From the NCBI RefSeq assembly GCF_000153465.1, contig NZ_CH672387.1, positions 1,081,180 to 1,145,179 on the forward strand: a stretch of 64,000 bases of DNA, read 5' to 3'. A program made the translations under genes and the position numbers. Within the stretch, counting starts at the first letter, position 1; the number at the start of each line of letters is the position of its first letter. Below the pieces are notes generated by a model. It was not told the DNA's origin. It made no database searches and saw only the letters and a program-made list of their open reading frames with translations. Source of the stretch: Aurantimonas manganoxydans SI85-9A1. GTDB lineage: Bacteria > Pseudomonadota > Alphaproteobacteria > Rhizobiales > Rhizobiaceae. Below are positions 1 through 64,000 of this stretch, in pieces.

Positions 1-21
1 AATCGCTGCGAGTTGCGCTTC

Positions 22-276
22 TTAGGACACAACCCCTGGAATCGCTGATGCTGCGAAACATCGGATGCTCATAAGGAAGCGTTTACCTTGCCGTCTCATT
101 CCGTTCGGTAGTGCGCGATCACGATAGATGAGGGACTTGCGAACTCCAATCCGTTCTGCATATGTCCCGCCATGACGAACGCGACGCTCATTCTGCTGTC
201 GGCCGCGAAACCCGTGGCCATCACCCGCCGGGGTTAGACGACATCGTCCTCCGGCGCTGACAGCGTTTGCCGCCAT
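22..276 (-). CDS. Possible small helix-turn-helix protein
   Basis: An 84-codon frame. Its C-terminal half (about residues 40-68) reads like the small HTH/excisionase (AlpA-type) fold: a 'YAERIGVRKSLIYRD' helix-turn-helix stretch followed by a 'GKRFL' wing. The first 35 residues look non-native and there is no convincing ribosome binding site before the ATG at 276, so the true start may be internal or the gene may be a remnant. It points away from the TnsA-like gene at 300, so the two would share a divergent promoter. A chance ORF cannot be excluded. Confidence 0.28.
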   Translation of the reverse strand: MAANAVSAGGRCRLTPAGDGHGFRGRQQNERRVRHGGTYAERIGVRKSLIYRDRALPNGMRRQGKRFLMSIRCFAASAIPGVVS

Positions 277-299
277 GGCGCGGCACCGGAGCGACCTCC

Positions 300-947
300 A
301 TGATTTCCGACTTGCCTATCCGCCTTCCGAGAGAGGGCGGCCTCGCCGCGCATTCCGATCCCGTCGATCTTGGCCGGATCCGCCGCAAGGCATTCACACG
401 CCGTTATCTGCCGACGGGCACCGTCCGCTGCGTCGGCCTTCCGCTGTTCCGATCGTCGCTGGCCCGCGACCTTGGGCTGCTCCTCGATCTCGATGATGAG
501 GTCGAAGCCTGGCAGTGCCTGCCGCGTGCCTTCGACTTTGTCGATGGCGACGGCGTGATCCTCCAGCATGTGCCGGATTTCCTCGTTCACTATGCATGCG
601 GATCGGAGGTTCTCCTCGATGCCAGTCTGGATGGGTTGGCGCCGATCGACGCGTCCATCGCGTGGAGTGCCATCTGCGAGAGCGATATCCGGGCGGAGCC
701 CGCCATCTCCAATGCCCGTGAGATGCTCCGGTATGCCCGGAGAATGGTGCCCTTGGGCGATCGCATCCAGCTGGTCGCCCACCTCGAGGACGCGGGATCG
801 GCGACCCTCGTCGAGGCCGCCGCCGGCATGCGCGAATCCGCCGAGCCGATCGGCGCCGTGATCGCCATGGTGCTGCAGCGGGTCATCCGGATCGACTGGC
901 GCGAACAGCGTCTCGGCCCTGACAGCCGCGTGGAGCCGGTCCGATGA
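300..947 (+). CDS. TnsA-like protein with degenerate active site
   Basis: A 215-residue protein. I chose the ATG at 300 because CGGAG lies about 8 bases upstream; an in-frame start at 267 has none. Residues 35-110 follow the TnsA endonuclease N-terminal pattern: 'SSLARDLGLLLDLDDEV', then 'QCLPRAF', then 'VPDFLV', the position of a catalytic aspartate. Where TnsA nucleases have an x-V-K motif this protein has 'EVLLDAS', so the catalytic lysine is gone, and the catalytic glutamate is also doubtful. The C-terminal third resembles the TnsA winged-helix region that contacts TnsC. TnsA normally cuts the 5' ends during Tn7 transposition; here a structural or targeting role is more likely than cleavage. 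The gene overlaps the downstream protease gene by ATGA, so the two are probably made together. The assignment is by motif reading only. Confidence 0.55.
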   Translation: MISDLPIRLPREGGLAAHSDPVDLGRIRRKAFTRRYLPTGTVRCVGLPLFRSSLARDLGLLLDLDDEVEAWQCLPRAFDFVDGDGVILQHVPDFLVHYACGSEVLLDASLDGLAPIDASIAWSAICESDIRAEPAISNAREMLRYARRMVPLGDRIQLVAHLEDAGSATLVEAAAGMRESAEPIGAVIAMVLQRVIRIDWREQRLGPDSRVEPVR

Positions 948-2926
948 GTGCGGGGCGCGGCAAGTTCCGCGGCCTGAAGGAACGGACTTTCGACGGAACG
1001 TCAGGCGACGAACTTACGGCAAAGGAGGCGAAGGAAGCCCAGGCTGAGGTCGATCGGGAGATCGACGACCGCCTCGCCAAGCTGTCGCCGGCGACGCGCC
1101 TGCTCTTCGATCGCATTCGCCCTGCGATCACCGATGCCCTGGTTCGCCGCGTCGAGGGGCGAAAGCCGGCTTTCGTCATCGTGCGCATTGCATCGCCAGA
1201 ATGGCGCCATTGCACCTTCGAGGCCGTCGCGATGGCGCTGGAGGACGCAGTCCGGACCGAGTTCATGCTCTACGGCGTCCGGTACCAGCATGTTCCCGGT
1301 GACGACTTCGGGGATCGCGCCTGGCAACGCAAGAAGCCGGCGGACAAGACGCAGCACGTGCTCTCGATCCTGTCGACCGGCATCACCATCGTCGCGCTGT
1401 CCATCGGCGAGGAGCTGGACGGCGCGGTCTCGGCGATCGCCGATCTGGAAATCGACCTGTCGCGGATCGAGGCGAGCGAACTGGAGGCAGCGGTTCGGCG
1501 CGCCTTTCCCGAATCCACGTGCCCGTGGCCGGAGAACATTGCGGTCTCCAAGATCGAGCCGCGGTGGATCGACCTTGCGGTGGGACGGTCGGCATCGACC
1601 GAAGAAGCATTCCGGATGATCGCCGCGATCCTCGGTCGTCAGGAGCCGGCGTCAGGCGGGGTTACGGCGCCCAGGCTCGAGGATCTGCATGGCTATGGCG
1701 AGGCCGGCCAGTGGGGGCGCCGCCTCGTCGCGGCGCTGAAGGATCATCAGGCCGGTCGGATTCCCTGGACCGACGTCGACGCCGGCGCGCTGCTCGTCGG
1801 CCCGCCGGGCACCGGCAAGACGCTGTTCGCGAGTGCATTGGCCCGGTCGGCGGATGTCGCCTTCTTCCCGACCTCGTATTCGGCCTGGCAGGGAACCGGC
1901 GAGGGGCATCTGGGCGACGTCGTCCGGGCGATCCGGAAGTCCTTCTCGGAAGCGGCGGCCAATACGCCGTGCATCATCTTCGTCGACGAGGTCGACTCGG
2001 TGCCGGCCCGGTCGTCGGGCCATCACCGTGACGACTGGTGGCGGACCATCGTGAACTGCCTCCTGGAATGCCTGGATGGCACGGGTCGGCGCGAAGGCGT
2101 CGTCGTCCTGGCGGCATGCAACGACGACACGGGGCTCGATCCGGCGCTGGTCAGGTCCGGCCGTCTCGACCGTCGGTTCCATATCGGGCTGCCGCGTGAG
2201 GATGATCTTCTGAAGATTCTTCGACACCATCTGCCGATGATCCCTGAGAACGAGATCCAGCCTGCGGCCGTCACGCTTGCGGGATCGACGTCCGGCGCCG
2301 ACGCAGCCCGCATTGCGAGGGATGTCCGGCAGCGGGCGCGGGGCCAGGGGCGCTGCCCGACCGGATCCGATCTCCTGACCGTCGCGCTTCCTGCGGACAA
2401 TCGCCCCGAGGCACTCCGCCGCCGGATCGCCGTCCATGAGGCCGGGCACGCCGTGGCGATCTTCTGCCAGGGCCAGATCCCGAGCAGCCTGTCGATCGTC
2501 GCCTCCGGCGGCGGCGCGGTGATCCTCGAGCGACAGGAGACCGAACTGGTTCTGGGCGACCTGAACGATCAGCTGGCGATCAACCTTGCTGGCCGGGCGG
2601 CAGAGGAGGTCATCCTTGGCTCTGTGTCGGCGGGCGCCGGCGGCACGGCGGATTCCGATCTCGGTCAGTCTACGAAGCTCGTCATGATGATCGAGGGGCG
2701 CCTTGGCCTGGGCAGCCGCATCGGCGTCGTCGACCGCGTCGAGGAAATGGCGATCGAACGGCGGCTCCGTCTGGCCTATGCAGACGCGCTGCTGGCGGCG
2801 ATGCGCAACCGGCGCGCCATCGAGGCGCTGGCCGAACTCGCCCTGGAGCGGCGGGTGCTCGGCAGGACGGCGCTTTCCGAGTTCTGGTCCGCAATTGGAC
2901 CGATTTCCTTAAGCAATCCTCATTGA
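944..2926 (+). CDS. Soluble FtsH-like AAA+ zinc metalloprotease
   Basis: A 660-residue protein in three parts. Residues 1-240 match nothing I recognise. Residues 275-430 are an AAA+ ATPase: Walker A GPPGTGKT at about 286-293, Walker B 'IIFVDEVD', and second region of homology 'RSGRLDRRF'. Residues 485-640 are a peptidase M41 domain with zinc motif HEAGH starting at residue 498 and a downstream 'DSDLGQSTKL' segment matching the third zinc ligand region of FtsH. FtsH is normally membrane-anchored and degrades membrane and regulatory proteins; no transmembrane helix is visible here. The start overlaps the stop of the TnsA-like gene (ATGA). Its place immediately before a Tn7-like tnsABC-tniQ block suggests a link to transposition, for example remodelling transposase complexes as ClpX does for MuA. 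That role is inference; a defence role is also possible. Confidence 0.8.
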   Translation: MSAGRGKFRGLKERTFDGTSGDELTAKEAKEAQAEVDREIDDRLAKLSPATRLLFDRIRPAITDALVRRVEGRKPAFVIVRIASPEWRHCTFEAVAMALEDAVRTEFMLYGVRYQHVPGDDFGDRAWQRKKPADKTQHVLSILSTGITIVALSIGEELDGAVSAIADLEIDLSRIEASELEAAVRRAFPESTCPWPENIAVSKIEPRWIDLAVGRSASTEEAFRMIAAILGRQEPASGGVTAPRLEDLHGYGEAGQWGRRLVAALKDHQAGRIPWTDVDAGALLVGPPGTGKTLFASALARSADVAFFPTSYSAWQGTGEGHLGDVVRAIRKSFSEAAANTPCIIFVDEVDSVPARSSGHHRDDWWRTIVNCLLECLDGTGRREGVVVLAACNDDTGLDPALVRSGRLDRRFHIGLPREDDLLKILRHHLPMIPENEIQPAAVTLAGSTSGADAARIARDVRQRARGQGRCPTGSDLLTVALPADNRPEALRRRIAVHEAGHAVAIFCQGQIPSSLSIVASGGGAVILERQETELVLGDLNDQLAINLAGRAAEEVILGSVSAGAGGTADSDLGQSTKLVMMIEGRLGLGSRIGVVDRVEEMAIERRLRLAYADALLAAMRNRRAIEALAELALERRVLGRTALSEFWSAIGPISLSNPH

Positions 2927-3376
2927 GTTTGTGGAATCCTAATTTCCCCCTGCCGCCATGGCCGGGGAGGGCGCTCCGATCTGCGGAGCCCCCGCATCGG
3001 AGCAGAGACCTTATGATCGCCAATCGTCCCAAAGGCATAGCCATACCGATACCACGGCCTGTCCGTGTGCCGGCGGCGTTTGCCCGGGCGATCCTCGCTC
3101 CGGTCATCTGACGCAACCAGCGCACTTCGGACATCGTCGTCGCAGTCGCACCCGGATGCTGACCAGCATCTGGCCCCGCAATCTATTGTCCTGGAGTCCC
3201 AGCACATGACCAAAGTGAAAGCCTGCCCGCGAAAACGGGACTGAATGGCTTAGCGCGCCATCCGGCGCGTCTCGACCTGACAGCCCTGTAGGTTTTCCAA
3301 GCCTTCGGCACGCGCCATGCGCGTCCGGGGAACGGGAGAACCTTGTCTTTACCGAGATATTTCAGGGGTCTTTCAG
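2927..3376 (+). other. Non-coding stretch with hairpins upstream of tnsA
   Basis: About 450 bases without a convincing gene. A terminator-like hairpin follows the protease gene (2970-2991). Further on are two short hairpins: CCCG/CGGG around an AAAA-containing loop at 3226-3239, and CGCGCC/GGCGCG with a 4-base loop at 3254-3269. A 32-codon ATG frame at 3013 is not supported by a ribosome binding site. In Tn7 the transposon right end and its TnsB sites lie upstream of tnsA, so an element end could be here, but I could not find the repeated sites that would prove it. Confidence 0.4.
2970..2991 (+). terminator. Terminator-like hairpin after the FtsH-like gene
   Basis: GCTCCG and CGGAGC form a 6-bp stem around ATCTG (2973-2989), partly extended by flanking G/C bases, about 45 bases after the protease stop. 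No U-tract follows, so intrinsic termination is only tentative. Confidence 0.35.
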
Positions 3377-3529
3377 ATGTTCAACTCTATCAAGTTCGCC
3401 GAACGGGAGAAGTCGTTCGGTACTGCTTCGCTGCTGCAGAAGGCAGCAAGCATCGACGCCGGTAAGAAGGCTGTCGCGACCGAAGGACGGAGGGGATCTA
3501 AACCGGGGCATCTCGCCGCCGGAATCTAG
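3377..3529 (+). CDS. Possible 50-residue protein upstream of tnsA
   Basis: A 50-codon ATG frame ending 14 bases before tnsA. The product is basic and Lys/Ala-rich ('KKAVATEGRRGSK') and has no family I recognise. An AGGGG lies about 10 bases before the ATG. It could be a small accessory or leader peptide of the transposition operon, or chance. Confidence 0.3.
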   Translation: MFNSIKFAEREKSFGTASLLQKAASIDAGKKAVATEGRRGSKPGHLAAGI

Positions 3530-3543
3530 AAGTTGTCCGCAGC

Positions 3544-4176
3544 ATGGGCCGCATGACTGCGATTTCGTCGGACCGTGCCGTGACGGGAACGGTCCACGTG
3601 ATGGGAGGTGTCGTGACGCATATCGAGAGCGCCATGGAGATGTACGGTTTGGCGACGGCGCTGGCCCGGGCGGATGCCCGGCGTGTCGCTGTCCAGTTGG
3701 GTCCGTATTTCTACGTTCGGGAAGCCAAGCGTCGGCGGCATTTTTTCGATGCCGGCGTCTGGCTTGCCGACGGGACGCTGCATCTCTTCGCGGTGAAGCC
3801 GAAGCGGTCGTCCCGCTACGCCGAGCTTGTGGAGATCCTGAAGCGCCTCGCCCAGGACGATCCCAGGCTGGCGGATGCGTATCTCCACGTCGTCACCGAG
3901 GATCACATCGCTCCCTGGCAGGTCCAGCGGGCGGGGATCATCAATCTGGCCCTCGACTGGCCCGATGACGAAGCCGACGAGATCGCAATGGACTGCATCG
4001 CGAACGCCGACGGTCCGATCCAGATCGCCGACGTCGATCTCGACACGGGGCTTGGTCATCGCTGCCTTTCGGCAGTGGCCCGGCTCATCGCCCACGGCGT
4101 GGTGGCGATCCCCCATGGGGTTCGGCTCGACACCGACGCCTTCGTCCATGCCGTCGATAGGGAGCCGGTCCATTGA
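3544..4176 (+). CDS. tnsA: TnsA-like endonuclease subunit
   Basis: A 210-residue protein and the first gene of a four-gene overlapping block with tnsB, tnsC and tniQ. The catalytic pattern of TnsA nucleases can be read: glutamate in 'HIESAMEMY' (about residues 26-34), aspartate in 'FFDAGVW' (about 68), and lysine in 'LFAVKPK' (about 85). The C-terminal 70 residues resemble the TnsA winged-helix domain. TnsA partners TnsB and nicks the 5' strand at each transposon end, giving cut-and-paste movement. Starts at 3544, 3601 and a GTG at 3613 (preceded by GGGAGG) are all possible. The 3' end overlaps tnsB. Unlike the TnsA-like protein at 300, this one keeps all three catalytic residues. The sequence is divergent, so the family call rests on motif spacing and context. 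Confidence 0.65.
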   Translation: MGRMTAISSDRAVTGTVHVMGGVVTHIESAMEMYGLATALARADARRVAVQLGPYFYVREAKRRRHFFDAGVWLADGTLHLFAVKPKRSSRYAELVEILKRLAQDDPRLADAYLHVVTEDHIAPWQVQRAGIINLALDWPDDEADEIAMDCIANADGPIQIADVDLDTGLGHRCLSAVARLIAHGVVAIPHGVRLDTDAFVHAVDREPVH

Positions 4177-6440
4177 CCGTCCAGCAGAAGGTGACCGGGT
4201 CGTTCCGGGAAGTGCAGCGGTACCGGCTTGGCGTCGACGATCGCATCATGATCGACGGCGTCCAGCACAAGTGGGTCGAGACGAACGAGATGGCGTACAT
4301 CCTGAAGGATGTCGCCAACGGCGCAACCAGGGAGGTCTCGCTCGAGGAATTCGAGCGAGACCTCCACCTCGAAAAGATCGAGGTGGATCGCGGCTACTTC
4401 TCGCTCGAATCCATCAGGCGCCGGGCTCGGGGCGCCACCAGGTTGACGGATCTGGACCCGCAGTCCGTTGCGATCGTGATGCATCGCCTGCGCTGGGTCG
4501 AGACCTTCAACGATCTTTACAAGCAGGGACTGGTGAAGAAGTCGCCCCCGCGGCTGGCCGAAGCCGTGGCTCTGATCGCCAAGCTGTTCGTGGACGACGA
4601 TCGACCGGAGCTGGAGCCCGGCCAGCGGGCGAAGCGGGGAGGTGGCCCGAGGTCGGGGTTCGCCGATCCGTCGCCGTCGCAGCTCGGTCGCTGGGTTTTC
4701 AATTATGCAAAGCAGAGAGATCCGATGGTACTGAATCCGAACTACGACAGAAGCGGCAATCGCAGGATGCGCCTGGAGCCTGTCGTCCAGCGCCTCGTTG
4801 ACCGGATGGCGGCCCGCTATTGTCGCCCGACCCAGCCGAGCGTCCCGCATCTTTACCAGAGGCTTGTGGGCATTCTGACCCGCTCGAACGAGCGGCGGGG
4901 CACGCACTACACCATTCCGTCGAAGCGGACGCTGGAGCGGGCGATCGCCGATCTCGACGAGCATGACAAGATGGCCGGCCGCCGCGGCATAGCCTGGGCA
5001 CGTCGGAACTATTCCCCTGCCTTCGAGGGCCCGATGGCGACCCGCCCGCTGGAGCGGGTGGAGATGGACGAATGGAAGGTCGATCTGATGACCCTCTGCG
5101 TCGATGCGGGACTCTGGGCCCGGATGAATGACGAGCAGCGGGCGACGGTGGCCAAGGCGCGCTGCTGGATGACTGCGGCGATCGACTGCGCCACCCGGTG
5201 CATCCTCTCCATCTATCTGACGACGGAATCTCCCTCGGCGCGCAGCGCCCTGGAGGGTCTGCGCTGGATCGTCACGGACAAGGACAGTCTCCGCAAGGCT
5301 GCTGGCGCAAAGACCATCTGGGCGGCCCATGGCAAGCCGGAGAACCTGTTCACCGACAAGGGCGCTGGCTTCAAGTCGCACGAATTCCAGGCCGCAGCCC
5401 ATTCGCTGGGGATCGGTACGTTGAAGCCGAATGCCGGGAAGGCGCAGTTCCGCGGCAAGATCGAACGGCTGTTCCGGTCGCTCGACATGGGGCTGGTGTC
5501 CCGGTTCGAAGGGCGGACGTTCTCGAACTCCAAGGAGAAGGGTGACTACGAAGCGGAGAAGACCGCTTCGATCACCTGCGAGGAGCTGAACCGGGCGCTG
5601 ATCCGCTATGTCTGCGACATCTATCACGTATCGGCGCATGCCGGTCTTGGTGGGCGCTCGCCCGCCACGGAGTGGAACCGCCTCACGAGGGTCCACGGCG
5701 CCGAGATCTGCCCACCGAAGCATCAGATGCGCGAGATCTTTGGTGTTCAGTTTGAGCGGGTCGTCGGCAAGAAGGGCGTCCGGCTTTTCGGAACGTTCTA
5801 CCAGTGCCAGGATCTCACCGAGATCTGGCTGCGCAAGCGCGGCACCGAAGTACGGGTGCGGGTCGACGATCGCGACGTGACCGAGATCTCGGTGGAGGTC
5901 GCGCCGGGCATCTGGCGGACGGCGACGGCCGTCGAGACGAGCGTCGGCGCCGTGTCGATCGAGCGGCTGGCGACGAGCTTCGCTGACCTTGTGGCTGCCG
6001 GTCTTCCGGCATTCGATGTCGACGATCCGATCGAAATCCGGAACCGGATCCAGGAAGCGCTGGACGACATCAACAGTCTCGTCCGGCACTCGGCGGCCCG
6101 TGCCGGCCTTGTCGACGAGAAGACGCTCGAGGCGCAGATCGCCAGCCTGCGTCGGGATGCGACCAGCGCGACGACGGCGTGGCTCGACCGGCGGAATTCG
6201 CCTGGCATCGATATCTACAGCGAACAGGTGGCAGGGCCCCGCTCCGCAAAGTCGCAAGGCGGAAAGCCCCGCAGCGCAAAGCCGCCGGTCGAGCCTGATG
6301 CCGCCGCCGATGGCAAGGCTGCCGTTCCCGGGAGCGATGTGCCGCCCCTGTCTCCGTCTGTCGACGAGATGCTCGAACGCCGGGACAACCGGACCGACAC
6401 CGCCGACGATTCCGACAACGAAGAATTCTGGGTCGAGTGA
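4173..6440 (+). CDS. tnsB: TnsB/TniA-type DDE transposase
   Basis: A 755-residue member of the Mu/Tn7/Tn5053 transposase family, which binds the element ends and joins the 3' ends to target DNA. The integrase core lies at about residues 290-440: first aspartate in 'VEMDEWKVD' (about 298), second in 'LFTDKGAGF' (about 393), glutamate in 'GKIERLFRS' (about 430). N-terminal helix-turn-helix segments for end binding are at about 60-250, and the C-terminal region (after about 500) has the beta-barrel and TnsC-contact tail expected of the family. The start is a TTG inside the tnsA stop, and the stop shares TGATG with tnsC, so translation is coupled. Length is normal and no frameshift is seen, so the gene looks functional. 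Confidence 0.9.
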   Translation: MTVQQKVTGSFREVQRYRLGVDDRIMIDGVQHKWVETNEMAYILKDVANGATREVSLEEFERDLHLEKIEVDRGYFSLESIRRRARGATRLTDLDPQSVAIVMHRLRWVETFNDLYKQGLVKKSPPRLAEAVALIAKLFVDDDRPELEPGQRAKRGGGPRSGFADPSPSQLGRWVFNYAKQRDPMVLNPNYDRSGNRRMRLEPVVQRLVDRMAARYCRPTQPSVPHLYQRLVGILTRSNERRGTHYTIPSKRTLERAIADLDEHDKMAGRRGIAWARRNYSPAFEGPMATRPLERVEMDEWKVDLMTLCVDAGLWARMNDEQRATVAKARCWMTAAIDCATRCILSIYLTTESPSARSALEGLRWIVTDKDSLRKAAGAKTIWAAHGKPENLFTDKGAGFKSHEFQAAAHSLGIGTLKPNAGKAQFRGKIERLFRSLDMGLVSRFEGRTFSNSKEKGDYEAEKTASITCEELNRALIRYVCDIYHVSAHAGLGGRSPATEWNRLTRVHGAEICPPKHQMREIFGVQFERVVGKKGVRLFGTFYQCQDLTEIWLRKRGTEVRVRVDDRDVTEISVEVAPGIWRTATAVETSVGAVSIERLATSFADLVAAGLPAFDVDDPIEIRNRIQEALDDINSLVRHSAARAGLVDEKTLEAQIASLRRDATSATTAWLDRRNSPGIDIYSEQVAGPRSAKSQGGKPRSAKPPVEPDAAADGKAAVPGSDVPPLSPSVDEMLERRDNRTDTADDSDNEEFWVE

Positions 6441-7555
6441 TGCCAAGGTGGAATCTGGAAGTATCACCCGACCGGAACGAGGAAGATGACGACGCCGTCG
6501 CGGCGGCGCTCGGTCAGGCACTCGAAACGCTGAACGTCCTTCCGCCGGACTACAGCCGACGGCTCAATGCCGCGACCAGCGTCTACCTCGCGCACGAAAA
6601 GCGCGACAATCCGTTCCTGACCGAGTTCTCCAAGCGGATCAGTGCGGCGCGTGATCAGGTGATGGGCAAGAGCAGGCAGCCTTTCGAGTACCTGAGCCTG
6701 TTGGGCAGCTCGGGCTCGGGGAAGTCGAGAATGATCCGGCATTGCCTGGACCGGTCGGGGCTGGCCGAACCGATCGAGCTAACGGGGAGAACCCTGCGGC
6801 CGGTCATCCGGATCAATGGGCCGCGCCCCTTCACCCCCGGTCAGCTCGCCATCTCCATTCTCAAGGAGGTGGCGATGCAGACCGACACCCAGCTAACTGC
6901 CAACAACGCATGGCAGATCGTGCGAAACCATCTGCCGCGCTCGAAGACTGCGCTCGTCATCGTTGACGAGGCCCAGCATGCGCTTCGGCACAAGGCACCG
7001 GCATCCACGATCGAAGTCCGCGACGCCATCAAGATCCTTGCGGAGGACGCCCACTGGCCGGTCGGCTTCATATTCGTCGGCATCCCGGTGTTCGAACGCT
7101 TTCTCATGACGGACAACCAGGCGAAGGGGCGCAACGTCATCGTCCGGATGCCGAACCTGAATCCCAACCGGAAGCAGGACCAGGCGTTTGTGCGGATGCT
7201 GCTGACGCAGATGGTGAGAGCAGCCGAGCTGTCCATCGACGACGGCGGCGACGATGAGTTCTGTCGTCGCCTGATCTGCGCCGGTGGCAAGCAGTTCGGT
7301 CGCTGCCAGAAGCTGATCCGCATGGCGATCGAGGAGACACTGATGGCGCGGCGACCCACTGTCGGGGTCGAGGATTTCGCGGAATCCCTTCGCAAGCGAA
7401 CCGGGTGCGATGACGATCACAACTCATTCCTTGCCACTCGGTACGAAATGATACCGCACTGGCTGAACGACCCCGAACTCGAGACCTACGTCGCCGCGAA
7501 CGACATTCTGGTCAATGACGACCAGGCCGGGGCGCGGGAAAGGGGGCGTAAGTGA
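6440..7555 (+). CDS. tnsC: TnsC/TniB-type AAA+ transposition regulator
   Basis: A 371-residue AAA+ ATPase that links the target selector (TniQ) to the transposase. Walker A is 'GSSGSGKS' near residue 90 and Walker B 'ALVIVDEAQH' near residue 172, as in TniB/TnsC. The ATG at 6440 overlaps the tnsB stop (TGATG); a GTG immediately before it is an alternative. The stop overlaps the tniQ GTG start. Length and domain content match the family. TnsC polymers carry target immunity and recruit TnsB/TnsA to the site chosen by TniQ. Confidence 0.88.
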   Translation: MPRWNLEVSPDRNEEDDDAVAAALGQALETLNVLPPDYSRRLNAATSVYLAHEKRDNPFLTEFSKRISAARDQVMGKSRQPFEYLSLLGSSGSGKSRMIRHCLDRSGLAEPIELTGRTLRPVIRINGPRPFTPGQLAISILKEVAMQTDTQLTANNAWQIVRNHLPRSKTALVIVDEAQHALRHKAPASTIEVRDAIKILAEDAHWPVGFIFVGIPVFERFLMTDNQAKGRNVIVRMPNLNPNRKQDQAFVRMLLTQMVRAAELSIDDGGDDEFCRRLICAGGKQFGRCQKLIRMAIEETLMARRPTVGVEDFAESLRKRTGCDDDHNSFLATRYEMIPHWLNDPELETYVAANDILVNDDQAGARERGRK

Positions 7556-9444
7556 GGCCGTGGTCGCTCAGGCCGGCGTTCCACCCGCTGGAGACGCCTG
7601 GTGGGTATGCGTCTCGCTTTGCCAGCGCGAACGGGCTGCCCACCATTCATTCCCTTGCCGGGTTCCTCGAGACACGGGCGTCGTTCATTTCCAGCGACCG
7701 GGATGGCGCACTCGAGCTTTTGGCCCGCGTGTCGGAGAGCCGTGCGGCGGATCTGAAGAAGAATGCCAGCAGGGCCATCGATCGGGCGAAGGAGGGCGCT
7801 TCGACGATCCGCGGCGAGGTTGTGTCGCGGCATCTGGTCCGGCGATCCTGGTGGGCCGGCTGCGCGGCGTGCATCGAGGAGGACCTGAAGAATGGCCCCG
7901 ACTGGCTGGAGCCGGTGGAACGGGCCTGGGAGAGGGTGACATGGCGGCTCCGGCCGATCACGGCCTGCGATCGTCATGGCCTTCGGCTTGTCGAGGCTCC
8001 GTATCCGAAGGGCGTCGCCTATAACGACTTCACCCGCGGGCTCGAGAAGCTTCTGGATCACGTTCTGGGAAGCGAGCGCATTCTGGCGCCGTTCTCGGAA
8101 CGCCAGCACTATCTTTCCGGTCGACTAACCGGCGCGGAGCATGCGCCCAACGACCTTCTCGATGACCTCGAATGGCATGCGGCGGCCAGGCTGGCGACGC
8201 TGGTCGGATATTCGGCGCTCTATCCCGGCCAGGTCCGCAGGAACGGTATTCTCGAGGCCGATATCGACAACACGATCGACGACCACGGCTTCGATATCCT
8301 CAAGGGTGGCCGGGCCGGATTCAGGACCTGGGTCGAAGAGATGATCGAAGATGCCCGTGTCAGTCGGGATCGCCGCTTCGGCCTTCAGTCCATCCTGGGG
8401 ATGCTTGGAGAGAGTCTGGACCGGACCGACGATTCGTTCTGGGAGCCGGTGAAGGACGAGATCTGCGCGGTGGCCTTCGCGAAGCTGCCGATGTCGACCA
8501 CCGGCCATTTCTTGCAGCGTCACCCGCCGAAGCGGATGGTCCATTCGATCGTCAGCGCCGCCCATGAGTACGACATTTCGGTAAAGAGCATGCGCCACTA
8601 CCTTCGCCGGGCGAACGTCATTGGCCCGGAGACGGACGGTCTCATGCCCGACAAGGTGACGTTTCCGGCAAAGGCTCTGCCGACACGAGCGCGGCTTCTG
8701 ACGGAGAGACTACGGCCGGGCAGGGGCGGCAGCCCAGGGAGAACACTGACGGTGACCGAGACCGCGGCAATCCTCGGCATCGGGGCAAATTACCTGACAG
8801 GCTGCGATTTCTTGCTGGCGGAGCGCCAGAACGGCCTGTGGCGCCAGTTCGACCGGAAGAAGGTGCTGGCGATGCGGGACGTCATGCTGGCCGGCGCTGT
8901 GTCGGTCGATGCCGCCGGTCCGGACGAATGCCGCATCGAAGAGATCGCCCGGCGCTGCCATGTCACGTTCGCGGCCCTCGTCGGATATCACGATGCCGGC
9001 AGGATCGCTTGGAAGGGCCGTCTGGTCGGATCGCAGTCCCTGGACGGTCTCCTGTTCCGGAAGGCCGAGATCGACCAGCTTCAGTCCGCCATGGAGGAGG
9101 GCGAGATCGCGCTGCGGATTGCGGCCGCACGCGTCGGATACGGCAAGGCGGTTCTCTGTCGGCTGGCCCAGGACGGCCACTTGCCAGCACGGCAGGTCAC
9201 CAATGGTCGGGGAGGACGGCTCGGCTGGGTCGCTCGCCAGGCCGACGTCGAGGCGTTGATGAGCCGGATCATGCGCTTTAGCGAGGTCGCCGAGGCGCTG
9301 TCGATGAAGAAGCATCAGGCGAAGAAGGCTCTGAAGCAGGCCGGCATCGAGCCGATCTTCGAGGATGCCAAGATCCGGACCATCCTGTTCTGGAGGCCTG
9401 AGATCGGCGAGTATGTCACCGGGCAATATCAACCGGATCGGTAA
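7552..9444 (+). CDS. tniQ: TniQ/TnsD-type target-selection protein
   Basis: A 630-residue protein with an N-terminal TniQ domain (about residues 1-160): it opens with a 'PHPLETPGGYASRFA'-type motif and has a zinc-finger region including 'CAACIEED' and 'ITACDRHGLRL'. The long C-terminal part (160-630) contains helix-turn-helix-like segments, such as 'RIEEIARRCHVTFAAL' near 465, and is TnsD-like in size, which suggests sequence-specific targeting of a chromosomal site. GTG start overlapping the tnsC stop. Pieces of a related tniQ lie decayed at 19,176-19,356, so elements of this family entered this locus more than once. Confidence 0.8.
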   Translation: MRPWSLRPAFHPLETPGGYASRFASANGLPTIHSLAGFLETRASFISSDRDGALELLARVSESRAADLKKNASRAIDRAKEGASTIRGEVVSRHLVRRSWWAGCAACIEEDLKNGPDWLEPVERAWERVTWRLRPITACDRHGLRLVEAPYPKGVAYNDFTRGLEKLLDHVLGSERILAPFSERQHYLSGRLTGAEHAPNDLLDDLEWHAAARLATLVGYSALYPGQVRRNGILEADIDNTIDDHGFDILKGGRAGFRTWVEEMIEDARVSRDRRFGLQSILGMLGESLDRTDDSFWEPVKDEICAVAFAKLPMSTTGHFLQRHPPKRMVHSIVSAAHEYDISVKSMRHYLRRANVIGPETDGLMPDKVTFPAKALPTRARLLTERLRPGRGGSPGRTLTVTETAAILGIGANYLTGCDFLLAERQNGLWRQFDRKKVLAMRDVMLAGAVSVDAAGPDECRIEEIARRCHVTFAALVGYHDAGRIAWKGRLVGSQSLDGLLFRKAEIDQLQSAMEEGEIALRIAAARVGYGKAVLCRLAQDGHLPARQVTNGRGGRLGWVARQADVEALMSRIMRFSEVAEALSMKKHQAKKALKQAGIEPIFEDAKIRTILFWRPEIGEYVTGQYQPDR

Positions 9445-9522
9445 TAGCAGAGGCCGAATCCGTTCTTATCAAAGAGATTGCTCATGACAAAGGGAAACCC
9501 AATTCCCCGATGACAGTACCGC

Positions 9523-9876
9523 TCACTCACATATTTCAGGATTTGCCCTACGGTGAAGAAGTACCATAACAGCGACGCGGCTCCTCTCAAGCTCACTGAA
9601 TTTATCTGCAAGCGTAAATCCCTCAGGTACTCCTCGATCTTTCTCTGCATAATACCATTGAGCGCTAAGCTTCTCTGACTTACAGCGTCCCTCTGCCGCC
9701 AGTGCGGTATCAAGAAGCCCGAAGCAATCTCCGGAGAACTCTACCGCTGCTTCCTCCATGCAGATGCCGTATATCTGTGGAGCTTTAAGCTCATCTGCGA
9801 TGGAGGAACCGCTCCACATTACAAAATTTGAAGCCGTGATTCCAAGAGCAATGATTATTTTGTGTTCTCGTCTCAC
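9523..9876 (-). CDS. Small secreted hypothetical protein
   Basis: A 117-residue protein from a GTG start with a short basic N-terminus ('MRREHK') and a hydrophobic stretch at about 7-25 that looks like a signal peptide. The mature part has five cysteines and ends 'ANPEICE'. I recognise no family. Base composition is clearly more AT-rich than the transposon genes just upstream, so this is a recent or separately acquired gene. It is convergent with tniQ. Confidence 0.5.
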   Translation of the reverse strand: MRREHKIIIALGITASNFVMWSGSSIADELKAPQIYGICMEEAAVEFSGDCFGLLDTALAAEGRCKSEKLSAQWYYAEKDRGVPEGFTLADKFSELERSRVAVMVLLHRRANPEICE

Positions 9877-10196
9877 AGTGCGATCCAGTCCAATCCGGGC
9901 AATACATGAGCCGATGTTGAACAGCTCTGATCGTCACGATATCAAAAAATATGATTCGCAAGCGACTTGCCGTAAACTGCAGGCTGGACGCATACGCTAC
10001 GCCTTCGACAGGCTGAAATGCCCTCGCGTGAGCGCAGTCCCAGGGTAGGATTTCTGCTCCGGAAGGTCGAGGTCAACCACATCCAGTTTCCTTAGTAAGG
10101 AGACCGCACGGTCAACCTCGGCCAAACGGGTCAACATAAGAAGCCGTTTCTAAGAAACGGCGATGCCGCAACCTTTTAAGACTGCAGCGACGCGTA
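9877..10196. other. Non-coding, AT-richer stretch
   Basis: 320 bases without a gene between two minus-strand genes. It holds the palindrome at 10,143-10,161 and, around 10,070-10,130, a pair of related inverted stretches built on GAGGTCAACC / GGTCAACCTC. The segment near 10,010-10,050 recalls the region beside IS605-type tnpB genes, and a TnpB-like C-terminal fragment lies nearby at 10,935, but I cannot prove that origin. Confidence 0.4.
10143..10161. repeat. 19-bp palindrome
   Basis: GCCGTTTCT and AGAAACGGC form 9-base arms around a single base. It lies 36 bases past the stop of the 218-residue gene (10,197) and could be that operon's terminator stem, without a clear U-tract, or an operator. 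Confidence 0.45.
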
Positions 10197-10853
10197 TCAG
10201 TCGTAGTAGCCAGACATATCGACTTCGCCCCCCAACTCAATTTCAGGCGCTGAAAACCCGAATCTCCCAGCAACGCAATCTAGATTCACGACAGCCTCAA
10301 ACTTAATCGATGTCCCTGTAAACGGCTTGTCTGGATCGTTTTCACCATCGAGAGTTCCGTTGATGATAAGCTGAACGCCGTCCTCGGACTTTCGGATCTC
10401 AACATCGTTGACGTCGATCCCCTCGAAGTACGCATTCGTGGTGGCCATCTCCCCAGCAAGCCCGTCCAAGATCTGTGAGCCATATTCTGGGATAATGTGA
10501 CTTTCGACGAGGTCGATTAGGTCGCTCTCGTCCCAGACCTTCCCGGTAAAATGCCCCTCAGAAACGAGGTGTTCGCAGAGACTGCGAACAATCCGTTCTA
10601 CATGCGGTGCGACAGCCGCCAAGCTTGGAATCTGGCTGATCCTCAATGCGATCATGGCATAGTCGGGAATGATGACATCAGCCTCTGGGAGGTTGACGAG
10701 CGCACACTTCTTTTCGGCACGCAGGCCGGCAGCCGTCGAATGGCCGCAAAACGCCGCGACGAACTCATGCGCATGTCCTGCGCTGAGCGGCCCAATTCCA
10801 GATGACGTGCAGAAAGCGCGGAGATGATCCACGCAGCTCTTGTGGATGTTCAT
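10197..10853 (-). CDS. Unknown 218-residue protein at the end of the defence-like operon
   Basis: The start is the ATG at 10,853 because AAAGAGAT lies upstream; an earlier in-frame start lacks one. The N-terminal half (about 1-110) is alpha-helical. The C-terminal half (about 120-215) alternates beta-type stretches and acidic turns ('GTLDGENDPDKPF'), resembling the beta-rich domain of some predicted pPIWI-associated nucleases, but I see no catalytic motif and assign no function. It lies 200 bases downstream of the membrane protein on the same strand, so it may be the last member of that operon or an independent gene. Confidence 0.6.
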   Translation of the reverse strand: MNIHKSCVDHLRAFCTSSGIGPLSAGHAHEFVAAFCGHSTAAGLRAEKKCALVNLPEADVIIPDYAMIALRISQIPSLAAVAPHVERIVRSLCEHLVSEGHFTGKVWDESDLIDLVESHIIPEYGSQILDGLAGEMATTNAYFEGIDVNDVEIRKSEDGVQLIINGTLDGENDPDKPFTGTSIKFEAVVNLDCVAGRFGFSAPEIELGGEVDMSGYYD

Positions 10854-10934
10854 GGCGATCTCTTTTCGCCGGCGTCGATATGGCAATCACAAGCGTTTCA
10901 CGATCACCATGCGCCGGCTGAAAGAGAGCCGTAG

Positions 10935-11057
10935 AATGTGAACATCGGGTATGTGCCGTCTTCAGGGTCGCTTGCAGCCCAGGCGCTCGGCTCCTGTACC
11001 CATATCCGCATTTCGGAGCGCGATCGTCAAGGCGCCATCAACATCCGTGACGACTAA
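10935..11057 (+). pseudogene. Possible decayed TnpB C-terminal fragment
   Basis: Reading the plus strand in the frame that ends at TAA 11,055-11,057 gives '...CTHIRISERDRQGAINIRDD', like the end of IS200/IS605 TnpB nucleases, where a zinc ribbon cysteine is followed by a RuvC-III 'DRDxNAAxNI' motif. There is a stop upstream at 10,932 and only one of the four cysteines remains, so this is at best a relic. It is short and the resemblance could be chance. Confidence 0.25.
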
Positions 11058-11371
11058 TCCGGGAAACGGATCGACATGATGACCAGCAACGCCGCCAGCA
11101 TCACCAACCCCACCAAGCCAGCGAGTGCGCAGATCGCGAAAATGGAGGCGAACTTCTCGGCGACTATTTCGAACACTGACAGACCGTGACCACTTGGCTG
11201 CATAACGGTGGATCCGACCATTCCGACCGGCAGCAGAATCCCCGCCATAAAGCAGGCGTAAGGCGTCGACCAGACGACGACCCGTTCGATTAAGCTGATC
11301 TCGTCCCCAGCCTCGTCGAGCACTCTGTAGCGGTAAGGCAGGTTCGATATGAAATTTATGATGCCGAGCAT
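11054..11371 (-). CDS. Small two-helix membrane protein
   Basis: A 105-residue protein with GGAGA before the ATG. Hydrophobic segments at about residues 33-55 and 70-100 should both span the membrane; the N-terminus carries a short 'NLPYRYRVLDEAGDEISL' segment. It follows the MBL-fold gene by 22 bases on the same strand and is probably in the defence-like operon. A small membrane protein beside a phospholipase effector could help membrane attack or regulation, but that is inference. Confidence 0.6.
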   Translation of the reverse strand: MLGIINFISNLPYRYRVLDEAGDEISLIERVVVWSTPYACFMAGILLPVGMVGSTVMQPSGHGLSVFEIVAEKFASIFAICALAGLVGLVMLAALLVIMSIRFPD

Positions 11372-11393
11372 TCGTGTCTCCCTTTGTGAATTG

Positions 11394-12305
11394 CTAGCCA
11401 GATCTCGCCGTCAGGAATCGCCGCAGATCGACATCGATCACACCCGGTAGCCGGCGGAATTGGGCCGACTTGGTCGTGAGGCTGTAGCTTCCGTCTTCGT
11501 CAGCTATGATTCGCATGCTCCCGTCACGACGGGTGGTGAAAACATGACGGCGATCAGGCGGCAGCCCGAAGGGCTGAAGAGCTTGAATCCCAGGAACTCT
11601 GGAGCGGTACCAATCATCCGCGCTCTCCTGAGTGCCGTGTTGGATTGCCGAGTCCGAGAAAACGACCGCGTCGGGCGCCATGATCCTCATCGCCTCGTCG
11701 CTCTGCCCGTTCTCTCGACCATGATGCGAGGCGATCAGGATGCTCGAGTTGCTCAGTTCCGCTGCGATGTCCGGATTTGCCAGAAGGTTCCTCCAGCCGG
11801 CGGTTTCGAGGTCGCCCCCAAAAACGATGCGGAATCGGCCGTGGGTGAAGATATTCAACAAGCTGAGATTGTTCGTGCTGGTGGGGAAAACGGCAGGATT
11901 GTTCCAGCCGACATACCAGCGGAGGAAAATAGGCCAGCTACGATAGAGATCGCGATGGGTCCATGTGCCTGGTTGCAGGTGCACAAGCATCTGATTGAAA
12001 GCCGTGATCCCGCGGCCCATCCCACCGTTTCTGAACTTGATGGCTTGAAGCGTGCGAGAATCCACCGATGGATTCGCGATGATCAGTCCGGGCTCGACAA
12101 CGCTAGCCATGTTGTCGAAGTCGGCAACATGGTCTTCATCGAGATTGCTGATTGCGAGTGCGCCGATGGAATTCCATGGGTAATGGTCCGACGGTGACCA
12201 TCTTTCGTTCCTCCCGCAATCAATCATGACCCGGTAGCCGTCGGCGCAGGTGATGACAGCGCATGCGCCATGGCCGACATCGTGGATATCGATTTGAATT
12301 GTCAT
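11394..12305 (-). CDS. MBL-fold (ComEC/Rec2-like) hydrolase of the E1-E2-JAB operon
   Basis: A 303-residue metallo-beta-lactamase-fold protein. The metal motif appears as 'SNLDEDHVADFDNM' (about residues 53-66), followed by 'FGGDLET' and 'ASHHGREN' (about 165 and 190), the order seen in ComEC-like MBL proteins. 'LDEDH' stands where HxHxDH is usual, which is common in this subgroup. The ATG at 12,305 shares TGATG with the patatin stop. The protein ends in a basic tail '...RRFLTARSG'; ending in Gly like the other MBL-fold protein of this operon, it is a candidate for conjugation by the E1/E2 enzyme. Its substrate is unknown; nucleic acid or cyclic nucleotide are both possible. Confidence 0.8.
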   Translation of the reverse strand: MTIQIDIHDVGHGACAVITCADGYRVMIDCGRNERWSPSDHYPWNSIGALAISNLDEDHVADFDNMASVVEPGLIIANPSVDSRTLQAIKFRNGGMGRGITAFNQMLVHLQPGTWTHRDLYRSWPIFLRWYVGWNNPAVFPTSTNNLSLLNIFTHGRFRIVFGGDLETAGWRNLLANPDIAAELSNSSILIASHHGRENGQSDEAMRIMAPDAVVFSDSAIQHGTQESADDWYRSRVPGIQALQPFGLPPDRRHVFTTRRDGSMRIIADEDGSYSLTTKSAQFRRLPGVIDVDLRRFLTARSG

Positions 12306-13480
12306 CAAGTCTCCCCGCCGTTTTGCCCAGGCCGCCGCACTGCTCTCGATTTCAGGTATGGGTTTGTCGAATGGGTGCCTATTGTCAGATGCACCGCCTC
12401 GGACCCATGGCGCGCTATGCGATCGAAGTCGTCAGTCTCGATCTGCGTCAGCGTCGTGGGATAGGTGAGGCACAAGTCGCAGGCAGCGTCGGTGAGGTAG
12501 TCATCCGTCTCGGGCGATCTGAGGCCGAATTTGCGCGCCGGGACGCCGATCCGGAGTAGATAGCCCTCGATTTCGTTGCTTTCGATGGACTTCATCAGCA
12601 CGCGAGAGCGCAGCGCACGGATCTGGTCGCTCGCAATGTCAAAGAGGCGGGGCGAGGCCAACCGTCCCGCGAGCAGCGACTTGGCAACCGTTTCCGGCTC
12701 ACCGAGAGGCCCGGACGCGTCACTGCAGATCAAAGCATCACAGTTTTGCAGTCCTTCGACGGGCTTATAGAGGGCTTCGAGAGCCATGTTTTCGTAGGCG
12801 CCGCCGTCCCATAAATGGACTTTTCGATATCTTGGCTTGACCTTCTGGATGGGCTCTTTCGTCGCCGGATCCGTCTGCCACCATCCCTGCGGGGAAATCG
12901 TCAGTGGCATTGCGCCAATCACGTACGGCACGGCCGCAGAAGCGGCGATAGCGTCGGCGACCGTCACATCCGGGGAATAACGACGACCAAACTGCCAGTC
13001 GCCCATCGCTTCCTGGCTGAACCGCCAGTTCTTGCCCGTCTCGATACAGGTCGTATTGATGTGCCAGAGAGGCGACTTCGGCAGATCTGAGATCTTCATC
13101 CGAATCCGCCAGCGTTGGTGGAGCAGGCGCGAGAGAATCCCAGCTCTTCCGGAAACGAGGTGGACATTCTCGCGCAGAACACCTCTGACACCCAAAGCCT
13201 TGAGGCTGAACAGGTCTGTCGTCGTCAGCATCTCCCTGATCGAAGGATAGACCTTACCCAGGAAATCGGCGGATGAGGGCCATCGCCCGCCCGCATGCGC
13301 GAAAATCGCGCCGCTCACGAGACTCCCTCCAGACACCGTCGATATCTGAGTCACGTCTTCCAGGAGATCGCCTTCGGCTAGCTGCCGAAGAACCCCGAGA
13401 TGGAAGACGGCGGCACGGATACCACCGCCTGAAAGGGCAAGACCGATCCTCGGTGAGACGCTCCTCGTCGCATCATCCAT
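12305..13480 (-). CDS. Patatin-like phospholipase effector (CapV-like)
   Basis: A 391-residue patatin-fold lipase. The oxyanion motif 'SGGGIRAAVFHLG' is near residue 18, the nucleophile serine is in 'STVSGGSLVSG' (about 55) and the catalytic aspartate in 'LWDGGAYEN' (about 222). The start at 13,480 overlaps the end of the E2-E1-JAB gene by 8 bases (ATGGATGA); the longer frame from 13,522 would overlap much more and has no ribosome binding site. Patatin effectors such as CapV degrade membrane phospholipids to kill infected cells in CBASS immunity. Here it sits with ubiquitin-like conjugation enzymes as in type II CBASS, but no cGAS-like cyclase is in the operon, so the activating signal is unknown. 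Confidence 0.9.
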   Translation of the reverse strand: MDDATRSVSPRIGLALSGGGIRAAVFHLGVLRQLAEGDLLEDVTQISTVSGGSLVSGAIFAHAGGRWPSSADFLGKVYPSIREMLTTTDLFSLKALGVRGVLRENVHLVSGRAGILSRLLHQRWRIRMKISDLPKSPLWHINTTCIETGKNWRFSQEAMGDWQFGRRYSPDVTVADAIAASAAVPYVIGAMPLTISPQGWWQTDPATKEPIQKVKPRYRKVHLWDGGAYENMALEALYKPVEGLQNCDALICSDASGPLGEPETVAKSLLAGRLASPRLFDIASDQIRALRSRVLMKSIESNEIEGYLLRIGVPARKFGLRSPETDDYLTDAACDLCLTYPTTLTQIETDDFDRIARHGSEAVHLTIGTHSTNPYLKSRAVRRPGQNGGET

Positions 13481-15713
13481 GATGAGCTTCTCGAATGAGG
13501 AAGCCGATATCAGTCTCGCCAATAATCAGGGAGACGGCAGGCAGGCCGTCGATCTCCAGAGCGACCGACAAATCCTCGATCTGCTTCATGTCCACCGAAC
13601 TCGGCGCTGCCGAGTGCCCGGCCGGGTGCGAGTGCCACTCGCCGATGTATCGGACCTGACCCCCGGAGCGAGTCTGGGCGTCGTCAATCCGCCGACGAAG
13701 ACCTCGCTTCCCTCGCTCGAAACTGGTCGGCGTTCCCACGCTGTCTTTCGGCGCTGGTAGCGCATGTACGACCGAAATGATGCGCGCCTCGTAATCGATC
13801 ATGCCCATCAGCGAACCGCCGGTCTCGTTCGGCAATGCGATCTTCCGTTCTCCGACGAGTTCATCGAGCAGGGAGTGAACGAACAAGACGGTCCAGTCTG
13901 CGGCTTCTGCGCGAACGGTCGCGACAGGAACTGGGAGGCAGTCGATCGCGCCGTCGTCCCGCATCGTCCAGATTTTCAAAGCGGGGTCTTCGGCGGTCGA
14001 GGCTTCCGGCACAGACCCTGCGATCAAGCCACTCAGCACGGCGACGGAGGATGTCGGAATACGATTGGTCAGGGCACGGCATGCGCCGGTAAAGCGCATC
14101 TGCTGTCCGGACTGGTGGTGGTCGTGCAGACTCGGATTGGTCAGCACTTCCCGCAGATACACGGCCTCGACATCCCTGAGTGTCACCTTCCTGTCCGCAG
14201 ATTCACACATCAGAACTGCCGATCGTCCCGCCGGCGTGAAGAAGGTACTGAGAACCCGCGGCGTGCTAGGGCGGTCCACGAGCCAGCGCGAAACCGTCAC
14301 GGAGGCGGAGGCGTCAACGATCAGGTCCGCACTGTCCAGCGCCCCGGCCGCCTTTCCGTCAGGTCCGCCCCGAAGAACGTTCTCGTGGATTGGGATGAGA
14401 TCGGCATCGCCACGGATCGAATGAAGACGGCTGGCAAGTCGGCTGACTTTGGAGCGGCCGAGATCGTCAGCAATCAGGGTGTGCCTGCTGACGTTGTGCG
14501 GGAGAAAGAAATCGTCGTCGATGATCGTCCACTGGAACTGTCCCTCGCGGACAAGCATCTCGGCGAGGCTGGAGCCAAGCGATCCGGCTCCGATCATGGC
14601 GACGCGGCGGGTAACCGTCACCTCTCGCCCCGACATGATCGTGGCTCTCGCCGCATTCAGCTGAAGGTGAACGGGAGCCACCGAGACTCCGATCGTCTCC
14701 AGTCCCGCCGCCTGCGGTTTCGCCGTGAAGAGACGCACATACTGCACTTCGCCCGCTTGATCGCTGTCATTGGCCGCCAGAATTCCAAGCGCCTGGCCAA
14801 TTTCACCACCACTGCTGCCACACAAGAAGGCCGAGAGGTTTGTGCTGCCAACCTCCCCCGTACGGGGGTGGATCTGGGGCATATGCAGAAGAATACAGAA
14901 GCTCCAGGCCTTGTCCCTGTCTTCTCGAGCAAGGGCCAACCAATCCTCCACGGCCGACTGGAGTGCGGGCAGGAGGTCCAGATCTCGTTCTTTGAGCATT
15001 TCGACGAGCCGGCGCAGGTTCTGCGGCGCTCGTCTGATCCTCGACATCTTGTCGGGCCTGACCTCGGCATAGACAACCTGCAGGCCGGCCGTAGACACCG
15101 ATGCGTCGCGTTCCCGATCGAATGGCACCACGATCAGATATTTGCGGCTGTCATCGGTCGTCCAGACATCCAGTCGTCCCCCGTCAGCCATTGCTTGCTC
15201 GGCCTGCGATGTCACGATCACTTCGTGAGCGCTGTCATAGAGAAACACCGGATCGTAAGGCTGATCGGTGCCGTGCAGTTCTCCCTGACAAGCCTTGTCG
15301 AACCAGATGACAATACGTCCCATGAGTTCTGATGGGGTGTAATTGGCCCGGGCATCCTGCCACGGACGATCATCGATGCAGAGCGCGCTCGGCTCGCCTT
15401 CAGGCATCAGGTTCTGATGGGGCGTGTCGGGGAAATCCTCCCGGGCAACGAAGACCCATGGCGCGCCCTCGTTGTCAGGGAAAAAGGCGACCGATATCGT
15501 CTCGGTTGGAAGGATCGGGTAAACGGGACGCTGCGGGACGCCGATCTTCAAATCGAGAGAGACAATCTCGCGACCTGACTTCGCATAGCGCCGACATTCC
15601 CGCAGCTGAGCGAAGTCGGCGCAACTTTCCTCGACGTACTTTGCGAACGCGATCGCCAATGGTGCCTTAAGCGACGTGCGGTCGACCTCTTCACTGCTCT
15701 TTGGGCGCCACAT
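13473..15713 (-). CDS. E2-E1-JAB fusion (Cap2/Cap3-like conjugation enzyme)
   Basis: A 746-residue three-domain protein. Residues 60-170 are an E2-like (UBC) domain with the likely active cysteine in 'SALCIDDRPW' (about 112). Residues 365-560 are an E1 ThiF-type adenylation domain with 'MIGAGSLGSSLAEML' (about 370) and 'IDDDFFLPHNVSRH'; the E1 thiolating cysteine may be the one in 'FTGACRALTN'. Residues 600-740 are a JAB/JAMM metalloprotease: 'ETGGSLMG' supplies the glutamate and 'EWHSHPAGHSAAPSSVD' the HxHx(n)SxxD zinc site. Cap2 (E1-E2) and Cap3 (JAB) in CBASS conjugate and release the cyclase C-terminus; here all three activities are in one chain. It starts 2 bases after the upstream MBL stop and overlaps the patatin gene. 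No ubiquitin-like protein gene is visible nearby. Confidence 0.9.
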   Translation of the reverse strand: MWRPKSSEEVDRTSLKAPLAIAFAKYVEESCADFAQLRECRRYAKSGREIVSLDLKIGVPQRPVYPILPTETISVAFFPDNEGAPWVFVAREDFPDTPHQNLMPEGEPSALCIDDRPWQDARANYTPSELMGRIVIWFDKACQGELHGTDQPYDPVFLYDSAHEVIVTSQAEQAMADGGRLDVWTTDDSRKYLIVVPFDRERDASVSTAGLQVVYAEVRPDKMSRIRRAPQNLRRLVEMLKERDLDLLPALQSAVEDWLALAREDRDKAWSFCILLHMPQIHPRTGEVGSTNLSAFLCGSSGGEIGQALGILAANDSDQAGEVQYVRLFTAKPQAAGLETIGVSVAPVHLQLNAARATIMSGREVTVTRRVAMIGAGSLGSSLAEMLVREGQFQWTIIDDDFFLPHNVSRHTLIADDLGRSKVSRLASRLHSIRGDADLIPIHENVLRGGPDGKAAGALDSADLIVDASASVTVSRWLVDRPSTPRVLSTFFTPAGRSAVLMCESADRKVTLRDVEAVYLREVLTNPSLHDHHQSGQQMRFTGACRALTNRIPTSSVAVLSGLIAGSVPEASTAEDPALKIWTMRDDGAIDCLPVPVATVRAEAADWTVLFVHSLLDELVGERKIALPNETGGSLMGMIDYEARIISVVHALPAPKDSVGTPTSFERGKRGLRRRIDDAQTRSGGQVRYIGEWHSHPAGHSAAPSSVDMKQIEDLSVALEIDGLPAVSLIIGETDIGFLIREAHHG

Positions 15714-15715
15714 AT

Positions 15716-16846
15716 TCAGCCCGCCCGAGACGATTCAGAAGTGGCGGCCCCTGAGGACGTCGGAGCGCCAGCCAAGACAACAGCGACGCCCGTCGACGTC
15801 ACCTTCAGCTTGGTCGGCTTCGGCTTCGCGGTGGTGGGCGATTCCATCGTCACGATGAATTGGCCATCGGAGTCCTTGATGATCCGCTTGTAGTAATTCG
15901 CGGCCTGGCGATGCGGGGGCTGCTTGTCATCGTCCTCGGCGCTGCCCTTTGCGGGAATCGGCCAGCTCGGTGAAATGATGATCTCCTTCTGCCGAGCAAG
16001 CTCTTCGAAGAGCCACTTCACGTCCTCGACCGGCTCGGTGACATCGTCGCCCTTCTCGCTGGACAGTGCGAGATAAGAGCAGTGATGGAACAGCTTGAGG
16101 ACGTCCCATTCCAGGCGATCAGAGTTCCCGTACTTCCGTGACGTCCTGACGATCTCCGACAGGGTTTCGTGCTCGATGTCGGCACCGAGGAGGATGTGGC
16201 TGTCTTCCCCTCCATCCCGGAGAGTCATCTGCATGACGATTGCGTTCTGGTTCCGGTCTACGAGACCGTCGTCCTGGCGCCAGGCGAAAGGACTGTGAAC
16301 GAAAAACTCGGCTTGCTCGTCGCCATCGAGATCGAAGCCCGGCACCGTCTGGCCGGCATCGACGAAACAGTCCTCCCGGTCCTCGACCGTGAGTCCCCAC
16401 TCAGCGAGAAGACCGGCGAGTGCCTGAGGACGTGAGAAGACCTTGATGCCCCTACCATTCTTCAGGCGGTATCGCGCCTCCTTCCAGATGCTACGCGCAT
16501 CGTCCTGGAGCTTCTTCTCCGTCAGTGCAGCTGCCGGAACCCACAGCTCGTCCATCTTGACCCGGTCCGATGACTGTTTGGCGCTGGTATGCTCGAACCA
16601 GAAGAAGTCGCCGGCTCCGTCGACGTGATCCTCATCCAGATGGGTGAAAACGGCGACGCGGAAACTATCGCGATCCGCGTCCTCGAGTTCACCCTTGAGG
16701 GCTTCGGCCAGATCAATCCGCTTATCGTAGCGATCGTTCGGATCTCGCCGGTCGGCGTAGTCAACGACCATGAGGTCGTTGTTCGCAAAACGGGTCAGGT
16801 TCGTATCGGCGTTCCCGAGGGGATAGACGGTGAAGTAGGCTGGCAT
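15716..16846 (-). CDS. MBL-fold protein, first gene of the E1-E2-JAB operon
   Basis: A 376-residue MBL-fold protein. It has 'FTHLDEDHVDGAGDFFW' (about residues 67-83), 'LLGADIEHE' (about 225) and 'LKLFHHCSY' (about 250), the metal-site order of ComEC-like hydrolases, with inserts typical of defence-island members of the family. The last 50 residues are low-complexity (Pro/Lys then Ala/Ser-rich) and end 'SSRAG', a flexible Gly-terminated tail. It is the promoter-proximal gene, in the position a CD-NTase takes in CBASS, and it diverges from the XRE regulator. It may be the sensor or a conjugation target, but this is inference. Confidence 0.8.
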   Translation of the reverse strand: MPAYFTVYPLGNADTNLTRFANNDLMVVDYADRRDPNDRYDKRIDLAEALKGELEDADRDSFRVAVFTHLDEDHVDGAGDFFWFEHTSAKQSSDRVKMDELWVPAAALTEKKLQDDARSIWKEARYRLKNGRGIKVFSRPQALAGLLAEWGLTVEDREDCFVDAGQTVPGFDLDGDEQAEFFVHSPFAWRQDDGLVDRNQNAIVMQMTLRDGGEDSHILLGADIEHETLSEIVRTSRKYGNSDRLEWDVLKLFHHCSYLALSSEKGDDVTEPVEDVKWLFEELARQKEIIISPSWPIPAKGSAEDDDKQPPHRQAANYYKRIIKDSDGQFIVTMESPTTAKPKPTKLKVTSTGVAVVLAGAPTSSGAATSESSRAG

Positions 16847-16941
16847 CGATCTCTTCCCTGCATCTCGTCGTGACTGGTTTTCCGGTGCTCTTGAATGAGG
16901 TGCCCTCAGAACGATCAGAGTCGGTTAACCATAAAATAAAA

Positions 16942-17011
16942 TTCGGCGTACCGAACGTGATATGGGCTATCAACTATCGCTATGCAACCCCATAATTTCC
17001 GATATACCGAA
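16942..17011. promoter_or_regulatory. Divergent promoter region with two palindromic operator-like sites
   Basis: Between the MBL gene (minus) and the XRE gene (plus), TTCGGCGTACCGAA at 16,942-16,955 is a perfect 5-base-arm palindrome, and TTCCGATATACCGAA at 16,997-17,011 is a related imperfect copy, 55 bases apart. Both share TACCGAAC. The DNA here is AT-rich. The spacing and place suit binding of the neighbouring XRE repressor to control both directions. Confidence 0.55.
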
Positions 17012-17054
17012 CTTAATGCAATGGACGGTCAATGTCCGATTCTGGAGGTGTGCG

Positions 17055-17375
17055 ATGCCGGAAGCTCTGAACGAACGTGTTCGGCGGTTACGGAAGGCGA
17101 AGAAGATGACCTTGGAAGCGCTGGCGGAAGCGAGTGGGTCGAGCCGGAGCTATATCTGGGAAATCGAGAATCGCCCGGAGACGAAGCCATCGGCCGAGAA
17201 GCTGGCGCGGATAGCGGAAGCGCTGGACACGACTGTCGAGTTCCTGATGGCGGTGGACGAATCGTCGGTCTCGGAGGAAGATGCCACTGATCGTGCTTTC
17301 TTCAGGAAGTACCGGTCACTGGACAACGACGCGAAGTCCAAAATCAGGAAGATGATCGACCTCTGGGACGACTGA
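17055..17375 (+). CDS. XRE-family transcriptional regulator
   Basis: A 106-residue protein. I use the ATG at 17,055, which has GGAGG 9 bases upstream; the frame is open further up but without a start signal. Residues 5-65 are a Cro/CI-type helix-turn-helix ('KMTLEALAEASGSSRSYIWEIEN'-like, with 'KPSAEKLARIAEALDTT'). The short C-terminal tail is charged. With the ImmA/IrrE-type protease gene 9 bases downstream it forms a regulator/antirepressor pair like ImmR-ImmA, in which damage or infection leads to cleavage of the repressor. It likely represses the divergent defence-like operon and itself. Confidence 0.85.
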   Translation: MPEALNERVRRLRKAKKMTLEALAEASGSSRSYIWEIENRPETKPSAEKLARIAEALDTTVEFLMAVDESSVSEEDATDRAFFRKYRSLDNDAKSKIRKMIDLWDD

Positions 17376-17384
17376 CGAGATGCC

Positions 17385-18248
17385 ATGACGCCGGAACGAT
17401 GGGCTTTCGACCTGACCAAAGTTCTCAGGGCATTCAACGCTGACTGCTATCCTATAGACGTCGCGAAACTGGCTCGGGAATATTCGGCGCAACGGTTTCC
17501 GGGCGACGCAGTCACTGCCATCAGGGGCGGAGACATCGAAGGTTTCGAGGGGATGTTGAAGCCCGCGCCCCGGGGGCGATCGGGGTGGGGAATTTTCTAC
17601 AACGACACGACAACCGAGGGCAGGCAGCGCTTCACGATCGCCCATGAATTCGGACATTACCTCCTGCATCGCCTTGATTTCCCCGATGGGATCGAGTGCT
17701 CCACCGAAGACATGTTTGGCCAAGGTGCGGAGTACCGGGAAGTCGAGCGGCAAGCCAATGTGTTTGCCGCGACACTCCTTATGCCACTCGATCATTTTCG
17801 GGAGCGGATCGATGCGAACAGCCAGCCAGACTGGAACGATCTGGCGAAGGTCGCGCAGCTGTACGGGGTATCGCTGCTCGCATGTTGCCACCGGTGGATG
17901 GAATACACTTCTTCAAGGTCATGCCTGGTGACGTCTCGTGACGGCTACATTTTAACGTCCAGGTCCACCGACGCGGCATTCCGGTCAGGCCTCTACTTCA
18001 AAACGAAAAATGTCGTACCCGTGGCGGTCCCGTCCGGGACACTGACGGCTATGGACTTGGCGCCTGGGGTGAAGCATTCCGTGAGCCATCGGGCCGGCGT
18101 GTGGCTCTCTGAATCTTGCGTGGAGTGCACGGTCAGTGCCAGCGCATACGACACGACGTATACGCTGCTCCATTACCCACAACGGTCAAACGTTTCGCTC
18201 GCCGTCGATGCGGTAGAGGACATGGTCGATCGTTTCCGATCGTCCTAG
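17385..18248 (+). CDS. ImmA/IrrE-family metallopeptidase
   Basis: A 287-residue protein with the zinc motif 'IAHEFGHYLLH' (HEFGH at residues 87-91) and a downstream glutamate in 'ERQANVFAATLLMP', the standard ImmA/IrrE layout. The C-terminal half (about 150-287) is a further domain of unknown type with several cysteines. It lies 9 bases after the XRE gene. Proteins of this family cleave their partner XRE repressor on a cellular signal, so it is the probable switch that turns on the divergent operon. Confidence 0.88.
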   Translation: MTPERWAFDLTKVLRAFNADCYPIDVAKLAREYSAQRFPGDAVTAIRGGDIEGFEGMLKPAPRGRSGWGIFYNDTTTEGRQRFTIAHEFGHYLLHRLDFPDGIECSTEDMFGQGAEYREVERQANVFAATLLMPLDHFRERIDANSQPDWNDLAKVAQLYGVSLLACCHRWMEYTSSRSCLVTSRDGYILTSRSTDAAFRSGLYFKTKNVVPVAVPSGTLTAMDLAPGVKHSVSHRAGVWLSESCVECTVSASAYDTTYTLLHYPQRSNVSLAVDAVEDMVDRFRSS

Positions 18249-18310
18249 TCGCACGCTCTCAACCGGATCTCCAGCATGTCGGCTAATCGCACGCTACATA
18301 CCGTATGCAA

Positions 18311-19009
18311 TCACGCGAAGTTCTCACGCTTATACATTTCAAGATTGCCGCTATTTTGGTTTGACTGAAACCATTTCCCCGCATCGGCAACGTAGTTCCA
18401 GACATTCATCGTTTTGTAGTAATCTACGATTTCCGCGCTGAAGTCGTTTATCATGAGATGCGCGTATAAATTATGTGCGTTTAATTGCTCAATATACCTG
18501 TTACCGCGATTTTCTAATATATCAGCTATCATTATCCTCATTGCCAGCGGCTCATCCTTTTCAACTACAATTCCGTTGTAGATAAAAAACGATATCTTGG
18601 CGTTGGCGTACAGATTCCCCTGATCGCTAGCCACTTTGAATGACCGGAGACTCATCTCCAAATCGTATACCGGTGTTTGCTTATTCTGGAAAAGGTCTCC
18701 AAGCAGATAAGATGCTTCGCCGCTACCTCTTTCCGATGCCGTGAGGAGGCGGTCTAATCCTTTATGGAAAACGGATTCGTCAGCGGCTCCAGTGGCATAT
18801 TGATAGGTCTGAGCCTTCCCCGCCAGATAAAAGGCTTCTGGGTCCCCAGAGAACAGAGCGGCCTCGGCTGCCTTCAGGCACCGCTGAGCGCTCTTGAAGG
18901 GAGGCGGACAATCTACGTAAAGCCTAGCCAGTGCGATAGCGGCGCGATGATTCCCTGTGGTCACATACAGCCACCAAGCTCGGTAGATTCGCCATGCGTC
19001 TTTGAACAT
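18311..19009 (-). CDS. Sel1/TPR-like repeat protein of unknown role
   Basis: A 232-residue protein. I choose the ATG at 19,009 because GGGGTG lies about 9 bases upstream; an ATG at 19,024 is an alternative. Helical repeats with 'A-x(3)-L-x(2)-Y' and 'GEASYLLGDLFQ', 'GNLYANAKISFFIYNG' resemble Sel1-like repeats (about residues 25-170). There is no signal peptide and no enzyme motif. It is convergent with the ImmA/IrrE gene and more AT-rich than its neighbours, so probably separate cargo. Confidence 0.55.
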   Translation of the reverse strand: MFKDAWRIYRAWWLYVTTGNHRAAIALARLYVDCPPPFKSAQRCLKAAEAALFSGDPEAFYLAGKAQTYQYATGAADESVFHKGLDRLLTASERGSGEASYLLGDLFQNKQTPVYDLEMSLRSFKVASDQGNLYANAKISFFIYNGIVVEKDEPLAMRIMIADILENRGNRYIEQLNAHNLYAHLMINDFSAEIVDYYKTMNVWNYVADAGKWFQSNQNSGNLEMYKRENFA

Positions 19010-19175
19010 CGCTACGCACCCCATGATAAATGCGTGCGAAAGGTAACAAATTTTTTGATTCGCTCGATGTTGCGATCCGTTTCTTAGCCCAGGGATGGAT
19101 GCGGGCGGCGCAGAGTCCACTGAATGGGCTTATCTGGCTGACTTGGCGTCCGCTGCAGCCTTCGGCTAGGCCGGA

Positions 19176-19356
19176 TGCTCTGTCACGCTGGCGGCGATCG
19201 TCTGATTTCACGATGCCTACAGGATCGCTTAAGCTTTTCAGGTCGCAGTTCCTAAAAGCGATCAAATCCAATTTCTGAGACAGAAAGACGCGACCACGCT
19301 TCGAATTTCAACCGAAGGCGCCGGGTTCGTGTGCGCCGATGAGATCGCCCGGCGCT
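19176..19356 (+). pseudogene. Decayed tniQ fragments
   Basis: At 19,181-19,230, 42 of 50 bases match tniQ 8,961-9,010 without gaps. The frame reads 'CSVTLAAIV*FHDAYRIA' against 'CHVTFAALVGYHDAGRIA' in the intact gene, with an internal stop. At 19,338-19,356 'GATGAGATCGCCCGGCGCT' matches tniQ 8,938-8,956 at 18 of 19 bases ('DEIARRS' against 'EEIARRC'). In tniQ the second piece lies directly before the first; here it lies about 110 bases after it, so these are two copies or a rearranged one. Confidence 0.7.
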
Positions 19357-19448
19357 CTCTTTCGAGAACCCCAGGCACGTATCCCTGAACCGAAGCCCAC
19401 TCGCTCAGAGGTAGGGCCAGCTGACGGTCCCAAAAAAATGCACCCTGT

Positions 19449-19542
19449 TGTGTCGCGAGAACCGATCTATGTGTCGCAAGCCTCCGCAGAAGCCCGGTTC
19501 TCCTGCCCTTCTGGATCGGGTCGAATGCAAACTATGTGTCGC
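19449..19542 (+). repeat. Three TGTGTCGC direct repeats, TnsB-site-like spacing
   Basis: TGTGTCGC occurs at 19,449, 19,470 and 19,535; the last two share CTATGTGTCGC. Spacings are 21 and 65 bases, close to one and three units of the 20-22 base period of TnsB sites at Tn7-family ends. Directly beside tniQ scars, this may be a transposon end, in which case the element began at about 19,446 and ran rightwards. No matching opposite end was found. Confidence 0.35.
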
Positions 19543-19818
19543 GCTACACCACTTCTTTCTCAAGGAGTTGGTGCCTGTTTCAGGACTTCTGGGGGCCTTG
19601 TCCCACAGTCCTTTCCCACACAGCAAGTCCGAAGGCGGTCTCAAGCGTTGACGTCTCATGAGAGGCGAGGAATGCTGTGCGTACCGATTCTGCGGAGGCG
19701 GTCGTACTACGTGCCATTTCCTTCAATTGCGTCGCCTTCTGCTCTGCGTGCCAAGTTGCGCATTGTGAGCCGTGAGGCGTCTCTTCTCGCAACGCTGTCA
19801 TCTTGAGAAACTTACTTC

Positions 19819-20997
19819 ATGAAATTGATGACGGCGCGAAGGAAGGCTTGGCATCTGCACCGGGCTCGCTCTGAGTCGGCAAAGCGGAAAGACCCGACGA
19901 GGAAGCGGTCAAATCGCGGCGGGTGGATATACGGGTCGAACGGACGGCAGTCAGTGCTGCTGCCTTCGCCGATTATGGCTACGCCGGCACAATTTTGTAT
20001 CCGCGAAAATGCTGACGCCGTGGTCAGCTTTCTCAACTCGCTGCGGCGACGACTTTTGCGGATATCGCCCTCGGCGTTGCGAGCCTTACGTCGCCGAGTG
20101 AACCCATACGGTCAGTCGACGGGGGCCCCGCGGTGGATCAATAGGTTCATCGATTTTCGTCCAATGACAGAGGTTACACCAGCAGCCGCTCTGGTGCTTG
20201 CGGCGGAGTACGATAGGGCTCGACGCTTGGTGACGGAAGATGCTGATCGGCTGGGAACCCTCTTCCTCGTCGCGCTAGAGCAGTGGCGGCCGGAAGTCGT
20301 AGGCGTTTTGCGCGATAACGGGTTTTTTCACCTTCTCGGAATCGAGGCCGAGCCTGAATTTGATTCCAACGCAGATCGAATAATTCTTCCGTTCATCAGT
20401 GATACCACCGACGTCCAGCAGGAGAAGGTAGGTCTGCAGCTTCAGAAACTCATACGCATCGCTCAGGAGCGTGGGGTCGAAACATCGGACTCGATGTTCG
20501 ATTTCGCGGGGCCTATTGGTGAAGCGATGGAGAACGTCGTTCACGCTGCGTATACGGACAAGGTCCAGTTCCAGTACCCCCACGTCGGTCGATGGTGGAT
20601 GTCATCCTCGATCGATTTCGCCAAGCGGCAAATGCAGGCTGCGGTCTACGATCAAGGCGCAACGATTGCGGGCACTTTGAAAGACTGGCGCTTCTTTCCA
20701 ACTTTTTCATCGCACTTCTGGCGCGTTTTCGGCGTTGAGTTCGACGAAAGGAATCCCAGTTATGACTCCCAAGTGATCGCGCACGCAATCGAGCACTCCG
20801 CCTCGATGACCGGCCTCAGTCATCGCGGAAAAGGCCTCGGGATGATGAAAAGGTTCGTGGATGAAAGTGGCGACGGGAGATTGACTATTTTAAGCCGACG
20901 AGGCTTTTACGAATTTAGACCCAACGAGGACCCTAGAATTCGGCAACTTCCCGAAAGCGTCGGCGGTACGCTTGTCGAGTGGATAATTCGGTTCTGA
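19819..20997 (+). CDS. GHKL-type ATP-binding protein, partner of a STAS-like protein
   Basis: A 392-residue protein. The N-terminus (1-40) is strongly basic. A conserved central region (about 55-170, 'PAAALVLAAEYDRARRL') precedes a GHKL ATPase fold: an N-box in 'GPIGEAMENVVHAAY' (about 233-247) and a G-box in 'HRGKGLGMMKRF' (about 335-346). No histidine phosphoacceptor or membrane segment is visible, so it resembles anti-sigma-type kinases more than sensor kinases. It is followed 10 bases later by a STAS-like (DUF4325) gene and then a membrane protein. Such pairs occur on mobile islands and are suspected conflict or defence modules; the function here is not known. Confidence 0.75.
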   Translation: MKLMTARRKAWHLHRARSESAKRKDPTRKRSNRGGWIYGSNGRQSVLLPSPIMATPAQFCIRENADAVVSFLNSLRRRLLRISPSALRALRRRVNPYGQSTGAPRWINRFIDFRPMTEVTPAAALVLAAEYDRARRLVTEDADRLGTLFLVALEQWRPEVVGVLRDNGFFHLLGIEAEPEFDSNADRIILPFISDTTDVQQEKVGLQLQKLIRIAQERGVETSDSMFDFAGPIGEAMENVVHAAYTDKVQFQYPHVGRWWMSSSIDFAKRQMQAAVYDQGATIAGTLKDWRFFPTFSSHFWRVFGVEFDERNPSYDSQVIAHAIEHSASMTGLSHRGKGLGMMKRFVDESGDGRLTILSRRGFYEFRPNEDPRIRQLPESVGGTLVEWIIRF

Positions 20998-21007
20998 AGG
21001 TTCGGAA

Positions 21008-21394
21008 ATGACCGACAAATTTATGATCGATATCGGCAAGGACTTCTCTCCTTTCCCGGGCCCTCGGCACCGGAGACACGGCCGTTTCAGTGGCGAGGAG
21101 TTCCGCCAGGAATTCCTAGTTGAACGCTTGCGTTCGGCTCTGGCGGCGGGCGAGCCGCTTGTTGTCGTCTTGGACACGGTGGCCTTAGCCTACCTTAATA
21201 GCTTCCTTGAAGAGGCTTTTGGTGGGCTGGTTCGTGACGAAGGATTTTCGGCTGAGACAGTGCTCCGGACCATCGAATTCCGTGTAACGAAGCCCCGGTT
21301 CAATAAATATAAATTGATGGCGGAAAGAGCCATCAAGGAGGAGGGGCAGCGATCTCCGACAATGCAGCCTGCTCCGAGGCAGCTAGCTGTCTAG
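21008..21394 (+). CDS. STAS-like DUF4325 protein
   Basis: A 128-residue protein matching the DUF4325 pattern: 'FSGEEFRQEFL' (about 28-38), a beta strand 'PLVVVLDTVALAYLNSFLEEAFGGLVR' region (about 50-76; the usual 'SSFLdEafGgLv' core) and a basic C-terminal tail. STAS-like domains act as partner-switch proteins phosphorylated or bound by GHKL kinases, which fits the ATPase gene 10 bases upstream. The pair probably works as a switch. Confidence 0.8.
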   Translation: MTDKFMIDIGKDFSPFPGPRHRRHGRFSGEEFRQEFLVERLRSALAAGEPLVVVLDTVALAYLNSFLEEAFGGLVRDEGFSAETVLRTIEFRVTKPRFNKYKLMAERAIKEEGQRSPTMQPAPRQLAV

Positions 21395-21425
21395 CTATCT
21401 GCCTCTCTGCATCAAAGGGCTTCAA

Positions 21426-21932
21426 GTGCCGATGGGTTCAGGGATGAGCGCCCCGTGGTGGTTTGCACTTTTCGGTGGGCTCGCCGGTGCTATCCTGAAC
21501 CAAATCGTCAGTTGGCTTCTCACGCGAGCAAAACAGCGGTCCGACGAACGCGATCGCAACATAAACGAACTCATCTCGCAAATCCGGTCTGTCGCCAAAC
21601 TCTCCGCTGAAACGTGGGCGCTAGACGGCAACACCCTTCCGACTTGGCTCGGCGCAGATGCTGGTACGGGTGAACGGCAAAAAGTCCGCAACCGGATCAG
21701 GTCGAACGAAGCCGAAATTTACGGGATGCAGATTCAGATCGAACGGCGTCTCGAGACCATTGCAAAGCGTGGTGCCAAGGACGTTGCGCCTGATGAGCTC
21801 TGGGCTGAGCTACTGGAAAGCGTGACGGGTGGAGAGTTCAGCAATCCGGAGCGAGATGCCGATCCCAACCGGGTAAGGGATGTCCACGCTAATGCGGCGA
21901 TCCTCATCGGAGACATTGAAGCACGGCGGTAA
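21426..21932 (+). CDS. Membrane-anchored coiled-coil protein of the ATPase/STAS module
   Basis: A 168-residue protein with one N-terminal membrane helix ('WWFALFGGLAGAILNQIVSWLL', about residues 10-31) followed by a charged, helical cytoplasmic domain with heptad-like stretches ('RSDERDRNINELISQIRSVAK'). Starts at 21,426 and 21,444 are both possible. It lies 31 bases after the STAS-like gene on the same strand, probably in the same operon, and could be the membrane-targeting output. No family is recognised. Confidence 0.6.
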   Translation: MPMGSGMSAPWWFALFGGLAGAILNQIVSWLLTRAKQRSDERDRNINELISQIRSVAKLSAETWALDGNTLPTWLGADAGTGERQKVRNRIRSNEAEIYGMQIQIERRLETIAKRGAKDVAPDELWAELLESVTGGEFSNPERDADPNRVRDVHANAAILIGDIEARR

Positions 21933-22001
21933 TGACTTGCCCGTATCGGTGACGCAGGCGATTTCAGCAGGCCCTTGTTCGCGTCAGATTAGTGAGCGTC
22001 G

Positions 22002-23666
22002 TCACTTATCCCCCATGATCGTATCGAGAAGTAGCGTGTAGGGTAGGGCGGTATTCAGCGGCACGTCGGCCGTACCCCGCCGGAAGTCGCCGCGGCTCAT
22101 CAGGCTGTCAGCCGTCGCGAGGTTTCGCCCAGCACGCTGCCGATTGATCGCCCCGCCGAAGATGGCGTCGATCAGTTCGGCGCTGGCATCCCCTAGTCTC
22201 AGGTTCGCCGCCGATCGGACGACGCCCGGCCGCTTCGCCGGCCCGTCGATCTCCTTCTGCGCGGCCTGGAGCGAGGCAGTCTTCGATCCGGTAAGTGCCC
22301 GATTTTCCGTGTCCGCCATCGCCCGCTCGTTCTCCAGGATCCTATAGAGCCGATCGGTGCGCTCGGCGCCAAACAGCGTCGTCAGCCGCTGGCGGTTCCA
22401 ATCGCTGTTGCCCTTCAGCAGGCTGTTCAGCGCCGCACGGTCGTTCAGGTTCGTCCCTACGATGCGGTCGATCTCGGCCCGGGCTCCCTGGCGCAGACGG
22501 AAGGCAACTCCGGACGGCCCGATGATCTCGCCGGACGGGACCGCGCCGGCCGCTGCCTCGTCGGCCAATTCGGCCGGCCGTGGATCGTTGCGGCCGCTGC
22601 CGAGCACGGTCTGTCCACGGTCGACCGCATCGCCTTGCCTCGCCAGTTCCGAATAGCGGGCGTCGACCTGCTTGATGCCGGGCGCCGCGTCGGCCAGCAG
22701 TCCGTCCACCTGCGCCCGAACGTCGCCGAGCACTCGCCTCACATTGCTGTCGGCCTCGTCCTTGAGCATTCCGTCGATCGCCCGGCGGACCTGGAACAGC
22801 GTTGCAGGCGAGGGATCAAGGTCGCCCGTCCCGGTGGCATTCAACATGCCCCGCACGCTCTGGAGCGCCGTCTGGGCCTTGCCGCGGAGGTTCGGCACCA
22901 TCGCGTCGATGCCGCCGGCCAGCGCCGACGTATCGACCGCCTGGGCACCGGCGAGGGCATCTTCGTAAGCGGGGCCGAGCGCCCGCTGATCGTCGCGAAT
23001 GCTGCGCTGGACGTAGGACGGGATCGGCGCGGCGCCGAGCGTCTCGTCAAGCGCGCCCGTCAGCCGGTCGGGCGCGGCAAGCTGGCGCTCGCGGAGCCGA
23101 TCGGTAATGACGCGTTGGCCCTTGCCGGGCGCCGTGGCGATCGCGGCCGTCTTGTCGCGCAGATTGGCGCCGAGATCGGCGACCACGCCGTCAGGGCCAA
23201 GTTCCCGGATGCGCCGGCCGGCGTCGGCGGCCGGGATGCCATCGTCGCGAAGACCACGCACCACAGCCTTCGGCACGGCGCGACCGGCCTCATCGATCAG
23301 CTTTCGAGTGGGCGTGGTCAGGGCGCCACCGGTGGCGATGCCAGCGAGATTCAGCGTCCGCGACATCCCTTCATCCGACAGGGGATCGACGTTGCCCTGG
23401 TAGACATCGCCCGGCAGCATGATCGCGTCCACGATGTCGAGCGCGACTTGCGGCGCGGCCCATTCGACGCCGCCCGTCTGGGTGTTCTTCGCGAGCGGCA
23501 GAAGAGTGCTGCGGCGCAGGTGGTGACCCTCGGCGGCCTGTGGCGTTGCCGTGGGCGGCGTCTGGAGTTGGAAGCCGGCCGGCAGACGCGGGGTCTTGTC
23601 CGGTGCTGTCTTGGCTGCCCGGCGTTCAATCTCAAATCCTTGGGGGAGTGCTGGCGTATTACTCAC
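22002..23666 (-). CDS. Phage ejection/internal virion-like protein
   Basis: A 554-residue protein from a GTG at 23,666 that overlaps the upstream stop as GTGA. The N-terminus has repeated 'LPxGFxL' peptides ('LPQGFEIE', 'LPAGFQLQ') seen in phage DNA-ejection proteins. The rest is Ala/Arg/Asp-rich and helical with coiled-coil character ('RRAIDGMLKDEADSNVRRVLGDVRAQVDGLL'-type region near 310). It has no enzyme motif. It is the last gene of a minus-strand run of four, which in podovirus-like phages would build the internal core injected with the DNA. The identification is by composition and order, not by a catalytic signature. Confidence 0.5.
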   Translation of the reverse strand: MSNTPALPQGFEIERRAAKTAPDKTPRLPAGFQLQTPPTATPQAAEGHHLRRSTLLPLAKNTQTGGVEWAAPQVALDIVDAIMLPGDVYQGNVDPLSDEGMSRTLNLAGIATGGALTTPTRKLIDEAGRAVPKAVVRGLRDDGIPAADAGRRIRELGPDGVVADLGANLRDKTAAIATAPGKGQRVITDRLRERQLAAPDRLTGALDETLGAAPIPSYVQRSIRDDQRALGPAYEDALAGAQAVDTSALAGGIDAMVPNLRGKAQTALQSVRGMLNATGTGDLDPSPATLFQVRRAIDGMLKDEADSNVRRVLGDVRAQVDGLLADAAPGIKQVDARYSELARQGDAVDRGQTVLGSGRNDPRPAELADEAAAGAVPSGEIIGPSGVAFRLRQGARAEIDRIVGTNLNDRAALNSLLKGNSDWNRQRLTTLFGAERTDRLYRILENERAMADTENRALTGSKTASLQAAQKEIDGPAKRPGVVRSAANLRLGDASAELIDAIFGGAINRQRAGRNLATADSLMSRGDFRRGTADVPLNTALPYTLLLDTIMGDK

Positions 23667-25078
23667 GTGAGGGGGCTCCACTGTCCGTTCTGAAGGATAA
23701 GCCGCTCGCCGGTGGAAGGATTAACGGCGATGTCGCCCTCCCTCGGCGCCCCCGGCTCGCCGACATTGTCCTCAGGCTCGGCGGGTTCTGCGGTGCCGCC
23801 CATGATGGCCCGCAACTCGGGCGAGACGATCGACTGCGAATTGATTTCCGACAGACGCTGCCGAGCCTCGGCGGCGTCGATCTCGCCCGTCTGGTAGGCG
23901 TTCACGATCTCGCCGCGGCGGATGTTGATGTCGGCCTTGGCTTGCATCATCCCGACAATCAGCCGGTTTGCTTCCGGCCGGTTGCGGAGGCGCGGCAGCG
24001 ATTTCATCATGCCGGCATATTCGATGTCGGAGGTGGAACCGGAGCCTTCCACGCGAAGCCCGGGCGCCGCCCGGCTCACGACAGACTGGAACGCCGCGCC
24101 GGCCGTCGTCGCCTCCGGGAAATACTCCGACAAGCGCCCGGTGATCGGACCCTGCGGCGCTTGGTCGATCAGTTCCGACAACAGCGTCATGTCCTGTTGC
24201 AGGCCCGAAGCCGTGACGGCGGCGGCCTGGAGATCGGACCACCGCTTGCCCTCACTCTCGTCCAGCTTCTTGCGGAGATCGCCGTCAGCGGGCTCGGCAG
24301 TGTTCACCTGAACCAACGGCTTGGAGGGCGTCGGTTCGGCGCCCGTCCGAATGGCGGCGCCCGGCGACAGGTAGATCGGTCGGCCGTCCGGCCCGATCGC
24401 CTCCACCGGCGACCGCTCGCCGAGGATCGTGTCGAGCAACGCCTGATCGTCCAGGGTGCCGTCGGCGGCGAGGCGGCGGCGCTCCTGACCTTGTACCTGC
24501 GTCTCGCTGGGCGCGAACCTGTCAGTGACGAACTGATCCTGTGTCCCTGCGTCCTGCCGCATGATGATCTCGGCCAGCGCCTCGCTTTCCGACAGCGGCT
24601 TCGGCGTCCCGGCAAGCGTCGGCGCAAGCCCGGTCGCGCCTGCGGTCTGCTCCGGAAGGAAAGCCGTCTCGCCCTGGCCGAGCTTGACCGGCTCGGCGAA
24701 CTGGCGCTCCAGCAGGCCGGCTTCCTGCATCTGGCGCTCGGCAAGGGCGCGGGCATTGTCGGCCGCGTTGTTCGTCCGCGAAGTCGTGGCGCCGACATCG
24801 ACGCCATAGCGGGCGTCGGAACTGTCGAGATCCTGCCCGCGCATGGTGACGCCCACTCCCTGATTGGGCGTCCAAAGTCCCAGGGCAGGGCCGGCGCGGT
24901 CATATGCCGCCGCGTCCATGTTCGGCGCCCCGGCGTAAAAATCGGCGAGGCGCTTGGCTTCGGCGTTCTTCGCATTGGCGTTGGCCCAGCCGGCGGCCTC
25001 GGCACCAGACGGCGGCGCGAAGAGGTTTGCTATGCTCTCTGCGGCACGTCCGAGCGCGGGGTTGTTGTAGATGGCCAC
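23663..25078 (-). CDS. Phage structural (internal core/ejection-type) protein
   Basis: A 471-residue protein rich in Ala, Gln and Glu, with a helical domain at about 270-400 ('ALLDTILGERSP', 'QQDMTLLSELIDQAPQGPITGRL', 'AKADINIRRGEIVNAYQTG') of a kind common in phage ejection proteins, and a C-terminal 'GDIAVNPSTGERLILQNGQW' motif frequent at the ends of phage virion proteins. It overlaps the next gene by GTGA. It belongs to a degenerate prophage without visible portal or capsid genes. Confidence 0.5.
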   Translation of the reverse strand: MAIYNNPALGRAAESIANLFAPPSGAEAAGWANANAKNAEAKRLADFYAGAPNMDAAAYDRAGPALGLWTPNQGVGVTMRGQDLDSSDARYGVDVGATTSRTNNAADNARALAERQMQEAGLLERQFAEPVKLGQGETAFLPEQTAGATGLAPTLAGTPKPLSESEALAEIIMRQDAGTQDQFVTDRFAPSETQVQGQERRRLAADGTLDDQALLDTILGERSPVEAIGPDGRPIYLSPGAAIRTGAEPTPSKPLVQVNTAEPADGDLRKKLDESEGKRWSDLQAAAVTASGLQQDMTLLSELIDQAPQGPITGRLSEYFPEATTAGAAFQSVVSRAAPGLRVEGSGSTSDIEYAGMMKSLPRLRNRPEANRLIVGMMQAKADINIRRGEIVNAYQTGEIDAAEARQRLSEINSQSIVSPELRAIMGGTAEPAEPEDNVGEPGAPREGDIAVNPSTGERLILQNGQWSPLT

Positions 25079-25089
25079 GGTGGTTCTCC

Positions 25090-25581
25090 TCAGTGCAGGG
25101 CGGTGCCGACCGGCTCGGCGTTCAGGGCGCGGCGGATGGCGAGCGATCGGCGCAGTACGTCACCGCGGGCCTCGATCCGCTGACGGCGGAAATAGGCGTC
25201 CAACTCGTCGGCCAGGATCGCCGCATGGTCGATGCGGTCGGCGGCGAGCGGCAGGTCGGCCGTTGCTGCAACTTCGGCGGGGGTTTGGCCGAACAGCCGC
25301 GCAAAGCTGCTGGCGGCCGACATGCCGAGATAAACTGCTTCAGGCGCGATCCGTCGCTCTGCCGCGTCAGCGATAGCCGGTGCAGCGGCCGCGATGGCTG
25401 CGGCCAATTCTGAAACGAGGCGCTCAGGCATGGCGTCCCGGTTTGGCATCTCGGCGGCAGCGAGCATCGATCGGAGCGCCAGTATTCCGGTCGGCAGGGC
25501 GTCCGGGCCTCCTTCCGACGCCAGGCGGAAGCCGTCGGCGATGACTTCAAGGACTTCGATCAAGGAACGCGTGCCGCTCAA
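25090..25581 (-). CDS. Phage-associated hypothetical protein
   Basis: A 163-residue helical protein. The likely start is a TTG at 25,581 with GGGAG 9 bases upstream, 14 bases after the previous stop; a longer frame from 25,695 would run backwards through that gene. It is Ala/Leu-rich with 'LAAAIAAAAPAIADAAERR' and no known motif. It lies 11 bases before the start of the ejection-type protein and is probably a virion component or assembly factor. Confidence 0.5.
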   Translation of the reverse strand: MSGTRSLIEVLEVIADGFRLASEGGPDALPTGILALRSMLAAAEMPNRDAMPERLVSELAAAIAAAAPAIADAAERRIAPEAVYLGMSAASSFARLFGQTPAEVAATADLPLAADRIDHAAILADELDAYFRRQRIEARGDVLRRSLAIRRALNAEPVGTALH

Positions 25582-25594
25582 TTTTCGCGCTCCC

Positions 25595-26110
25595 TCAGTC
25601 GAACACTGTGTGCGCGGAGGGCGCCCGCGCTTCGGGGTAAAAGGGCTCGCCGAACTCGGCGAGACCGTCGACCACCGCCTGCCGCCGGGCCGCAAGGCGG
25701 TGACTGATCGTCTCCGACAGGACGACGTTGTGCAGGCAGTTCCTCAAGATGCGCGCCTGGTCTCGGCGGTCGGCCAGAATGTCGGACCACGTCGACCGCT
25801 GTGCCGCCGTCTGGTTCCAAGCTCGTAAAAGGGCACCGATGGCGCGAAAGCCGAGGAGAATTTCGCCCCGCGTGAATGTCACGGGAAGCTCCTCCATTGC
25901 GACGGCCTGAGCCGCGCGAAGCGCCGTCATAAGGTCGGCGAGGTCTGCGTCGTCAAGGTGCGGCTCGTGGCGCGCCGCGCCTTCCTCTGCGTTCCCTGCG
26001 GCCGCCATAAGCATCTCGGCGAGGTGCTCGCCAGTCGCCAGTCGCAGGTGCGCCCGGACGTCGCCGACCAGGTCGTTGTGCTCTGAGGTGGGCGCCTGAA
26101 TTTCCGACAC
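25595..26110 (-). CDS. Phage-associated hypothetical protein
   Basis: A 171-residue protein from a GTG at 26,110, first of the four-gene minus-strand run. It is helical, with 'HLDDADLADLMTALRAAQAVAMEE' and 'RDQARILRNCLHNVVLSETISHRLAARR' stretches and a C-terminal 'PSAHTVFD'. No family is recognised. Upstream lies 360 bases without a gene, which may hold the run's promoter. Confidence 0.5.
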   Translation of the reverse strand: MSEIQAPTSEHNDLVGDVRAHLRLATGEHLAEMLMAAAGNAEEGAARHEPHLDDADLADLMTALRAAQAVAMEELPVTFTRGEILLGFRAIGALLRAWNQTAAQRSTWSDILADRRDQARILRNCLHNVVLSETISHRLAARRQAVVDGLAEFGEPFYPEARAPSAHTVFD

Positions 26111-26469
26111 GGTTTGACCTTCAAGGTTTCGCTGTAAGTATACCTCAGCGAAAGCTTCAGAACAAGCACATAGAACGGCGCGAGCGTTGTGGTTTAACGC
26201 TGGGATAGCGTGCGGTTCCGCCGTTTTCTTCTGTCGAAATAAGAGGTGTGGCGGACATATTGTCCGAAGTTATTTGGGGCAGAATTTTGGTGTGGGCGCC
26301 GGACAACGCCGGGAGATCGCCGTTCCGACTGCCCCGGGGGGCGGTGGCGCGGTCCCGGCAGGCCGGGGATGTGTCTGCGGCGTCCGCACTCACGGCTGAT
26401 AGCAAGTGGATTGACCGACGCTTGCGCCCCGCCGCAGGCTGCAACTCTTACTCTGGCAAGGAGCCTTCT
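26111..26469. other. Gene-free stretch between divergent phage-region genes
   Basis: About 360 bases between a minus-strand and a plus-strand gene. It is AT-richer around 26,120-26,240 and so probably carries divergent promoters. A frame opening at 26,248 is in phase with the gene at 26,470 but lacks a ribosome binding site. I see no RNA gene or repeat array. Confidence 0.4.
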
Positions 26470-26745
26470 ATGATCGATCACCAGCCAAGCCGCGAAACTG
26501 ACGCCCGATGCTACTGGTGCATCGCGAAGGCGCTGAGCACAGCCAAAAGACGAGGGCGTCGTGGGGAGATCGAAACGTGCCTCACTGACGCCGAGGATAT
26601 CTGGATCCATTCTGACGCAGCCATGCGGGAACGCTACGCCCGTCTGCTGGACGCGAACCGGCCCGGGTGGCGCGGCGCTCTCCTGGCGGACTTGCGGGAG
26701 GCAGGGTGGCAGGAATTCAACCTTGCGGGGCTTCACCACGATTGA
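26470..26745 (+). CDS. Small hypothetical protein
   Basis: A 91-residue protein with AAGGAG before the ATG. It has 'CYWCIAKALSTAKRRGRRGE' at about 13-32, a Cys-x2-Cys, and 'ANRPGWRGALLADLREAGWQEF' near the C-terminus. No family is recognised. A hairpin with a T-rich tail follows, so it is probably a monocistronic gene of the mobile region. Confidence 0.45.
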   Translation: MIDHQPSRETDARCYWCIAKALSTAKRRGRRGEIETCLTDAEDIWIHSDAAMRERYARLLDANRPGWRGALLADLREAGWQEFNLAGLHHD

Positions 26746-26767
26746 TCGGTCCTCGACTGCGGAATTG

Positions 26768-26797
26768 AGCCCGGCCCTCGCGCGGGGCTTTCCTTTT
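26768..26797 (+). terminator. Intrinsic terminator
   Basis: AGCCC...GGGCT arms enclose a GC-rich inner stem, followed by TTTCCTTTT, 22 bases after the stop of the 91-residue gene. Confidence 0.6.
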
Positions 26798-26881
26798 GGG
26801 TGGAGAGGCAGTTGACCACGGCACCGGACAGTGTATCAATGTGTGCAACGGACGTAGCATAGAACGGTACAGGCGGATGAC

Positions 26882-27622
26882 ATGGCAAACGGGCGCTTCG
26901 TTTCATACCTTCGGGTCTCGACACAGCGGCAGGGTAAGTCCGGCCTCGGCATCGAAGCCCAGCGCGCCGCGGTCGCCTCCTACCTGAACGGCGGCGACTG
27001 GAAGCTGATCAGCGAGTTTGTGGAAACCGAGAGCGGGCGCCGGGACGATCGGCCGGCGCTCGCCGAGGCGCTGGCCCTCTGCAAGGCGCACCGCGCCACG
27101 CTCGTGGTCGCGAAGGTCGATCGGCTCGCCCGGTCGCAAGGCTTTCTGTCTCGGCTCCTCGACGCAGGCGTTGACGTTCGGTTCTGCGATCTGCCGCAGC
27201 TAGAAGGTCCGACCGGCCGTTTCATGCTTCAACAGATGATGGCGGTTGCCGAGCTTGAGGCCGGGCTGATCTCGGCGCGGACCAAAGCAGCATTGCAGGC
27301 GGCGAAGGAGCGGGGCCAGAAGCTTGGCGGTTTCCGTGGGCGCGCTGGCACTGCCGACGATACGGCGCGAGCACGGGCGGTCCGTTCGGCGAAGGCGCAG
27401 GACCATGCGGCGGCGTTGGCGCCGATCGTGGCCCGGCTGGACCCGGAAGGAAGCGCCTCGCTCCGCACCGTCGCGGCGGCGCTCGAAGCCGAGGGCGTTC
27501 CGACGCCATCGGGGCGCGGCCGGTGGACGGCTGCGGCCGTCTCCCGTGTCCGCGATGGCATTCGGAAGGAACGGGAACTTCAGGAACGTCGTTCGGCGGC
27601 TATGGCGGGCGTCTTCGCGTAG
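26882..27622 (+). CDS. Serine recombinase (resolvase family)
   Basis: A 246-residue serine recombinase. The catalytic N-terminal domain has 'RFVSYLRVSTQRQGKSG' (Ser near residue 11), 'VAKVDRLARSQGFL' and 'GRFMLQQMMAVAELEAGLISARTKAAL'. A Recombinase-type segment follows at about 180-230 ('LRTVAAALEAEGVPTPSGRGRWTAAAVSRV'). It is larger than Tn3 resolvases and smaller than phage integrases. It lies in the phage remnant just past the terminase small-subunit gene, where the large terminase would be expected, so its arrival may have removed those genes. It may be a mobile unit in itself or a DNA-inversion enzyme. Confidence 0.88.
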   Translation: MANGRFVSYLRVSTQRQGKSGLGIEAQRAAVASYLNGGDWKLISEFVETESGRRDDRPALAEALALCKAHRATLVVAKVDRLARSQGFLSRLLDAGVDVRFCDLPQLEGPTGRFMLQQMMAVAELEAGLISARTKAALQAAKERGQKLGGFRGRAGTADDTARARAVRSAKAQDHAAALAPIVARLDPEGSASLRTVAAALEAEGVPTPSGRGRWTAAAVSRVRDGIRKERELQERRSAAMAGVFA

Positions 27623-28190
27623 AGGATTACGCCGGCGTCGGCAGCGTTCGACGGGGATCGTCGCCGCGGCGGAACCACTTCCGGTTTGGAAGCGGTTCAC
27701 TTGGTCGATGCGGGAAATCCCATATCGAGTTCGTGCAGAATTTGCACAGACTGGCCGAAGCCGGAATTCCGGCAACGATCGATCCGTCTTGGCGTAGGCG
27801 ATCAAGTCGGCCGTGCAGGCGGGAATATGGCTGCAGGCGAATGCGCCGCGCCTTCCATCTCAATCGAAAACGCCAGCCCCTGCCGCGGGCTTCGGACTGT
27901 CCGGCACATGCTCGATCACGACGCGGGTCCGTTCCGCTGCCTCCTGGCGCAGCCGGTGCAATGCGCGTTGAAGCTCGTCACCGGTCATCTCGTGCAATTC
28001 TTTCCCTTCGGCGCCGTCGGGAGACGCCAGCCCGTATTTGTAGGCGAGTTCGATGCCGCGAATGAGAACCTGCCCGGTCACCGTGTCGTCGTTCAGCAAT
28101 GCGAGGTGCCGGCGCGATGCGGCCGGCAACGTTTGCGTTGCGAGTTGGTCCGCGACGAGGCGGCGGCACTCGGCGGCGATCGCTGGGTTG

Positions 28191-28198
28191 CTCGCATT
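28191..28198 (+). repeat. Target-site duplication (left copy)
   Basis: CTCGCATT directly before the IS left end; an identical copy follows the right end at 29,622. Eight bases is a normal duplication length for IS256-family elements. Confidence 0.85.
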
Positions 28199-29621
28199 GG
28201 TCGTGTCCCCATAGGTGGTGTAGCTCGGCGATAGCGTCGCCAATCTCGTCCGCGCCTTTCATCGCGCTGTAGGACGAGATTGGCGGCGCGGTGGTCACCA
28301 GCGGTTTCCGGTTAGGCTTGGGTTGCGAGACCTAACTGCAACCGGAGATCCCCTGATGACCAATGACATGATGGGCCTGCGCAGCCTTCTGGAGAAGACC
28401 CCTGATGCCGATCTGCTGCGCGAGATGATCGGCTTTGCCGCCGAGCGGCTGATGGAACTGGAGGTCGGTGCCGCGACTGGCGCCGGCTATGGCGAGAAGA
28501 GTGCCGAGCGCCTCGCCCAGCGCAATGGCTACCGCGACAGGGACTGGCAGACGAGAGCCGGCACAGTCGAGTTGCGCATCCCAAAGCTGCGCAGGGGCAG
28601 CTACTTTCCCGGCTTTCTGGAGCCGCGGCGCATGGCCGAGAAGGCCCTGACGGCCGTCATTCAAGAGGCCTATGTCCAGGGCATCTCGACGCGCTCGGTC
28701 GACGACCTGGTCAAGGCGATGGGCATGACCGGCATCTCCAAGAGCCAGGTGTCGAGGCTGTGTGAAGAGATCGACGGCAAGGTAAAAGCCTTTCTGGAGC
28801 GGCCGATCGAAGGCGACTGGCCCTATCTCTGGATCGACGCCACCTACCTCAAGGTCCGCCGCGGCGGCCGCATCGTCTCGGTTGCCGTGATCATCGCCGT
28901 CGGCGTCAACGCCGATGGCCGGCGTGAGGTTCTCGGCATGGAGATCGGCACCTCGGAAGCCGAGCCGATCTGGACCGAGTTCCTGAGAAAGCTGACCCGA
29001 CGCGGCCTTCGCGGCGTGAAGCTCGTCGTGTCCGACGCTCACGAGGGCATCAAAGCCGCGGTCACCAAGGTGCTAACGGCGACATGGCAGCGCTGCCGCG
29101 TGCACTTCATGCGCAACGTCCTGGCCCATGCTGGCAAGAGCGGCCGTCGTGTCGTCTCCGCCTTCATCGCCACCGCCTTTGCCCAAGAGACGCCAGAGGC
29201 CGCCAGCCAGCAATGGCGCTCCGTCGCCGACCAGATCCGGCCAAAGGTGCCGAAGCTCGCTGCCATCCTCGACGAGGCCGAGCCCGACGTGCTGGCCTAC
29301 ATGACCTTCCCTAGGGAGCATCGGGCCAAATTGCACAGCACGAATCCGATCGAGCGGCTGAACGGCGAGATCAAGCGGCGCACCGACGTCGTCGGCATCT
29401 TTCCCAACGATGAGGCCATCCAGCGCCTCGTCGGCGCGCTGCTGCTCGAGCAAAATGATGAGTGGGCGGTTCAGCGGGCCAGGTACATGACACTGGAATC
29501 CGTCGCTCCCCTGAGCGATGATCCGTTCGTTAGCCTGCCAGCCGTGGCACGCTGATCAATCCGGCTTGGCCGGAACCGCACGGCCATCGCCGTCAGCTAC
29601 ACCACATGGTGGGACACTATC
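28199..29621 (+). mobile_element. IS256-family insertion sequence
   Basis: A 1,423-bp element with imperfect terminal inverted repeats: the left end reads GGTCGTGTCCCCATAGGTGG and continues TGTAGCTC; the right end read inward is GATAGTGTCCCACCATGTGG then TGTAGCTG. It has one transposase gene and 8-bp direct repeats on both sides. It is inserted in the terminase small-subunit gene. The intact transposase and perfect duplication suggest a fairly recent insertion. Confidence 0.92.
28356..29555 (+). CDS. IS256-family transposase
   Basis: A 399-residue mutator-type DDE transposase. Catalytic residues: D in '[11 protein letters not shown]' (about 167), D in '[13 protein letters not shown]' (about 233), E in '[13 protein letters not shown]' (about 340), with the family's '[12 protein letters not shown]' motif between. 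The ATG at 28,356 has CCGGAG 9 bases upstream. Full length, no stop or frameshift, so the element is probably active. Confidence 0.95.
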
Positions 29622-29629
29622 CTCGCATT
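29622..29629 (+). repeat. Target-site duplication (right copy)
   Basis: CTCGCATT, identical to 28,191-28,198. Confidence 0.85.
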
Positions 29630-29834
29630 CTGTGATGCGGCCTGCCGCGGAGAGGAGTAGCCGGCCTTTTCTGCCGCGTAGACAGCATCGCCAGTCGCCG
29701 CGAACCGCTCGGCGAACATCGTTTCGCGGGGTGTGAAACGGCCCGTCTTCGACGGCATCGGTGCAATCCTCACAAGTTGATACGTTATAACGGTATCCTG
29801 ATACCCGTTGTCCGCGCAACTTGCCCGGCCGGCG

Positions 29835-30404
29835 TCAGTCGAAAACGGTCAGATAGCCCGCATTGAAGAACCGGCCGGCGACCTTCACGTTCGCCAGCAC
29901 CCATGCGTCATGCGCGGCTTGCTCTGTCGGGAAGGTGCCGAGATGGCGATGCTTGCCACCAACCCATACACGCGAATGCCATTTGCCGTTCTTGGTGCGG
30001 TAGGCACCCTTCAAGCCGGGCTTCCGTCGTTTGCTGTCGCGTGCCGTCTGCGACCGTGTCGACTGCCTGAGATTGTCAGGGGTGCTTGATCCCGTCCGCG
30101 GATCCCACCGCGTGATGTCGCCGATCGGCGATCTATCGTGAACGAGCGCCCAAGCGAGCCGGTTGGTGAGGATCCTGTAAGTCGTTCGGCGAACCGTGAA
30201 CGTAACCTGCCGGTGACCATAGCGGCTGCAAAGCGAACCTTGCGCCTCTCTGCCCGCCCACCGGCGGTTCCACCACTCAGCGCGGGCCTGCGATTGAAAG
30301 TGCGCCACCGGTCGGACGCGCCAGGTCAGCGCGCCGGTGAACGGATCGTAATCGAAGCATTCGCGCAGGATCGCGGCTGGCGGCATGGTCGCGCTCCTAC
30401 GCAT
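29835..30404 (-). CDS. AP2/HNH-type phage protein, HNH part degenerate
   Basis: A 189-residue protein with the layout of phage HNH homing-type endonucleases. The N-terminus is 'LRECFDYDPFTGALTWRVRP' (about 13-32), the middle region ends in 'PDNLRQSTRSQTARD' (about 108-122), and the C-terminal AP2 DNA-binding domain is about 130-180 ('GAYRTKNGKWHSRVWV', 'HLGTFPTEQAAHDAW'). The usual His of the zinc-finger HNH ('HRLAW', 'IDHI') is replaced: here 'ILTNRLAW' and 'IGDIT'. Catalysis is therefore doubtful, and the protein may only bind DNA. GGGAGG precedes the ATG at 30,404; a second ATG at 30,386 also has a good site. Confidence 0.7.
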   Translation of the reverse strand: MRRSATMPPAAILRECFDYDPFTGALTWRVRPVAHFQSQARAEWWNRRWAGREAQGSLCSRYGHRQVTFTVRRTTYRILTNRLAWALVHDRSPIGDITRWDPRTGSSTPDNLRQSTRSQTARDSKRRKPGLKGAYRTKNGKWHSRVWVGGKHRHLGTFPTEQAAHDAWVLANVKVAGRFFNAGYLTVFD

Positions 30405-30452
30405 AGTCGCGCCTCCCGGCGTTTTGCTGCGCTCTCGATCCAGCTTTTCCGG

Positions 30453-30675
30453 CAGTCCAAATAGTCCAAACAGTCCAAATCCGGTCCAAGGTGCGTGGAC
30501 GTTCTATCCCTTTGAAAAACATCGGGAAATGTCCTTCGTCCAAACAGTCTAAGGAAATCGAGCCGATTTTCTTTTCAGGCCCTATCCCTTGCGTTAGGGG
30601 ACGATCCCTTTCTCTTCCGGTATCTCGTATCTCCAGCTTTTTAGAACCTTGGACTGTTTGGACTGTTTGGACGGC
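30453..30675. repeat. Iteron-like repeat cluster, probable phage replication origin
   Basis: GTCCAA repeats at 30,455, 30,464, 30,473 and 30,484 (about 9-base period, unit GTCCAAACA/T), one more near 30,538 (GTCCAAACAGTC), and three copies in inverse orientation at 30,649-30,672 (TTGGACTGTTTGGACTG and on). Between the two groups is AT-rich DNA. The block lies immediately downstream of the SF3 helicase/primase gene, a usual place for satellite and phage origins. A minus-strand frame through it (30,397-30,750) only translates the repeats ('TVWT', 'QTVQTVQ') and is not called as a gene. Confidence 0.55.
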
Positions 30676-30737
30676 CCCTGTGTTACAAGGCTTCCAGCAT
30701 CCCGCGGGCGTCCACACAGTCCACGCAAGCGCCCCGC

Positions 30738-32477
30738 TCATGCGTCCCACCGGACGTTTTGTCCGATCCAGTTGTCAAAGCTGGCCCGGCAAGTTTCTAG
30801 ATCCGGGACCTCGTACACCCACGGGCGGGGGCCGGTGCTGTGCGGCCGCTTCTTCGAAAGGGAAGGAAAAATCTGGTGCAGCGCTTTCCCGAACTGCTCC
30901 GCGCCCAACTGTCGCGCGTAGCGGTCGCTGGCGGTGGCTTGTCGGTAAAGGTCGTACAGTCTCCTACAACTGATCTCTGCAGGCCAGTCCGCGGAGGCGT
31001 CGAAGGCACCCTCCCGCAGGCAAGCGTGCAGCCATTTCGGCATCGATGGAAGCGAGTTCAGCTTTTGCTCGAGCAACGCCGTCGTGACAGGGGGTGATCG
31101 CGCGTCCACCGAAGAAAGGTCGAAACTCAGGAGGACGGCGAGCAAACCGGCCAATCCCCCGTTCGCCATCTCGGCCGCCAGCGCACCGAAATAATCGTGG
31201 TCCTGCTTGTTGCCGTCTCCGACATCGAAAACCGCCCAGCGGCGCTCGTCCTGCCCCGCCGGCACTACCCAGTCTTCATTGGAGGTAACCAGGAGCCTCG
31301 CGCAATCCTTCACGGGGAAGGGATCCACCCCTTTGGGTTCGACCATGCGTGTATCGCTGGTCACCAGGTTCTTCAGGGCGCCCTCGGAAGCCTTGTCGCC
31401 GGCCCAGAATGCTTCTTCGACCTGGATCAGCAGCGCGCGGCTGAGGTGCGCATTGAAATTGCCCACCAGTTGCCGGGGCTGTGCGACGGTGACGTAGTTG
31501 GCGGGAAACAGGGCGCCCACGTATTGCCCGACGATCGTTTTTCCCACGCCCCGCCCGCCGCCAAGTACGACAGCTACCCCGGGCTTCACGCCAGGCTGCT
31601 GAACCAACTGCGCGAACCAGCCCAGCAACCAGCGGAAGTTGTCCTCGTCGCCTCGGCAGACGTTGTCTCGTAAGTGAGCGAGGAAGCGGTCACAGCGGGC
31701 GGTCGGGTCGGGCTGCACCGAAAAGCCCTGCCAAAGATTGTAACTATCTGCGGGACAGCCGCCGGGTTCGAAGGCGACATTGGTGAACTGGCGCCGCTCA
31801 GGGCTACTCAGCCATAGGTCGAAGACGGGGGCGGATTTTTCGTTGATCACAACGCGGTCATTCGCGTGCCAGTCTCGGCGATCGCGCACACGGGCAAAAT
31901 TGACGATCATGCGCCCGTCGCGCCCGCGCTCTTCTGTGAGCACCAGCGTTTTTCCCCCCACGGTGACGACCGCCTGCGACTGGTTCAGACGCTCCACGGC
32001 GGAGAGGGCTGCATCCGGTTCTGGCAGCAGATAGACCGGGTCCGTAAGATCCGCTATTTCGAGCCAACCATCCGCGAGCATTTGCCGGACGAACGCCGCC
32101 CGGTCCCGGCCGTCGCAGTGCGCGTGCCGACAGTGGATCGTGAAGCCTTCGGCCTTCCCTTGACCTGCGTTGGTCACGAAGGTCGCACCGTCCATGCCCG
32201 GTTCAGTGTGTTCGTGCTCGAAGGGGCACAAAATGTGGTGGCGTACCTCCGAGACCCTGTTTGCGAACACGTCGGGGCGGCGCGCGTGGAGGGCTTCCAC
32301 GACAAGAAAACGCCGGCCGTAGCATCGGGACCATTCGATGATGTCCAGGACTTCCCCTGTCCGCGGATCGACATATTCAATGGCGGCAACGCGATCTGGA
32401 CGCGGTCTGCGAAGAAGCCGTGGAGCGTGACACGGCCTCGCCCGGCGGCAGGGTGCCCGCAAGAGCGTGTGCGTCAC
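30738..32477 (-). CDS. DUF5906-type SF3 helicase of a phage or satellite
   Basis: A replication helicase. The ATPase core lies at about residues 300-430: Walker A 'LGGGRGVGKTIVGQY', Walker B-like 'ALLIQVEEAFWAGD', and 'RLLVTSNEDWVVP', 'DERRWAVFDV', typical of superfamily 3/DUF5906 proteins of P4-like elements. A CHC2-like zinc segment ('CPFEHEHTEPG', 'HCRHAHCDG') lies near residues 88-118. The first 32 residues are Arg-rich and improbable; the only start (GTG at 32,477) has no ribosome binding site and overlaps the primase frame by about 100 bases. This suggests that primase and helicase were one chain now split by a frameshift, or joined by recoding. Confidence 0.8.
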   Translation of the reverse strand: MTHTLLRAPCRRARPCHAPRLLRRPRPDRVAAIEYVDPRTGEVLDIIEWSRCYGRRFLVVEALHARRPDVFANRVSEVRHHILCPFEHEHTEPGMDGATFVTNAGQGKAEGFTIHCRHAHCDGRDRAAFVRQMLADGWLEIADLTDPVYLLPEPDAALSAVERLNQSQAVVTVGGKTLVLTEERGRDGRMIVNFARVRDRRDWHANDRVVINEKSAPVFDLWLSSPERRQFTNVAFEPGGCPADSYNLWQGFSVQPDPTARCDRFLAHLRDNVCRGDEDNFRWLLGWFAQLVQQPGVKPGVAVVLGGGRGVGKTIVGQYVGALFPANYVTVAQPRQLVGNFNAHLSRALLIQVEEAFWAGDKASEGALKNLVTSDTRMVEPKGVDPFPVKDCARLLVTSNEDWVVPAGQDERRWAVFDVGDGNKQDHDYFGALAAEMANGGLAGLLAVLLSFDLSSVDARSPPVTTALLEQKLNSLPSMPKWLHACLREGAFDASADWPAEISCRRLYDLYRQATASDRYARQLGAEQFGKALHQIFPSLSKKRPHSTGPRPWVYEVPDLETCRASFDNWIGQNVRWDA

Positions 32478-33510
32478 ACGGCGCGCCGTGAAGGACGCGA
32501 GAGACCGGCTTCCGGCTCACGGGGAACCGGGGCAGGAGGAAGAGCCGTCCGGTGTTCGAGCAACTGACGTCGAACGGGATCCCAATAGCGTTCCCGACAG
32601 CGTGGTAGAGCCGGGTCCATTCCAACTCGGCTTCAGAGTGGCTGGGGTATTCAGCGGCCTTCCAAGGACGTGCAAGGCGAATGAAGACACGGAACTTCGG
32701 CAACGGTTGGTGCCGAAGAATGACTTCTGATCCCTCCGCACGATCGAACGCGGCGCCCTCGCAAGCGGCCGGCGCGCGAGCCTTCTTGCTGATGAGAAAC
32801 TCTTCGGCACCGACGTTCGGGTGTTCCGCGCACCAACTTTCCCACGCGCTCTTCTTAACGCGTGTCTCGGTCGTGAGGTGCGAATGGGTCGACGCGATGG
32901 CTGCCGTCCAGCCCTGGCGCGTAATAGCGTCTACGATGGCTTCGAGATTGGCGCCGCTATCAAAGTCCAAGGCCAGCACGTCGATGCTTTCGGCGTCCGC
33001 GTCGTCCCGTCTCGAGCCGGCGAAGATCGCGGGCGTGATGTACGCCCCGTCTTTTTCGCCGTGCTGGTGTCGCGTGACCATCCGGCAGAACTGCGCCCAC
33101 GTCATTGTCTGCGGCGAGGCTGTGTTGTCGCGTAGGTGCCCACCGAATGAAACGCTCACTGACGCATCGCCACCCGCTGGGGCGTCAGGGACGACGTCAA
33201 ACAACGTGACTTGCGCGAGCCAGGTGGCAAGCTTTCCAGTTGGTGCCGCCTGCCTCGAAAAGACGGCGTTGCTCTCGGAGTGCCCTGCGCCGAGCGCCCA
33301 CAGAATATCGGCATCGGCCCTATCCTTCGACAGGCCGGCATTCACCAGGCGCTCTTTTTCGCGGCGAATGGCTTCCAGCGCTACTTTGGTCACAGCTCCC
33401 GGTGCCGCGCCTGGAACCACGGCCGTCAGCGGCTTCGAGCACGCGGCCGCGCCCGTAGAGGAATTGGCGTCTGCTTGCGCAGGACGAATTTCTGTCGCAG
33501 AAAGACCCAT
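32377..33510 (-). CDS. Primase-type domain protein of the phage replication module
   Basis: A 377-residue protein from ATG 33,510. The central region has 'SIDVLALDFDSGANLEAIVDAI' (about 170-190; the DxD of primase-polymerase folds), 'AAIASTHSHLTTE' and 'PKFRVFIRLARPW' (about 270), then 'CSNTGRLFLLPRFP', a conserved order in the N-terminal parts of DUF5906-type primase-helicases. The last 30 residues ('SRSTASSQTASRSRC') look like out-of-frame sequence, and the helicase frame takes over in the same place. See the helicase entry. Confidence 0.65.
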   Translation of the reverse strand: MGLSATEIRPAQADANSSTGAAACSKPLTAVVPGAAPGAVTKVALEAIRREKERLVNAGLSKDRADADILWALGAGHSESNAVFSRQAAPTGKLATWLAQVTLFDVVPDAPAGGDASVSVSFGGHLRDNTASPQTMTWAQFCRMVTRHQHGEKDGAYITPAIFAGSRRDDADAESIDVLALDFDSGANLEAIVDAITRQGWTAAIASTHSHLTTETRVKKSAWESWCAEHPNVGAEEFLISKKARAPAACEGAAFDRAEGSEVILRHQPLPKFRVFIRLARPWKAAEYPSHSEAELEWTRLYHAVGNAIGIPFDVSCSNTGRLFLLPRFPVSRKPVSRVLHGAPCDAHALAGTLPPGEAVSRSTASSQTASRSRCRH

Positions 33511-33669
33511 CACAAAAGCCTATTTTTGCGGCGCCGTCGGATTGCCCCCGATGGCGTCGTTTTTGTTTCGGTTGACGACGGCTGCCCGGTTCCAGGCTGT
33601 GCGCGTCGTCGCTATGCTCGTGAGGGTCGGGTCGGGTGTTTGAAGTGGTCAGGCGCCGGTGCCGGGAAG

Positions 33670-34002
33670 TCAGGAGACGTTGGCCCAGCTAGAACGGGCT
33701 TCCTCGACGCGCTTGGCAACAGCCTGCCGGGTTCGGCCAGAAGGCGTCCAGGCTTCGGCATCCTGCATGAAGGAAATGAGGCTCGCGGTTTCGATCAGTG
33801 TCCGACCGCGCAAACGCTTCAAGGCGAGACGACCTTCAGCCGCTGCACCGTAAAGGGCCGCAATCGACACGCCGGTCAGCTTGGATCCATTCTGCATTGT
33901 CTGAAATGGCCGGTCGGACCAGGGAATGTCGGTAGTGCCGACGGTGGCCGCCAGCCACTTCGCTTTCGCCTCGGTGTTCTGCGCCTTCGCTGCGGTGCTC
34001 AT
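33670..34002 (-). CDS. Excisionase-like small DNA-binding protein
   Basis: A 110-residue protein. A helix-turn-helix with wing is visible at about 38-80 ('SKLTGVSIAALYGAAAEGRLALKRLRGRTLIETASLISFM'-type, split by turns), the layout of AlpA/Xis-like proteins. It lies between the primase and the integrase on the same strand, where excision and early regulators of phage satellites are usually found. Confidence 0.5.
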   Translation of the reverse strand: MSTAAKAQNTEAKAKWLAATVGTTDIPWSDRPFQTMQNGSKLTGVSIAALYGAAAEGRLALKRLRGRTLIETASLISFMQDAEAWTPSGRTRQAVAKRVEEARSSWANVS

Positions 34003-34094
34003 GTTCTTCCGTCCTCGCTGACGTTCTTGCGAGGCCGATCATGCCCGTGATGCCGCTGACTGTCTGTCGTTGTTCAGAACGGATTTCGTGACCA

Positions 34095-34646
34095 TTATCT
34101 CCGTTTGAGGCGCCGGGCCTTCCGCCGAAATGCGGCGAGCGCATTGGCTGCGGCCCGACGTTTCCGTGCGGCTTCCTTCTGCTTCTCTATAGCCGCGGCG
34201 AATTCGTCTCCGCTTAGACACTCGCGTATGCGCTGCCGCCGACTCTCGAACGCTTCGGTCGTTTCCTCAGGATCTGGCCAGCGACCGGGCATCCGCGACC
34301 GGCTTGGATCGCGAAGCCAAGCGCGAACGCGGTTCGCATCGTGTTCCTCAACCTTCCTCTGCGTGTAGCGAAACAGCTCGACGGCGAGGTCATATGCGAG
34401 GGTATAGGTGACGCCGGTCCACACAATTTTCGGCGAGTGCCCCGCCTCGCGATCAGTCGGTATTGCTGGTCCGCCGTTCTGAGCCAAAAGCTCCGGAGCG
34501 TGGCGCCTTGCAAGTTCATCGCGGCGAAGCAGGTTCATTACAATGTCGACTGCGGACGTACCGGCCTTCGTTCGCTGCGGCGGAGACGGTATATCTTCAA
34601 TGCCGTCGTCATCGCGAGTTGGCTCTGTATCGACTGGTCCAGTCAT
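34095..34646 (-). CDS. Hypothetical protein coupled to the integrase
   Basis: A 183-residue protein whose ATG overlaps the integrase stop (ATGA). It has an acidic N-terminus, a central helical region and an Arg/Lys-rich C-terminal coiled coil ('KQKEAARKRRAAANALAAFRRKARRLKRR' region, about 155-183). No family is recognised. The overlap implies translational coupling and a possible accessory role in integration or regulation. Confidence 0.55.
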   Translation of the reverse strand: MTGPVDTEPTRDDDGIEDIPSPPQRTKAGTSAVDIVMNLLRRDELARRHAPELLAQNGGPAIPTDREAGHSPKIVWTGVTYTLAYDLAVELFRYTQRKVEEHDANRVRAWLRDPSRSRMPGRWPDPEETTEAFESRRQRIRECLSGDEFAAAIEKQKEAARKRRAAANALAAFRRKARRLKRR

Positions 34647-35974
34647 TCGGCCGCCTCGGCAAACGCCGGCCCGCTCCCCATCGTCAGCATTGCCCGGCGC
34701 GCCAGTTCCTCGCTGGCATCGACAATGTAGGCGCTGTAGTGCGCCTCGATCATTGCCACGCTGGTATCGTGGAGGCTGGCGACAAGCCGCACAGGCAGTC
34801 CGGCACGCAGTCCTCTCAGGATGGATGTGTGGCGAAGGGAGTAGGGGACGACGCTGGCCGACAAGCCGGCAGCCTTTCTCGTTGCGGCCCAGGGCCGGGC
34901 CATCTCGCTATCTTTCCACGAGCGCCGGCCGACGCGCTCCCATTCCGCGCCCGCGACTTGCTTCATATGCCGGCGGGTAAGAAGCGCCTCATCGAGGGGC
35001 CTACCGTCCAAGGCGGGGCGGAGCCGTGCGATCGTCTCCGAGGATAGCGGAACCGCAATCCTGCCGACCGTCGCGGCCTTCTTTCCCTTCTTCGATCGCG
35101 GGACCATTACGCGGCCGTTCGTGACCTGGAGATCGGCGACACGAATATCGGCAACCTGAGAGTATCGGGCGCCGGTTGCCGCCAGCATGAGAACGAGCCG
35201 GCCGAAGTCGCCATCTTCGTCCACGGCGAACGCCGCATCGATCAGTGCGGCAACTTCGTCGTCGGTGAGGAATTGCTTTCGGGCATTCGACTGCGCCGGC
35301 ATCGCCTTCGTTCCGACCCGGATCTCGCCGGGCAAATGGGCGGGCAGTTCGCGCCGGTGCTTTTCGGCTGCAGCGTTCAGGGCCGCACGGAAGTCGTTCA
35401 GGAGCCGGTTGACCGTCGAAGGGCTGATAGACGGCCGGCTGTCGCTGCTGATTTTCTCGGCGTCCGGCTCGGCGATGGGAAGACGGTCGCGCCAGGCTTC
35501 GATCGTTGAAGCGCGCAGCTTCTGCAAGGGCAAGTCGGCGAGCCTCTTGTCTGAAAGAACATGCCGCGCCAGCCTGCGCTGTGCGCCGGTGCCATCCTTC
35601 GCGTTGCGTCGGATCCGCGCCGCTGTATACGCCGCGATCGCCGATCTGACCGTCGGTGCCGTGTGTGAACCGCCGGCATCTGTGGCGGCGGCGATGGCTT
35701 CGTATTGCTGGCGGCTCCAGGCTAGGGTCTCGGCGACAGCGGCGCGGAACGTCATTCCCGCATCGGCGCCTTTGTCGTCGCCCGGGCCAATACGGCCTTC
35801 AACGCGCCGGCCGTCGATCACAACCTTTCCGATCCAAACGCCGGGACCGGATGCCGATTTGCGATAGCCCAGGCTGACGCCGCCGCGTCCGCCACCGACG
35901 CCGGTCCAGTATGGGTTCTTGCGGGGTGCGAGGCGCGCCCGCTTGGCGGGTGTGTCAGTTTCTGCAGAAGGCAT
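34643..35974 (-). CDS. Tyrosine site-specific integrase
   Basis: A 443-residue phage-type integrase. The catalytic domain is at about 205-425: first Arg in 'AATGARYSQVADIRVADL', 'SLRHTSILRGLRAG' (HxxR), and the tyrosine in 'HDTSVAMIEAHYSAYI'. N-terminal DNA-binding domains precede it, with 'VNRLLNDFRAALNAAAEKHRRELP'. The start lies 150 bases from the tRNA-Glu attachment remnant and points away from it, the standard arrangement of an element integrated into a tRNA gene. Confidence 0.92.
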   Translation of the reverse strand: MPSAETDTPAKRARLAPRKNPYWTGVGGGRGGVSLGYRKSASGPGVWIGKVVIDGRRVEGRIGPGDDKGADAGMTFRAAVAETLAWSRQQYEAIAAATDAGGSHTAPTVRSAIAAYTAARIRRNAKDGTGAQRRLARHVLSDKRLADLPLQKLRASTIEAWRDRLPIAEPDAEKISSDSRPSISPSTVNRLLNDFRAALNAAAEKHRRELPAHLPGEIRVGTKAMPAQSNARKQFLTDDEVAALIDAAFAVDEDGDFGRLVLMLAATGARYSQVADIRVADLQVTNGRVMVPRSKKGKKAATVGRIAVPLSSETIARLRPALDGRPLDEALLTRRHMKQVAGAEWERVGRRSWKDSEMARPWAATRKAAGLSASVVPYSLRHTSILRGLRAGLPVRLVASLHDTSVAMIEAHYSAYIVDASEELARRAMLTMGSGPAFAEAAE

Positions 35975-36061
35975 CGCTTGTCCCTATCATCCCACAGACC
36001 GTCCCACAGAGACGCGGGTGAGGTGTCTGACGATGATAGCACCGGCGGCGGCCTGAAGCCA

Positions 36062-36082
36062 TGCATAACAGGGTGTTATGCA
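36062..36082. repeat. Palindrome between integrase and attachment site
   Basis: TGCATAACA and TGTTATGCA are perfect 9-base arms around GGG. It lies 88 bases upstream of the integrase start and 43 bases from the tRNA remnant. It could be an integrase or excisionase arm site, or an operator. Confidence 0.5.
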
Positions 36083-36124
36083 CGTCACCTGCGTCAGCCG
36101 GGGAAGGCCTGCGCCGCAGGGTTT

Positions 36125-36171
36125 GCCCTCTCACGGCGCAAACAGGGGTTCGATTCCCCTTGGGCGTACCA
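36125..36171 (+). other. Attachment-site remnant: 3' half of tRNA-Glu(CTC)
   Basis: From the anticodon stem onward this is the 3' half of a tRNA-Glu: loop CTCTCAC with anticodon CTC, stem GGCGC, variable AAAC, T-arm AGGGG-TTCGATT-CCCCT, acceptor strand TGGGCGT, A and CCA. The 5' side does not fit: bases before the loop (TTGCC) cannot fully pair with GGCGC, and no D-arm or acceptor 5' strand lies upstream. So the element carried its own 3' end for the intact tRNA, now to the left of the window, and left this displaced copy at the right junction. The right end of the island is therefore at about 36,171. Confidence 0.8.
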
Positions 36172-36432
36172 CTCCCCCTGTCGGGTGGTTGCAGTGTTTG
36201 CCGGTTTCCAATCTACAAACATTTTCCTTGCAGCATTATCGGTGGCCGAGCGGCGTTTGACGTTTCCGGGTGCTGACCGGCGCCTTGCTTGTTCAGGGCT
36301 TGATCGATCTGGCCGGCGCTTCCCGCTCTCGTGTCCGGGCGCGCCAGTTCGTCGCTCGCTGACGTGGGCGGCGGCGTGGTAGGACGCTGTCTGTATCGTC
36401 ATCGCAACGGGGAAAACCGATTGTCCGCAGCC

Positions 36433-36810
36433 ATGGGCCGGAAGATTCTCACACTGGCACTCGCCCTGTGCCTCACCACGACGGTCGCCTCGGCCCAGAA
36501 GCCGGTCGCCAGCATCGAGGCGCAGGTGAAGCGGTGCTGGACCTCGCCGTCGGCACAGAAGGCCACCTCGGTCCGGCCCATCACCTTCGTCCTGCAACTC
36601 GCGCCCGACGCAGATCTCGTGAAGGCCAGCACCGACTACGTGCCGGCGAATGCCGTCGAACGGACGCTGCGGGACGCGGCGGTCAGGGCGATGAAGCGCT
36701 GCCTGCCGTTGCGTGCCCCGGACGCGCCCTATGAGGAGTGGAAGGAAACGCGGGTGACCTTTGAGATGGAGAAGGCCTCGGGCACATCGCAGTTCGAACT
36801 GCCGGACTGA
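36433..36810 (+). CDS. Secreted hypothetical protein
   Basis: A 125-residue protein with a clear signal peptide ('MGRKILTLALALCLTTTVASAQ', cleavage after about residue 22). The mature part has 'VKRCWTSP' and 'VRAMKRCLPLR', two cysteines that may pair, a pattern seen in small TonB C-terminal-like periplasmic proteins of this group. First chromosomal gene to the right of the island. A TTG at 36,421 with GGGG upstream is an alternative start. Confidence 0.6.
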   Translation: MGRKILTLALALCLTTTVASAQKPVASIEAQVKRCWTSPSAQKATSVRPITFVLQLAPDADLVKASTDYVPANAVERTLRDAAVRAMKRCLPLRAPDAPYEEWKETRVTFEMEKASGTSQFELPD

Positions 36811-36912
36811 TGCCGGCGATGCGGCCTGCCGGTTTGCCCGATGCGGCGAACGGCGATACGCCATCCGCCCCGGGCGCTGTTGCGCTCCTTTCCGACTGGT
36901 CAGACGCCTCCC

Positions 36913-37734
36913 ATGCCGGTTTCGCTTTCCACCATCGCCATCGACGACCCGTCCGATCCGCGGGTCGAGCCGTTTCGCAATGTGCGCGACCGCGATCTCG
37001 TCGGCCGTGAGGGCTTCATCGCCGAGGGCACGGTGGTGCTCGACCAGCTTCTGGTGTCGCGGCGCTTCCGGCCGACATCGCTGCTGATCCTGCGCAACAG
37101 GCTGGCCGGACTGGCCGAGCGGCTGGCGCGGTTTCCGGGCGATGCGCCCATCCATGTGGCGGACCAGGCGGTGTTCGACGGCATTGCCGGCTTTGCCGTG
37201 CATCGCGGCGTGCTGGCCCATGGGGCGGAGCGCGGAGCACGGCCGTCGGCGGCGGACACCATCGCCGCGGCCGGGGGGCGGCCGATCATCATCGCCGTCG
37301 GCCTCTCCAACCACGACAATCTCGGTGCGATCTTCCGCAATGCGGCGGCGTTCGGCGCCGGTGCGGTGCTCTGCGACACGACCAGTTGCCATCCGCTCTA
37401 CCGCAAGGCGCTGCGGGTGTCGGTGGGCACGGCCCTGACGGTGCCCTGGTGCCGGGAGGGGACGGGCGAAAGCCTCGTCGCGGCGTGCCGGGCGGCGGGC
37501 TACCGCGTCCTCGCGCTGTCGCCGGCCGGCGAGACGCCGCTGGCCGGGCTGGTGACGGCGGGGCGCACGGCGCTGTGCCTCGGCGCCGAAGGGCAGGGGC
37601 TGTCGCCGGACCTGATGCGCGCGGTCGAGACCGTGCGGATCGAGATGGCGCCGGGGCTCGACAGCCTGAATGTCGCGACCTCGGCGGCGATCGTCCTGCA
37701 CCGGTTGTTTGCCGGAGAGGGCACGGCGGCTTAG
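36913..37734 (+). CDS. TrmH/SpoU-family RNA methyltransferase
   Basis: A 273-residue SPOUT-class 2'-O-methyltransferase. The substrate-binding N-terminal domain includes 'RDRDLVGREGFIAEGTVVLDQLL'. The knot region motifs are 'GLSNHDNLGAIFRNAAAFGAGAV' (motif 1, about 138-160), 'LCLGAEGQGLSPDLM' (motif 2, about 220) and 'LDSLNVATSAAIVLHRL' (motif 3, about 247). It methylates a ribose in rRNA or tRNA using AdoMet. Which base is modified cannot be told. It begins 102 bases after the secreted protein. Confidence 0.9.
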   Translation: MPVSLSTIAIDDPSDPRVEPFRNVRDRDLVGREGFIAEGTVVLDQLLVSRRFRPTSLLILRNRLAGLAERLARFPGDAPIHVADQAVFDGIAGFAVHRGVLAHGAERGARPSAADTIAAAGGRPIIIAVGLSNHDNLGAIFRNAAAFGAGAVLCDTTSCHPLYRKALRVSVGTALTVPWCREGTGESLVAACRAAGYRVLALSPAGETPLAGLVTAGRTALCLGAEGQGLSPDLMRAVETVRIEMAPGLDSLNVATSAAIVLHRLFAGEGTAA

Positions 37735-37831
37735 CGGGGCGCCAAGGGCCAAGGGCCGAGATGCCGGATGGTGGATCGGCGGCGCGCGGGGCGGCTGGTC
37801 TTTCAGGCGGTGATGCGCTTGCAGGCGCGAG

Positions 37832-38965
37832 CTACTCGGCGGCCTGTCCGCTGGTCTTCGATTCCTCGGCGCGCAGGCGCCGGACCCGACCGGCCAGCGT
37901 CGGGCGCCCGCTCTCGGCGGTGCCGGTCTGGCCGGAATCGTCGGCAGCCAGAATGCGCTCGATGACGGAATCGGGGCCTTCGGCCTTGCCGGTCAGGTGG
38001 ATCACCCGTGCGGCGATGTCGCTGATGCGTTCGCGCAGGGCTTCCTCGTCGTCGTCCTCGCCCAGCGGATGGGCCGGCAGGTCGAGATGTTCTTCCAGCT
38101 GGCGGCGCACGGCCTCGGCGCTGACCGGGGCAGCGGCAGCCACGACCGAAGCCCGGTCGATGTCGTCCGGGGATGTGTCGTGCGACCGGGTCGCCTGCGG
38201 CAGAACGGTGTCAGCCGCGTCGTCGAGACTGTCCGGCCGCCGGCGTGCAGCGACAGGCGCTCGTCCTGGTCGGCAAGGCGCGCGGTGAGGCGGATGATCT
38301 TTTCCTCGAGCTTGCGGGCGGTCGCCTTTTCTTCTGCAGCTGCGTCGAGGACCGACCTGGCTGCGCAGGCGGTCGATCGCATTGTCGCGCTCGCGGCCGA
38401 TGCGCTCCTGCGAGCGGACCTCGTCCTGGGCTTCTTCCAGCCGGGTCTCCAGCGACACGATGCTCAGCTTGCGGTCCTCGGCGATGCCGGTCAGGTCGCG
38501 GAAGCGATCGGAAAGGGCGTTCATCTCCTCGGTGCGCAGGTCGAGGTCGTGAATTGTCTCGCGCAGCTCTTCCTCGAGCTTGCGATAGTCCTGCTCGCGG
38601 GCCTCCAGGGCCGCGGAGAGCTCCTTCAGATCGGCGACGTTCTGGGCGACTGTCTCGGTGAGGACGCGGTTGCGACCGCGCAGATCGGCGTTCTCGACCG
38701 CGACGCGGCCGGCCTCGGCGCGCTCCAGCGCGGCCTTCTCGCGGACGGCATGCGCCTCCATCTCGCGGCGCCGGGATTCCATGGCGGCCTGGGCGCGGAC
38801 ATGGTCGTAGCTGGCGCGAATCTCGTTGGCGCTGACGGGAATCGTCGCCTCGAACTCGCGACGGGCCAGTCGCTTGGCGCGGCGCCAGACGATCGGCGAC
38901 ACGAGCAGGGCGATCAGGGCAGCGGCCAAAAAGCCGAACAGGAATATCAGGCCGGAGGCGATCAT
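37832..38965 (-). CDS. Membrane-anchored coiled-coil protein with a paired frameshift
   Basis: A 377-codon frame with one N-terminal membrane helix (residues 4-26) and a long coiled coil (about 75-200). Between about 38,355 and 38,235 the frame turns into an improbable 'RRSCRRKGDRPQARGKDHPPHRAPCRPG'-like stretch, while the neighbouring frame reads perfect coiled coil ('AEEKATARKLEEKIIRLTARL', 'ADQDERLSLHAGG'). After that the first frame makes sense again ('LDDAADTVLPQATRSHD'). Two compensating indels about 120 bases apart explain this; they may be real or sequencing errors. The role is unknown; possibly envelope or division related. Confidence 0.6.
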   Translation of the reverse strand: MIASGLIFLFGFLAAALIALLVSPIVWRRAKRLARREFEATIPVSANEIRASYDHVRAQAAMESRRREMEAHAVREKAALERAEAGRVAVENADLRGRNRVLTETVAQNVADLKELSAALEAREQDYRKLEEELRETIHDLDLRTEEMNALSDRFRDLTGIAEDRKLSIVSLETRLEEAQDEVRSQERIGRERDNAIDRLRSQVGPRRSCRRKGDRPQARGKDHPPHRAPCRPGRAPVAARRRPDSLDDAADTVLPQATRSHDTSPDDIDRASVVAAAAPVSAEAVRRQLEEHLDLPAHPLGEDDDEEALRERISDIAARVIHLTGKAEGPDSVIERILAADDSGQTGTAESGRPTLAGRVRRLRAEESKTSGQAAE

Positions 38966-39122
38966 GGGGACCTACGCTGGGGGCTTTCGGATACCCTTAT
39001 AACGCACGAAGCGACAATAGGGGCCGAGGCCCGGGCTTTTCGGTGCGCGATTCACGGTCCGGTATGGTCATCGGGCAACGCTTGCGGCGGCCGGGCTGAC
39101 CGGCCGCCGCGCGGTGATGGGC

Positions 39123-39713
39123 TCAGAAGGGATTCCAGGTCGGCATCGGGGTCAGCTTGAGATAGCCGAGATTGACGCCGAGACGGGCGCCGACGCCGGT
39201 CTTGATCGGCACCAGCACGATGTTGTCGCGGGTCAGCACCGTCATGCCGAGGCCGCCGACCAGATAGGCACTGCCCGACACGCCGCCGAAGCGGCCATAG
39301 ACGGCTTCCACCGAGGGCAGGTCGTAGACCAGCATCATGGTGCGGGCGCCATCGCCGCCGACATCGAAGCCGAGCGAGGGGCCCTGCCAGAAGATGCGGT
39401 GCTCGCCGGCATTCTTGGTGAAGAGCGTGCCCTCGCCGAAGCGCAGGCCGCCGAAGAAGGCGCCGGCGGCTTCCTCGCCGAGGATGTAGCCGTTCGGCAG
39501 GCCGAACTTCTTGAAGGCCTGCTCGACGACCTGGGCGAGGCTGCCGGAGGTGGTGCCGAAGAATTTATGGCCGGTGGCGATGACCTCGTCGGTGTTGTAG
39601 CCGCTGGTGCCGGCCTGGGCGTGAGCGGGAGATGCAGCGCCGAAGCCTGCGACGAGGAATGCGGTGGCGGCAGCGAAGAGGAGACTGCGGACCGCCCCTG
39701 TAATGGCATTCAT
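39123..39713 (-). CDS. eipA: DUF1134 periplasmic protein (EipA-like)
   Basis: A 196-residue protein with a signal peptide (cleavage after 'SPAHAQA', about residue 33) and a DUF1134 body: 'GYILGEEAAGAFFGGLRFGEGTLFTK', 'IFWQGPSLGFDVGGDGARTMMLVY' and 'GVGARLGVNLGYLKLTP' regions, a beta-barrel fold related to SYLF domains. In Brucella the member EipA supports envelope integrity and is controlled by CtrA; the ctrA gene is 1.6 kb away here. AAAGGAAC precedes the ATG. Confidence 0.8.
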   Translation of the reverse strand: MNAITGAVRSLLFAAATAFLVAGFGAASPAHAQAGTSGYNTDEVIATGHKFFGTTSGSLAQVVEQAFKKFGLPNGYILGEEAAGAFFGGLRFGEGTLFTKNAGEHRIFWQGPSLGFDVGGDGARTMMLVYDLPSVEAVYGRFGGVSGSAYLVGGLGMTVLTRDNIVLVPIKTGVGARLGVNLGYLKLTPMPTWNPF

Positions 39714-39961
39714 GTTCGGTTCCTTTCGACAGGGCGGGCACGGGCGATCGGCGACCGACCCGGTACCCGCTTGCGACGCGATATCCGGCATTTGACCAAA
39801 ACATGCTTTCCAATCGCCTAACGCCCGCAAAGTGCGTGTCGCGGCGGCACGATCACGCGGCTCGGTTGACGGATTCCGGGCAGGAACCCATGCTTTGTGC
39901 CAAAGCGAGACGGCTGATTCGCCGTCGGCTCCCCATGGCTCGATCGAACGGAACCTCCTGC

Positions 39962-40588
39962 ATGACAACCCTTCCCGAACTGTCGGCTGCGGATCTCGCC
40001 GCGCTGTTGTCCAGCAAGCTGTGCCACGACATCATCTCGCCGGTGTTCGGAATCCAGAGTGGCCTGGAACTGCTGGACGACATGCCGAACGATCCCGAAT
40101 CGATGGAACTGGTCCGCCATTCGCTGAAATCGGCCGTCGCCAAGCTGCAGTTCGCCCGCATCGCCTTCGGCGCCGCCGGCTCGCAGACCGCGACGATCGA
40201 CCTGAACGACGCCAAGACTGTGGCCAACGGCTACATGAACCACGAGAAGGCGGCGATCGTCTGGGAGGGCGAGCCGGGCTACGTGGCCAAGAATTTCGTC
40301 AAGATCATCCTCAACCTCATCGTCCTGGCCAACGCCTCGATCAGCCGGGGCGGGGAGATCAAGGTGGTGATCGAATCGATCGATCCGCCGCGCGCCACGG
40401 TGCGCGCCACCGGCGACCGCATTCGCATCCAGCCGCGGCTGATGGCCCTGCTCAACGGCGACGTGGCCCAGGAGGCGATGGATGCCCAGACGATCCAGCC
40501 CTATTACACGCTGTTCCTGGCGCAGGAATCCGGCCTGACCGTCGCGCATGAGAAGACCGAGGGCTCGGTTCTGTTCACGGTGGCCTGA
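39962..40588 (+). CDS. chpT: Histidine phosphotransferase ChpT
   Basis: A 208-residue protein with the ChpT-type phosphoacceptor helix 'SSKLCHDIISPVFGIQSGLELL' (His near residue 21) and a degenerate GHKL-like C-terminal domain ('NLIVLANASISRGGEIKVVIES'). ChpT passes phosphate from the hybrid kinase CckA to CtrA and CpdR in alphaproteobacteria. The ATG at 39,962 is used; an in-frame ATG at 39,935 is possible. A receiver-domain gene follows 129 bases later and ctrA lies convergent beyond it. Confidence 0.88.
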   Translation: MTTLPELSAADLAALLSSKLCHDIISPVFGIQSGLELLDDMPNDPESMELVRHSLKSAVAKLQFARIAFGAAGSQTATIDLNDAKTVANGYMNHEKAAIVWEGEPGYVAKNFVKIILNLIVLANASISRGGEIKVVIESIDPPRATVRATGDRIRIQPRLMALLNGDVAQEAMDAQTIQPYYTLFLAQESGLTVAHEKTEGSVLFTVA

Positions 40589-40717
40589 CAGACGCGCCGT
40601 TTAGGTAATGTTACCCCTGTTCCTGAACGAAACAGCAAAGATGCTGCGCTAGGACTGATCCACCACGAAGGTGTTCCGGACGGATTGTCCGGGCCCCGTC
40701 AGGAAAGGTGAGCACCC

Positions 40718-41125
40718 ATGCAGAGCTGTCTGATCGTCGATCCGGCTCCGGTGATCCGGAAGGTGGCGTCGCGCATCCTGTTCCAGATGGGACTGACGGT
40801 GGAAGGGGTCGCCTCGGGCGACGAGGCCAAGGCGTGGGTCGCCGCCAACGGCCTGCCGGAGATCGTGATCGTCGCGGCGTCGGCGGAAGATCCGGCCGGC
40901 GTCGAGCTGGTCCGCCATCTGCGCGCCGAGGCGGAGGGCCGGCCGACCGTGATCCTCGCCTCGATCGTGGAATCCAATCTCGGCCTGATGACGCGCCTGC
41001 GCCGGGCCGGCGTCACCGACTATATCTACAAGCCATTCGATCGCAGCGCGCTGGAAGGCTGGCTGACGCCCTTCGTCCAGTCCGCCGGCACCAGCGCGGA
41101 AGGCGCCTCGGCCTCCGCCGCGTGA
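40718..41125 (+). CDS. Degenerate single-domain response regulator
   Basis: A 135-residue receiver-fold protein without an output domain. 'CLIVDPAPVIRKVASRIL' opens it, with one acidic residue instead of the usual pair, and the phosphoacceptor position reads 'VIVAASAED' where Asp is expected, so phosphorylation is unlikely. 'VTDYIYKPFDRSALEGWL' keeps the conserved Lys-Pro. Lying downstream of chpT, it may bind ChpT or a kinase as a pseudo-receiver; the phosphorelay receiver CpdR itself has the Asp, so this is not CpdR. The last 20 residues are Ala/Ser-rich. Confidence 0.75.
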   Translation: MQSCLIVDPAPVIRKVASRILFQMGLTVEGVASGDEAKAWVAANGLPEIVIVAASAEDPAGVELVRHLRAEAEGRPTVILASIVESNLGLMTRLRRAGVTDYIYKPFDRSALEGWLTPFVQSAGTSAEGASASAA

Positions 41126-41202
41126 GCTGCGGCTGCGGGGGGTGGCCGCGCATGGCGTCGGCCATCCTCGACAACCAGCTCGAAAACAGCCAGGCCCGAA
41201 TG

Positions 41203-41241
41203 CCAAACGGCCCGCCGCGGGGAACCGGGCAGGCCGTTTGG
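41203..41241. terminator. Bidirectional hairpin between the receiver gene and ctrA
   Basis: CCAAACGGCC and GGCCGTTTGG are perfect 10-base arms around a 19-base loop, lying between two converging genes. Confidence 0.6.
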
Positions 41242-41291
41242 AAGACAGGTCCCGAAAGATCGGGGACGCGATCAGAAAGCCGGGCGCGCGA

Positions 41292-41987
41292 TCAGGCGGC
41301 GCCGCGGGCGACTTCCGGCTCGCGCAGCACGTAGCCGCGGCCCCAGACCGTCTCGATGTAGTTCTTGCCCTCGGTGGCCGTCGCCAGCTTCTTGCGCAGC
41401 TTGCAGATGAAGACGTCGATGATCTTCAGCTCGGGCTCGTCCATGCCGCCATAGAGGTGGTTGAGGAACATTTCCTTGGTGAGGGTGGTGCCCTTGCGCA
41501 GCGAGAGCAGCTCCAGCATGGCGTATTCCTTGCCGGTCAGATGCACGCGCTGGCCGTTCACTTCGACCGTCTTGGCATCCAGATTGACCGTCAGGTCGCC
41601 GGTGTTGATGACCGACTGGGCATGGCCCTTGGAGCGGCGGACGATGGCGTGGATGCGGGCGACCAGCTCGTCCTTGTGGAACGGCTTGGTCATGTAGTCG
41701 TCGGCGCCGAAGCCGAGGCCGCGCACCTTGTCCTCGATACCCGCCATGCCGGAGAGGATCAGGATCGGCGTCTTCACCTTGGACAGGCGCAGGGTGCGCA
41801 GGACTTCATAGCCCGACATGTCCGGCAGGTTCAGATCGAGAAGGATGAGGTCGTAGTCGTAGAGCTTGCCGAGGTCGACGCCTTCTTCGCCAAGATCGGT
41901 CGTATAGACGTTGAAGCTCTCTGACTTGAGCATGAGCTCGATGCTCTGCGCGACCGCGCTGTCATCTTCGATCAAAAGAACGCGCAT
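41292..41987 (-). CDS. ctrA: Cell-cycle master regulator CtrA
   Basis: A 231-residue OmpR-type response regulator, nearly the full CtrA sequence pattern. The receiver has '[20 protein letters not shown]' at the start, the phosphoacceptor Asp in '[17 protein letters not shown]' (about 51) and '[10 protein letters not shown]'. The DNA-binding domain has '[17 protein letters not shown]', '[18 protein letters not shown]' and '[13 protein letters not shown]'. It ends in small hydrophobic residues ('ARGAA'), the proteolysis-type tail recognised by ClpXP in Caulobacter CtrA. CtrA controls DNA replication, division and motility genes. chpT and sciP, its activator relay and inhibitor, are both within 2 kb. 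Confidence 0.97.
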
Positions 41988-42355
41988 CAGAAAATCCTCT
42001 TAGCCCAGCCCTGCCGATTCGGGTAAACGGCATGGCCCCGGTTTGTCTAAAGTTCGGCCCAAAAGTGGCACGAAGTGGTTAACAAATGCTCACAATCCGA
42101 TCGGTCGGTCGGGTCGCGGGCATCCGTCGTTCGATGAAAGACCTGGTTTGCCTTGGTCTGACCCCGGTGTTCCGCCTGTTCGGGCGATCTGCCAAAGTCG
42201 GTGCGTTCGGTTTACCCAGCCTTAAATCCTCACCCCTATGATTAATGGTGCGCGTAAACAGACGGTTAAACGCATAGCCCACGAGGCTTGCCCAAAACCG
42301 TCCGCCGCATCTTTTCCGGGCCGTCAGACGGAGCCCGTCATCTGGAGTTTGAGTG
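41988..42355. promoter_or_regulatory. Regulatory region between ctrA and the FliJ-like gene
   Basis: 368 bases between divergent genes. GATTC at 42,016-42,020 is a GANTC (CcrM methylation) site 29 bases before ctrA. TTAA-containing half sites occur in GGTTAACAAATGCTCAC (42,079-42,095), CCTTAAATCCTCA (about 42,220) and GGTTAAACG (about 42,265), possible CtrA sites of the TTAA-N7-TTAA type, though none is complete. The region is AT-richer than its surroundings. Autoregulation and methylation control of ctrA are known in Caulobacter; here they are inferred. Confidence 0.5.
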
Positions 42356-42724
42356 ATGAAGCGTGACAACCTGGTGCGACTGACGCGTTTCAAGGTCAGC
42401 GAGAAGCGTCGTCAGCTCGAGCAGCTCGAACTGATGATGGGGGAGTTCGCCCGGATGGCGGCCGAACTCGATCATCAGATTTCGAACGAGGAAAAGAAGG
42501 CGGGGATTACCGATATCACCCATTTCGCCTATCCGACCTTCGCCAAGGCGGCGCGCTCGCGCCGCGACAACCTGACCAATTCGGTCCAGGACCTGCGGAC
42601 CCAGATCAACGCCGCGAAGCTGGCGCTGGAAGAGGCCGAGGCCGAATTGCTGCATGCGGAGAAGCTGGAGATGCGCGACGGACAGCGCGACGGCGACGAC
42701 GATCGCCGCGAAGCCGTCGGCTGA
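42356..42724 (+). CDS. fliJ: FliJ-like flagellar export chaperone
   Basis: A 122-residue, almost wholly helical protein ('FKVSEKRRQLEQLELMMGEF', 'LRTQINAAKLALEEAEAELL') with the coiled-coil pattern of FliJ, which escorts export substrates and docks to the FliI ATPase. FliJ beside ctrA is a known arrangement in Rhizobiales. No fliI is in the window, so the name rests on length, coiled coil and place. ATG 42,356 is used; GTG 42,353 is an alternative. Confidence 0.65.
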   Translation: MKRDNLVRLTRFKVSEKRRQLEQLELMMGEFARMAAELDHQISNEEKKAGITDITHFAYPTFAKAARSRRDNLTNSVQDLRTQINAAKLALEEAEAELLHAEKLEMRDGQRDGDDDRREAVG

Positions 42725-43093
42725 CAAGCGACCGGTCGGCGCGAACCGCGCCGGCAATCTTTCACTCAGCCCCTGGCGCCGCGCGGCGACGGGGGCGGTG
42801 ATCGGCCGGCCCGGTTTTCGACAGGCCGCGTGATCTCAGTGCCAGGACGCCAGATCGGCGGGCCTGGCATTTTCCGTATCGGGGATCGGCCACGCGCCGG
42901 CGCCGCGACAGGCGGGCGCACTCAGGCGAACGGCCGGCAAACAGGCGGGCGGAAAGCGCAAGGGGAGGGGAGCGGGAATCGGACCGGCGGATTCGTGCGC
43001 ACGGGATTTCCGGCGATTCGATCGGCGACGGCACGGGCCCGTGAGCCGGCCGCGGATGAATCGATTGCGGCCGGCTGGAGCCGGGCGCTGAGA
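42725..43093. other. Gene-free stretch
   Basis: About 370 very GC-rich bases between the FliJ-like gene and the sciP terminator. Frames that span it have no protein-like composition and I see no RNA gene; some short GC-rich inverted repeats could end fliJ transcription. Confidence 0.4.
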
Positions 43094-43112
43094 GCCCCGC
43101 ACGAGGCGGGGC
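43094..43112 (-). terminator. sciP terminator hairpin
   Basis: GCCCCGC and GCGGGGC form a perfect 7-base stem with a 5-base loop, 12 bases past the sciP stop. On the minus strand TCTC follows. Confidence 0.6.
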
Positions 43113-43124
43113 CCGATCCGACCG

Positions 43125-43415
43125 TCAGTGAAGGTCGGATTTCTTGCGGTATTCCTGGATCTGCGTGGTGCGCAGTCCGGCAAGCCCGTGCTGGTCGATG
43201 GACATCTGCCAGGAGACGAACTCCTCGACGGTCAACGTGTACCGCGAGCAGGCTTCATCGAGACTGAGGAGGCCACCGCGCACGGCGGCAACGACCTCGG
43301 CCTTGCGGCGGATGACCCAACGTCTGGTGTTGGATGGCGGCAGGTCGGCAATCGTCAACGGGCTGCCGTCGGGGCCAATGACGTACTTAACGCGTGGTCT
43401 AACCTGATCGGTCAT
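43125..43415 (-). CDS. sciP: CtrA inhibitory protein SciP (DUF1153)
   Basis: A 96-residue protein, close to the 93 residues of Caulobacter SciP. The DUF1153 pattern is clear: 'VKYVIGPDGSPLTIADLPP' (about 9-27), 'TRRWVIRRKAEVVAAVRGGL' and 'YTLTVEEFVSWQ', a helix-turn-helix. SciP binds CtrA at its promoters and blocks recruitment of RNA polymerase. The ATG at 43,415 is used; an upstream in-frame start would add seven residues. A GANTC site (GAATC, 43,537) lies 122 bases upstream. Confidence 0.93.
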   Translation of the reverse strand: MTDQVRPRVKYVIGPDGSPLTIADLPPSNTRRWVIRRKAEVVAAVRGGLLSLDEACSRYTLTVEEFVSWQMSIDQHGLAGLRTTQIQEYRKKSDLH

Positions 43416-43798
43416 TGTACTCTCTACAACACTCAAGACCTAATCGAGCCCCAACCTAGAACGCCGCTCCTAAAAAATCCGTCAAGCGTCGCGTAAGGTT
43501 TCGATAACAGTTTGAAGCAATTGGCCAACTGTCTGCGAATCCCGGCTTTTTCGCCCTGAGCGCGCGAAAAGTCGCCTCGGAAAACCCGTATTGTCCCGCC
43601 GCAAGCCCTGATCCACGCCCCGCGCAGGCGGAAAACGACGGCCGCGGCGAAGTTTTTCAGGCGCGGCGAGTCAGGCGCGCCGTCATGCTGCCGCCACAGG
43701 GATTTTGCATTCGGTCCCCGCCTGCGGGTAGAAGCGGGCATTCCCGTACCCCGCATCCCGTCCATTCGAACACGCTGCCGGAGTGGCCGATGTCGAAC
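43416..43798. promoter_or_regulatory. Intergenic region upstream of sciP and mnmA
   Basis: About 380 bases between divergent genes. AT-rich next to sciP (TCCTAAAAAATCC, about 43,470) with a GANTC site at 43,537-43,541; the mnmA side is GC-rich. A promoter for sciP is likely here. No RNA gene is seen. Confidence 0.45.
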
Positions 43799-44962
43799 AG
43801 TCTCGATCTGCCGAAGCCACCCGCCGACACGCGCGTCGTCGTCGCCATGTCGGGCGGTGTCGATTCCTCCGTCGTGGCCGCGATCCTCAAGGAGCAGGGC
43901 TACGACGTCGTCGGCATCACGCTGCAGCTCTACGATGCGGGCGAGGGGGCCCGGCGCGCCGGCTCGTGCTGCGCCGGCCAGGACATCCACGATGCCCGCC
44001 GCGTCGCCGAGACGCTGGGCATCCACCATTACGTGCTCGACTACGAGGACCGGTTCCGCAAGGCGGTGATCAATCCGTTCGCCGCCAGCTATCTGGCCGG
44101 CGAGACGCCGATCCCGTGCGTGGCCTGCAACCAGACCGTCAAGTTCCGCGATCTCCTGGCGACGGCGCAGGATCTGGGCGCCGACGCGCTGGCGACCGGC
44201 CATTATATCGAGAGCCGCCAGAACGGCGCCCATCGCAGCCTCTACCGGCCGGCCGATCTCGACCGCGACCAGAGCTATTTTCTCTATGGCACCACCCAGG
44301 AGCAGCTCGACTTCCTGCGTTTCCCGCTGGGCGGGCTGACCAAGCCGCAGACGCGTGAGCTGGCCGAGCGGCACGGGCTCGTCGTCGCGGCCAAGCCCGA
44401 CAGCCAGGACATCTGCTTCGTGGCCAAGGGCCGCTACAGCGACGTCATCCGCAAGCTGCGGCCGGAAGCCAGCGAGCCCGGCGACATCGTCCATCTGGAC
44501 GGCCGGCATCTGGGCCGCCACGCCGGCATCGTGCATTACACGATCGGCCAGCGCCGGGGGCTCGGCATCGCCGCGGCCGACCCGCTCTATGTGGTGGCGC
44601 TGGACCCGGCGACGGCGCAGGTCGTCGTCGGCCCGCGCGAGGCGCTGGCGACGCGCCGCCTGACCCTGCGCGACGTCAACTGGCTGGGCCGCACCGATCC
44701 GGCGGACATGGCAGCGGCTGACGAGGAAATCTTCGTGCGGGTGCGCTCGACCCGGCCGCCGGCACCGGCGCGCATCCAAGTCGAGAACGGCGTCTGGACG
44801 GTGGAACTGGCCTCGGGCGAGGACGGCGTCGCGCCGGGGCAGGCCTGCGTCTTTTATCGCGGCGAGGGCGTCGGCGCCGAAGTGCTGGGCGGCGGCGTGA
44901 TCAGCGTGACCGACCGGCCGCAGAGGGCGCAGCGCGCCGCACCGGTGCTGGCCGCCGAATAG
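43799..44962 (+). CDS. mnmA: tRNA 2-thiouridine(34) synthase MnmA
   Basis: A 387-residue enzyme that thiolates U34 of tRNA-Lys, Glu and Gln. It has the PP-loop '[18 protein letters not shown]' (about 16-33), the first catalytic Cys region '[11 protein letters not shown]' (about 115), and '[13 protein letters not shown]' with the second Cys (about 206), followed by '[11 protein letters not shown]'. The ATG at 43,799 follows CCGGAG. Full length and intact. Confidence 0.95.
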
Positions 44963-45035
44963 GCGCGATCACGCAGGCAGGCGCTCAGGCGGGCGAAGGA
45001 CCGACAGGTTTCCCCGCCGGCCATCATCTTCCCAG

Positions 45036-45995
45036 TCAGCCGGGCGTGCGCGCCAGCGGCGAGGCGAGGGACAGAATCCTCACCGTCTCGACGGCTTCGT
45101 CGGCGCCGGTCTCGGGCTCGGCCCGCGTGCCGATGCACTCGATGAAATGCCGCAACTCGCGATCGAGCGGCATGCCCGGCTCGGTCTCCAGATATTGCGC
45201 CGGGGCGTTCTCGAAGGCGAAGGCATTGTCCGTGCGCCACACCGTGTGGGCGTAGAAGGCGAGCTTCTGCCCTTCCGGCGCCAGATCGTCGAAGGTCAGC
45301 ATGCCCCTGGTGCCGATCACCGAGAAGCGCCGGTCGCGATAGGGCGAGACACGCGACACGTGGATCTCGGCGCCGATGCCGCCGGGAAAGTCCATGACGA
45401 TGTCGGCAATGTCGGTCTCGTCGCTGAGCACCGTGCGGCGGCGGCAGGAGACATCCACCGGATGGGCGCCGGCCAGATGCAGCACCATCGACAGATCGTG
45501 CGGGGCGAGGTCCCAGACCACGTCCATGCCGAGGAATCGGCCGAGGCCCATGCGGGTGGAGATCATGTGGCGCAGCGTGCCGATGCGGCCGGCGGCGACC
45601 TCGTCGCAGAGCGCGCGGAACACCGGGTTGAAGCGCAGGACATGGCCGACCATCAAGAGCCGTCCGGCCTCGCGCGCCGCGGCAGCTGTGCGTTCGGCAT
45701 CGGCCGGGTCGAGGGCGATCGGCTTTTCGATCAGGACGTCCTTGCCGGCGGCAAAGGCGGCGCGGGCGGTGACGCCATGCACCGAGGCGGGCAGGGCCAG
45801 GACGAGGGCGTCGATGTCCGGGGAGGCGATGGCGGCGTCGGGCGCGAGCGCGGGAACGCCGTATTGCTCGCCGAAGGCTGCGGCGCGGTCCGGGGTGCGG
45901 TCGGCGACGGCGGCCAGCACGCCGATCTCGGCCAGGGTGCGGATATGGTTCTGGCCCCATTGCCCGCATCCGACGACGGCGATTCTTGGCGACAT
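45036..45995 (-). CDS. Gfo/Idh/MocA-family oxidoreductase
   Basis: A 319-residue NAD(P)-dependent dehydrogenase. The N-terminal Rossmann domain has 'RIAVVGCGQWGQNHIRTLAE' and 'DVLIEKPIALDPADAE' (the EKP motif, about 94). The C-terminal domain has 'DLAPHDLSMVLHLAG', with the usual catalytic His. Similar proteins oxidise UDP-sugars or free sugars; the substrate is unclear. ATG 45,995 is used; 46,016 is an alternative. Confidence 0.85.
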   Translation of the reverse strand: MSPRIAVVGCGQWGQNHIRTLAEIGVLAAVADRTPDRAAAFGEQYGVPALAPDAAIASPDIDALVLALPASVHGVTARAAFAAGKDVLIEKPIALDPADAERTAAAAREAGRLLMVGHVLRFNPVFRALCDEVAAGRIGTLRHMISTRMGLGRFLGMDVVWDLAPHDLSMVLHLAGAHPVDVSCRRRTVLSDETDIADIVMDFPGGIGAEIHVSRVSPYRDRRFSVIGTRGMLTFDDLAPEGQKLAFYAHTVWRTDNAFAFENAPAQYLETEPGMPLDRELRHFIECIGTRAEPETGADEAVETVRILSLASPLARTPG

Positions 45996-46222
45996 GGCAT
46001 GGACCTCAGCTGACATGGCTTCGACCTAGCGAAGCGGCGGACGCCTCGCAAGTCGGGCACGGCCAAGCGCGCCGCAGGGCGTGGAAACCTGCGGCCCGAG
46101 GGGCCCGGCGCCACCGCATCGCGGCTTCCTGGGCGAAAGCTCAGCGAAGGCATTGACAGGCGTCCGCGCCCTCTCCTATATCCGCCCTCGTTCCGAGCGG
46201 TCGTTGCGACGATCCGCTCCGT

Positions 46223-46299
46223 GGCGGGGTAGCTCAGCTGGTTAGAGCAGCGGAATCATAATCCGCGTGTCGGGGGTTCAAGTCCCTCTCCCGCTACCA
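46223..46299 (+). tRNA. tRNA-Met (anticodon CAT)
   Basis: A 77-base cloverleaf including CCA: acceptor GGCGGGG, D-arm GCTCAGCTGGTTAGAGC, anticodon loop TCATAAT with CAT, T-arm GGGGGTTCAAGTCCCTC, acceptor 3' TCCCGCT and A. The acceptor starts with G and is paired (as a G-U), so this is an elongator type, not initiator; a CAT tRNA modified to read Ile AUA cannot be ruled out. Confidence 0.93.
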
Positions 46300-46426
46300 T
46301 TCTTCCCGCGTAACTTTCCCAAGTGAATTCGACTGGTGGCGGCGTTTTGAGTCGCGGCCGTCCAAACGCTATGCCGTCTGGCGGTCCGCCCAGCGGGTCG
46401 CACTGACGGCAGACAGTCCGAGCGCC

Positions 46427-46461
46427 GACAGGTGGGGGTGCGCGTGGCACTCCCACCTGTC
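46427..46461 (-). terminator. Strong hairpin after the BCCT gene
   Basis: GACAGGTGGGGGTGC and GCACTCCCACCTGTC pair over 15 bases with one mismatch around a 5-base loop. It lies 39 bases past the transporter stop. No U-tract. Confidence 0.55.
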
Positions 46462-46499
46462 TTAGCAGCCGGACGATGACGTCCCGCGACCTTCGCCCA

Positions 46500-48170
46500 T
46501 CACTCCGCTGGCACGGCGGAGGATGGCGGCGGGGCGTCGGGTTCGCCGGCGGAGGGGAGCTCGGCATAGGCGTCGTGGGCTTCGGTGCCCATGTTGTGCT
46601 CGGCCTCGGCATCGCTGCGGAAGCGCTGGCGGTGGCGGTGGACCATGAGGTCGTCCCAGCGCAGGGCACGCATCAGGCCCCAGGCGATCAGGCACAGCAC
46701 CACAGCGAAGGGGAAGCCGGCGATGACGGCCGCCGCCTGCAGGGCGCCCAGGCCGCCGGCGAGGAGCAGCACGGAGGCGACCGCGCCCTCCGAGACCGCC
46801 CAGAAGATGCGCTGGATCTTCGGCGGATTGGGATCGCCGCCGGCAGTCAGCATGTCGATCACGAAGCTGCCCGAATCGGACGAGGTCACGAACCACATGA
46901 CGATCAGCACCGTCGCGAAGAGCGACGTGACGCCGGAATAGGGGAAGTAGTCGAGGAGCACGAACATGGTGTTCGCGTAATTCTCCCTGGTCGCCTCGAT
47001 CAGCGCCGGATCGCCGGTCAGCGAGATCGAGATGGCGGTGCCGCCGAAGGCGGTGAACCAGAAGAACATGATCGTGCAGGGCAGGAACATCACGCCGACG
47101 ATGAACTCGCGCACCGTGCGGCCGCGGCTGATGCGCGCGACGAAGACGCCGACGAAGGGCGCCCAGCTGATCCACCAAGCCCAGTAGAAGATGGTCCAGC
47201 TGTTCTGCCAGTCGCCGGCCGCGTTGCCGCCGCGCCAGCTCTCGGTCCAGGTGCCCAGCGGGATCAGCCGGCTGATGTAATAGCCGTAATTGCCGACGAA
47301 ACTGTCGAGGATGAACAGGGTCGGCCCGACGATCACCATGAAGGCGAGGAAGAGCAGCGTCAGGACGATGTTGATGTTGGACAGGCGCTTGATGCCGCCG
47401 TCGAGGCCGGCGACCACCGAAATGGTGGCCATGGCGGTGATGGCTGCGATGATGGCGATCTGGACGCCGACATGCTCGGGCACGCCGAAGAGCTGGGTGA
47501 GGCCGGTATTGACCTGGATGGCGCCGAGGCCAAGCGAGGTGACGATGCCGAACATCGTTCCGAAGACGGCGATGATGTCGACGAGGTCGCCCCAGCGGCC
47601 GTAGATCCGGTCGCCGATCAGCGGGAACAGGGCCGAGCGGATCGCCAGCGGCAGGCCCTTGCGGAAGTGGAAATAGGCCAGAGCGAGCGCGACGACCGCA
47701 TAGATCGCCCAGGCGTGGAAGCCCCAGTGCATGAAGCTGATGGCCATCGCCTCCTGGGCGGCGGCGACGGTTTCCGGTTCGGCGTTCGGCGGGGCGAAGA
47801 AATGGTACATCGGCTCGGCGACGCCCCAGTAGATGAGGCCGATGCCGATGCCGGCGCTGAACAGCATGGAGGTCCAGGAGAACAGCGAATATTCCGGGCT
47901 TTCGTCCGAACGGCCGAGGCGGACGTCGCCGAAGGGTCCGAGCGCCAGGAAGACGACGAAGACCAGCAGCACATTGACGAGGACGATCATCGCCCAGCCG
48001 AGATAGCCGGTCAGCCAGCCCTGGACGCCGGTGAAGATCGTGTTGGCGAAATCGCTGAAGATGGCGCCGAAGACGATGAAGGCGACGATCAGCAGGGCGG
48101 AGACGAGGAAGACCGGGCGATTGACCTTCGGGAAAATCCAGAGGCGTTCCTGCGGTCGCATGCCTGACAT
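46500..48170 (-). CDS. BCCT-family betaine/choline transporter
   Basis: A 556-residue protein with about 12 membrane helices. The family's tryptophan-rich segment is 'WTIFYWAWWISWAPFVGVFV' followed by 'ARISRGRTVREF' (about residue 335-366), and the early 'WGVAEPMYHFF' segment is present (about 105). BCCT carriers import betaine, choline or carnitine, usually sodium- or proton-coupled, for osmoprotection. It has a long acidic C-terminal cytoplasmic tail, often an osmosensor in the family. Start at 48,170 chosen because of GGAGC upstream; 48,197 is an alternative. Confidence 0.9.
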   Translation of the reverse strand: MSGMRPQERLWIFPKVNRPVFLVSALLIVAFIVFGAIFSDFANTIFTGVQGWLTGYLGWAMIVLVNVLLVFVVFLALGPFGDVRLGRSDESPEYSLFSWTSMLFSAGIGIGLIYWGVAEPMYHFFAPPNAEPETVAAAQEAMAISFMHWGFHAWAIYAVVALALAYFHFRKGLPLAIRSALFPLIGDRIYGRWGDLVDIIAVFGTMFGIVTSLGLGAIQVNTGLTQLFGVPEHVGVQIAIIAAITAMATISVVAGLDGGIKRLSNINIVLTLLFLAFMVIVGPTLFILDSFVGNYGYYISRLIPLGTWTESWRGGNAAGDWQNSWTIFYWAWWISWAPFVGVFVARISRGRTVREFIVGVMFLPCTIMFFWFTAFGGTAISISLTGDPALIEATRENYANTMFVLLDYFPYSGVTSLFATVLIVMWFVTSSDSGSFVIDMLTAGGDPNPPKIQRIFWAVSEGAVASVLLLAGGLGALQAAAVIAGFPFAVVLCLIAWGLMRALRWDDLMVHRHRQRFRSDAEAEHNMGTEAHDAYAELPSAGEPDAPPPSSAVPAE

Positions 48171-48388
48171 GGTCGATCGAGCTCCGTTTCGCGTCATTGG
48201 TCAGTTACTTATGGAGCGGCCCTTCGGAAAGTCCACGAGATGGGCGCTCCGACAGGTGGTGGCGCCCCTGCCGGCAGGGGCGGGACCTGGCGTGACGCGG
48301 GGGCGCCCGCGCGGCGGCTCATGTACGGCCGATCGCCCGTGGCGGCGGCGGCGAGCGCAAGGGGGAAATCGGGCAGGCGGCCTGCCGG

Positions 48389-49342
48389 TCAGGCGCGCGA
48401 CGGGACGCGATCTTTTGCGGCGCCTGCAAGGCCGGTGTCCGCATAGGGGGCCCAGTGGGCGACGGATTCGGCGAGGGCGGCCACGACCTGGCGGTCAGTG
48501 GGTTCGCGCTCGCGGAAGGCGAGTTCGAGGCAGAGTTCGTTGTCCTGCCCGCCGCCGGCGCGCAGGCTGGCCAGAAGCCGCTCCGGCGTGATGCGGCCAT
48601 TGGCGTTGTGGGCTGCGGTGAAGGGCCAGTGGCCGCCCTTGTCCATGGAGCTCTGCTTGACGTGGACGATGGGCGAGGCGGCGGCGAAGCGTTCGGCCCA
48701 GGCATAGGGATCGGTGTCGGCCGGGTCGGGGGAGGTCACGTCGCCATGGTCGATGTCGATCATCGGTCTGAGCGGGATCGGCAGGCCGGCCGCCGCGATG
48801 CGGCTTTGAAGCGCGGCGCAGGCGTCGAGCGTGTGGCCGAATTCGCGGCCGACGGACATCGGCTCCCAGAACATCCAGGTCAGGCCGCGTCCGGCGGCAT
48901 GGGCGGCGACATCGGCCCAGCCGTCGAGGGCGGCCCGCATGAGGGCCTCGCGGCGGTCGGGATCGTCGAAATCCCGGTAGGTCATGATGGCGAATTGTGT
49001 GCCGATGGCCGGGCAACCGAGATCGGCGGCGATGTCGGCGAGGGTCTTGAACCAGGCGATGGTATAGGCGCGCACGCCCGGGTCGGGATGGCCGAAATGG
49101 TTGAGGCGCCCATAGGGGCCGGTCATCAGGGAGGTGACGGAGACGCCATTGGCGGCCGCCGCAGTGGCCATGCGGGCGACGAGCGGCCGGAGCGTGCCGG
49201 CAGGCCAGGACGGGTTGAGGAATTCATGGGTGAGTTGAAGATGGCCGATGCCGATCTCGTCGGCGACGACCGTCATCAGATCCTCGGGCTCGGCATAGCG
49301 ATTGACCAGCGGATTGGTGCTGATCGAGAGGGTGAAGGCCAT
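48389..49342 (-). CDS. eryC: EryC-like tetrulose-phosphate isomerase (TIM barrel)
   Basis: A 317-residue AP-endonuclease-2/xylose-isomerase-like barrel that matches Brucella EryC along its length as I recall it: 'STNPLVNRYAEPEDL' (about 7-21), 'LQLTHEFLNPSWPAGTLRPL', 'MTGPYGRLNHFGHPD', 'WMFWEPMSVGREFG', 'MIDIDHGDVTSPDP' and 'HVKQSSMDKGGHWPFTA'. EryC isomerises the tetrulose-phosphate formed from erythritol. It diverges from the EryD-like regulator; the catabolic operon lies on the other side of that regulator. Confidence 0.82.
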   Translation of the reverse strand: MAFTLSISTNPLVNRYAEPEDLMTVVADEIGIGHLQLTHEFLNPSWPAGTLRPLVARMATAAAANGVSVTSLMTGPYGRLNHFGHPDPGVRAYTIAWFKTLADIAADLGCPAIGTQFAIMTYRDFDDPDRREALMRAALDGWADVAAHAAGRGLTWMFWEPMSVGREFGHTLDACAALQSRIAAAGLPIPLRPMIDIDHGDVTSPDPADTDPYAWAERFAAASPIVHVKQSSMDKGGHWPFTAAHNANGRITPERLLASLRAGGGQDNELCLELAFREREPTDRQVVAALAESVAHWAPYADTGLAGAAKDRVPSRA

Positions 49343-49407
49343 GAGCGTCTCGTATGCCCGCAGCCGCCAGCGGTTTTCGCAGCGGCATGAAAATCTATGC
49401 ACGTGAC

Positions 49408-49419
49408 GCAATATTTTGC
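49408..49419. promoter_or_regulatory. Operator-like site between eryC and eryD
   Basis: GCAATATTTTGC has 4-base inverted arms GCAA/TTGC about the centre and lies in an AT-rich dip 66 bases before the eryC start. SorC/DeoR-family regulators often bind such AT-rich GCAA...TTGC sites. Inferred only. Confidence 0.35.
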
Positions 49420-49573
49420 AATTCTGCGGGCGCGCCTCTAGGATTCTGTGCAGTCGGCGGCAGGCGCCGGAGGCCGAGGGTTGCCGGGCGTGCGGCGGCG
49501 GTGGATAGCTCCAGCGACGCTGCGTGATCCGTGGAATGGCGTGCGGCGATGTCCGCGGAACCGGGAGACTGCC

Positions 49574-50554
49574 GTGCCGAACGACGCGCCACACCGCCAT
49601 GACGAATACGGGGAGGCCGGTCTCGCGGCGCGGGCCGCCTGGCTGTATTTTTCCGGCGGGATGACCCAGGGCCAGATCGCCAAGCGGCTCGGCGTCACCA
49701 GCATCAAGGCGCATCGGCTGATCGCCCGCGCCAATCGCGACGGGCTGGTTCGGGTCTTCGTCGATGCGGAAGTGGCCGAATGCCTCGAGCTGGAGGAGAC
49801 GATCCGGCAGCGCTTCGGGCTCGAATTCTGCAGCGTGGCGCCGGATCTCGGCGAGGAGACGGCGCTGCCGCTGCGGGTGCTGGGGATCGCCGGCGCGAAT
49901 TTCCTGAAGAACGAGATCGAGCGCGGCGAACACGCGCTGATCGGCGTCGGCCATGGCCGCACCCTGGCGGCGGCGGTCGACGCCATGCCGGCGGTGGCGA
50001 CCGGGCGCACGCGCTTCGTCTCGGTGCTCGGCGGTTTCACCCGGCGCTTTGCCGCCAATCCCTACGACGTGATCCACCGGCTGGCGGAAAAGACCGGCGC
50101 GGAGGCCTTCCAGATTCCGCTGCCGACCTTCGCCAACACGGCCGAGGACAAGGCGGTGCTGCTGAGCCAGCCGGGCGTCGGGGAAGTCTTCGACCTCGCC
50201 TGTTCGGCGCCGCTGGTCTTCGCCGGCATCGGCGACGTGACCGAGGACGCGTTCCTGTTCACCGCCAGCCTGGTGGGCTCGGACGAGATCGGCGAGATTC
50301 GCGCGGGCAAGGCGGTCGGCGAATTGCTCGGCCACTATTTCAACGCCGAAGGGCAGCCGGTGGCGGAGGCCGTCAGCGCCCGGGCGCTGTCGCCGACTCT
50401 GGACCATCTGCGGGCCTCGCGGGTCGTGGCGCTGGCCGGCGGGGCGGACAAGGTGTCGCCGATCCTGGCGCTGCTGCGCAGCGGATTCCTGGACGGGCTG
50501 GTGACCGACGAGGTGACGGCGCGGGCGATCCTGGCGGAGAACGCCGCCGGGTGA
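49574..50554 (+). CDS. eryD: EryD-like SorC-family sugar-responsive regulator
   Basis: A 326-residue SorC-type regulator from a GTG with GGGAG upstream. The N-terminal helix-turn-helix is 'GMTQGQIAKRLGVTSIKAHRLI' (about 28-49); the sugar-binding domain has 'GVGHGRTLAAAV', 'FVSVLGGFTRRFAANPYDV', 'FANTAEDKAVLLSQPGV' and 'VALAGGADKVSPILALL', all matching Brucella EryD as I recall it. EryD represses the ery operon and is relieved by erythritol or a phosphorylated product. It lies between eryC (divergent) and an aldolase gene (same strand). Confidence 0.85.
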   Translation: MPNDAPHRHDEYGEAGLAARAAWLYFSGGMTQGQIAKRLGVTSIKAHRLIARANRDGLVRVFVDAEVAECLELEETIRQRFGLEFCSVAPDLGEETALPLRVLGIAGANFLKNEIERGEHALIGVGHGRTLAAAVDAMPAVATGRTRFVSVLGGFTRRFAANPYDVIHRLAEKTGAEAFQIPLPTFANTAEDKAVLLSQPGVGEVFDLACSAPLVFAGIGDVTEDAFLFTASLVGSDEIGEIRAGKAVGELLGHYFNAEGQPVAEAVSARALSPTLDHLRASRVVALAGGADKVSPILALLRSGFLDGLVTDEVTARAILAENAAG

Positions 50555-50612
50555 GGGCGGTTAGCCCGGCTCTGGTGCCGGGTAGCGGGCGACAATCGAG
50601 AGGGAGGGGGCA

Positions 50613-51287
50613 ATGCGCGACAGCGAACGGGCGGTGCGGCAGCAGATCATCGATCTGTGCCTGGAGATGAACCGCAACGGGATTAATCAGGGCACGTCGG
50701 GCAACATCTCGGCGCGCCATAGCGATGCGATGCTGCTGACGCCGAGCGCGACGCCCTATGAGGCGCTGACGCCGGAGATGATCGTCTCGGTGCCGCTGGA
50801 GGGGGACGGGTCGGACTGGTCGGGGCCGCTGAAGCCGTCGACCGAATGGCGCTTTCACCGCGACATCCTGCGCGCGCGGCCGGATGCCGGCGCCGTCGTC
50901 CATGCCCATCCGATCTTCGCCACGACGCTGGCGATGACCCGCCGCGCGATCCCTGCCTGCCACTACATGGTCGCCGTGTTCGGCGGCACCGACGTGAAAT
51001 GCTCGGGCTATGCGCGCTACGGCACGGAAGAGCTGTCCCGCGAAGCGCTGGCGGCGCTGGACGGGCGGACGGGGTGCCTGCTCGCCAATCACGGCGCCAT
51101 CACCATCGGCAGCGATCTCGACAAGGCGATGTGGCGGATGGTCGAGCTGGAGACGCTGGCCCAGCAATATCATCACAGCCTGCTGCTGCCGGGCGGTCCG
51201 GTGATCCTCAGCGATGCCGAGATCGCCGAGGTGCTGGAGGGGTTCGGCAGCTACGGCCTGCAATCGCGCGATGCCATCGCCGGCTGA
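50613..51287 (+). CDS. Class II aldolase (FucA type)
   Basis: A 224-residue zinc aldolase of the FucA/AraD family. Motifs: 'GTSGNISARHSDAMLLTPS' (about 30-48), zinc site 'VVHAHPIFAT' (about 92-101) and 'LLANHGAITIG' (about 154). Such enzymes split a ketose-1-phosphate into dihydroxyacetone phosphate and an aldehyde. It has GGGAGG before the ATG. It follows the eryD-like gene by 58 bases. The known erythritol route needs no such aldolase, so an additional substrate is implied. Confidence 0.88.
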   Translation: MRDSERAVRQQIIDLCLEMNRNGINQGTSGNISARHSDAMLLTPSATPYEALTPEMIVSVPLEGDGSDWSGPLKPSTEWRFHRDILRARPDAGAVVHAHPIFATTLAMTRRAIPACHYMVAVFGGTDVKCSGYARYGTEELSREALAALDGRTGCLLANHGAITIGSDLDKAMWRMVELETLAQQYHHSLLLPGGPVILSDAEIAEVLEGFGSYGLQSRDAIAG

Positions 51288-51333
51288 GATGCGTCTTTCG
51301 CCGCGATGCGAGGGGCGCGGCGCTATCGCCGGC

Positions 51334-52185
51334 TCACCATTGCAGGCTGGCGAGATGGTGGTCGACGGTGACGCCTTCCGCGGCGATCCGGGCGGCGACC
51401 GTCTCGTCGTCGGCGCTGGCGAGGATGCCGGTGCGCACCAGCGCCTTGGCTGCCCCGAAGGACGCGGCGCCGGCCATGTCGTGGTCGACGCTGTCGCCGA
51501 CGCAGAGGATGCGTGACGGCGGGATGTCGGCGATCAGCGCATGGGCCGCGGCGTAGATCTCGCCATAGGGCTTGCCGACGAAGGTCACTTCGCCGCCGAG
51601 CGCTGCATAGAGGTCGGCGATCGCGCCGGCGGCCGGCACCAGGCCCTGCGGCGTCAGCATCTGGCGGTCGGGATTGGTGCAGATGCAGGGCACGCCGCGG
51701 CTGGCGGCGGGGCGCATGCGGTCCTTGTAATCGGCCATGGCGATGCGGTCGGCCTGGCTGCCGGCGATGACCACCAGATCGGCGTCCTCGGCCGCCTCGA
51801 CGGCGCGGCAGCCGAGCCGGTCGGACAGATTGGTGTCGCCGGGGCTCGACAGGGTCAGGCAGCGGATCTCGCGGTCCTGAGGCAGCGCGATGGTGCCGTC
51901 TTCGCACAGACCGATGGCGACGTCGCCGGAGGTGACGCAGGCGAGATAGAGGCTGCGCGCGATGCCGAGACGGGCAAGGCGGTCCTCGTTGAAGGCCGCC
52001 GGCCGGCCGGAATTGGTGACGAACAGCACCGGTTTGCCGAGGCCGGCCAGTGCTGCAACCGCCTCGGGCGCGCCGGGATAGGCCGCGGTGCCGTCATGGA
52101 CGACGCCGAACTGGTCGAGGAAGAAGGCGTCGTAGCTTTCGGCGATGTCGCGAAGTCTGTCGAACTGCATGGCGTGACCGGTCAT
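51334..52185 (-). CDS. HAD-superfamily class IIA phosphatase-like protein
   Basis: A 283-residue protein of the TIGR01459 type. Motif I is 'FFLDQFGVVHDG' (about 21-32; the second Asp is replaced by Gln, which weakens classical phosphatase chemistry), motif II 'VLFVTNSGRP', motif III Lys in 'FVGKPYGEIY', motif IV 'CVGDSVDHDMAGA'. Likely a sugar-phosphate phosphatase. ATGA overlap with the upstream FGGY kinase gene. Confidence 0.82.
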   Translation of the reverse strand: MTGHAMQFDRLRDIAESYDAFFLDQFGVVHDGTAAYPGAPEAVAALAGLGKPVLFVTNSGRPAAFNEDRLARLGIARSLYLACVTSGDVAIGLCEDGTIALPQDREIRCLTLSSPGDTNLSDRLGCRAVEAAEDADLVVIAGSQADRIAMADYKDRMRPAASRGVPCICTNPDRQMLTPQGLVPAAGAIADLYAALGGEVTFVGKPYGEIYAAAHALIADIPPSRILCVGDSVDHDMAGAASFGAAKALVRTGILASADDETVAARIAAEGVTVDHHLASLQW

Positions 52186-53450
52186 GGGAGGGCGTTCCTG
52201 CCGAGGGCGAGACGGGCCGTGCCCGCCGCCGCATCCGATGCCCGCGCCGGCAGGAAGGGCACGCCCAGCATGGCCCGGCGGATCTGAGTCCAGGCCATGT
52301 TGACGGCGCCGCCGCCCACCGAGCGGACACTGCGAAGCGGCGGAGCGCCGAGTGCGTCGAGCTTGCGATAACCCATCGTCTCGATCCGCGCGATGCCTTC
52401 GAGGAGCCCCTGCAGGAAAATCGTATCGTCCTGCGGGCGCGGTGTCAGGCGCGGGGCGAAGGCCGGGTCGTTGACGGGGAAGCGCTCGCCGGGCGTCAGC
52501 AGCGGATAATAGTCGAGCCCGGTCGGCCGGTCCGGGGCAAGCTGCGCCGTCAGCCGGGCCAGATCGGCATCGGCGAAGAAGTGCCGCAGCACGGCGCCGC
52601 CCGAGTTGGAGGCGCCGCCGACGAGCCAGAGATCGCCGAGGCGGTGGCTGTAGATGCCGTATTGCGGCGCGCTGATCGGCCGGTCGCAGAAGAGTTTCAG
52701 GACGAGGGTCGAGCCGAGCGCGGTGACGGCGTCGCCGGGCGCGCTTGCGCCGGTCGCCAGGAAGGAGGCGCAGCCGTCGGTGGTGCCGGCATGGAGGAAC
52801 GCGTCAGGCGGCAGGCCGAAGCGTTCGGAGGCGGCCCTGCCGAGCCGGCGCACCGGGGTGCCGGGTGCGACCACCGGGGGCAGCGCCGCAACGGGCATGC
52901 CGGCAGCTTCGATCCAGTCGGGCCATGTTTCGGCGACCGGGTCGTAGCCGGTCTTCAGGGCGTTGTTGGTGTCGCTGACGCCAGTGAAGCCGGCGATCCT
53001 TGCGGCGATCCAGTCGGCCTGGTGCAGCACGCGGACGACGCCCGGCCGGCGCATCAGCGCGATGGCGCGGGCGAGCGCCGAATTGGCGCCGCGGGCCGGG
53101 CTGTCGGACGGTGCGGCGGTGTCGATGGCGGCGACGATCGCCGCATCCGGGCAGGGGACATTGTACATGATCGCCCGGCCGACCGGCGCACCATCGGCGT
53201 CGAGCCCCAGCATCGTGCCGGAGGTGCCGTCGACCGCAAGGCCGGTGATGGCCTCGAAGGAGATCGCGGAGCGCAGGCGGTCGAGGCAGGTGGCGGTGGC
53301 CTGCCACCAGATGTCGGGTGCGGCGCGGTCGGCCTCCGGCGCGAAGGGCTGGGCTTCGCCGGCGACCATGTCGCCCGCCGCATCGAGGGCGGCGACGCGG
53401 ACGCCGGACGTGCCGACATCGATGCCGAGGGCAACGGGCGGCTCGCTCAT
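52182..53450 (-). CDS. FGGY-family carbohydrate kinase
   Basis: A 422-residue kinase, shorter than the 500-550 of most FGGY kinases. The N-terminal ATPase motif is 'ALGIDVGTSGVRVAALD' (about 7-23), 'LAVDGTSGTMLGLD' (about 72), and the C-terminal 'LRSVRSVGGGAVNMAWTQIRRA' (about 375). It resembles xylulose/ribulose kinases. Distinct from the EryA-like kinase at 57,253. ATGA overlaps at both ends couple it to an aldolase and the HAD gene. Confidence 0.85.
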   Translation of the reverse strand: MSEPPVALGIDVGTSGVRVAALDAAGDMVAGEAQPFAPEADRAAPDIWWQATATCLDRLRSAISFEAITGLAVDGTSGTMLGLDADGAPVGRAIMYNVPCPDAAIVAAIDTAAPSDSPARGANSALARAIALMRRPGVVRVLHQADWIAARIAGFTGVSDTNNALKTGYDPVAETWPDWIEAAGMPVAALPPVVAPGTPVRRLGRAASERFGLPPDAFLHAGTTDGCASFLATGASAPGDAVTALGSTLVLKLFCDRPISAPQYGIYSHRLGDLWLVGGASNSGGAVLRHFFADADLARLTAQLAPDRPTGLDYYPLLTPGERFPVNDPAFAPRLTPRPQDDTIFLQGLLEGIARIETMGYRKLDALGAPPLRSVRSVGGGAVNMAWTQIRRAMLGVPFLPARASDAAAGTARLALGRNALP

Positions 53451-54565
53451 GCGGCGCCGGGACCCGGTGCGGCAGCGCCCGGCCGGTCGAGGGTCTGCCG
53501 GTAGGTTTCGGCTTCCCAGTGGGTGAGATGGTGGATGTCGTCGGTGGTGAGCGGGTTCAGGGCGGCATCGGCGGGGATGCGGGCGGCGACGTCGACGAGG
53601 CAGCCGACCAGCGCTTCGCCGCCGGCGGTGAGCCGTTCGTGCACGAGAACGCCGGCACCTTGCACCAGCAGCAGGCTCGGCGCGTCGCCGGGGGCGGCCT
53701 GCCAGGAGGCCAGGAACTCCGCCATGGCAGCTTTCTTGGGGGTGACGGTTGCGACCATCTCGCCGAGAAAGATGACGTGGTCGGGATAGAGCGGCCCGGC
53801 GCGAGCGACGCGAAAGGAATCCGGGTCGCGGGCCAGATGATGGGCTGTCGCGTCGCCCGGCAGGCGATAGGGCGTCCCCGCAGCCAGCTCGGACAGGGCG
53901 GCCGTCTCGGACAACTCGGACGTCGGGCGTGGCGGGATCGCCAGGGCGGCGACGACAACATCGAGGCGGCGGGCGGCATCGGCGATGTCGGTACCGGCGA
54001 CGATGAGCCCGTGATTGCCGAGGACGACGATGTCGATCCGCTCGGAGGCGATGCGGGCGATCTGCCGGGCCAGGGGAACGCCCGGCCGGCAATAGGGGAT
54101 ATAGGCGAAGCGCCCGGCCAGTCCGGCCTCGGTGAGCCGCCGGGTGATGCGGGCCTCGCCATCGTCGAGGGCGGCCCGGGCGATGGTGTTGACGCAATGG
54201 ACGTGCAGGACGACCGGCTGGGGCATGGCGGCGTGAACCGCCGTCTCGATGGACGGCCGCAGGGCGCTGTCCGACAGCTCCGAGGCGACGAAGTCGGTGG
54301 CCTTCTCGGCGCGGGCATCGCCGGTGCGCAGGGCCTCCAGAAGCGGGGCGATCCGCACCGGTACGAAGATGTCGCGGGTTTCCGCCTCGGCGAGCCACGT
54401 GCCGGACGCCTTCACCCAGAGGATGCCGTCTTGCTTCAGCGAGGTGTTGCCGCCGGCGGCCTGGGTCAGGGTGCGGTCGCGCCCGATGTCGCGCGAGAGG
54501 CGCCGAAGGGCGGCGATAGCGTCCACGGTCGCGCCGCCGGGCTCGGGGGGTGGGCGATCAGTCAA
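53447..54565 (-). CDS. Class II aldolase/adducin-family protein (long form)
   Basis: A 372-residue protein from a TTG at 54,565 that overlaps the eryB-like stop by 8 bases. The aldolase domain has 'AAGGNTSLKQDGILWVKASG' (about 42-61), zinc site 'VVLHVHCVNTIA' (about 118) and 'VLGNHGLIVAG' (about 175). The C-terminal 150 residues are an extension seen in RhaD-like/short-chain-fusion relatives but without the dehydrogenase. Substrate unknown; probably a ketose- or acid-phosphate made by the adjacent FGGY kinase. Confidence 0.8.
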   Translation of the reverse strand: MTDRPPPEPGGATVDAIAALRRLSRDIGRDRTLTQAAGGNTSLKQDGILWVKASGTWLAEAETRDIFVPVRIAPLLEALRTGDARAEKATDFVASELSDSALRPSIETAVHAAMPQPVVLHVHCVNTIARAALDDGEARITRRLTEAGLAGRFAYIPYCRPGVPLARQIARIASERIDIVVLGNHGLIVAGTDIADAARRLDVVVAALAIPPRPTSELSETAALSELAAGTPYRLPGDATAHHLARDPDSFRVARAGPLYPDHVIFLGEMVATVTPKKAAMAEFLASWQAAPGDAPSLLLVQGAGVLVHERLTAGGEALVGCLVDVAARIPADAALNPLTTDDIHHLTHWEAETYRQTLDRPGAAAPGPGAA

Positions 54566-56123
54566 TGGCTTTTCCCATCGTCTCGTCGCGAAGCAGCAGT
54601 CCGGCCGTGTCCGGAGCCGCGTCCCCGTGCTCGGCAGCAAGATGGTCGCGCACAGCCCGGCGTTCGTCCTTCGTGAGGTCGAGGCCGTGCTTGGTCCGCC
54701 GGTCGAGAATGTCCTCCGCCGTCTTCGCCCATTCGGTTCTGACCAGATAGTCGATCTCGCGGGCGTAGAGATGGCCGCCGAAATGTCGGCCGAGATCGGA
54801 CAGGCGCGTCGCGGAGGCCAGCAGCACGCTCGTCCGGGTTCCGTAGAGCCGGGCATAATGATGGGCGAGGGCGGCGGGCAGCCACGGATAGCGGGCGCGC
54901 AGCCCGGCCTCGAAGACCGCGAAATCGGCATCGGCCATGTCGCCGCCCGGCAGCGGCGCGTCGTGGGTCCAGGCGGGACCCATGGCGGGGAAGAACGGCT
55001 TCAGCCGGTCGAGCCCGCGCTCGGCGAGCTCGCGGTAGGTGGTGATCTTGCCGCCGAAGATGGACAGCATCGGTGTCGCGCCGTCCGCCGTGTCGATGTC
55101 GAAGACATAGTCGCGGGTCACCGCCGAGGGATTGTCGGCGTCGTCCTCCAGGAGCGGGCGCACACCGGAGAAGGCGTGGAGGACGTCGGCGCGGGTCAGG
55201 GGCGTCTTCACATAGCGGTTCACCGCGTCGAGAAGGTAGGCGATCTCGCTCTCCTCCACCGCGACGTCGCCGGCATCGCCCCGATAGGCGAGGTCGGTGG
55301 TGCCGATCAGCGCCTTGTCGCCCTGATAGGGATTGACGAAGATCACCCGCTTGTCGGTGTTCTGGAAGAGATAGGCTTGGGGTCCGTCCCAGAATTTCGG
55401 GGTGACGATGTGGCTGCCCTTGACCAGCCGTACCCGCCGGGTGGCGTTGGCGCGGATGACATTGGCGAGCACCGCGTCGACCCAGGGACCGGCGGCGTTG
55501 ACGAGGCCGCGTGCGGCGACGCTGCAGTCCGCGCCGTCCTCGCCGCGCAAAGTCGCCCGCCAGAGATCGCCGTCGCGCGTCGCCGAGACCGCGGCGGTGC
55601 GGGTGAGGATCGTTGCGCCGCGCTCGGCGGCGTCGAGGGCGTTGAGGACGACCAGCCGGGCGTCGTCCACCCAGCAGTCGGAATATTCGAAGCCCCTGGG
55701 ATAGCGGTCCTGGATCGGCGCCCCTTCGGGCGCCGTGCGCAGGTCGAGGCTGCGGGTGCCCGGCAGCTTCCGGCGGCCGCCGAGATGATCGTAGAGGAAC
55801 AGCCCGAGCCGGATCAGCCAGGCCGGCCGCTGCTCGGGCGAATGGGGCAGGACGAAGCGCATCGGCCAGATGATGTGGGGCGCGGCGCGCAGCAGCACCT
55901 CGCGCTCCCGCAAGGCTTCGCGGACCAGGCGGAACTCGTAATATTCCAGATAACGCAGGCCGCCATGGACCAGCTTGCCCGAGCGCGAACTGGTGCCCTC
56001 CGCCAGATCGTCCTTTTCGCACAGGACGACGGACAGGCCCCGGCCCACGGCATCGCGGGCGATGCCGGCGCCGTTGACGCCGCCGCCGATGACCAGAATG
56101 TCCACGGTGCCCAGATCGCGCAT
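54558..56123 (-). CDS. eryB: EryB-like L-erythritol-4-phosphate dehydrogenase (GlpD family)
   Basis: A 521-residue FAD-dependent enzyme of the glycerol-3-phosphate dehydrogenase family. The FAD-binding motif is 'ILVIGGGVNGAGIARDAVGRG' (about 9-29), followed by 'TSSRSGKLVHGGLRYLEYYE' and 'REREVLLRAAPHIIWPMRFV', the exact pattern of Brucella EryB and GlpD. EryB oxidises L-erythritol-4-phosphate at the membrane. With EryA- and EryC-like genes nearby I favour EryB, but a plain GlpD is possible. Confidence 0.8.
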   Translation of the reverse strand: MRDLGTVDILVIGGGVNGAGIARDAVGRGLSVVLCEKDDLAEGTSSRSGKLVHGGLRYLEYYEFRLVREALREREVLLRAAPHIIWPMRFVLPHSPEQRPAWLIRLGLFLYDHLGGRRKLPGTRSLDLRTAPEGAPIQDRYPRGFEYSDCWVDDARLVVLNALDAAERGATILTRTAAVSATRDGDLWRATLRGEDGADCSVAARGLVNAAGPWVDAVLANVIRANATRRVRLVKGSHIVTPKFWDGPQAYLFQNTDKRVIFVNPYQGDKALIGTTDLAYRGDAGDVAVEESEIAYLLDAVNRYVKTPLTRADVLHAFSGVRPLLEDDADNPSAVTRDYVFDIDTADGATPMLSIFGGKITTYRELAERGLDRLKPFFPAMGPAWTHDAPLPGGDMADADFAVFEAGLRARYPWLPAALAHHYARLYGTRTSVLLASATRLSDLGRHFGGHLYAREIDYLVRTEWAKTAEDILDRRTKHGLDLTKDERRAVRDHLAAEHGDAAPDTAGLLLRDETMGKAID

Positions 56124-56212
56124 GGTGCCGGTCTCAGGCCGCCCCGTTGCGGGTGTTCGCGTCGCGCATCATCGTCTCTCCTGTTGCAGCCTGTGGGCCC
56201 GCCGCGCGGGGA

Positions 56213-57253
56213 TCAGCAGGGGTTGACCGGCGGCTCGCCGGCCAGATAGCGGCGCACCTCCTCGGCCGCCTGATCGGCGGCGATCTTGACGGTCTTCAGC
56301 GAGGCGCCGGCGATATGCGGCGTCAGCGTGACATTGGGAAGCCTGAGCAGCGGCCAGTCGTCCGGGACCGGCTCGACGGCGAAGGTCTCCAGCATGGCGC
56401 CGCGCAGATGGCCGCGGCCGAGCGCGTCGGTCAGGGCGTCGTAGTCGAGCAGCGGTCCGCGGGCGGTGTTGATCAAGGTCGCGTCCGGCTTCATGCGGGC
56501 GAGCGCCGCGGCGTCGATGAAGCCGGTGGTCTCCTCGGTGACGCGGGCATGCAGGGTGACGACGTCGGATTCGGAAAGCAGGCGTTCCAGCGCGACCAGT
56601 TCGACGCCGTCGCGGGCGTCCTGCGACGACAGCTGCACATAGGGATCGGCGACCAGAATCCTGCAGCCGAAGGCCTTGAGAAGCCGGACGACCCGCGTGC
56701 CGATGGCGCCGTAGCCGACCACGCCGACAGTCATCTCCGACAATTCGCGGCCGGTCGTGTCGGCACGGTAGAGGTCGCCGCGCCAGTCGCCGCCGCGCAG
56801 CGCGTCGTGGCCGCGGGAGATGTTGCGGGTCTCGGCGAGGATCGCGCCGAGGGTGAATTCGGCGACGGCGCTGGCGTTGCGGCCGGGGGTGTTGACCACG
56901 AGGATGCCGCGCTGGCGGGCCGCGGCCATGTCGATATTGACCGGGCCGCCGCGCGAGACGGCGACGAATTTCAGCCGAGGCAATTGCCCGAACATGTCGC
57001 GCGACAGGGGGGCGAGATGGGTGACCAGCAGGTCGGCCTCGCCGATCATCGCCAGGGTCGCCTCGGCGCTGCCCTGATATTCCTTGAGGCCATCCATGCC
57101 TTGCACGGCGTAGCCGTGCTCCATCGGCTCGTCCGGCCAGGGCAGCCGGTGCAGGGCCATGTCCGGCGTCGCCGGGCTGGCCGCGGCGATGGCCTCGGCG
57201 AAGATTTCCGGCAGCATGAAATTGTCGCCGATGATCGCGATGCGCGGCGCCAT
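56213..57253 (-). CDS. D-2-hydroxyacid dehydrogenase
   Basis: A 346-residue NAD-dependent enzyme. The Rossmann motif is 'VGVVGYGAIGTRVVRLLKAFG' (about 157-177), with Arg in 'TARGPLLDYDAL' (about 252), Glu in 'AMLETFAVEPVP' and His in 'LTPHIAGASLKT' (about 305), the family's catalytic set. It oxidises or reduces a 2-hydroxy/2-keto acid. TGATG overlap with the EryA-like gene; a 3-4-carbon acid such as an aldonate would fit the locus, but that is inference. Confidence 0.88.
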   Translation of the reverse strand: MAPRIAIIGDNFMLPEIFAEAIAAASPATPDMALHRLPWPDEPMEHGYAVQGMDGLKEYQGSAEATLAMIGEADLLVTHLAPLSRDMFGQLPRLKFVAVSRGGPVNIDMAAARQRGILVVNTPGRNASAVAEFTLGAILAETRNISRGHDALRGGDWRGDLYRADTTGRELSEMTVGVVGYGAIGTRVVRLLKAFGCRILVADPYVQLSSQDARDGVELVALERLLSESDVVTLHARVTEETTGFIDAAALARMKPDATLINTARGPLLDYDALTDALGRGHLRGAMLETFAVEPVPDDWPLLRLPNVTLTPHIAGASLKTVKIAADQAAEEVRRYLAGEPPVNPC

Positions 57254-58836
57254 CAGTCGGCCCTCCCTGCGCGGTTGGCCAGATCGTGGAGCGCGGCGAG
57301 GCGGGTCCAGATCGGCGGCAGTTGTTCGCGGATGTCGCGGTAGAGCCCGAAGGCCTCGTCGTAGAGCGGCGCGAGCGCGGCGTCGGGCAGGGTCGGCTCC
57401 GAAAGACGGTCCCGCGTCCACACGGCGGTGCATTCCTCGATCGAGCCATAGATGCCGCAACTGACGGCGGCGATCATCGCCGCGCCGGCCGCGCCCGCTT
57501 CCTCGCGCTCGACATTGCGCACCGGACAGCCCAGCGCGCTGGCCAGGAACAGCCGCATGGCGCGGGAGCGGGCGGCGCCGCCGGTGAGAGTGATCGCTGG
57601 CGGTACGCCGCCGGCGCCCTCGAAACAGTCGCGCGCGGCAAAGGCGAGGCCTTCGAAGACGGCGCGCATCAGATCGTCGAAGCTGGCGGCCTGATGCAGG
57701 CCGGTGAACTGGGCCCGGGCCAGCGGCTCCATGAAGGGGCCGCGCTCGCCGGCTTCGGAGATGTAGGGGTGATAGATGGCCGAGACCGCCCTAGCCGCCA
57801 GCACCCGGTCGTCGAGATGCGCCATCAACTGGCCGCGGTCGCGCTCGACGCCCTCGCTCTGCAGGAATTTCCACGCCAGCCCGACGATCCAGTCGATGTT
57901 GAGCGTCGCCGCCATGTTGGACTGGAACTGCACGAGGCCGTCGCCGGTGGGAAGGGGCATGACGTATCCGCTGCGCATGGAGTTGAGGACAACGTCGTCG
58001 GCGCTGCGGACATGGCGCATGTGGACGCCGGTGGAGCCAAGGATGGAGCAGCCGGTGCCGGGCGTTTCGCCGACGAGGCCGCTGCCGACGCCGGTCGCGA
58101 CGATGTCGACATAGCCGAGAACGACCGGCACGCCGTCCGGAAGCCCGGTCAGGTCCGCGATTTCGCGGGTCAGCGGATGGGACTGCGTGCGGCCATCGAC
58201 GATCGGCGGCAGGAGGCGCGCCTCGTCGCAAAGGCCGAGATTGGCGATGACGGCGTCGCTGTACCGGCGGGTGCGGAAATCGCCGAAGGTGAAGGAGGCT
58301 TCCGACGGGTCGGTGGCCCGCACGCCGGTCATGTTGAAATAGAGCCAATCCTTGCAGTGGAAGGCGGTGGTGGCCCGGGTTAGCTGCTCGGGATGGCGCT
58401 GCTTCATCACCAGCATCTGGACGCTTTGCTGGCAGGTGTTGATGCCGGTCCCGGTGTGTTTGTAATGGGCGTGGTGGCGCTCGCTGGCGGCGAAGTCCCG
58501 GGCGATGCAGCCGCCGCGAGCATCGAGCCAGAGCCAGGCCGGGCCGACGGGCTTTCCGCCCGCATCGATCAGCCAGGTGCCGTCGCCCTGGCCGGTGATG
58601 GCGACGGCGACGATGGCGGCGGCGCGGTGGCCGAGCTGCGCCGTCAGGTCCTGCAGCGTTGCCACCGCGTCGGCCCAGGTCGCCGTCATGTCCTGTTCGA
58701 CGCCGCCATCCTCGACGCAGACATAGCTGTTCTTGCGCGCGGCGACCGCGATCTGCTCGCCATCGGTGGTGAAGGCGACGGATTTCATCACCGAGGTGCC
58801 GGCGTCGATGCCGATGAGGATGGGCGCCCTGGCCAT
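57253..58836 (-). CDS. eryA: EryA-like erythritol kinase (FGGY family)
   Basis: A 527-residue FGGY kinase. 'ILIGIDAGTSVMKSVAF' (about 5-21), 'VAITGQGDGTWLIDAGGKPVG', 'TGTGINTCQQSVQML', 'HCKDWLYFNMTGVRATDPSEASFTFG' and 'YHPYISEAGERGPF' match the Brucella EryA pattern closely. EryA phosphorylates erythritol to L-erythritol-4-phosphate. Overlaps the neighbours on both sides by TGATG, so it is translated with the transporter ATPase. Confidence 0.85.
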   Translation of the reverse strand: MARAPILIGIDAGTSVMKSVAFTTDGEQIAVAARKNSYVCVEDGGVEQDMTATWADAVATLQDLTAQLGHRAAAIVAVAITGQGDGTWLIDAGGKPVGPAWLWLDARGGCIARDFAASERHHAHYKHTGTGINTCQQSVQMLVMKQRHPEQLTRATTAFHCKDWLYFNMTGVRATDPSEASFTFGDFRTRRYSDAVIANLGLCDEARLLPPIVDGRTQSHPLTREIADLTGLPDGVPVVLGYVDIVATGVGSGLVGETPGTGCSILGSTGVHMRHVRSADDVVLNSMRSGYVMPLPTGDGLVQFQSNMAATLNIDWIVGLAWKFLQSEGVERDRGQLMAHLDDRVLAARAVSAIYHPYISEAGERGPFMEPLARAQFTGLHQAASFDDLMRAVFEGLAFAARDCFEGAGGVPPAITLTGGAARSRAMRLFLASALGCPVRNVEREEAGAAGAAMIAAVSCGIYGSIEECTAVWTRDRLSEPTLPDAALAPLYDEAFGLYRDIREQLPPIWTRLAALHDLANRAGRAD

Positions 58837-59972
58837 CAGGCAGCCTCTCCCGCCGCGAGGCGATGGCCGTGGGCCAGGGCCTCGCCGCTCGCGGCAAAGA
58901 CGTGCAGACGGTCGGCCGGCACGTCGACGGTCAGGGCATCGCCGCCCGTGCCGGCGAAGCGGCTGTCGAGGGTGGCGACGATGACGCCGCCGCCGAAGGC
59001 CGATTCCAGATGGGTCTGGTCGCCGATCCACTGGTTGGTGACGATCTTCGCCGGGGCCCCGCCGGAGCCGATGGCGACATCGGCCGGCCGCACGCCGACG
59101 ACCACCTCGCGGCGCGCCGACAGGAGGCCGACGAGCCCGTCGCCGAGCTCGGACGCGGCATAGCCGAACAGTTCCTCACCGTTTTCGCGCAGGGAGACGC
59201 GACCGTCTTCGACAATTGGGGTGACGCGGTAGACGTTCATCGGCGGCTCGCCGATGAACGTGCCGACATAGAGGTTGGCCGGCTCGTTCTTCAGGGTGGC
59301 GGGGGAGGCGAATTGCTGCAGCACGCCGCCTTCCATCACCGCGATGCGGTCGGCCAGCGCATTGGCCTCCGTTTGGTCGTGGGTGACCAGGATCGCGGTC
59401 AGGCCGTGCTCGCGCAGATAGCGCTTCAGCCGGCCGCGCAGCACCGCGCGCAATTGCGGCTCGAGCTGGCCCATCGGCTCGTCGAGAAGATAGAGATCGG
59501 CCTTGCGCACCAGGGCCCGGCCGAGACTGGCGCGCTGCTGCTGACCGGCCGAGACGGTGGAGGGGTAGCGGTCGAGATGGGGCCCGAGTTCGAGCAGCCT
59601 GGCGATCTCGTCGACCCGGCGGCTGGTCTCGGCGGCGCCGAGCTTCTCCGACTTCAGGGCGAAGGCGATGTTCTCGCGCAGGGTCAGCGGCGGGTAGAGC
59701 GAATAGCCCTCGAAGGCCATGGCGACGCCGCGCCGGGCCGGCGGCAAGCTGTGGACGGGCCGGTCGCCGATCAGGATCTCGCCCTGTGTCACCGCCTCGA
59801 AGCCGGCGATCATCCGCAGGGTCGAGGTCTTGCCGCAGCCCGACGAGCCGAGCAGGGCGACGATCTCGCCGGATTCGATCTCGAGCGAGACATCGCGCAC
59901 CGCGTAGATCGGGTTCTTCGCCCTGGCGGCGTAGACCTTGCTGACGGAGCGGAGGGACACGGCTGCATTCAT
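58836..59972 (-). CDS. ABC importer ATPase 1 (CUT1 type)
   Basis: A 378-residue MalK/UgpC-type ATPase with a C-terminal regulatory domain. Walker A 'GSSGCGKT' (about 41), Walker B 'LYLLDEP' and H-loop 'LVTHDQTEA' are normal. Two motifs deviate: the signature is 'VSAGQQQR' instead of LSGGQ, and the Q-loop reads 'MAFEGYSLYPP' with Glu for Gln. The partner ATPase at 59,969 deviates in the complementary motifs, so the pair probably forms an asymmetric dimer. It likely powers polyol uptake. Confidence 0.9.
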   Translation of the reverse strand: MNAAVSLRSVSKVYAARAKNPIYAVRDVSLEIESGEIVALLGSSGCGKTSTLRMIAGFEAVTQGEILIGDRPVHSLPPARRGVAMAFEGYSLYPPLTLRENIAFALKSEKLGAAETSRRVDEIARLLELGPHLDRYPSTVSAGQQQRASLGRALVRKADLYLLDEPMGQLEPQLRAVLRGRLKRYLREHGLTAILVTHDQTEANALADRIAVMEGGVLQQFASPATLKNEPANLYVGTFIGEPPMNVYRVTPIVEDGRVSLRENGEELFGYAASELGDGLVGLLSARREVVVGVRPADVAIGSGGAPAKIVTNQWIGDQTHLESAFGGGVIVATLDSRFAGTGGDALTVDVPADRLHVFAASGEALAHGHRLAAGEAA

Positions 59973-61084
59973 GTCGATCTCGTTCCCTCCAGGCCTTCCG
60001 GTGCGATGCGCCGGCCGGTGGCGCGGTCGAAGAGCAGGATCGCGTCCGGGTCGGCGGACACGACGCAGGGCCGGCCCTCGCCGAGATCCTGCCGGCCGGC
60101 GTCGCGCGAGGTGTAGAATTCGTGGCCGTCCTCGGTGACGAGCAGGCGCACCAGCCGGTCGTTGAGCGGCAGCATGGCGGCGACTCGCGCCGACAGGGTG
60201 CCGGAATCCCCTTCGCTGCCGGCAAAGCGCAGATGCTCGGGGCGGATTCCGACGGTGACCGGCCGGCCGGCGATGCCCGCATAGCCGGGAGGCAGCAGCA
60301 GCCGGGCCTTGCCGATGGCCACGCTGGCATCGGGCAGGCCGGACTCGACGCGGCTTTCGAACAGATTGATCACCGGGTCGCCGAACAGCTCGGCTACCGC
60401 GATCGTCGCCGGGCGCAGATAGATCTCCTCGGGCGTGCCGATCTGAACGAAGCGGCCATCCATCAGCACCGCGATGCGGTGGCCGAGCGCCATCGCCTCG
60501 CGGTAGTCCTGGGTCACGTAGAGAACCGTCGAGCCGAAGCGTTCGAGGAGCCGCGGCAGCTCCAGCCGCATCTCGAAGCGCAGCTTGGCGTCGACATTGC
60601 GCAGCGGGTCGTCGAGCAGCAGCAGCCGGGGCGCGGCGACGAGGGCGCGGGCCAGGGCGGTGCGCTGCTTCTGGCCGTTGGACAGGGCTCGCGGCGCATG
60701 GTCGAGCACATGCTCGATCTTCAGGAGCCGGGCGATCGCATCGACGCTTTCGGCGACCTCGGCATTCGTCGTGCGGTGAGCGCGCAGCGGGCTGGCGATG
60801 TTCTCGAAGGCGGTCATGTGCGGGAACAGCGCGAAGTTCTGGAACGCCATGCCGACCGCCCGGCGCTCGGGAGCGACGCCGATCATGTCCTCGCCATTGA
60901 TCAGGAGATCGCCTTCCTCCGGCTCGCTCATTCCGGCGATCATGCGCAGAAGGACGGTCTTGCCGGCGCCGGACGGGCCGAAGATCGCCACGGTCTCGCC
61001 GTCGGCGACGGCGAGCGAGATGTCGTCGAGGACAATGTCCTTGCCGAAGCGCTTGGTGACGTGGTCGAGGGTCAGCGTGGCCAC
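59969..61084 (-). CDS. ABC importer ATPase 2, degenerate Walker B/H-loop
   Basis: A 371-residue ATPase of the same family. Walker A 'GPSGAGKT' (about 36), Q-loop 'MAFQNFALFPH' and signature 'LSNGQKQR' are present, but Walker B reads 'LLLLDDP' (catalytic Glu to Asp) and the H-loop 'LYVTQDYREA' (His to Gln). It cannot hydrolyse ATP well at its own site. Overlaps ATPase 1 by ATGA. Rhizobial polyol (mpt-type) transporters also carry two ATPase genes. Confidence 0.9.
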   Translation of the reverse strand: MATLTLDHVTKRFGKDIVLDDISLAVADGETVAIFGPSGAGKTVLLRMIAGMSEPEEGDLLINGEDMIGVAPERRAVGMAFQNFALFPHMTAFENIASPLRAHRTTNAEVAESVDAIARLLKIEHVLDHAPRALSNGQKQRTALARALVAAPRLLLLDDPLRNVDAKLRFEMRLELPRLLERFGSTVLYVTQDYREAMALGHRIAVLMDGRFVQIGTPEEIYLRPATIAVAELFGDPVINLFESRVESGLPDASVAIGKARLLLPPGYAGIAGRPVTVGIRPEHLRFAGSEGDSGTLSARVAAMLPLNDRLVRLLVTEDGHEFYTSRDAGRQDLGEGRPCVVSADPDAILLFDRATGRRIAPEGLEGTRST

Positions 61085-61088
61085 GCGA

Positions 61089-61946
61089 TCACCCCTTCAC
61101 CGCGCCGAGCGACAGGCCTTCGACGAGGTAGCGCTGGGCGAACAGGGCAAGGGCGAGGGTCGGCGTGATCGACAGGACGATGGCGGCGGCGATCTGGCCG
61201 TACTGGATCCCCGAGGCGGTCACGAAGGCCAGTGCCCCGACCGTGACCGGCTGCTTGTCGGCGGAGGCCAGCACCAGCGCGAAGACGAAGTTGTTCCAGG
61301 CGAAGATGAAGGAGAGGAGGGCGGCCGCCGCGATGCCCGGCATGGCGAGGGGGATCGCGATCTTCCTGAAGGTGCGGGCCCAGGAATGGCCGGCGATGCG
61401 GTAGGCGCCCTCGATGTCCGGGCTGATGTCCTCGAAATAGCCCCGCACGATCCACAGGATCAGCGGCAGGGTGATCAGCTGGTAGACCCAGATCAGGCCG
61501 ATATAGGTGTTGGCGAGGCCGATCGCCTGGAAATAGAGGGTCAGGGGCAACAGGACGAGCAGCGGCGGCGCGAACTTGAAGGACAGGAGCGTGAAGGCGA
61601 TGTCCTCGGAAAAGCGGAACTTGTAGCGGGCGAAGGCGTAGGCCGCCGGCACGCCCAGCACCAGCGACAGGGCGACCGAGGAGACCGACAGGATCACCGA
61701 GTTCCAGAGATTGCTCATGAAGGCGATGTCGAGCGAGCCGGCGGCGGTGCGCAGCTTGCCGGTGATCAGCGCCGTGTAGTTGACGAGGGTGGGCTCGAAG
61801 AACGGGCTCGGGGGAATGCGCAGTACCTGCTCGTTGGTCTGGAACGACATCAGCACGATCCAGACGATCGGGAACATGAAGAAGATCAGGACGAGGGTGA
61901 TCAGGACGTTCCTGACGGTGCGCTCGATGGGGCCGACGTGATCCAT
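61089..61946 (-). CDS. ABC importer permease (MalG type)
   Basis: A 285-residue inner-membrane protein with six predicted helices and the EAA loop 'GHSWARTFRKIAIPLAMPGIAAAAL' (about 190). It starts with a cytoplasmic 'MDHVGPIERTVRNVL' segment and belongs to the CUT1 sugar family. It ends 4 bases before ATPase 2. Confidence 0.92.
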   Translation of the reverse strand: MDHVGPIERTVRNVLITLVLIFFMFPIVWIVLMSFQTNEQVLRIPPSPFFEPTLVNYTALITGKLRTAAGSLDIAFMSNLWNSVILSVSSVALSLVLGVPAAYAFARYKFRFSEDIAFTLLSFKFAPPLLVLLPLTLYFQAIGLANTYIGLIWVYQLITLPLILWIVRGYFEDISPDIEGAYRIAGHSWARTFRKIAIPLAMPGIAAAALLSFIFAWNNFVFALVLASADKQPVTVGALAFVTASGIQYGQIAAAIVLSITPTLALALFAQRYLVEGLSLGAVKG

Positions 61947-61958
61947 GCTCGGTGACCT

Positions 61959-62894
61959 CTAAACGTTGCCGTGCGCGCGTTCGCGCAGCCGGAGCCAGTT
62001 CTTCACGAAGACGTTGGACAGGGCGAAGGTGATCGCCCAGAGCACCATGAGCAGGGCCGCCGAGCGGCCGACATTGGTGAACTGGAAGAACTGCAGGTAG
62101 GATTCGACCTGGAAGACGGTCAGCGTGTTGCCGGGGCCGCCCTGGGTCATGGCGTAGATGATGTCGAACTGCTGGATCGACTCCAGCATGCGGAACAGCG
62201 ACGCGGTCAGGATGTAGGGCATCAGCATCGGCAGGGTGATGCGGAAGAAGACGAAGCTCTTGGGCACGCCGTCCAGCGCCGCCGCCTCGAAAGGCTGCTT
62301 GGGCAGCGAGCGCAGCCCGGCCAGAAGCAGCACCATGATGAACGGCGTGTAGACCCAGACGTCGACGAGGACCACGGTGAACAACGCCGAGGAGGGGCTC
62401 GAAGCCCAGCGGAAATCGGTGAAGCCGACGAGGCTGACGAGATAGTTCAGCACGCCGAAATTCGGGTTTGTCATCAGCTTCCACATCAGCGCCGCCAGCG
62501 CCGGCGCGACCATCAGCGGCAGCAGCAGCAGCATCGAGACAAGATTGTTGAAGCGGGTCGGGCGCTGCAGCAGGAGCGCGATGCCGAGACCGAGCAGCAG
62601 CTCGATGACGACGGTGAGGACGGTGTAGGTCAGCGAGACCTGCACCGTGCCCCAGAAGCGGGCGTCGGTGAGGAACTGCAGATAATTGTCGAACCAGATG
62701 AAGCCGCGCAATTGCGGCAGGCTGAGCCGGTAGCGCAGCAGCGAATAATAGATGGCGGTCAGGAAGGGGATGAGAATCCAGACCGTCACGAGGAGCGCCG
62801 GCATGCTGAGGAGATAGGGGAGCCAGTTCGTGCGCCGCCGGCGCCGGGTGGCGCCGCCGCCACGCTTGGCTGCTGTCTCCTGTGCTGGCGTCAT
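61959..62894 (-). CDS. ABC importer permease (MalF type)
   Basis: A 311-residue CUT1 permease with GGGGAGG before the ATG at 62,894. A basic N-terminus precedes about six helices; the EAA loop is 'AAALDGVPKSFVFFRITLPMLMPYIL' (about 208-233) and 'AMTQGGPGNTLTVFQVESYL' follows, typical of UgpA/MalF relatives. Separated from the second permease by 12 bases. Confidence 0.92.
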   Translation of the reverse strand: MTPAQETAAKRGGGATRRRRRTNWLPYLLSMPALLVTVWILIPFLTAIYYSLLRYRLSLPQLRGFIWFDNYLQFLTDARFWGTVQVSLTYTVLTVVIELLLGLGIALLLQRPTRFNNLVSMLLLLPLMVAPALAALMWKLMTNPNFGVLNYLVSLVGFTDFRWASSPSSALFTVVLVDVWVYTPFIMVLLLAGLRSLPKQPFEAAALDGVPKSFVFFRITLPMLMPYILTASLFRMLESIQQFDIIYAMTQGGPGNTLTVFQVESYLQFFQFTNVGRSAALLMVLWAITFALSNVFVKNWLRLRERAHGNV

Positions 62895-62997
62895 TCCATG
62901 CCTCCCCGTTGGCCGACAGACGGGCCGCCGGATCATGTTCGGTTCGCTGCGGAAGAACGGGCCGCGCCGCCATGACCGGCGGCGCGGCCCGCGGGGG

Positions 62998-64000
62998 CTA
63001 TTGCAGGCCGGCCTGCTGGAGCTGCTCGTCGATACTGGCGGCGAGCTGGTCGAGGCCTTCGTCCACCTGCACCTCGTTGGCGACCATGCGCTGGAGCATC
63101 GCGGCCCAGGCGGTGGTCACGTCGAAGAACAGCGGCTGCGGGGTGAAGTAGATCTTGGCGCCGGGCGACGAGACCTCGAACTGGTCGACATAGCCCGGAT
63201 ATTTCGACTGGATGCGCTCGAGGAACTCGGCGTCCTTCCAGACGCTGGCGCGCACCGGATTGACGAAGTCCATCTTGCGGGCGCCGAACAAATCGTGCTC
63301 CTTCGAGGACGCCCACTGCATGAAGTACCAGGTGGCGTCCTTGTTCTGCGAGAAGTTGGACATGGCCAGCGACCAGATCCAGACATTCGGCGTGGGGGCG
63401 TCGGCCTCCGGATTGGGCGCGATCGGCGCATAGGCGATGTTGCCGGCTTCCTTGTTGTCGCCGCCATTCATGAAATAGCCGAGGATGTCGGCGTCGTAGA
63501 TCATCGCCGAGGCGCCGGCGCCGAGATCGGTGCCGACCTGGTACCAGGTGTAGGTCGACCAGTTCTTCGGCCCGTAATCCTGGATCATCTTCACCCAGTC
63601 GCGGTGATAGGCCTTGGAGCCGTCGGTGTTCATGGCCGCGTTGAGGACGCCGCCATTGTTGATCAGGTCCTTCTCGCCGAAATTGCTGTAGCCGGAGAGA
63701 AAGCCGGGATGGATGGTGGCCCAGGACCGCGAGCCGCGCACCCCGATGGGATAGACATTGGCGTCGACGCTCTTGAGCTTCTCGCAGGCGGCGAGCAGCG
63801 CCGGCATGTCCTTCGGCGGCTCCAGGCCGGCCTTCTCGAACATGGTCTTGTTGTAGGACAGGTTGTTCTGCTCGAAGCCCCAGGGGATGCACCATTGCTT
63901 GGCGTCGCCGGAGCCGAGTTCGGAGCCCGGCGTGCCGTCCCAGGCGGTCGAGGCGCGCAGGCCCGGCAGGAAGTCCTCCCAGTCCCAGGCGGCTGCGGTC
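62998..64000 (-). CDS. ABC importer substrate-binding protein (partial)
   Basis: The C-terminal 333 codons of an extracellular solute-binding protein; the frame stays open to the window edge, so the N-terminus with signal peptide is missing. 'CIPWGFEQNNLSYNKTMFEKAGLEPP' near the visible start and 'PIGVRGSRSWATIHPG' are characteristic of family-1 sugar binders. Trp-rich parts ('NWSTYTWYQVG') should line the ligand site. It is upstream of, and in operon with, the two permeases. Ligand probably a polyol, from the ery context. Confidence 0.9.
   Translation of the reverse strand, partial: TAAAWDWEDFLPGLRASTAWDGTPGSELGSGDAKQWCIPWGFEQNNLSYNKTMFEKAGLEPPKDMPALLAACEKLKSVDANVYPIGVRGSRSWATIHPGFLSGYSNFGEKDLINNGGVLNAAMNTDGSKAYHRDWVKMIQDYGPKNWSTYTWYQVGTDLGAGASAMIYDADILGYFMNGGDNKEAGNIAYAPIAPNPEADAPTPNVWIWSLAMSNFSQNKDATWYFMQWASSKEHDLFGARKMDFVNPVRASVWKDAEFLERIQSKYPGYVDQFEVSSPGAKIYFTPQPLFFDVTTAWAAMLQRMVANEVQVDEGLDQLAASIDEQLQQAGLQ

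Follow-up and report, generated by a model that had tools for sequence, protein, structure and literature searches.

The gene for a soluble AAA+/M41 metalloprotease in Aurantimonas manganoxydans SI85-9A1 belongs to a Tn7-like transposon. This conclusion is well supported: the ends of the element and a CCACT duplication enclose the gene, and many divergent Tn7-like elements likewise contain a homologue paired with the same upstream gene (gene A), as the preliminary description of this DNA had proposed for the protease. Gene A is homologous to TnsA, but its nuclease active site is no longer intact. The combination suggests that the element may supply the machinery by which its transposition proteins are dismantled or controlled. 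Coordinates refer to the window, the whole 64,000-nucleotide stretch that was analysed; negative values lie to its left.

Boundaries and gene content of the element

The Tn7-like element comprises 37,960 bp, from -18411 to 19548. The features in or bordering it within the window are as follows.

267 to 947, plus strand: gene A, predicted pseudo-TnsA, a TnsA homologue without the catalytic Glu and Lys
944 to 2926, plus strand: soluble AAA+/M41 metalloprotease with an FtsH-like core, its own N-terminal domain and no membrane helix
3377 to 3529, plus strand: mini-ORF of 50 aa (MFNSIKF...TEGRRGSK), before tnsA
3544 to 4176, plus strand: tnsA, catalytic E/D/K present
4173 to 6440, plus strand: tnsB, DDE transposase, Mu-transpos_C (Pfam)
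6437 to 7555, plus strand: tnsC, TniB-type AAA+ regulator, TniB (Pfam)
7552 to 9444, plus strand: tniQ, target selector, TniQ (Pfam)
11394 to 15713, minus strand: defence-like cargo inside the element (PDC-M48B-like protein, patatin, E2-E1-JAB fusion)
19446 to 19548, no strand: right end with three TnsB-site-like repeats, terminus ...GCAAACTATGTGTCGCGCTACA
19549 to 19553, no strand: target-site duplication CCACT, a perfect 5 bp, with its other copy at -18416 to -18412 beside tRNA-Glu

The left terminus, TGTCTCGCGACACATAGTTTGC, is at -18411, outside the window in flanking stretch L004, and the right terminus, read inward as TGTAGCGCGACACATAGTTTGC, ends at 19548. The terminal 22-bp ends are identical at 20 of 22 bases and have the inverted TGT...ACA form with repeated TnsB-type sites; the right end, with its three repeats of the terminal motif, is conserved in genome G020. 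The element is inserted directly at the 3' end of tRNA-Glu, and related elements lie beside tRNA-Glu in genome G336 and beside tRNA-Arg in genome G022. Because the ends and the duplication enclose the module, the protease is inside the element. The module that had been outlined at 944 to 9444 is real, but that span was too short.

From 267 to 9444 all genes are on the plus strand: gene A, the protease gene, a 617-bp gap that contains the mini-ORF, and then tnsA, tnsB, tnsC, and tniQ in a single operon in which each gene overlaps the next. The placement of the protease directly before these four genes, made from the open reading frames, was borne out by the domain matches for tnsB, tnsC, and tniQ; tnsA has no Pfam match but aligns with TnsA proteins. 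The mini-ORF might encode a small adaptor or a leader peptide. Short ORFs that are related to it and have a GRRGH/SH motif were seen in three related elements. Positions 1 to 20000 gave no match to a known RNA in Rfam.

Between the left end and gene A, the same transposon carries as cargo a complete BREX type I set (BrxA, B, C, L, PglX, and PglZ) at L004:6675-19681 (window about -13.3 to -0.3 kb). A BREX copy with 78 to 80% identity occupies the equivalent place in the G022 element.

A second, larger unit encloses the Tn7-like element. This is a tyrosine-integrase island with 49-bp direct att repeats of the 3' part of tRNA-Glu at -18460 and 36125 and an integrase at 34643 to 35974 (integrase and repeats: window 34643-36173 and L004:1512-1588), and its empty site is present in A. 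coralicida (G202). Movement of the island solely by the tyrosine integrase was rejected: the att repeats and integrase are real, but the Tn7-like ends lie within them and tRNA-Glu is shared. An identical 410-aa IS256-type transposase is encoded at window 28323-29555 and at L006:4115-5347 of the same genome. A. coralicida has an island of about 26 kb at tRNA-Met (G202:C1:336290-362454), a site that is unoccupied here (window 46223-46299).

Gene A and its protease partner

The protease ORF encodes 660 aa with Pfam matches to AAA (7e-28) and Peptidase_M41 (3e-12). In a set of 13 homologues, H498, E499, H502, D572, K292, D348, and E349 are invariant, so that the HEAGH motif, the Walker A/B motifs, and the third zinc ligand are all retained. 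No membrane helix was found in the protein; its best 19-residue hydropathy is 1.49 versus 2.53 for the genome's own FtsH. Domain matches, motif residues, and hydropathy thus agree with the initial reading of a zinc M41 peptidase fused to an AAA+ ATPase without a membrane helix. The best solved-structure matches are FtsH structures (2ce7, E 4e-24).

Gene A and the protease gene are coupled by an ATGA overlap. When gene A was compared with 42 TnsA sequences by hhalign, 183 columns were aligned with a probability of 96 and an E value of 2.4e-9. The predicted structure had the TnsABCD transpososome as its top Foldseek match (E 1.1e-3, probability 1.00), a result for which only the middle part and the top fold match of the model are used because the model is poor overall (mean pLDDT 58). 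The NCBIfam TnsA-like model matched at E 3.6e-7, under its curated cut-off; a search with Pfam TnsA gave no match at E ≤ 0.01, and a sequence profile searched against PDB chains gave no significant match.

The position of the catalytic Glu is Ala or Val in 31 of 31 gene A proteins and Glu in none, and Lys is found at the catalytic Lys position in at most 2 of the 31, with the catalytic Asp retained in all. In true TnsA proteins the catalytic Glu is present in 40 of 40 where aligned. Gene A is thus a TnsA homologue without its nuclease active site. The earlier description of a TnsA-like gene coupled to the protease holds with respect to homology and overlap, but it had missed this loss. The tnsA gene of the element keeps E/D/K, so the element carries one working-looking TnsA and one dead-looking TnsA. 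The lost active site is the best clue to mechanism.

Linkage to transposition genes across Rhizobiaceae

A first contig scan with a single protein as query gave no match. A profile of two M41-AAA proteins was then used on 395 genomes of the family (E < 1e-70), and TnsB was searched in the same sample. Both searches scored two candidates per genome, so the counts are lower bounds. At least 137 M41-AAA matches were found, at least 34 of them within 30 kb of a TnsB match versus about 1 expected by chance, in agreement with the suggested co-occurrence of the protease family with tnsB neighbours. Among the matches scored, 37 of the 38 that lie no more than 60 kb from tnsB are on its 5' side, in both orientations. 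With gene A as query there were 70 matches, 33 within 45 kb of TnsB versus 1.3 expected, and in nearly all tns-linked loci the gene immediately upstream of the protease is gene A.

Two layouts were seen. In the first, gene A and the protease gene stand just before tnsA (the window element, G020, G022, and G336). The order gene A, M41, tnsA, tnsB, tnsC, tniQ is kept in three other elements, with protein identities of 61 to 70% in the nearest and mostly 28 to 68% in the others. In the second layout, the cargo separates the pair from the tns genes, and the two are transcribed divergently. The pair was seen on four plasmid replicons (R. acidisoli, R. leguminosarum, S. meliloti, and Rhizobium sp. 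11515TR, the last with only tnsA and tnsB within the stretch read), and on all of them it is divergent from tns genes located on its 5' side. When ends were sought automatically in 16 other elements, only G249 was convincing; it was chosen manually among the candidates listed, on the grounds that its end repeats match one another. In G249 no gene separates the protease from the transposon end, and the duplication ACCGG is present on both sides.

A protease gene or remnant was present within 45 kb in 40 of the 61 TnsB places among those listed, a count that includes a broken gene in G210; about 10 further places of the 61 are on contigs cut short. A handful of elements had no protease across 20 to 40 kb of 5' sequence, and the pair in G166 had no tns gene within about 38 kb. 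After the module and the tns genes, the gene found most often encodes a cytosine methyltransferase-like protein of 620 to 800 aa (e.g., G140:C65, about 26100-28520).

Mantel comparisons of up to 22 elements gave r values of 0.71 to 0.86 between tns proteins, 0.69 between M41 and gene A, and 0.33 to 0.42 between the module and tns proteins (all p ≤ 0.002). The module-tns correlation is well below that among tns proteins, so the module is sometimes exchanged between elements. It is a recurrent accessory part, at times exchanged or absent, rather than an invariant or obligate core.

The preliminary description had allowed that homologues of the protease might mostly lie away from transposition genes. 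This is true only of a separate branch, outside transposons, with different partners. For example, a second M41-AAA protein in this genome (45% identity, G000:C1:2657265) has no tns genes nearby, and its upstream partner is a different protein from gene A. The partner in this non-transposon branch is not detectably TnsA-like, and among the matches listed none of 12 loci with it had a TnsB match within 60 kb. In every protease branch a metallophosphoesterase can be present as a third gene. It is often encoded directly downstream of AAA-M41 (L006, L040, L041, L044, L172, and L173), both in and out of transposons. The non-transposon relatives have either an unrelated partner or a metallophosphoesterase, and the enzyme is therefore not dedicated to transposition. 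In a quick M41 tree, in which some branches are open, transposon linkage holds for almost all of the deepest branches, and loci with other partners are nested inside.

Possible roles of the pair

It is quite possible, and we propose tentatively, that the pair is a conserved accessory module of a Tn7-like family in which the dead TnsA serves as an adaptor that feeds the AAA+/M41 protease. Gene A would still bind the partners of TnsA (TnsB, TnsC, or the end complex) and would present them to the AAA+ ring, which would unfold them for degradation by the M41 domain. The best candidate mechanism would be disassembly of transposition complexes by the pseudo-TnsA adaptor and the unfoldase; the same contacts might alternatively be used to hold TnsB or TnsC levels low. 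Dismantling of the MuA transposase complex by ClpX is a precedent, and ClpX-like dismantling of TnsB or TnsC would fit what is known of MuA and CAST TnsB. In human cells, integration by wild-type CAST is 4-fold higher with ClpX, which has been proposed to disassemble the CAST post-transposition complex (PMC12326709), but an E. coli host-factor screen did not recover ClpX, and redundant proteases were suggested (PMC12757027). With more reserve, we suggest that the transposon family might encode its own transpososome remodeller, the dead TnsA paralogue as adaptor and the soluble FtsH-like unfoldase-protease together replacing the host ClpX step.

The main rival to the disassembly model is that the pair is anti-phage or anti-plasmid cargo, employed in defence or inter-element conflict, in which the TnsA fold would sense DNA by binding it and the protease would act as the effector. 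The element does carry BREX and other defence genes, and the R. acidisoli pair adjoins a CHAT gene, an S8 peptidase and ATPase pair, and a Kiwa-like gene. The other partners of the non-transposon relatives and the moderate module-tns co-divergence would also be consistent with cargo. However, the partner gene is itself a descendant of TnsA. Moreover, in a set of 25 elements, which was chosen for M41 and is therefore biased in the pair's own count, gene families other than tns, the pair, and the methyltransferase-like gene (11 of 25) recur in no more than 5. The pair was not found in 384 other alphaproteobacterial genomes sampled, in contrast to defence systems that are widely shared; a gene A search of 385 genomes of the class found, outside the family, only ordinary TnsA genes just upstream of tnsB. 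A role as defence cargo is rather unlikely.

Another possibility is that the pair acts ahead of strand transfer rather than on complexes afterwards: its degradation of TnsC or TnsB would then restrain transposition or impose target immunity. The contacts would be identical to those of the disassembly model, and no observation here separates the two. M41 is slightly better correlated with TnsC (Mantel r 0.40) than with TnsB (0.35) or TniQ (0.33), differences whose significance was not computed. We regard such negative regulation as improbable.

It is hardly conceivable that the protease is an unlinked chromosomal neighbour or the transposon's insertion target, the outcome foreseen had a transposon end lain between 2927 and 3543: the gap before tnsA and a jump in identity there in G336 resembled an end at first, but the gap has no end motif, homology with G020 is continuous through it, and the actual ends with their duplication are at -18411 and 19548, which refutes either relationship for this element.

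Within the literature covered (full texts, with few subscription papers and with supplements excluded), no module of Tn7-like or TnsB genes with an FtsH, M41, or AAA+ protease has been described, and no FtsH or M41 protein appears in the main text of two surveys of Tn7 cargo and target selectors (PMC8649781, PMC10293859). Host ClpX reportedly limits CAST integration in human cells. With a pseudo-TnsA and an AAA+ protease encoded by the element, the disassembly of Tn7-type complexes after insertion can be tested directly, using genes that move together with the transposase. If the model is true, a nuclease subunit has been recycled as an adaptor, and the pair might serve genome insertion tools as a co-factor.

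The element shares with Tn7-like transposons the gene set, TGT...ACA ends, TnsB-like site repeats, 5-bp duplication, and tRNA-adjacent insertion, and differs from those described in its additional gene A-M41 module. Gene A is homologous to the TnsA endonuclease over about 180 columns, covering both domains, but lacks the catalytic Glu in all cases and the Lys nearly always. The protease has the AAA-then-M41 domain order of FtsH and other M41 AAA+ proteases, but it has no membrane helix and a different N-terminal domain, and its 165 bits against the FtsH family model fall far below the family-level cut-off of 600 bits. Its AAA module resembles that of IetAS and other AAA+/protease defence pairs (IetA E 9e-19); however, the IetAS subtilisin is a separate protein, whereas here M41 is fused to the AAA domain and the partner is TnsA-like. 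As with ClpX on MuA or CAST TnsB, the proposed target of the AAA+ unfoldase is a complex of a DDE transposase. ClpX, in contrast, is supplied by the host and its protease is a separate protein, whereas the unfoldase-protease described here is fused, encoded by the element, and accompanied by a partner derived from TnsA.
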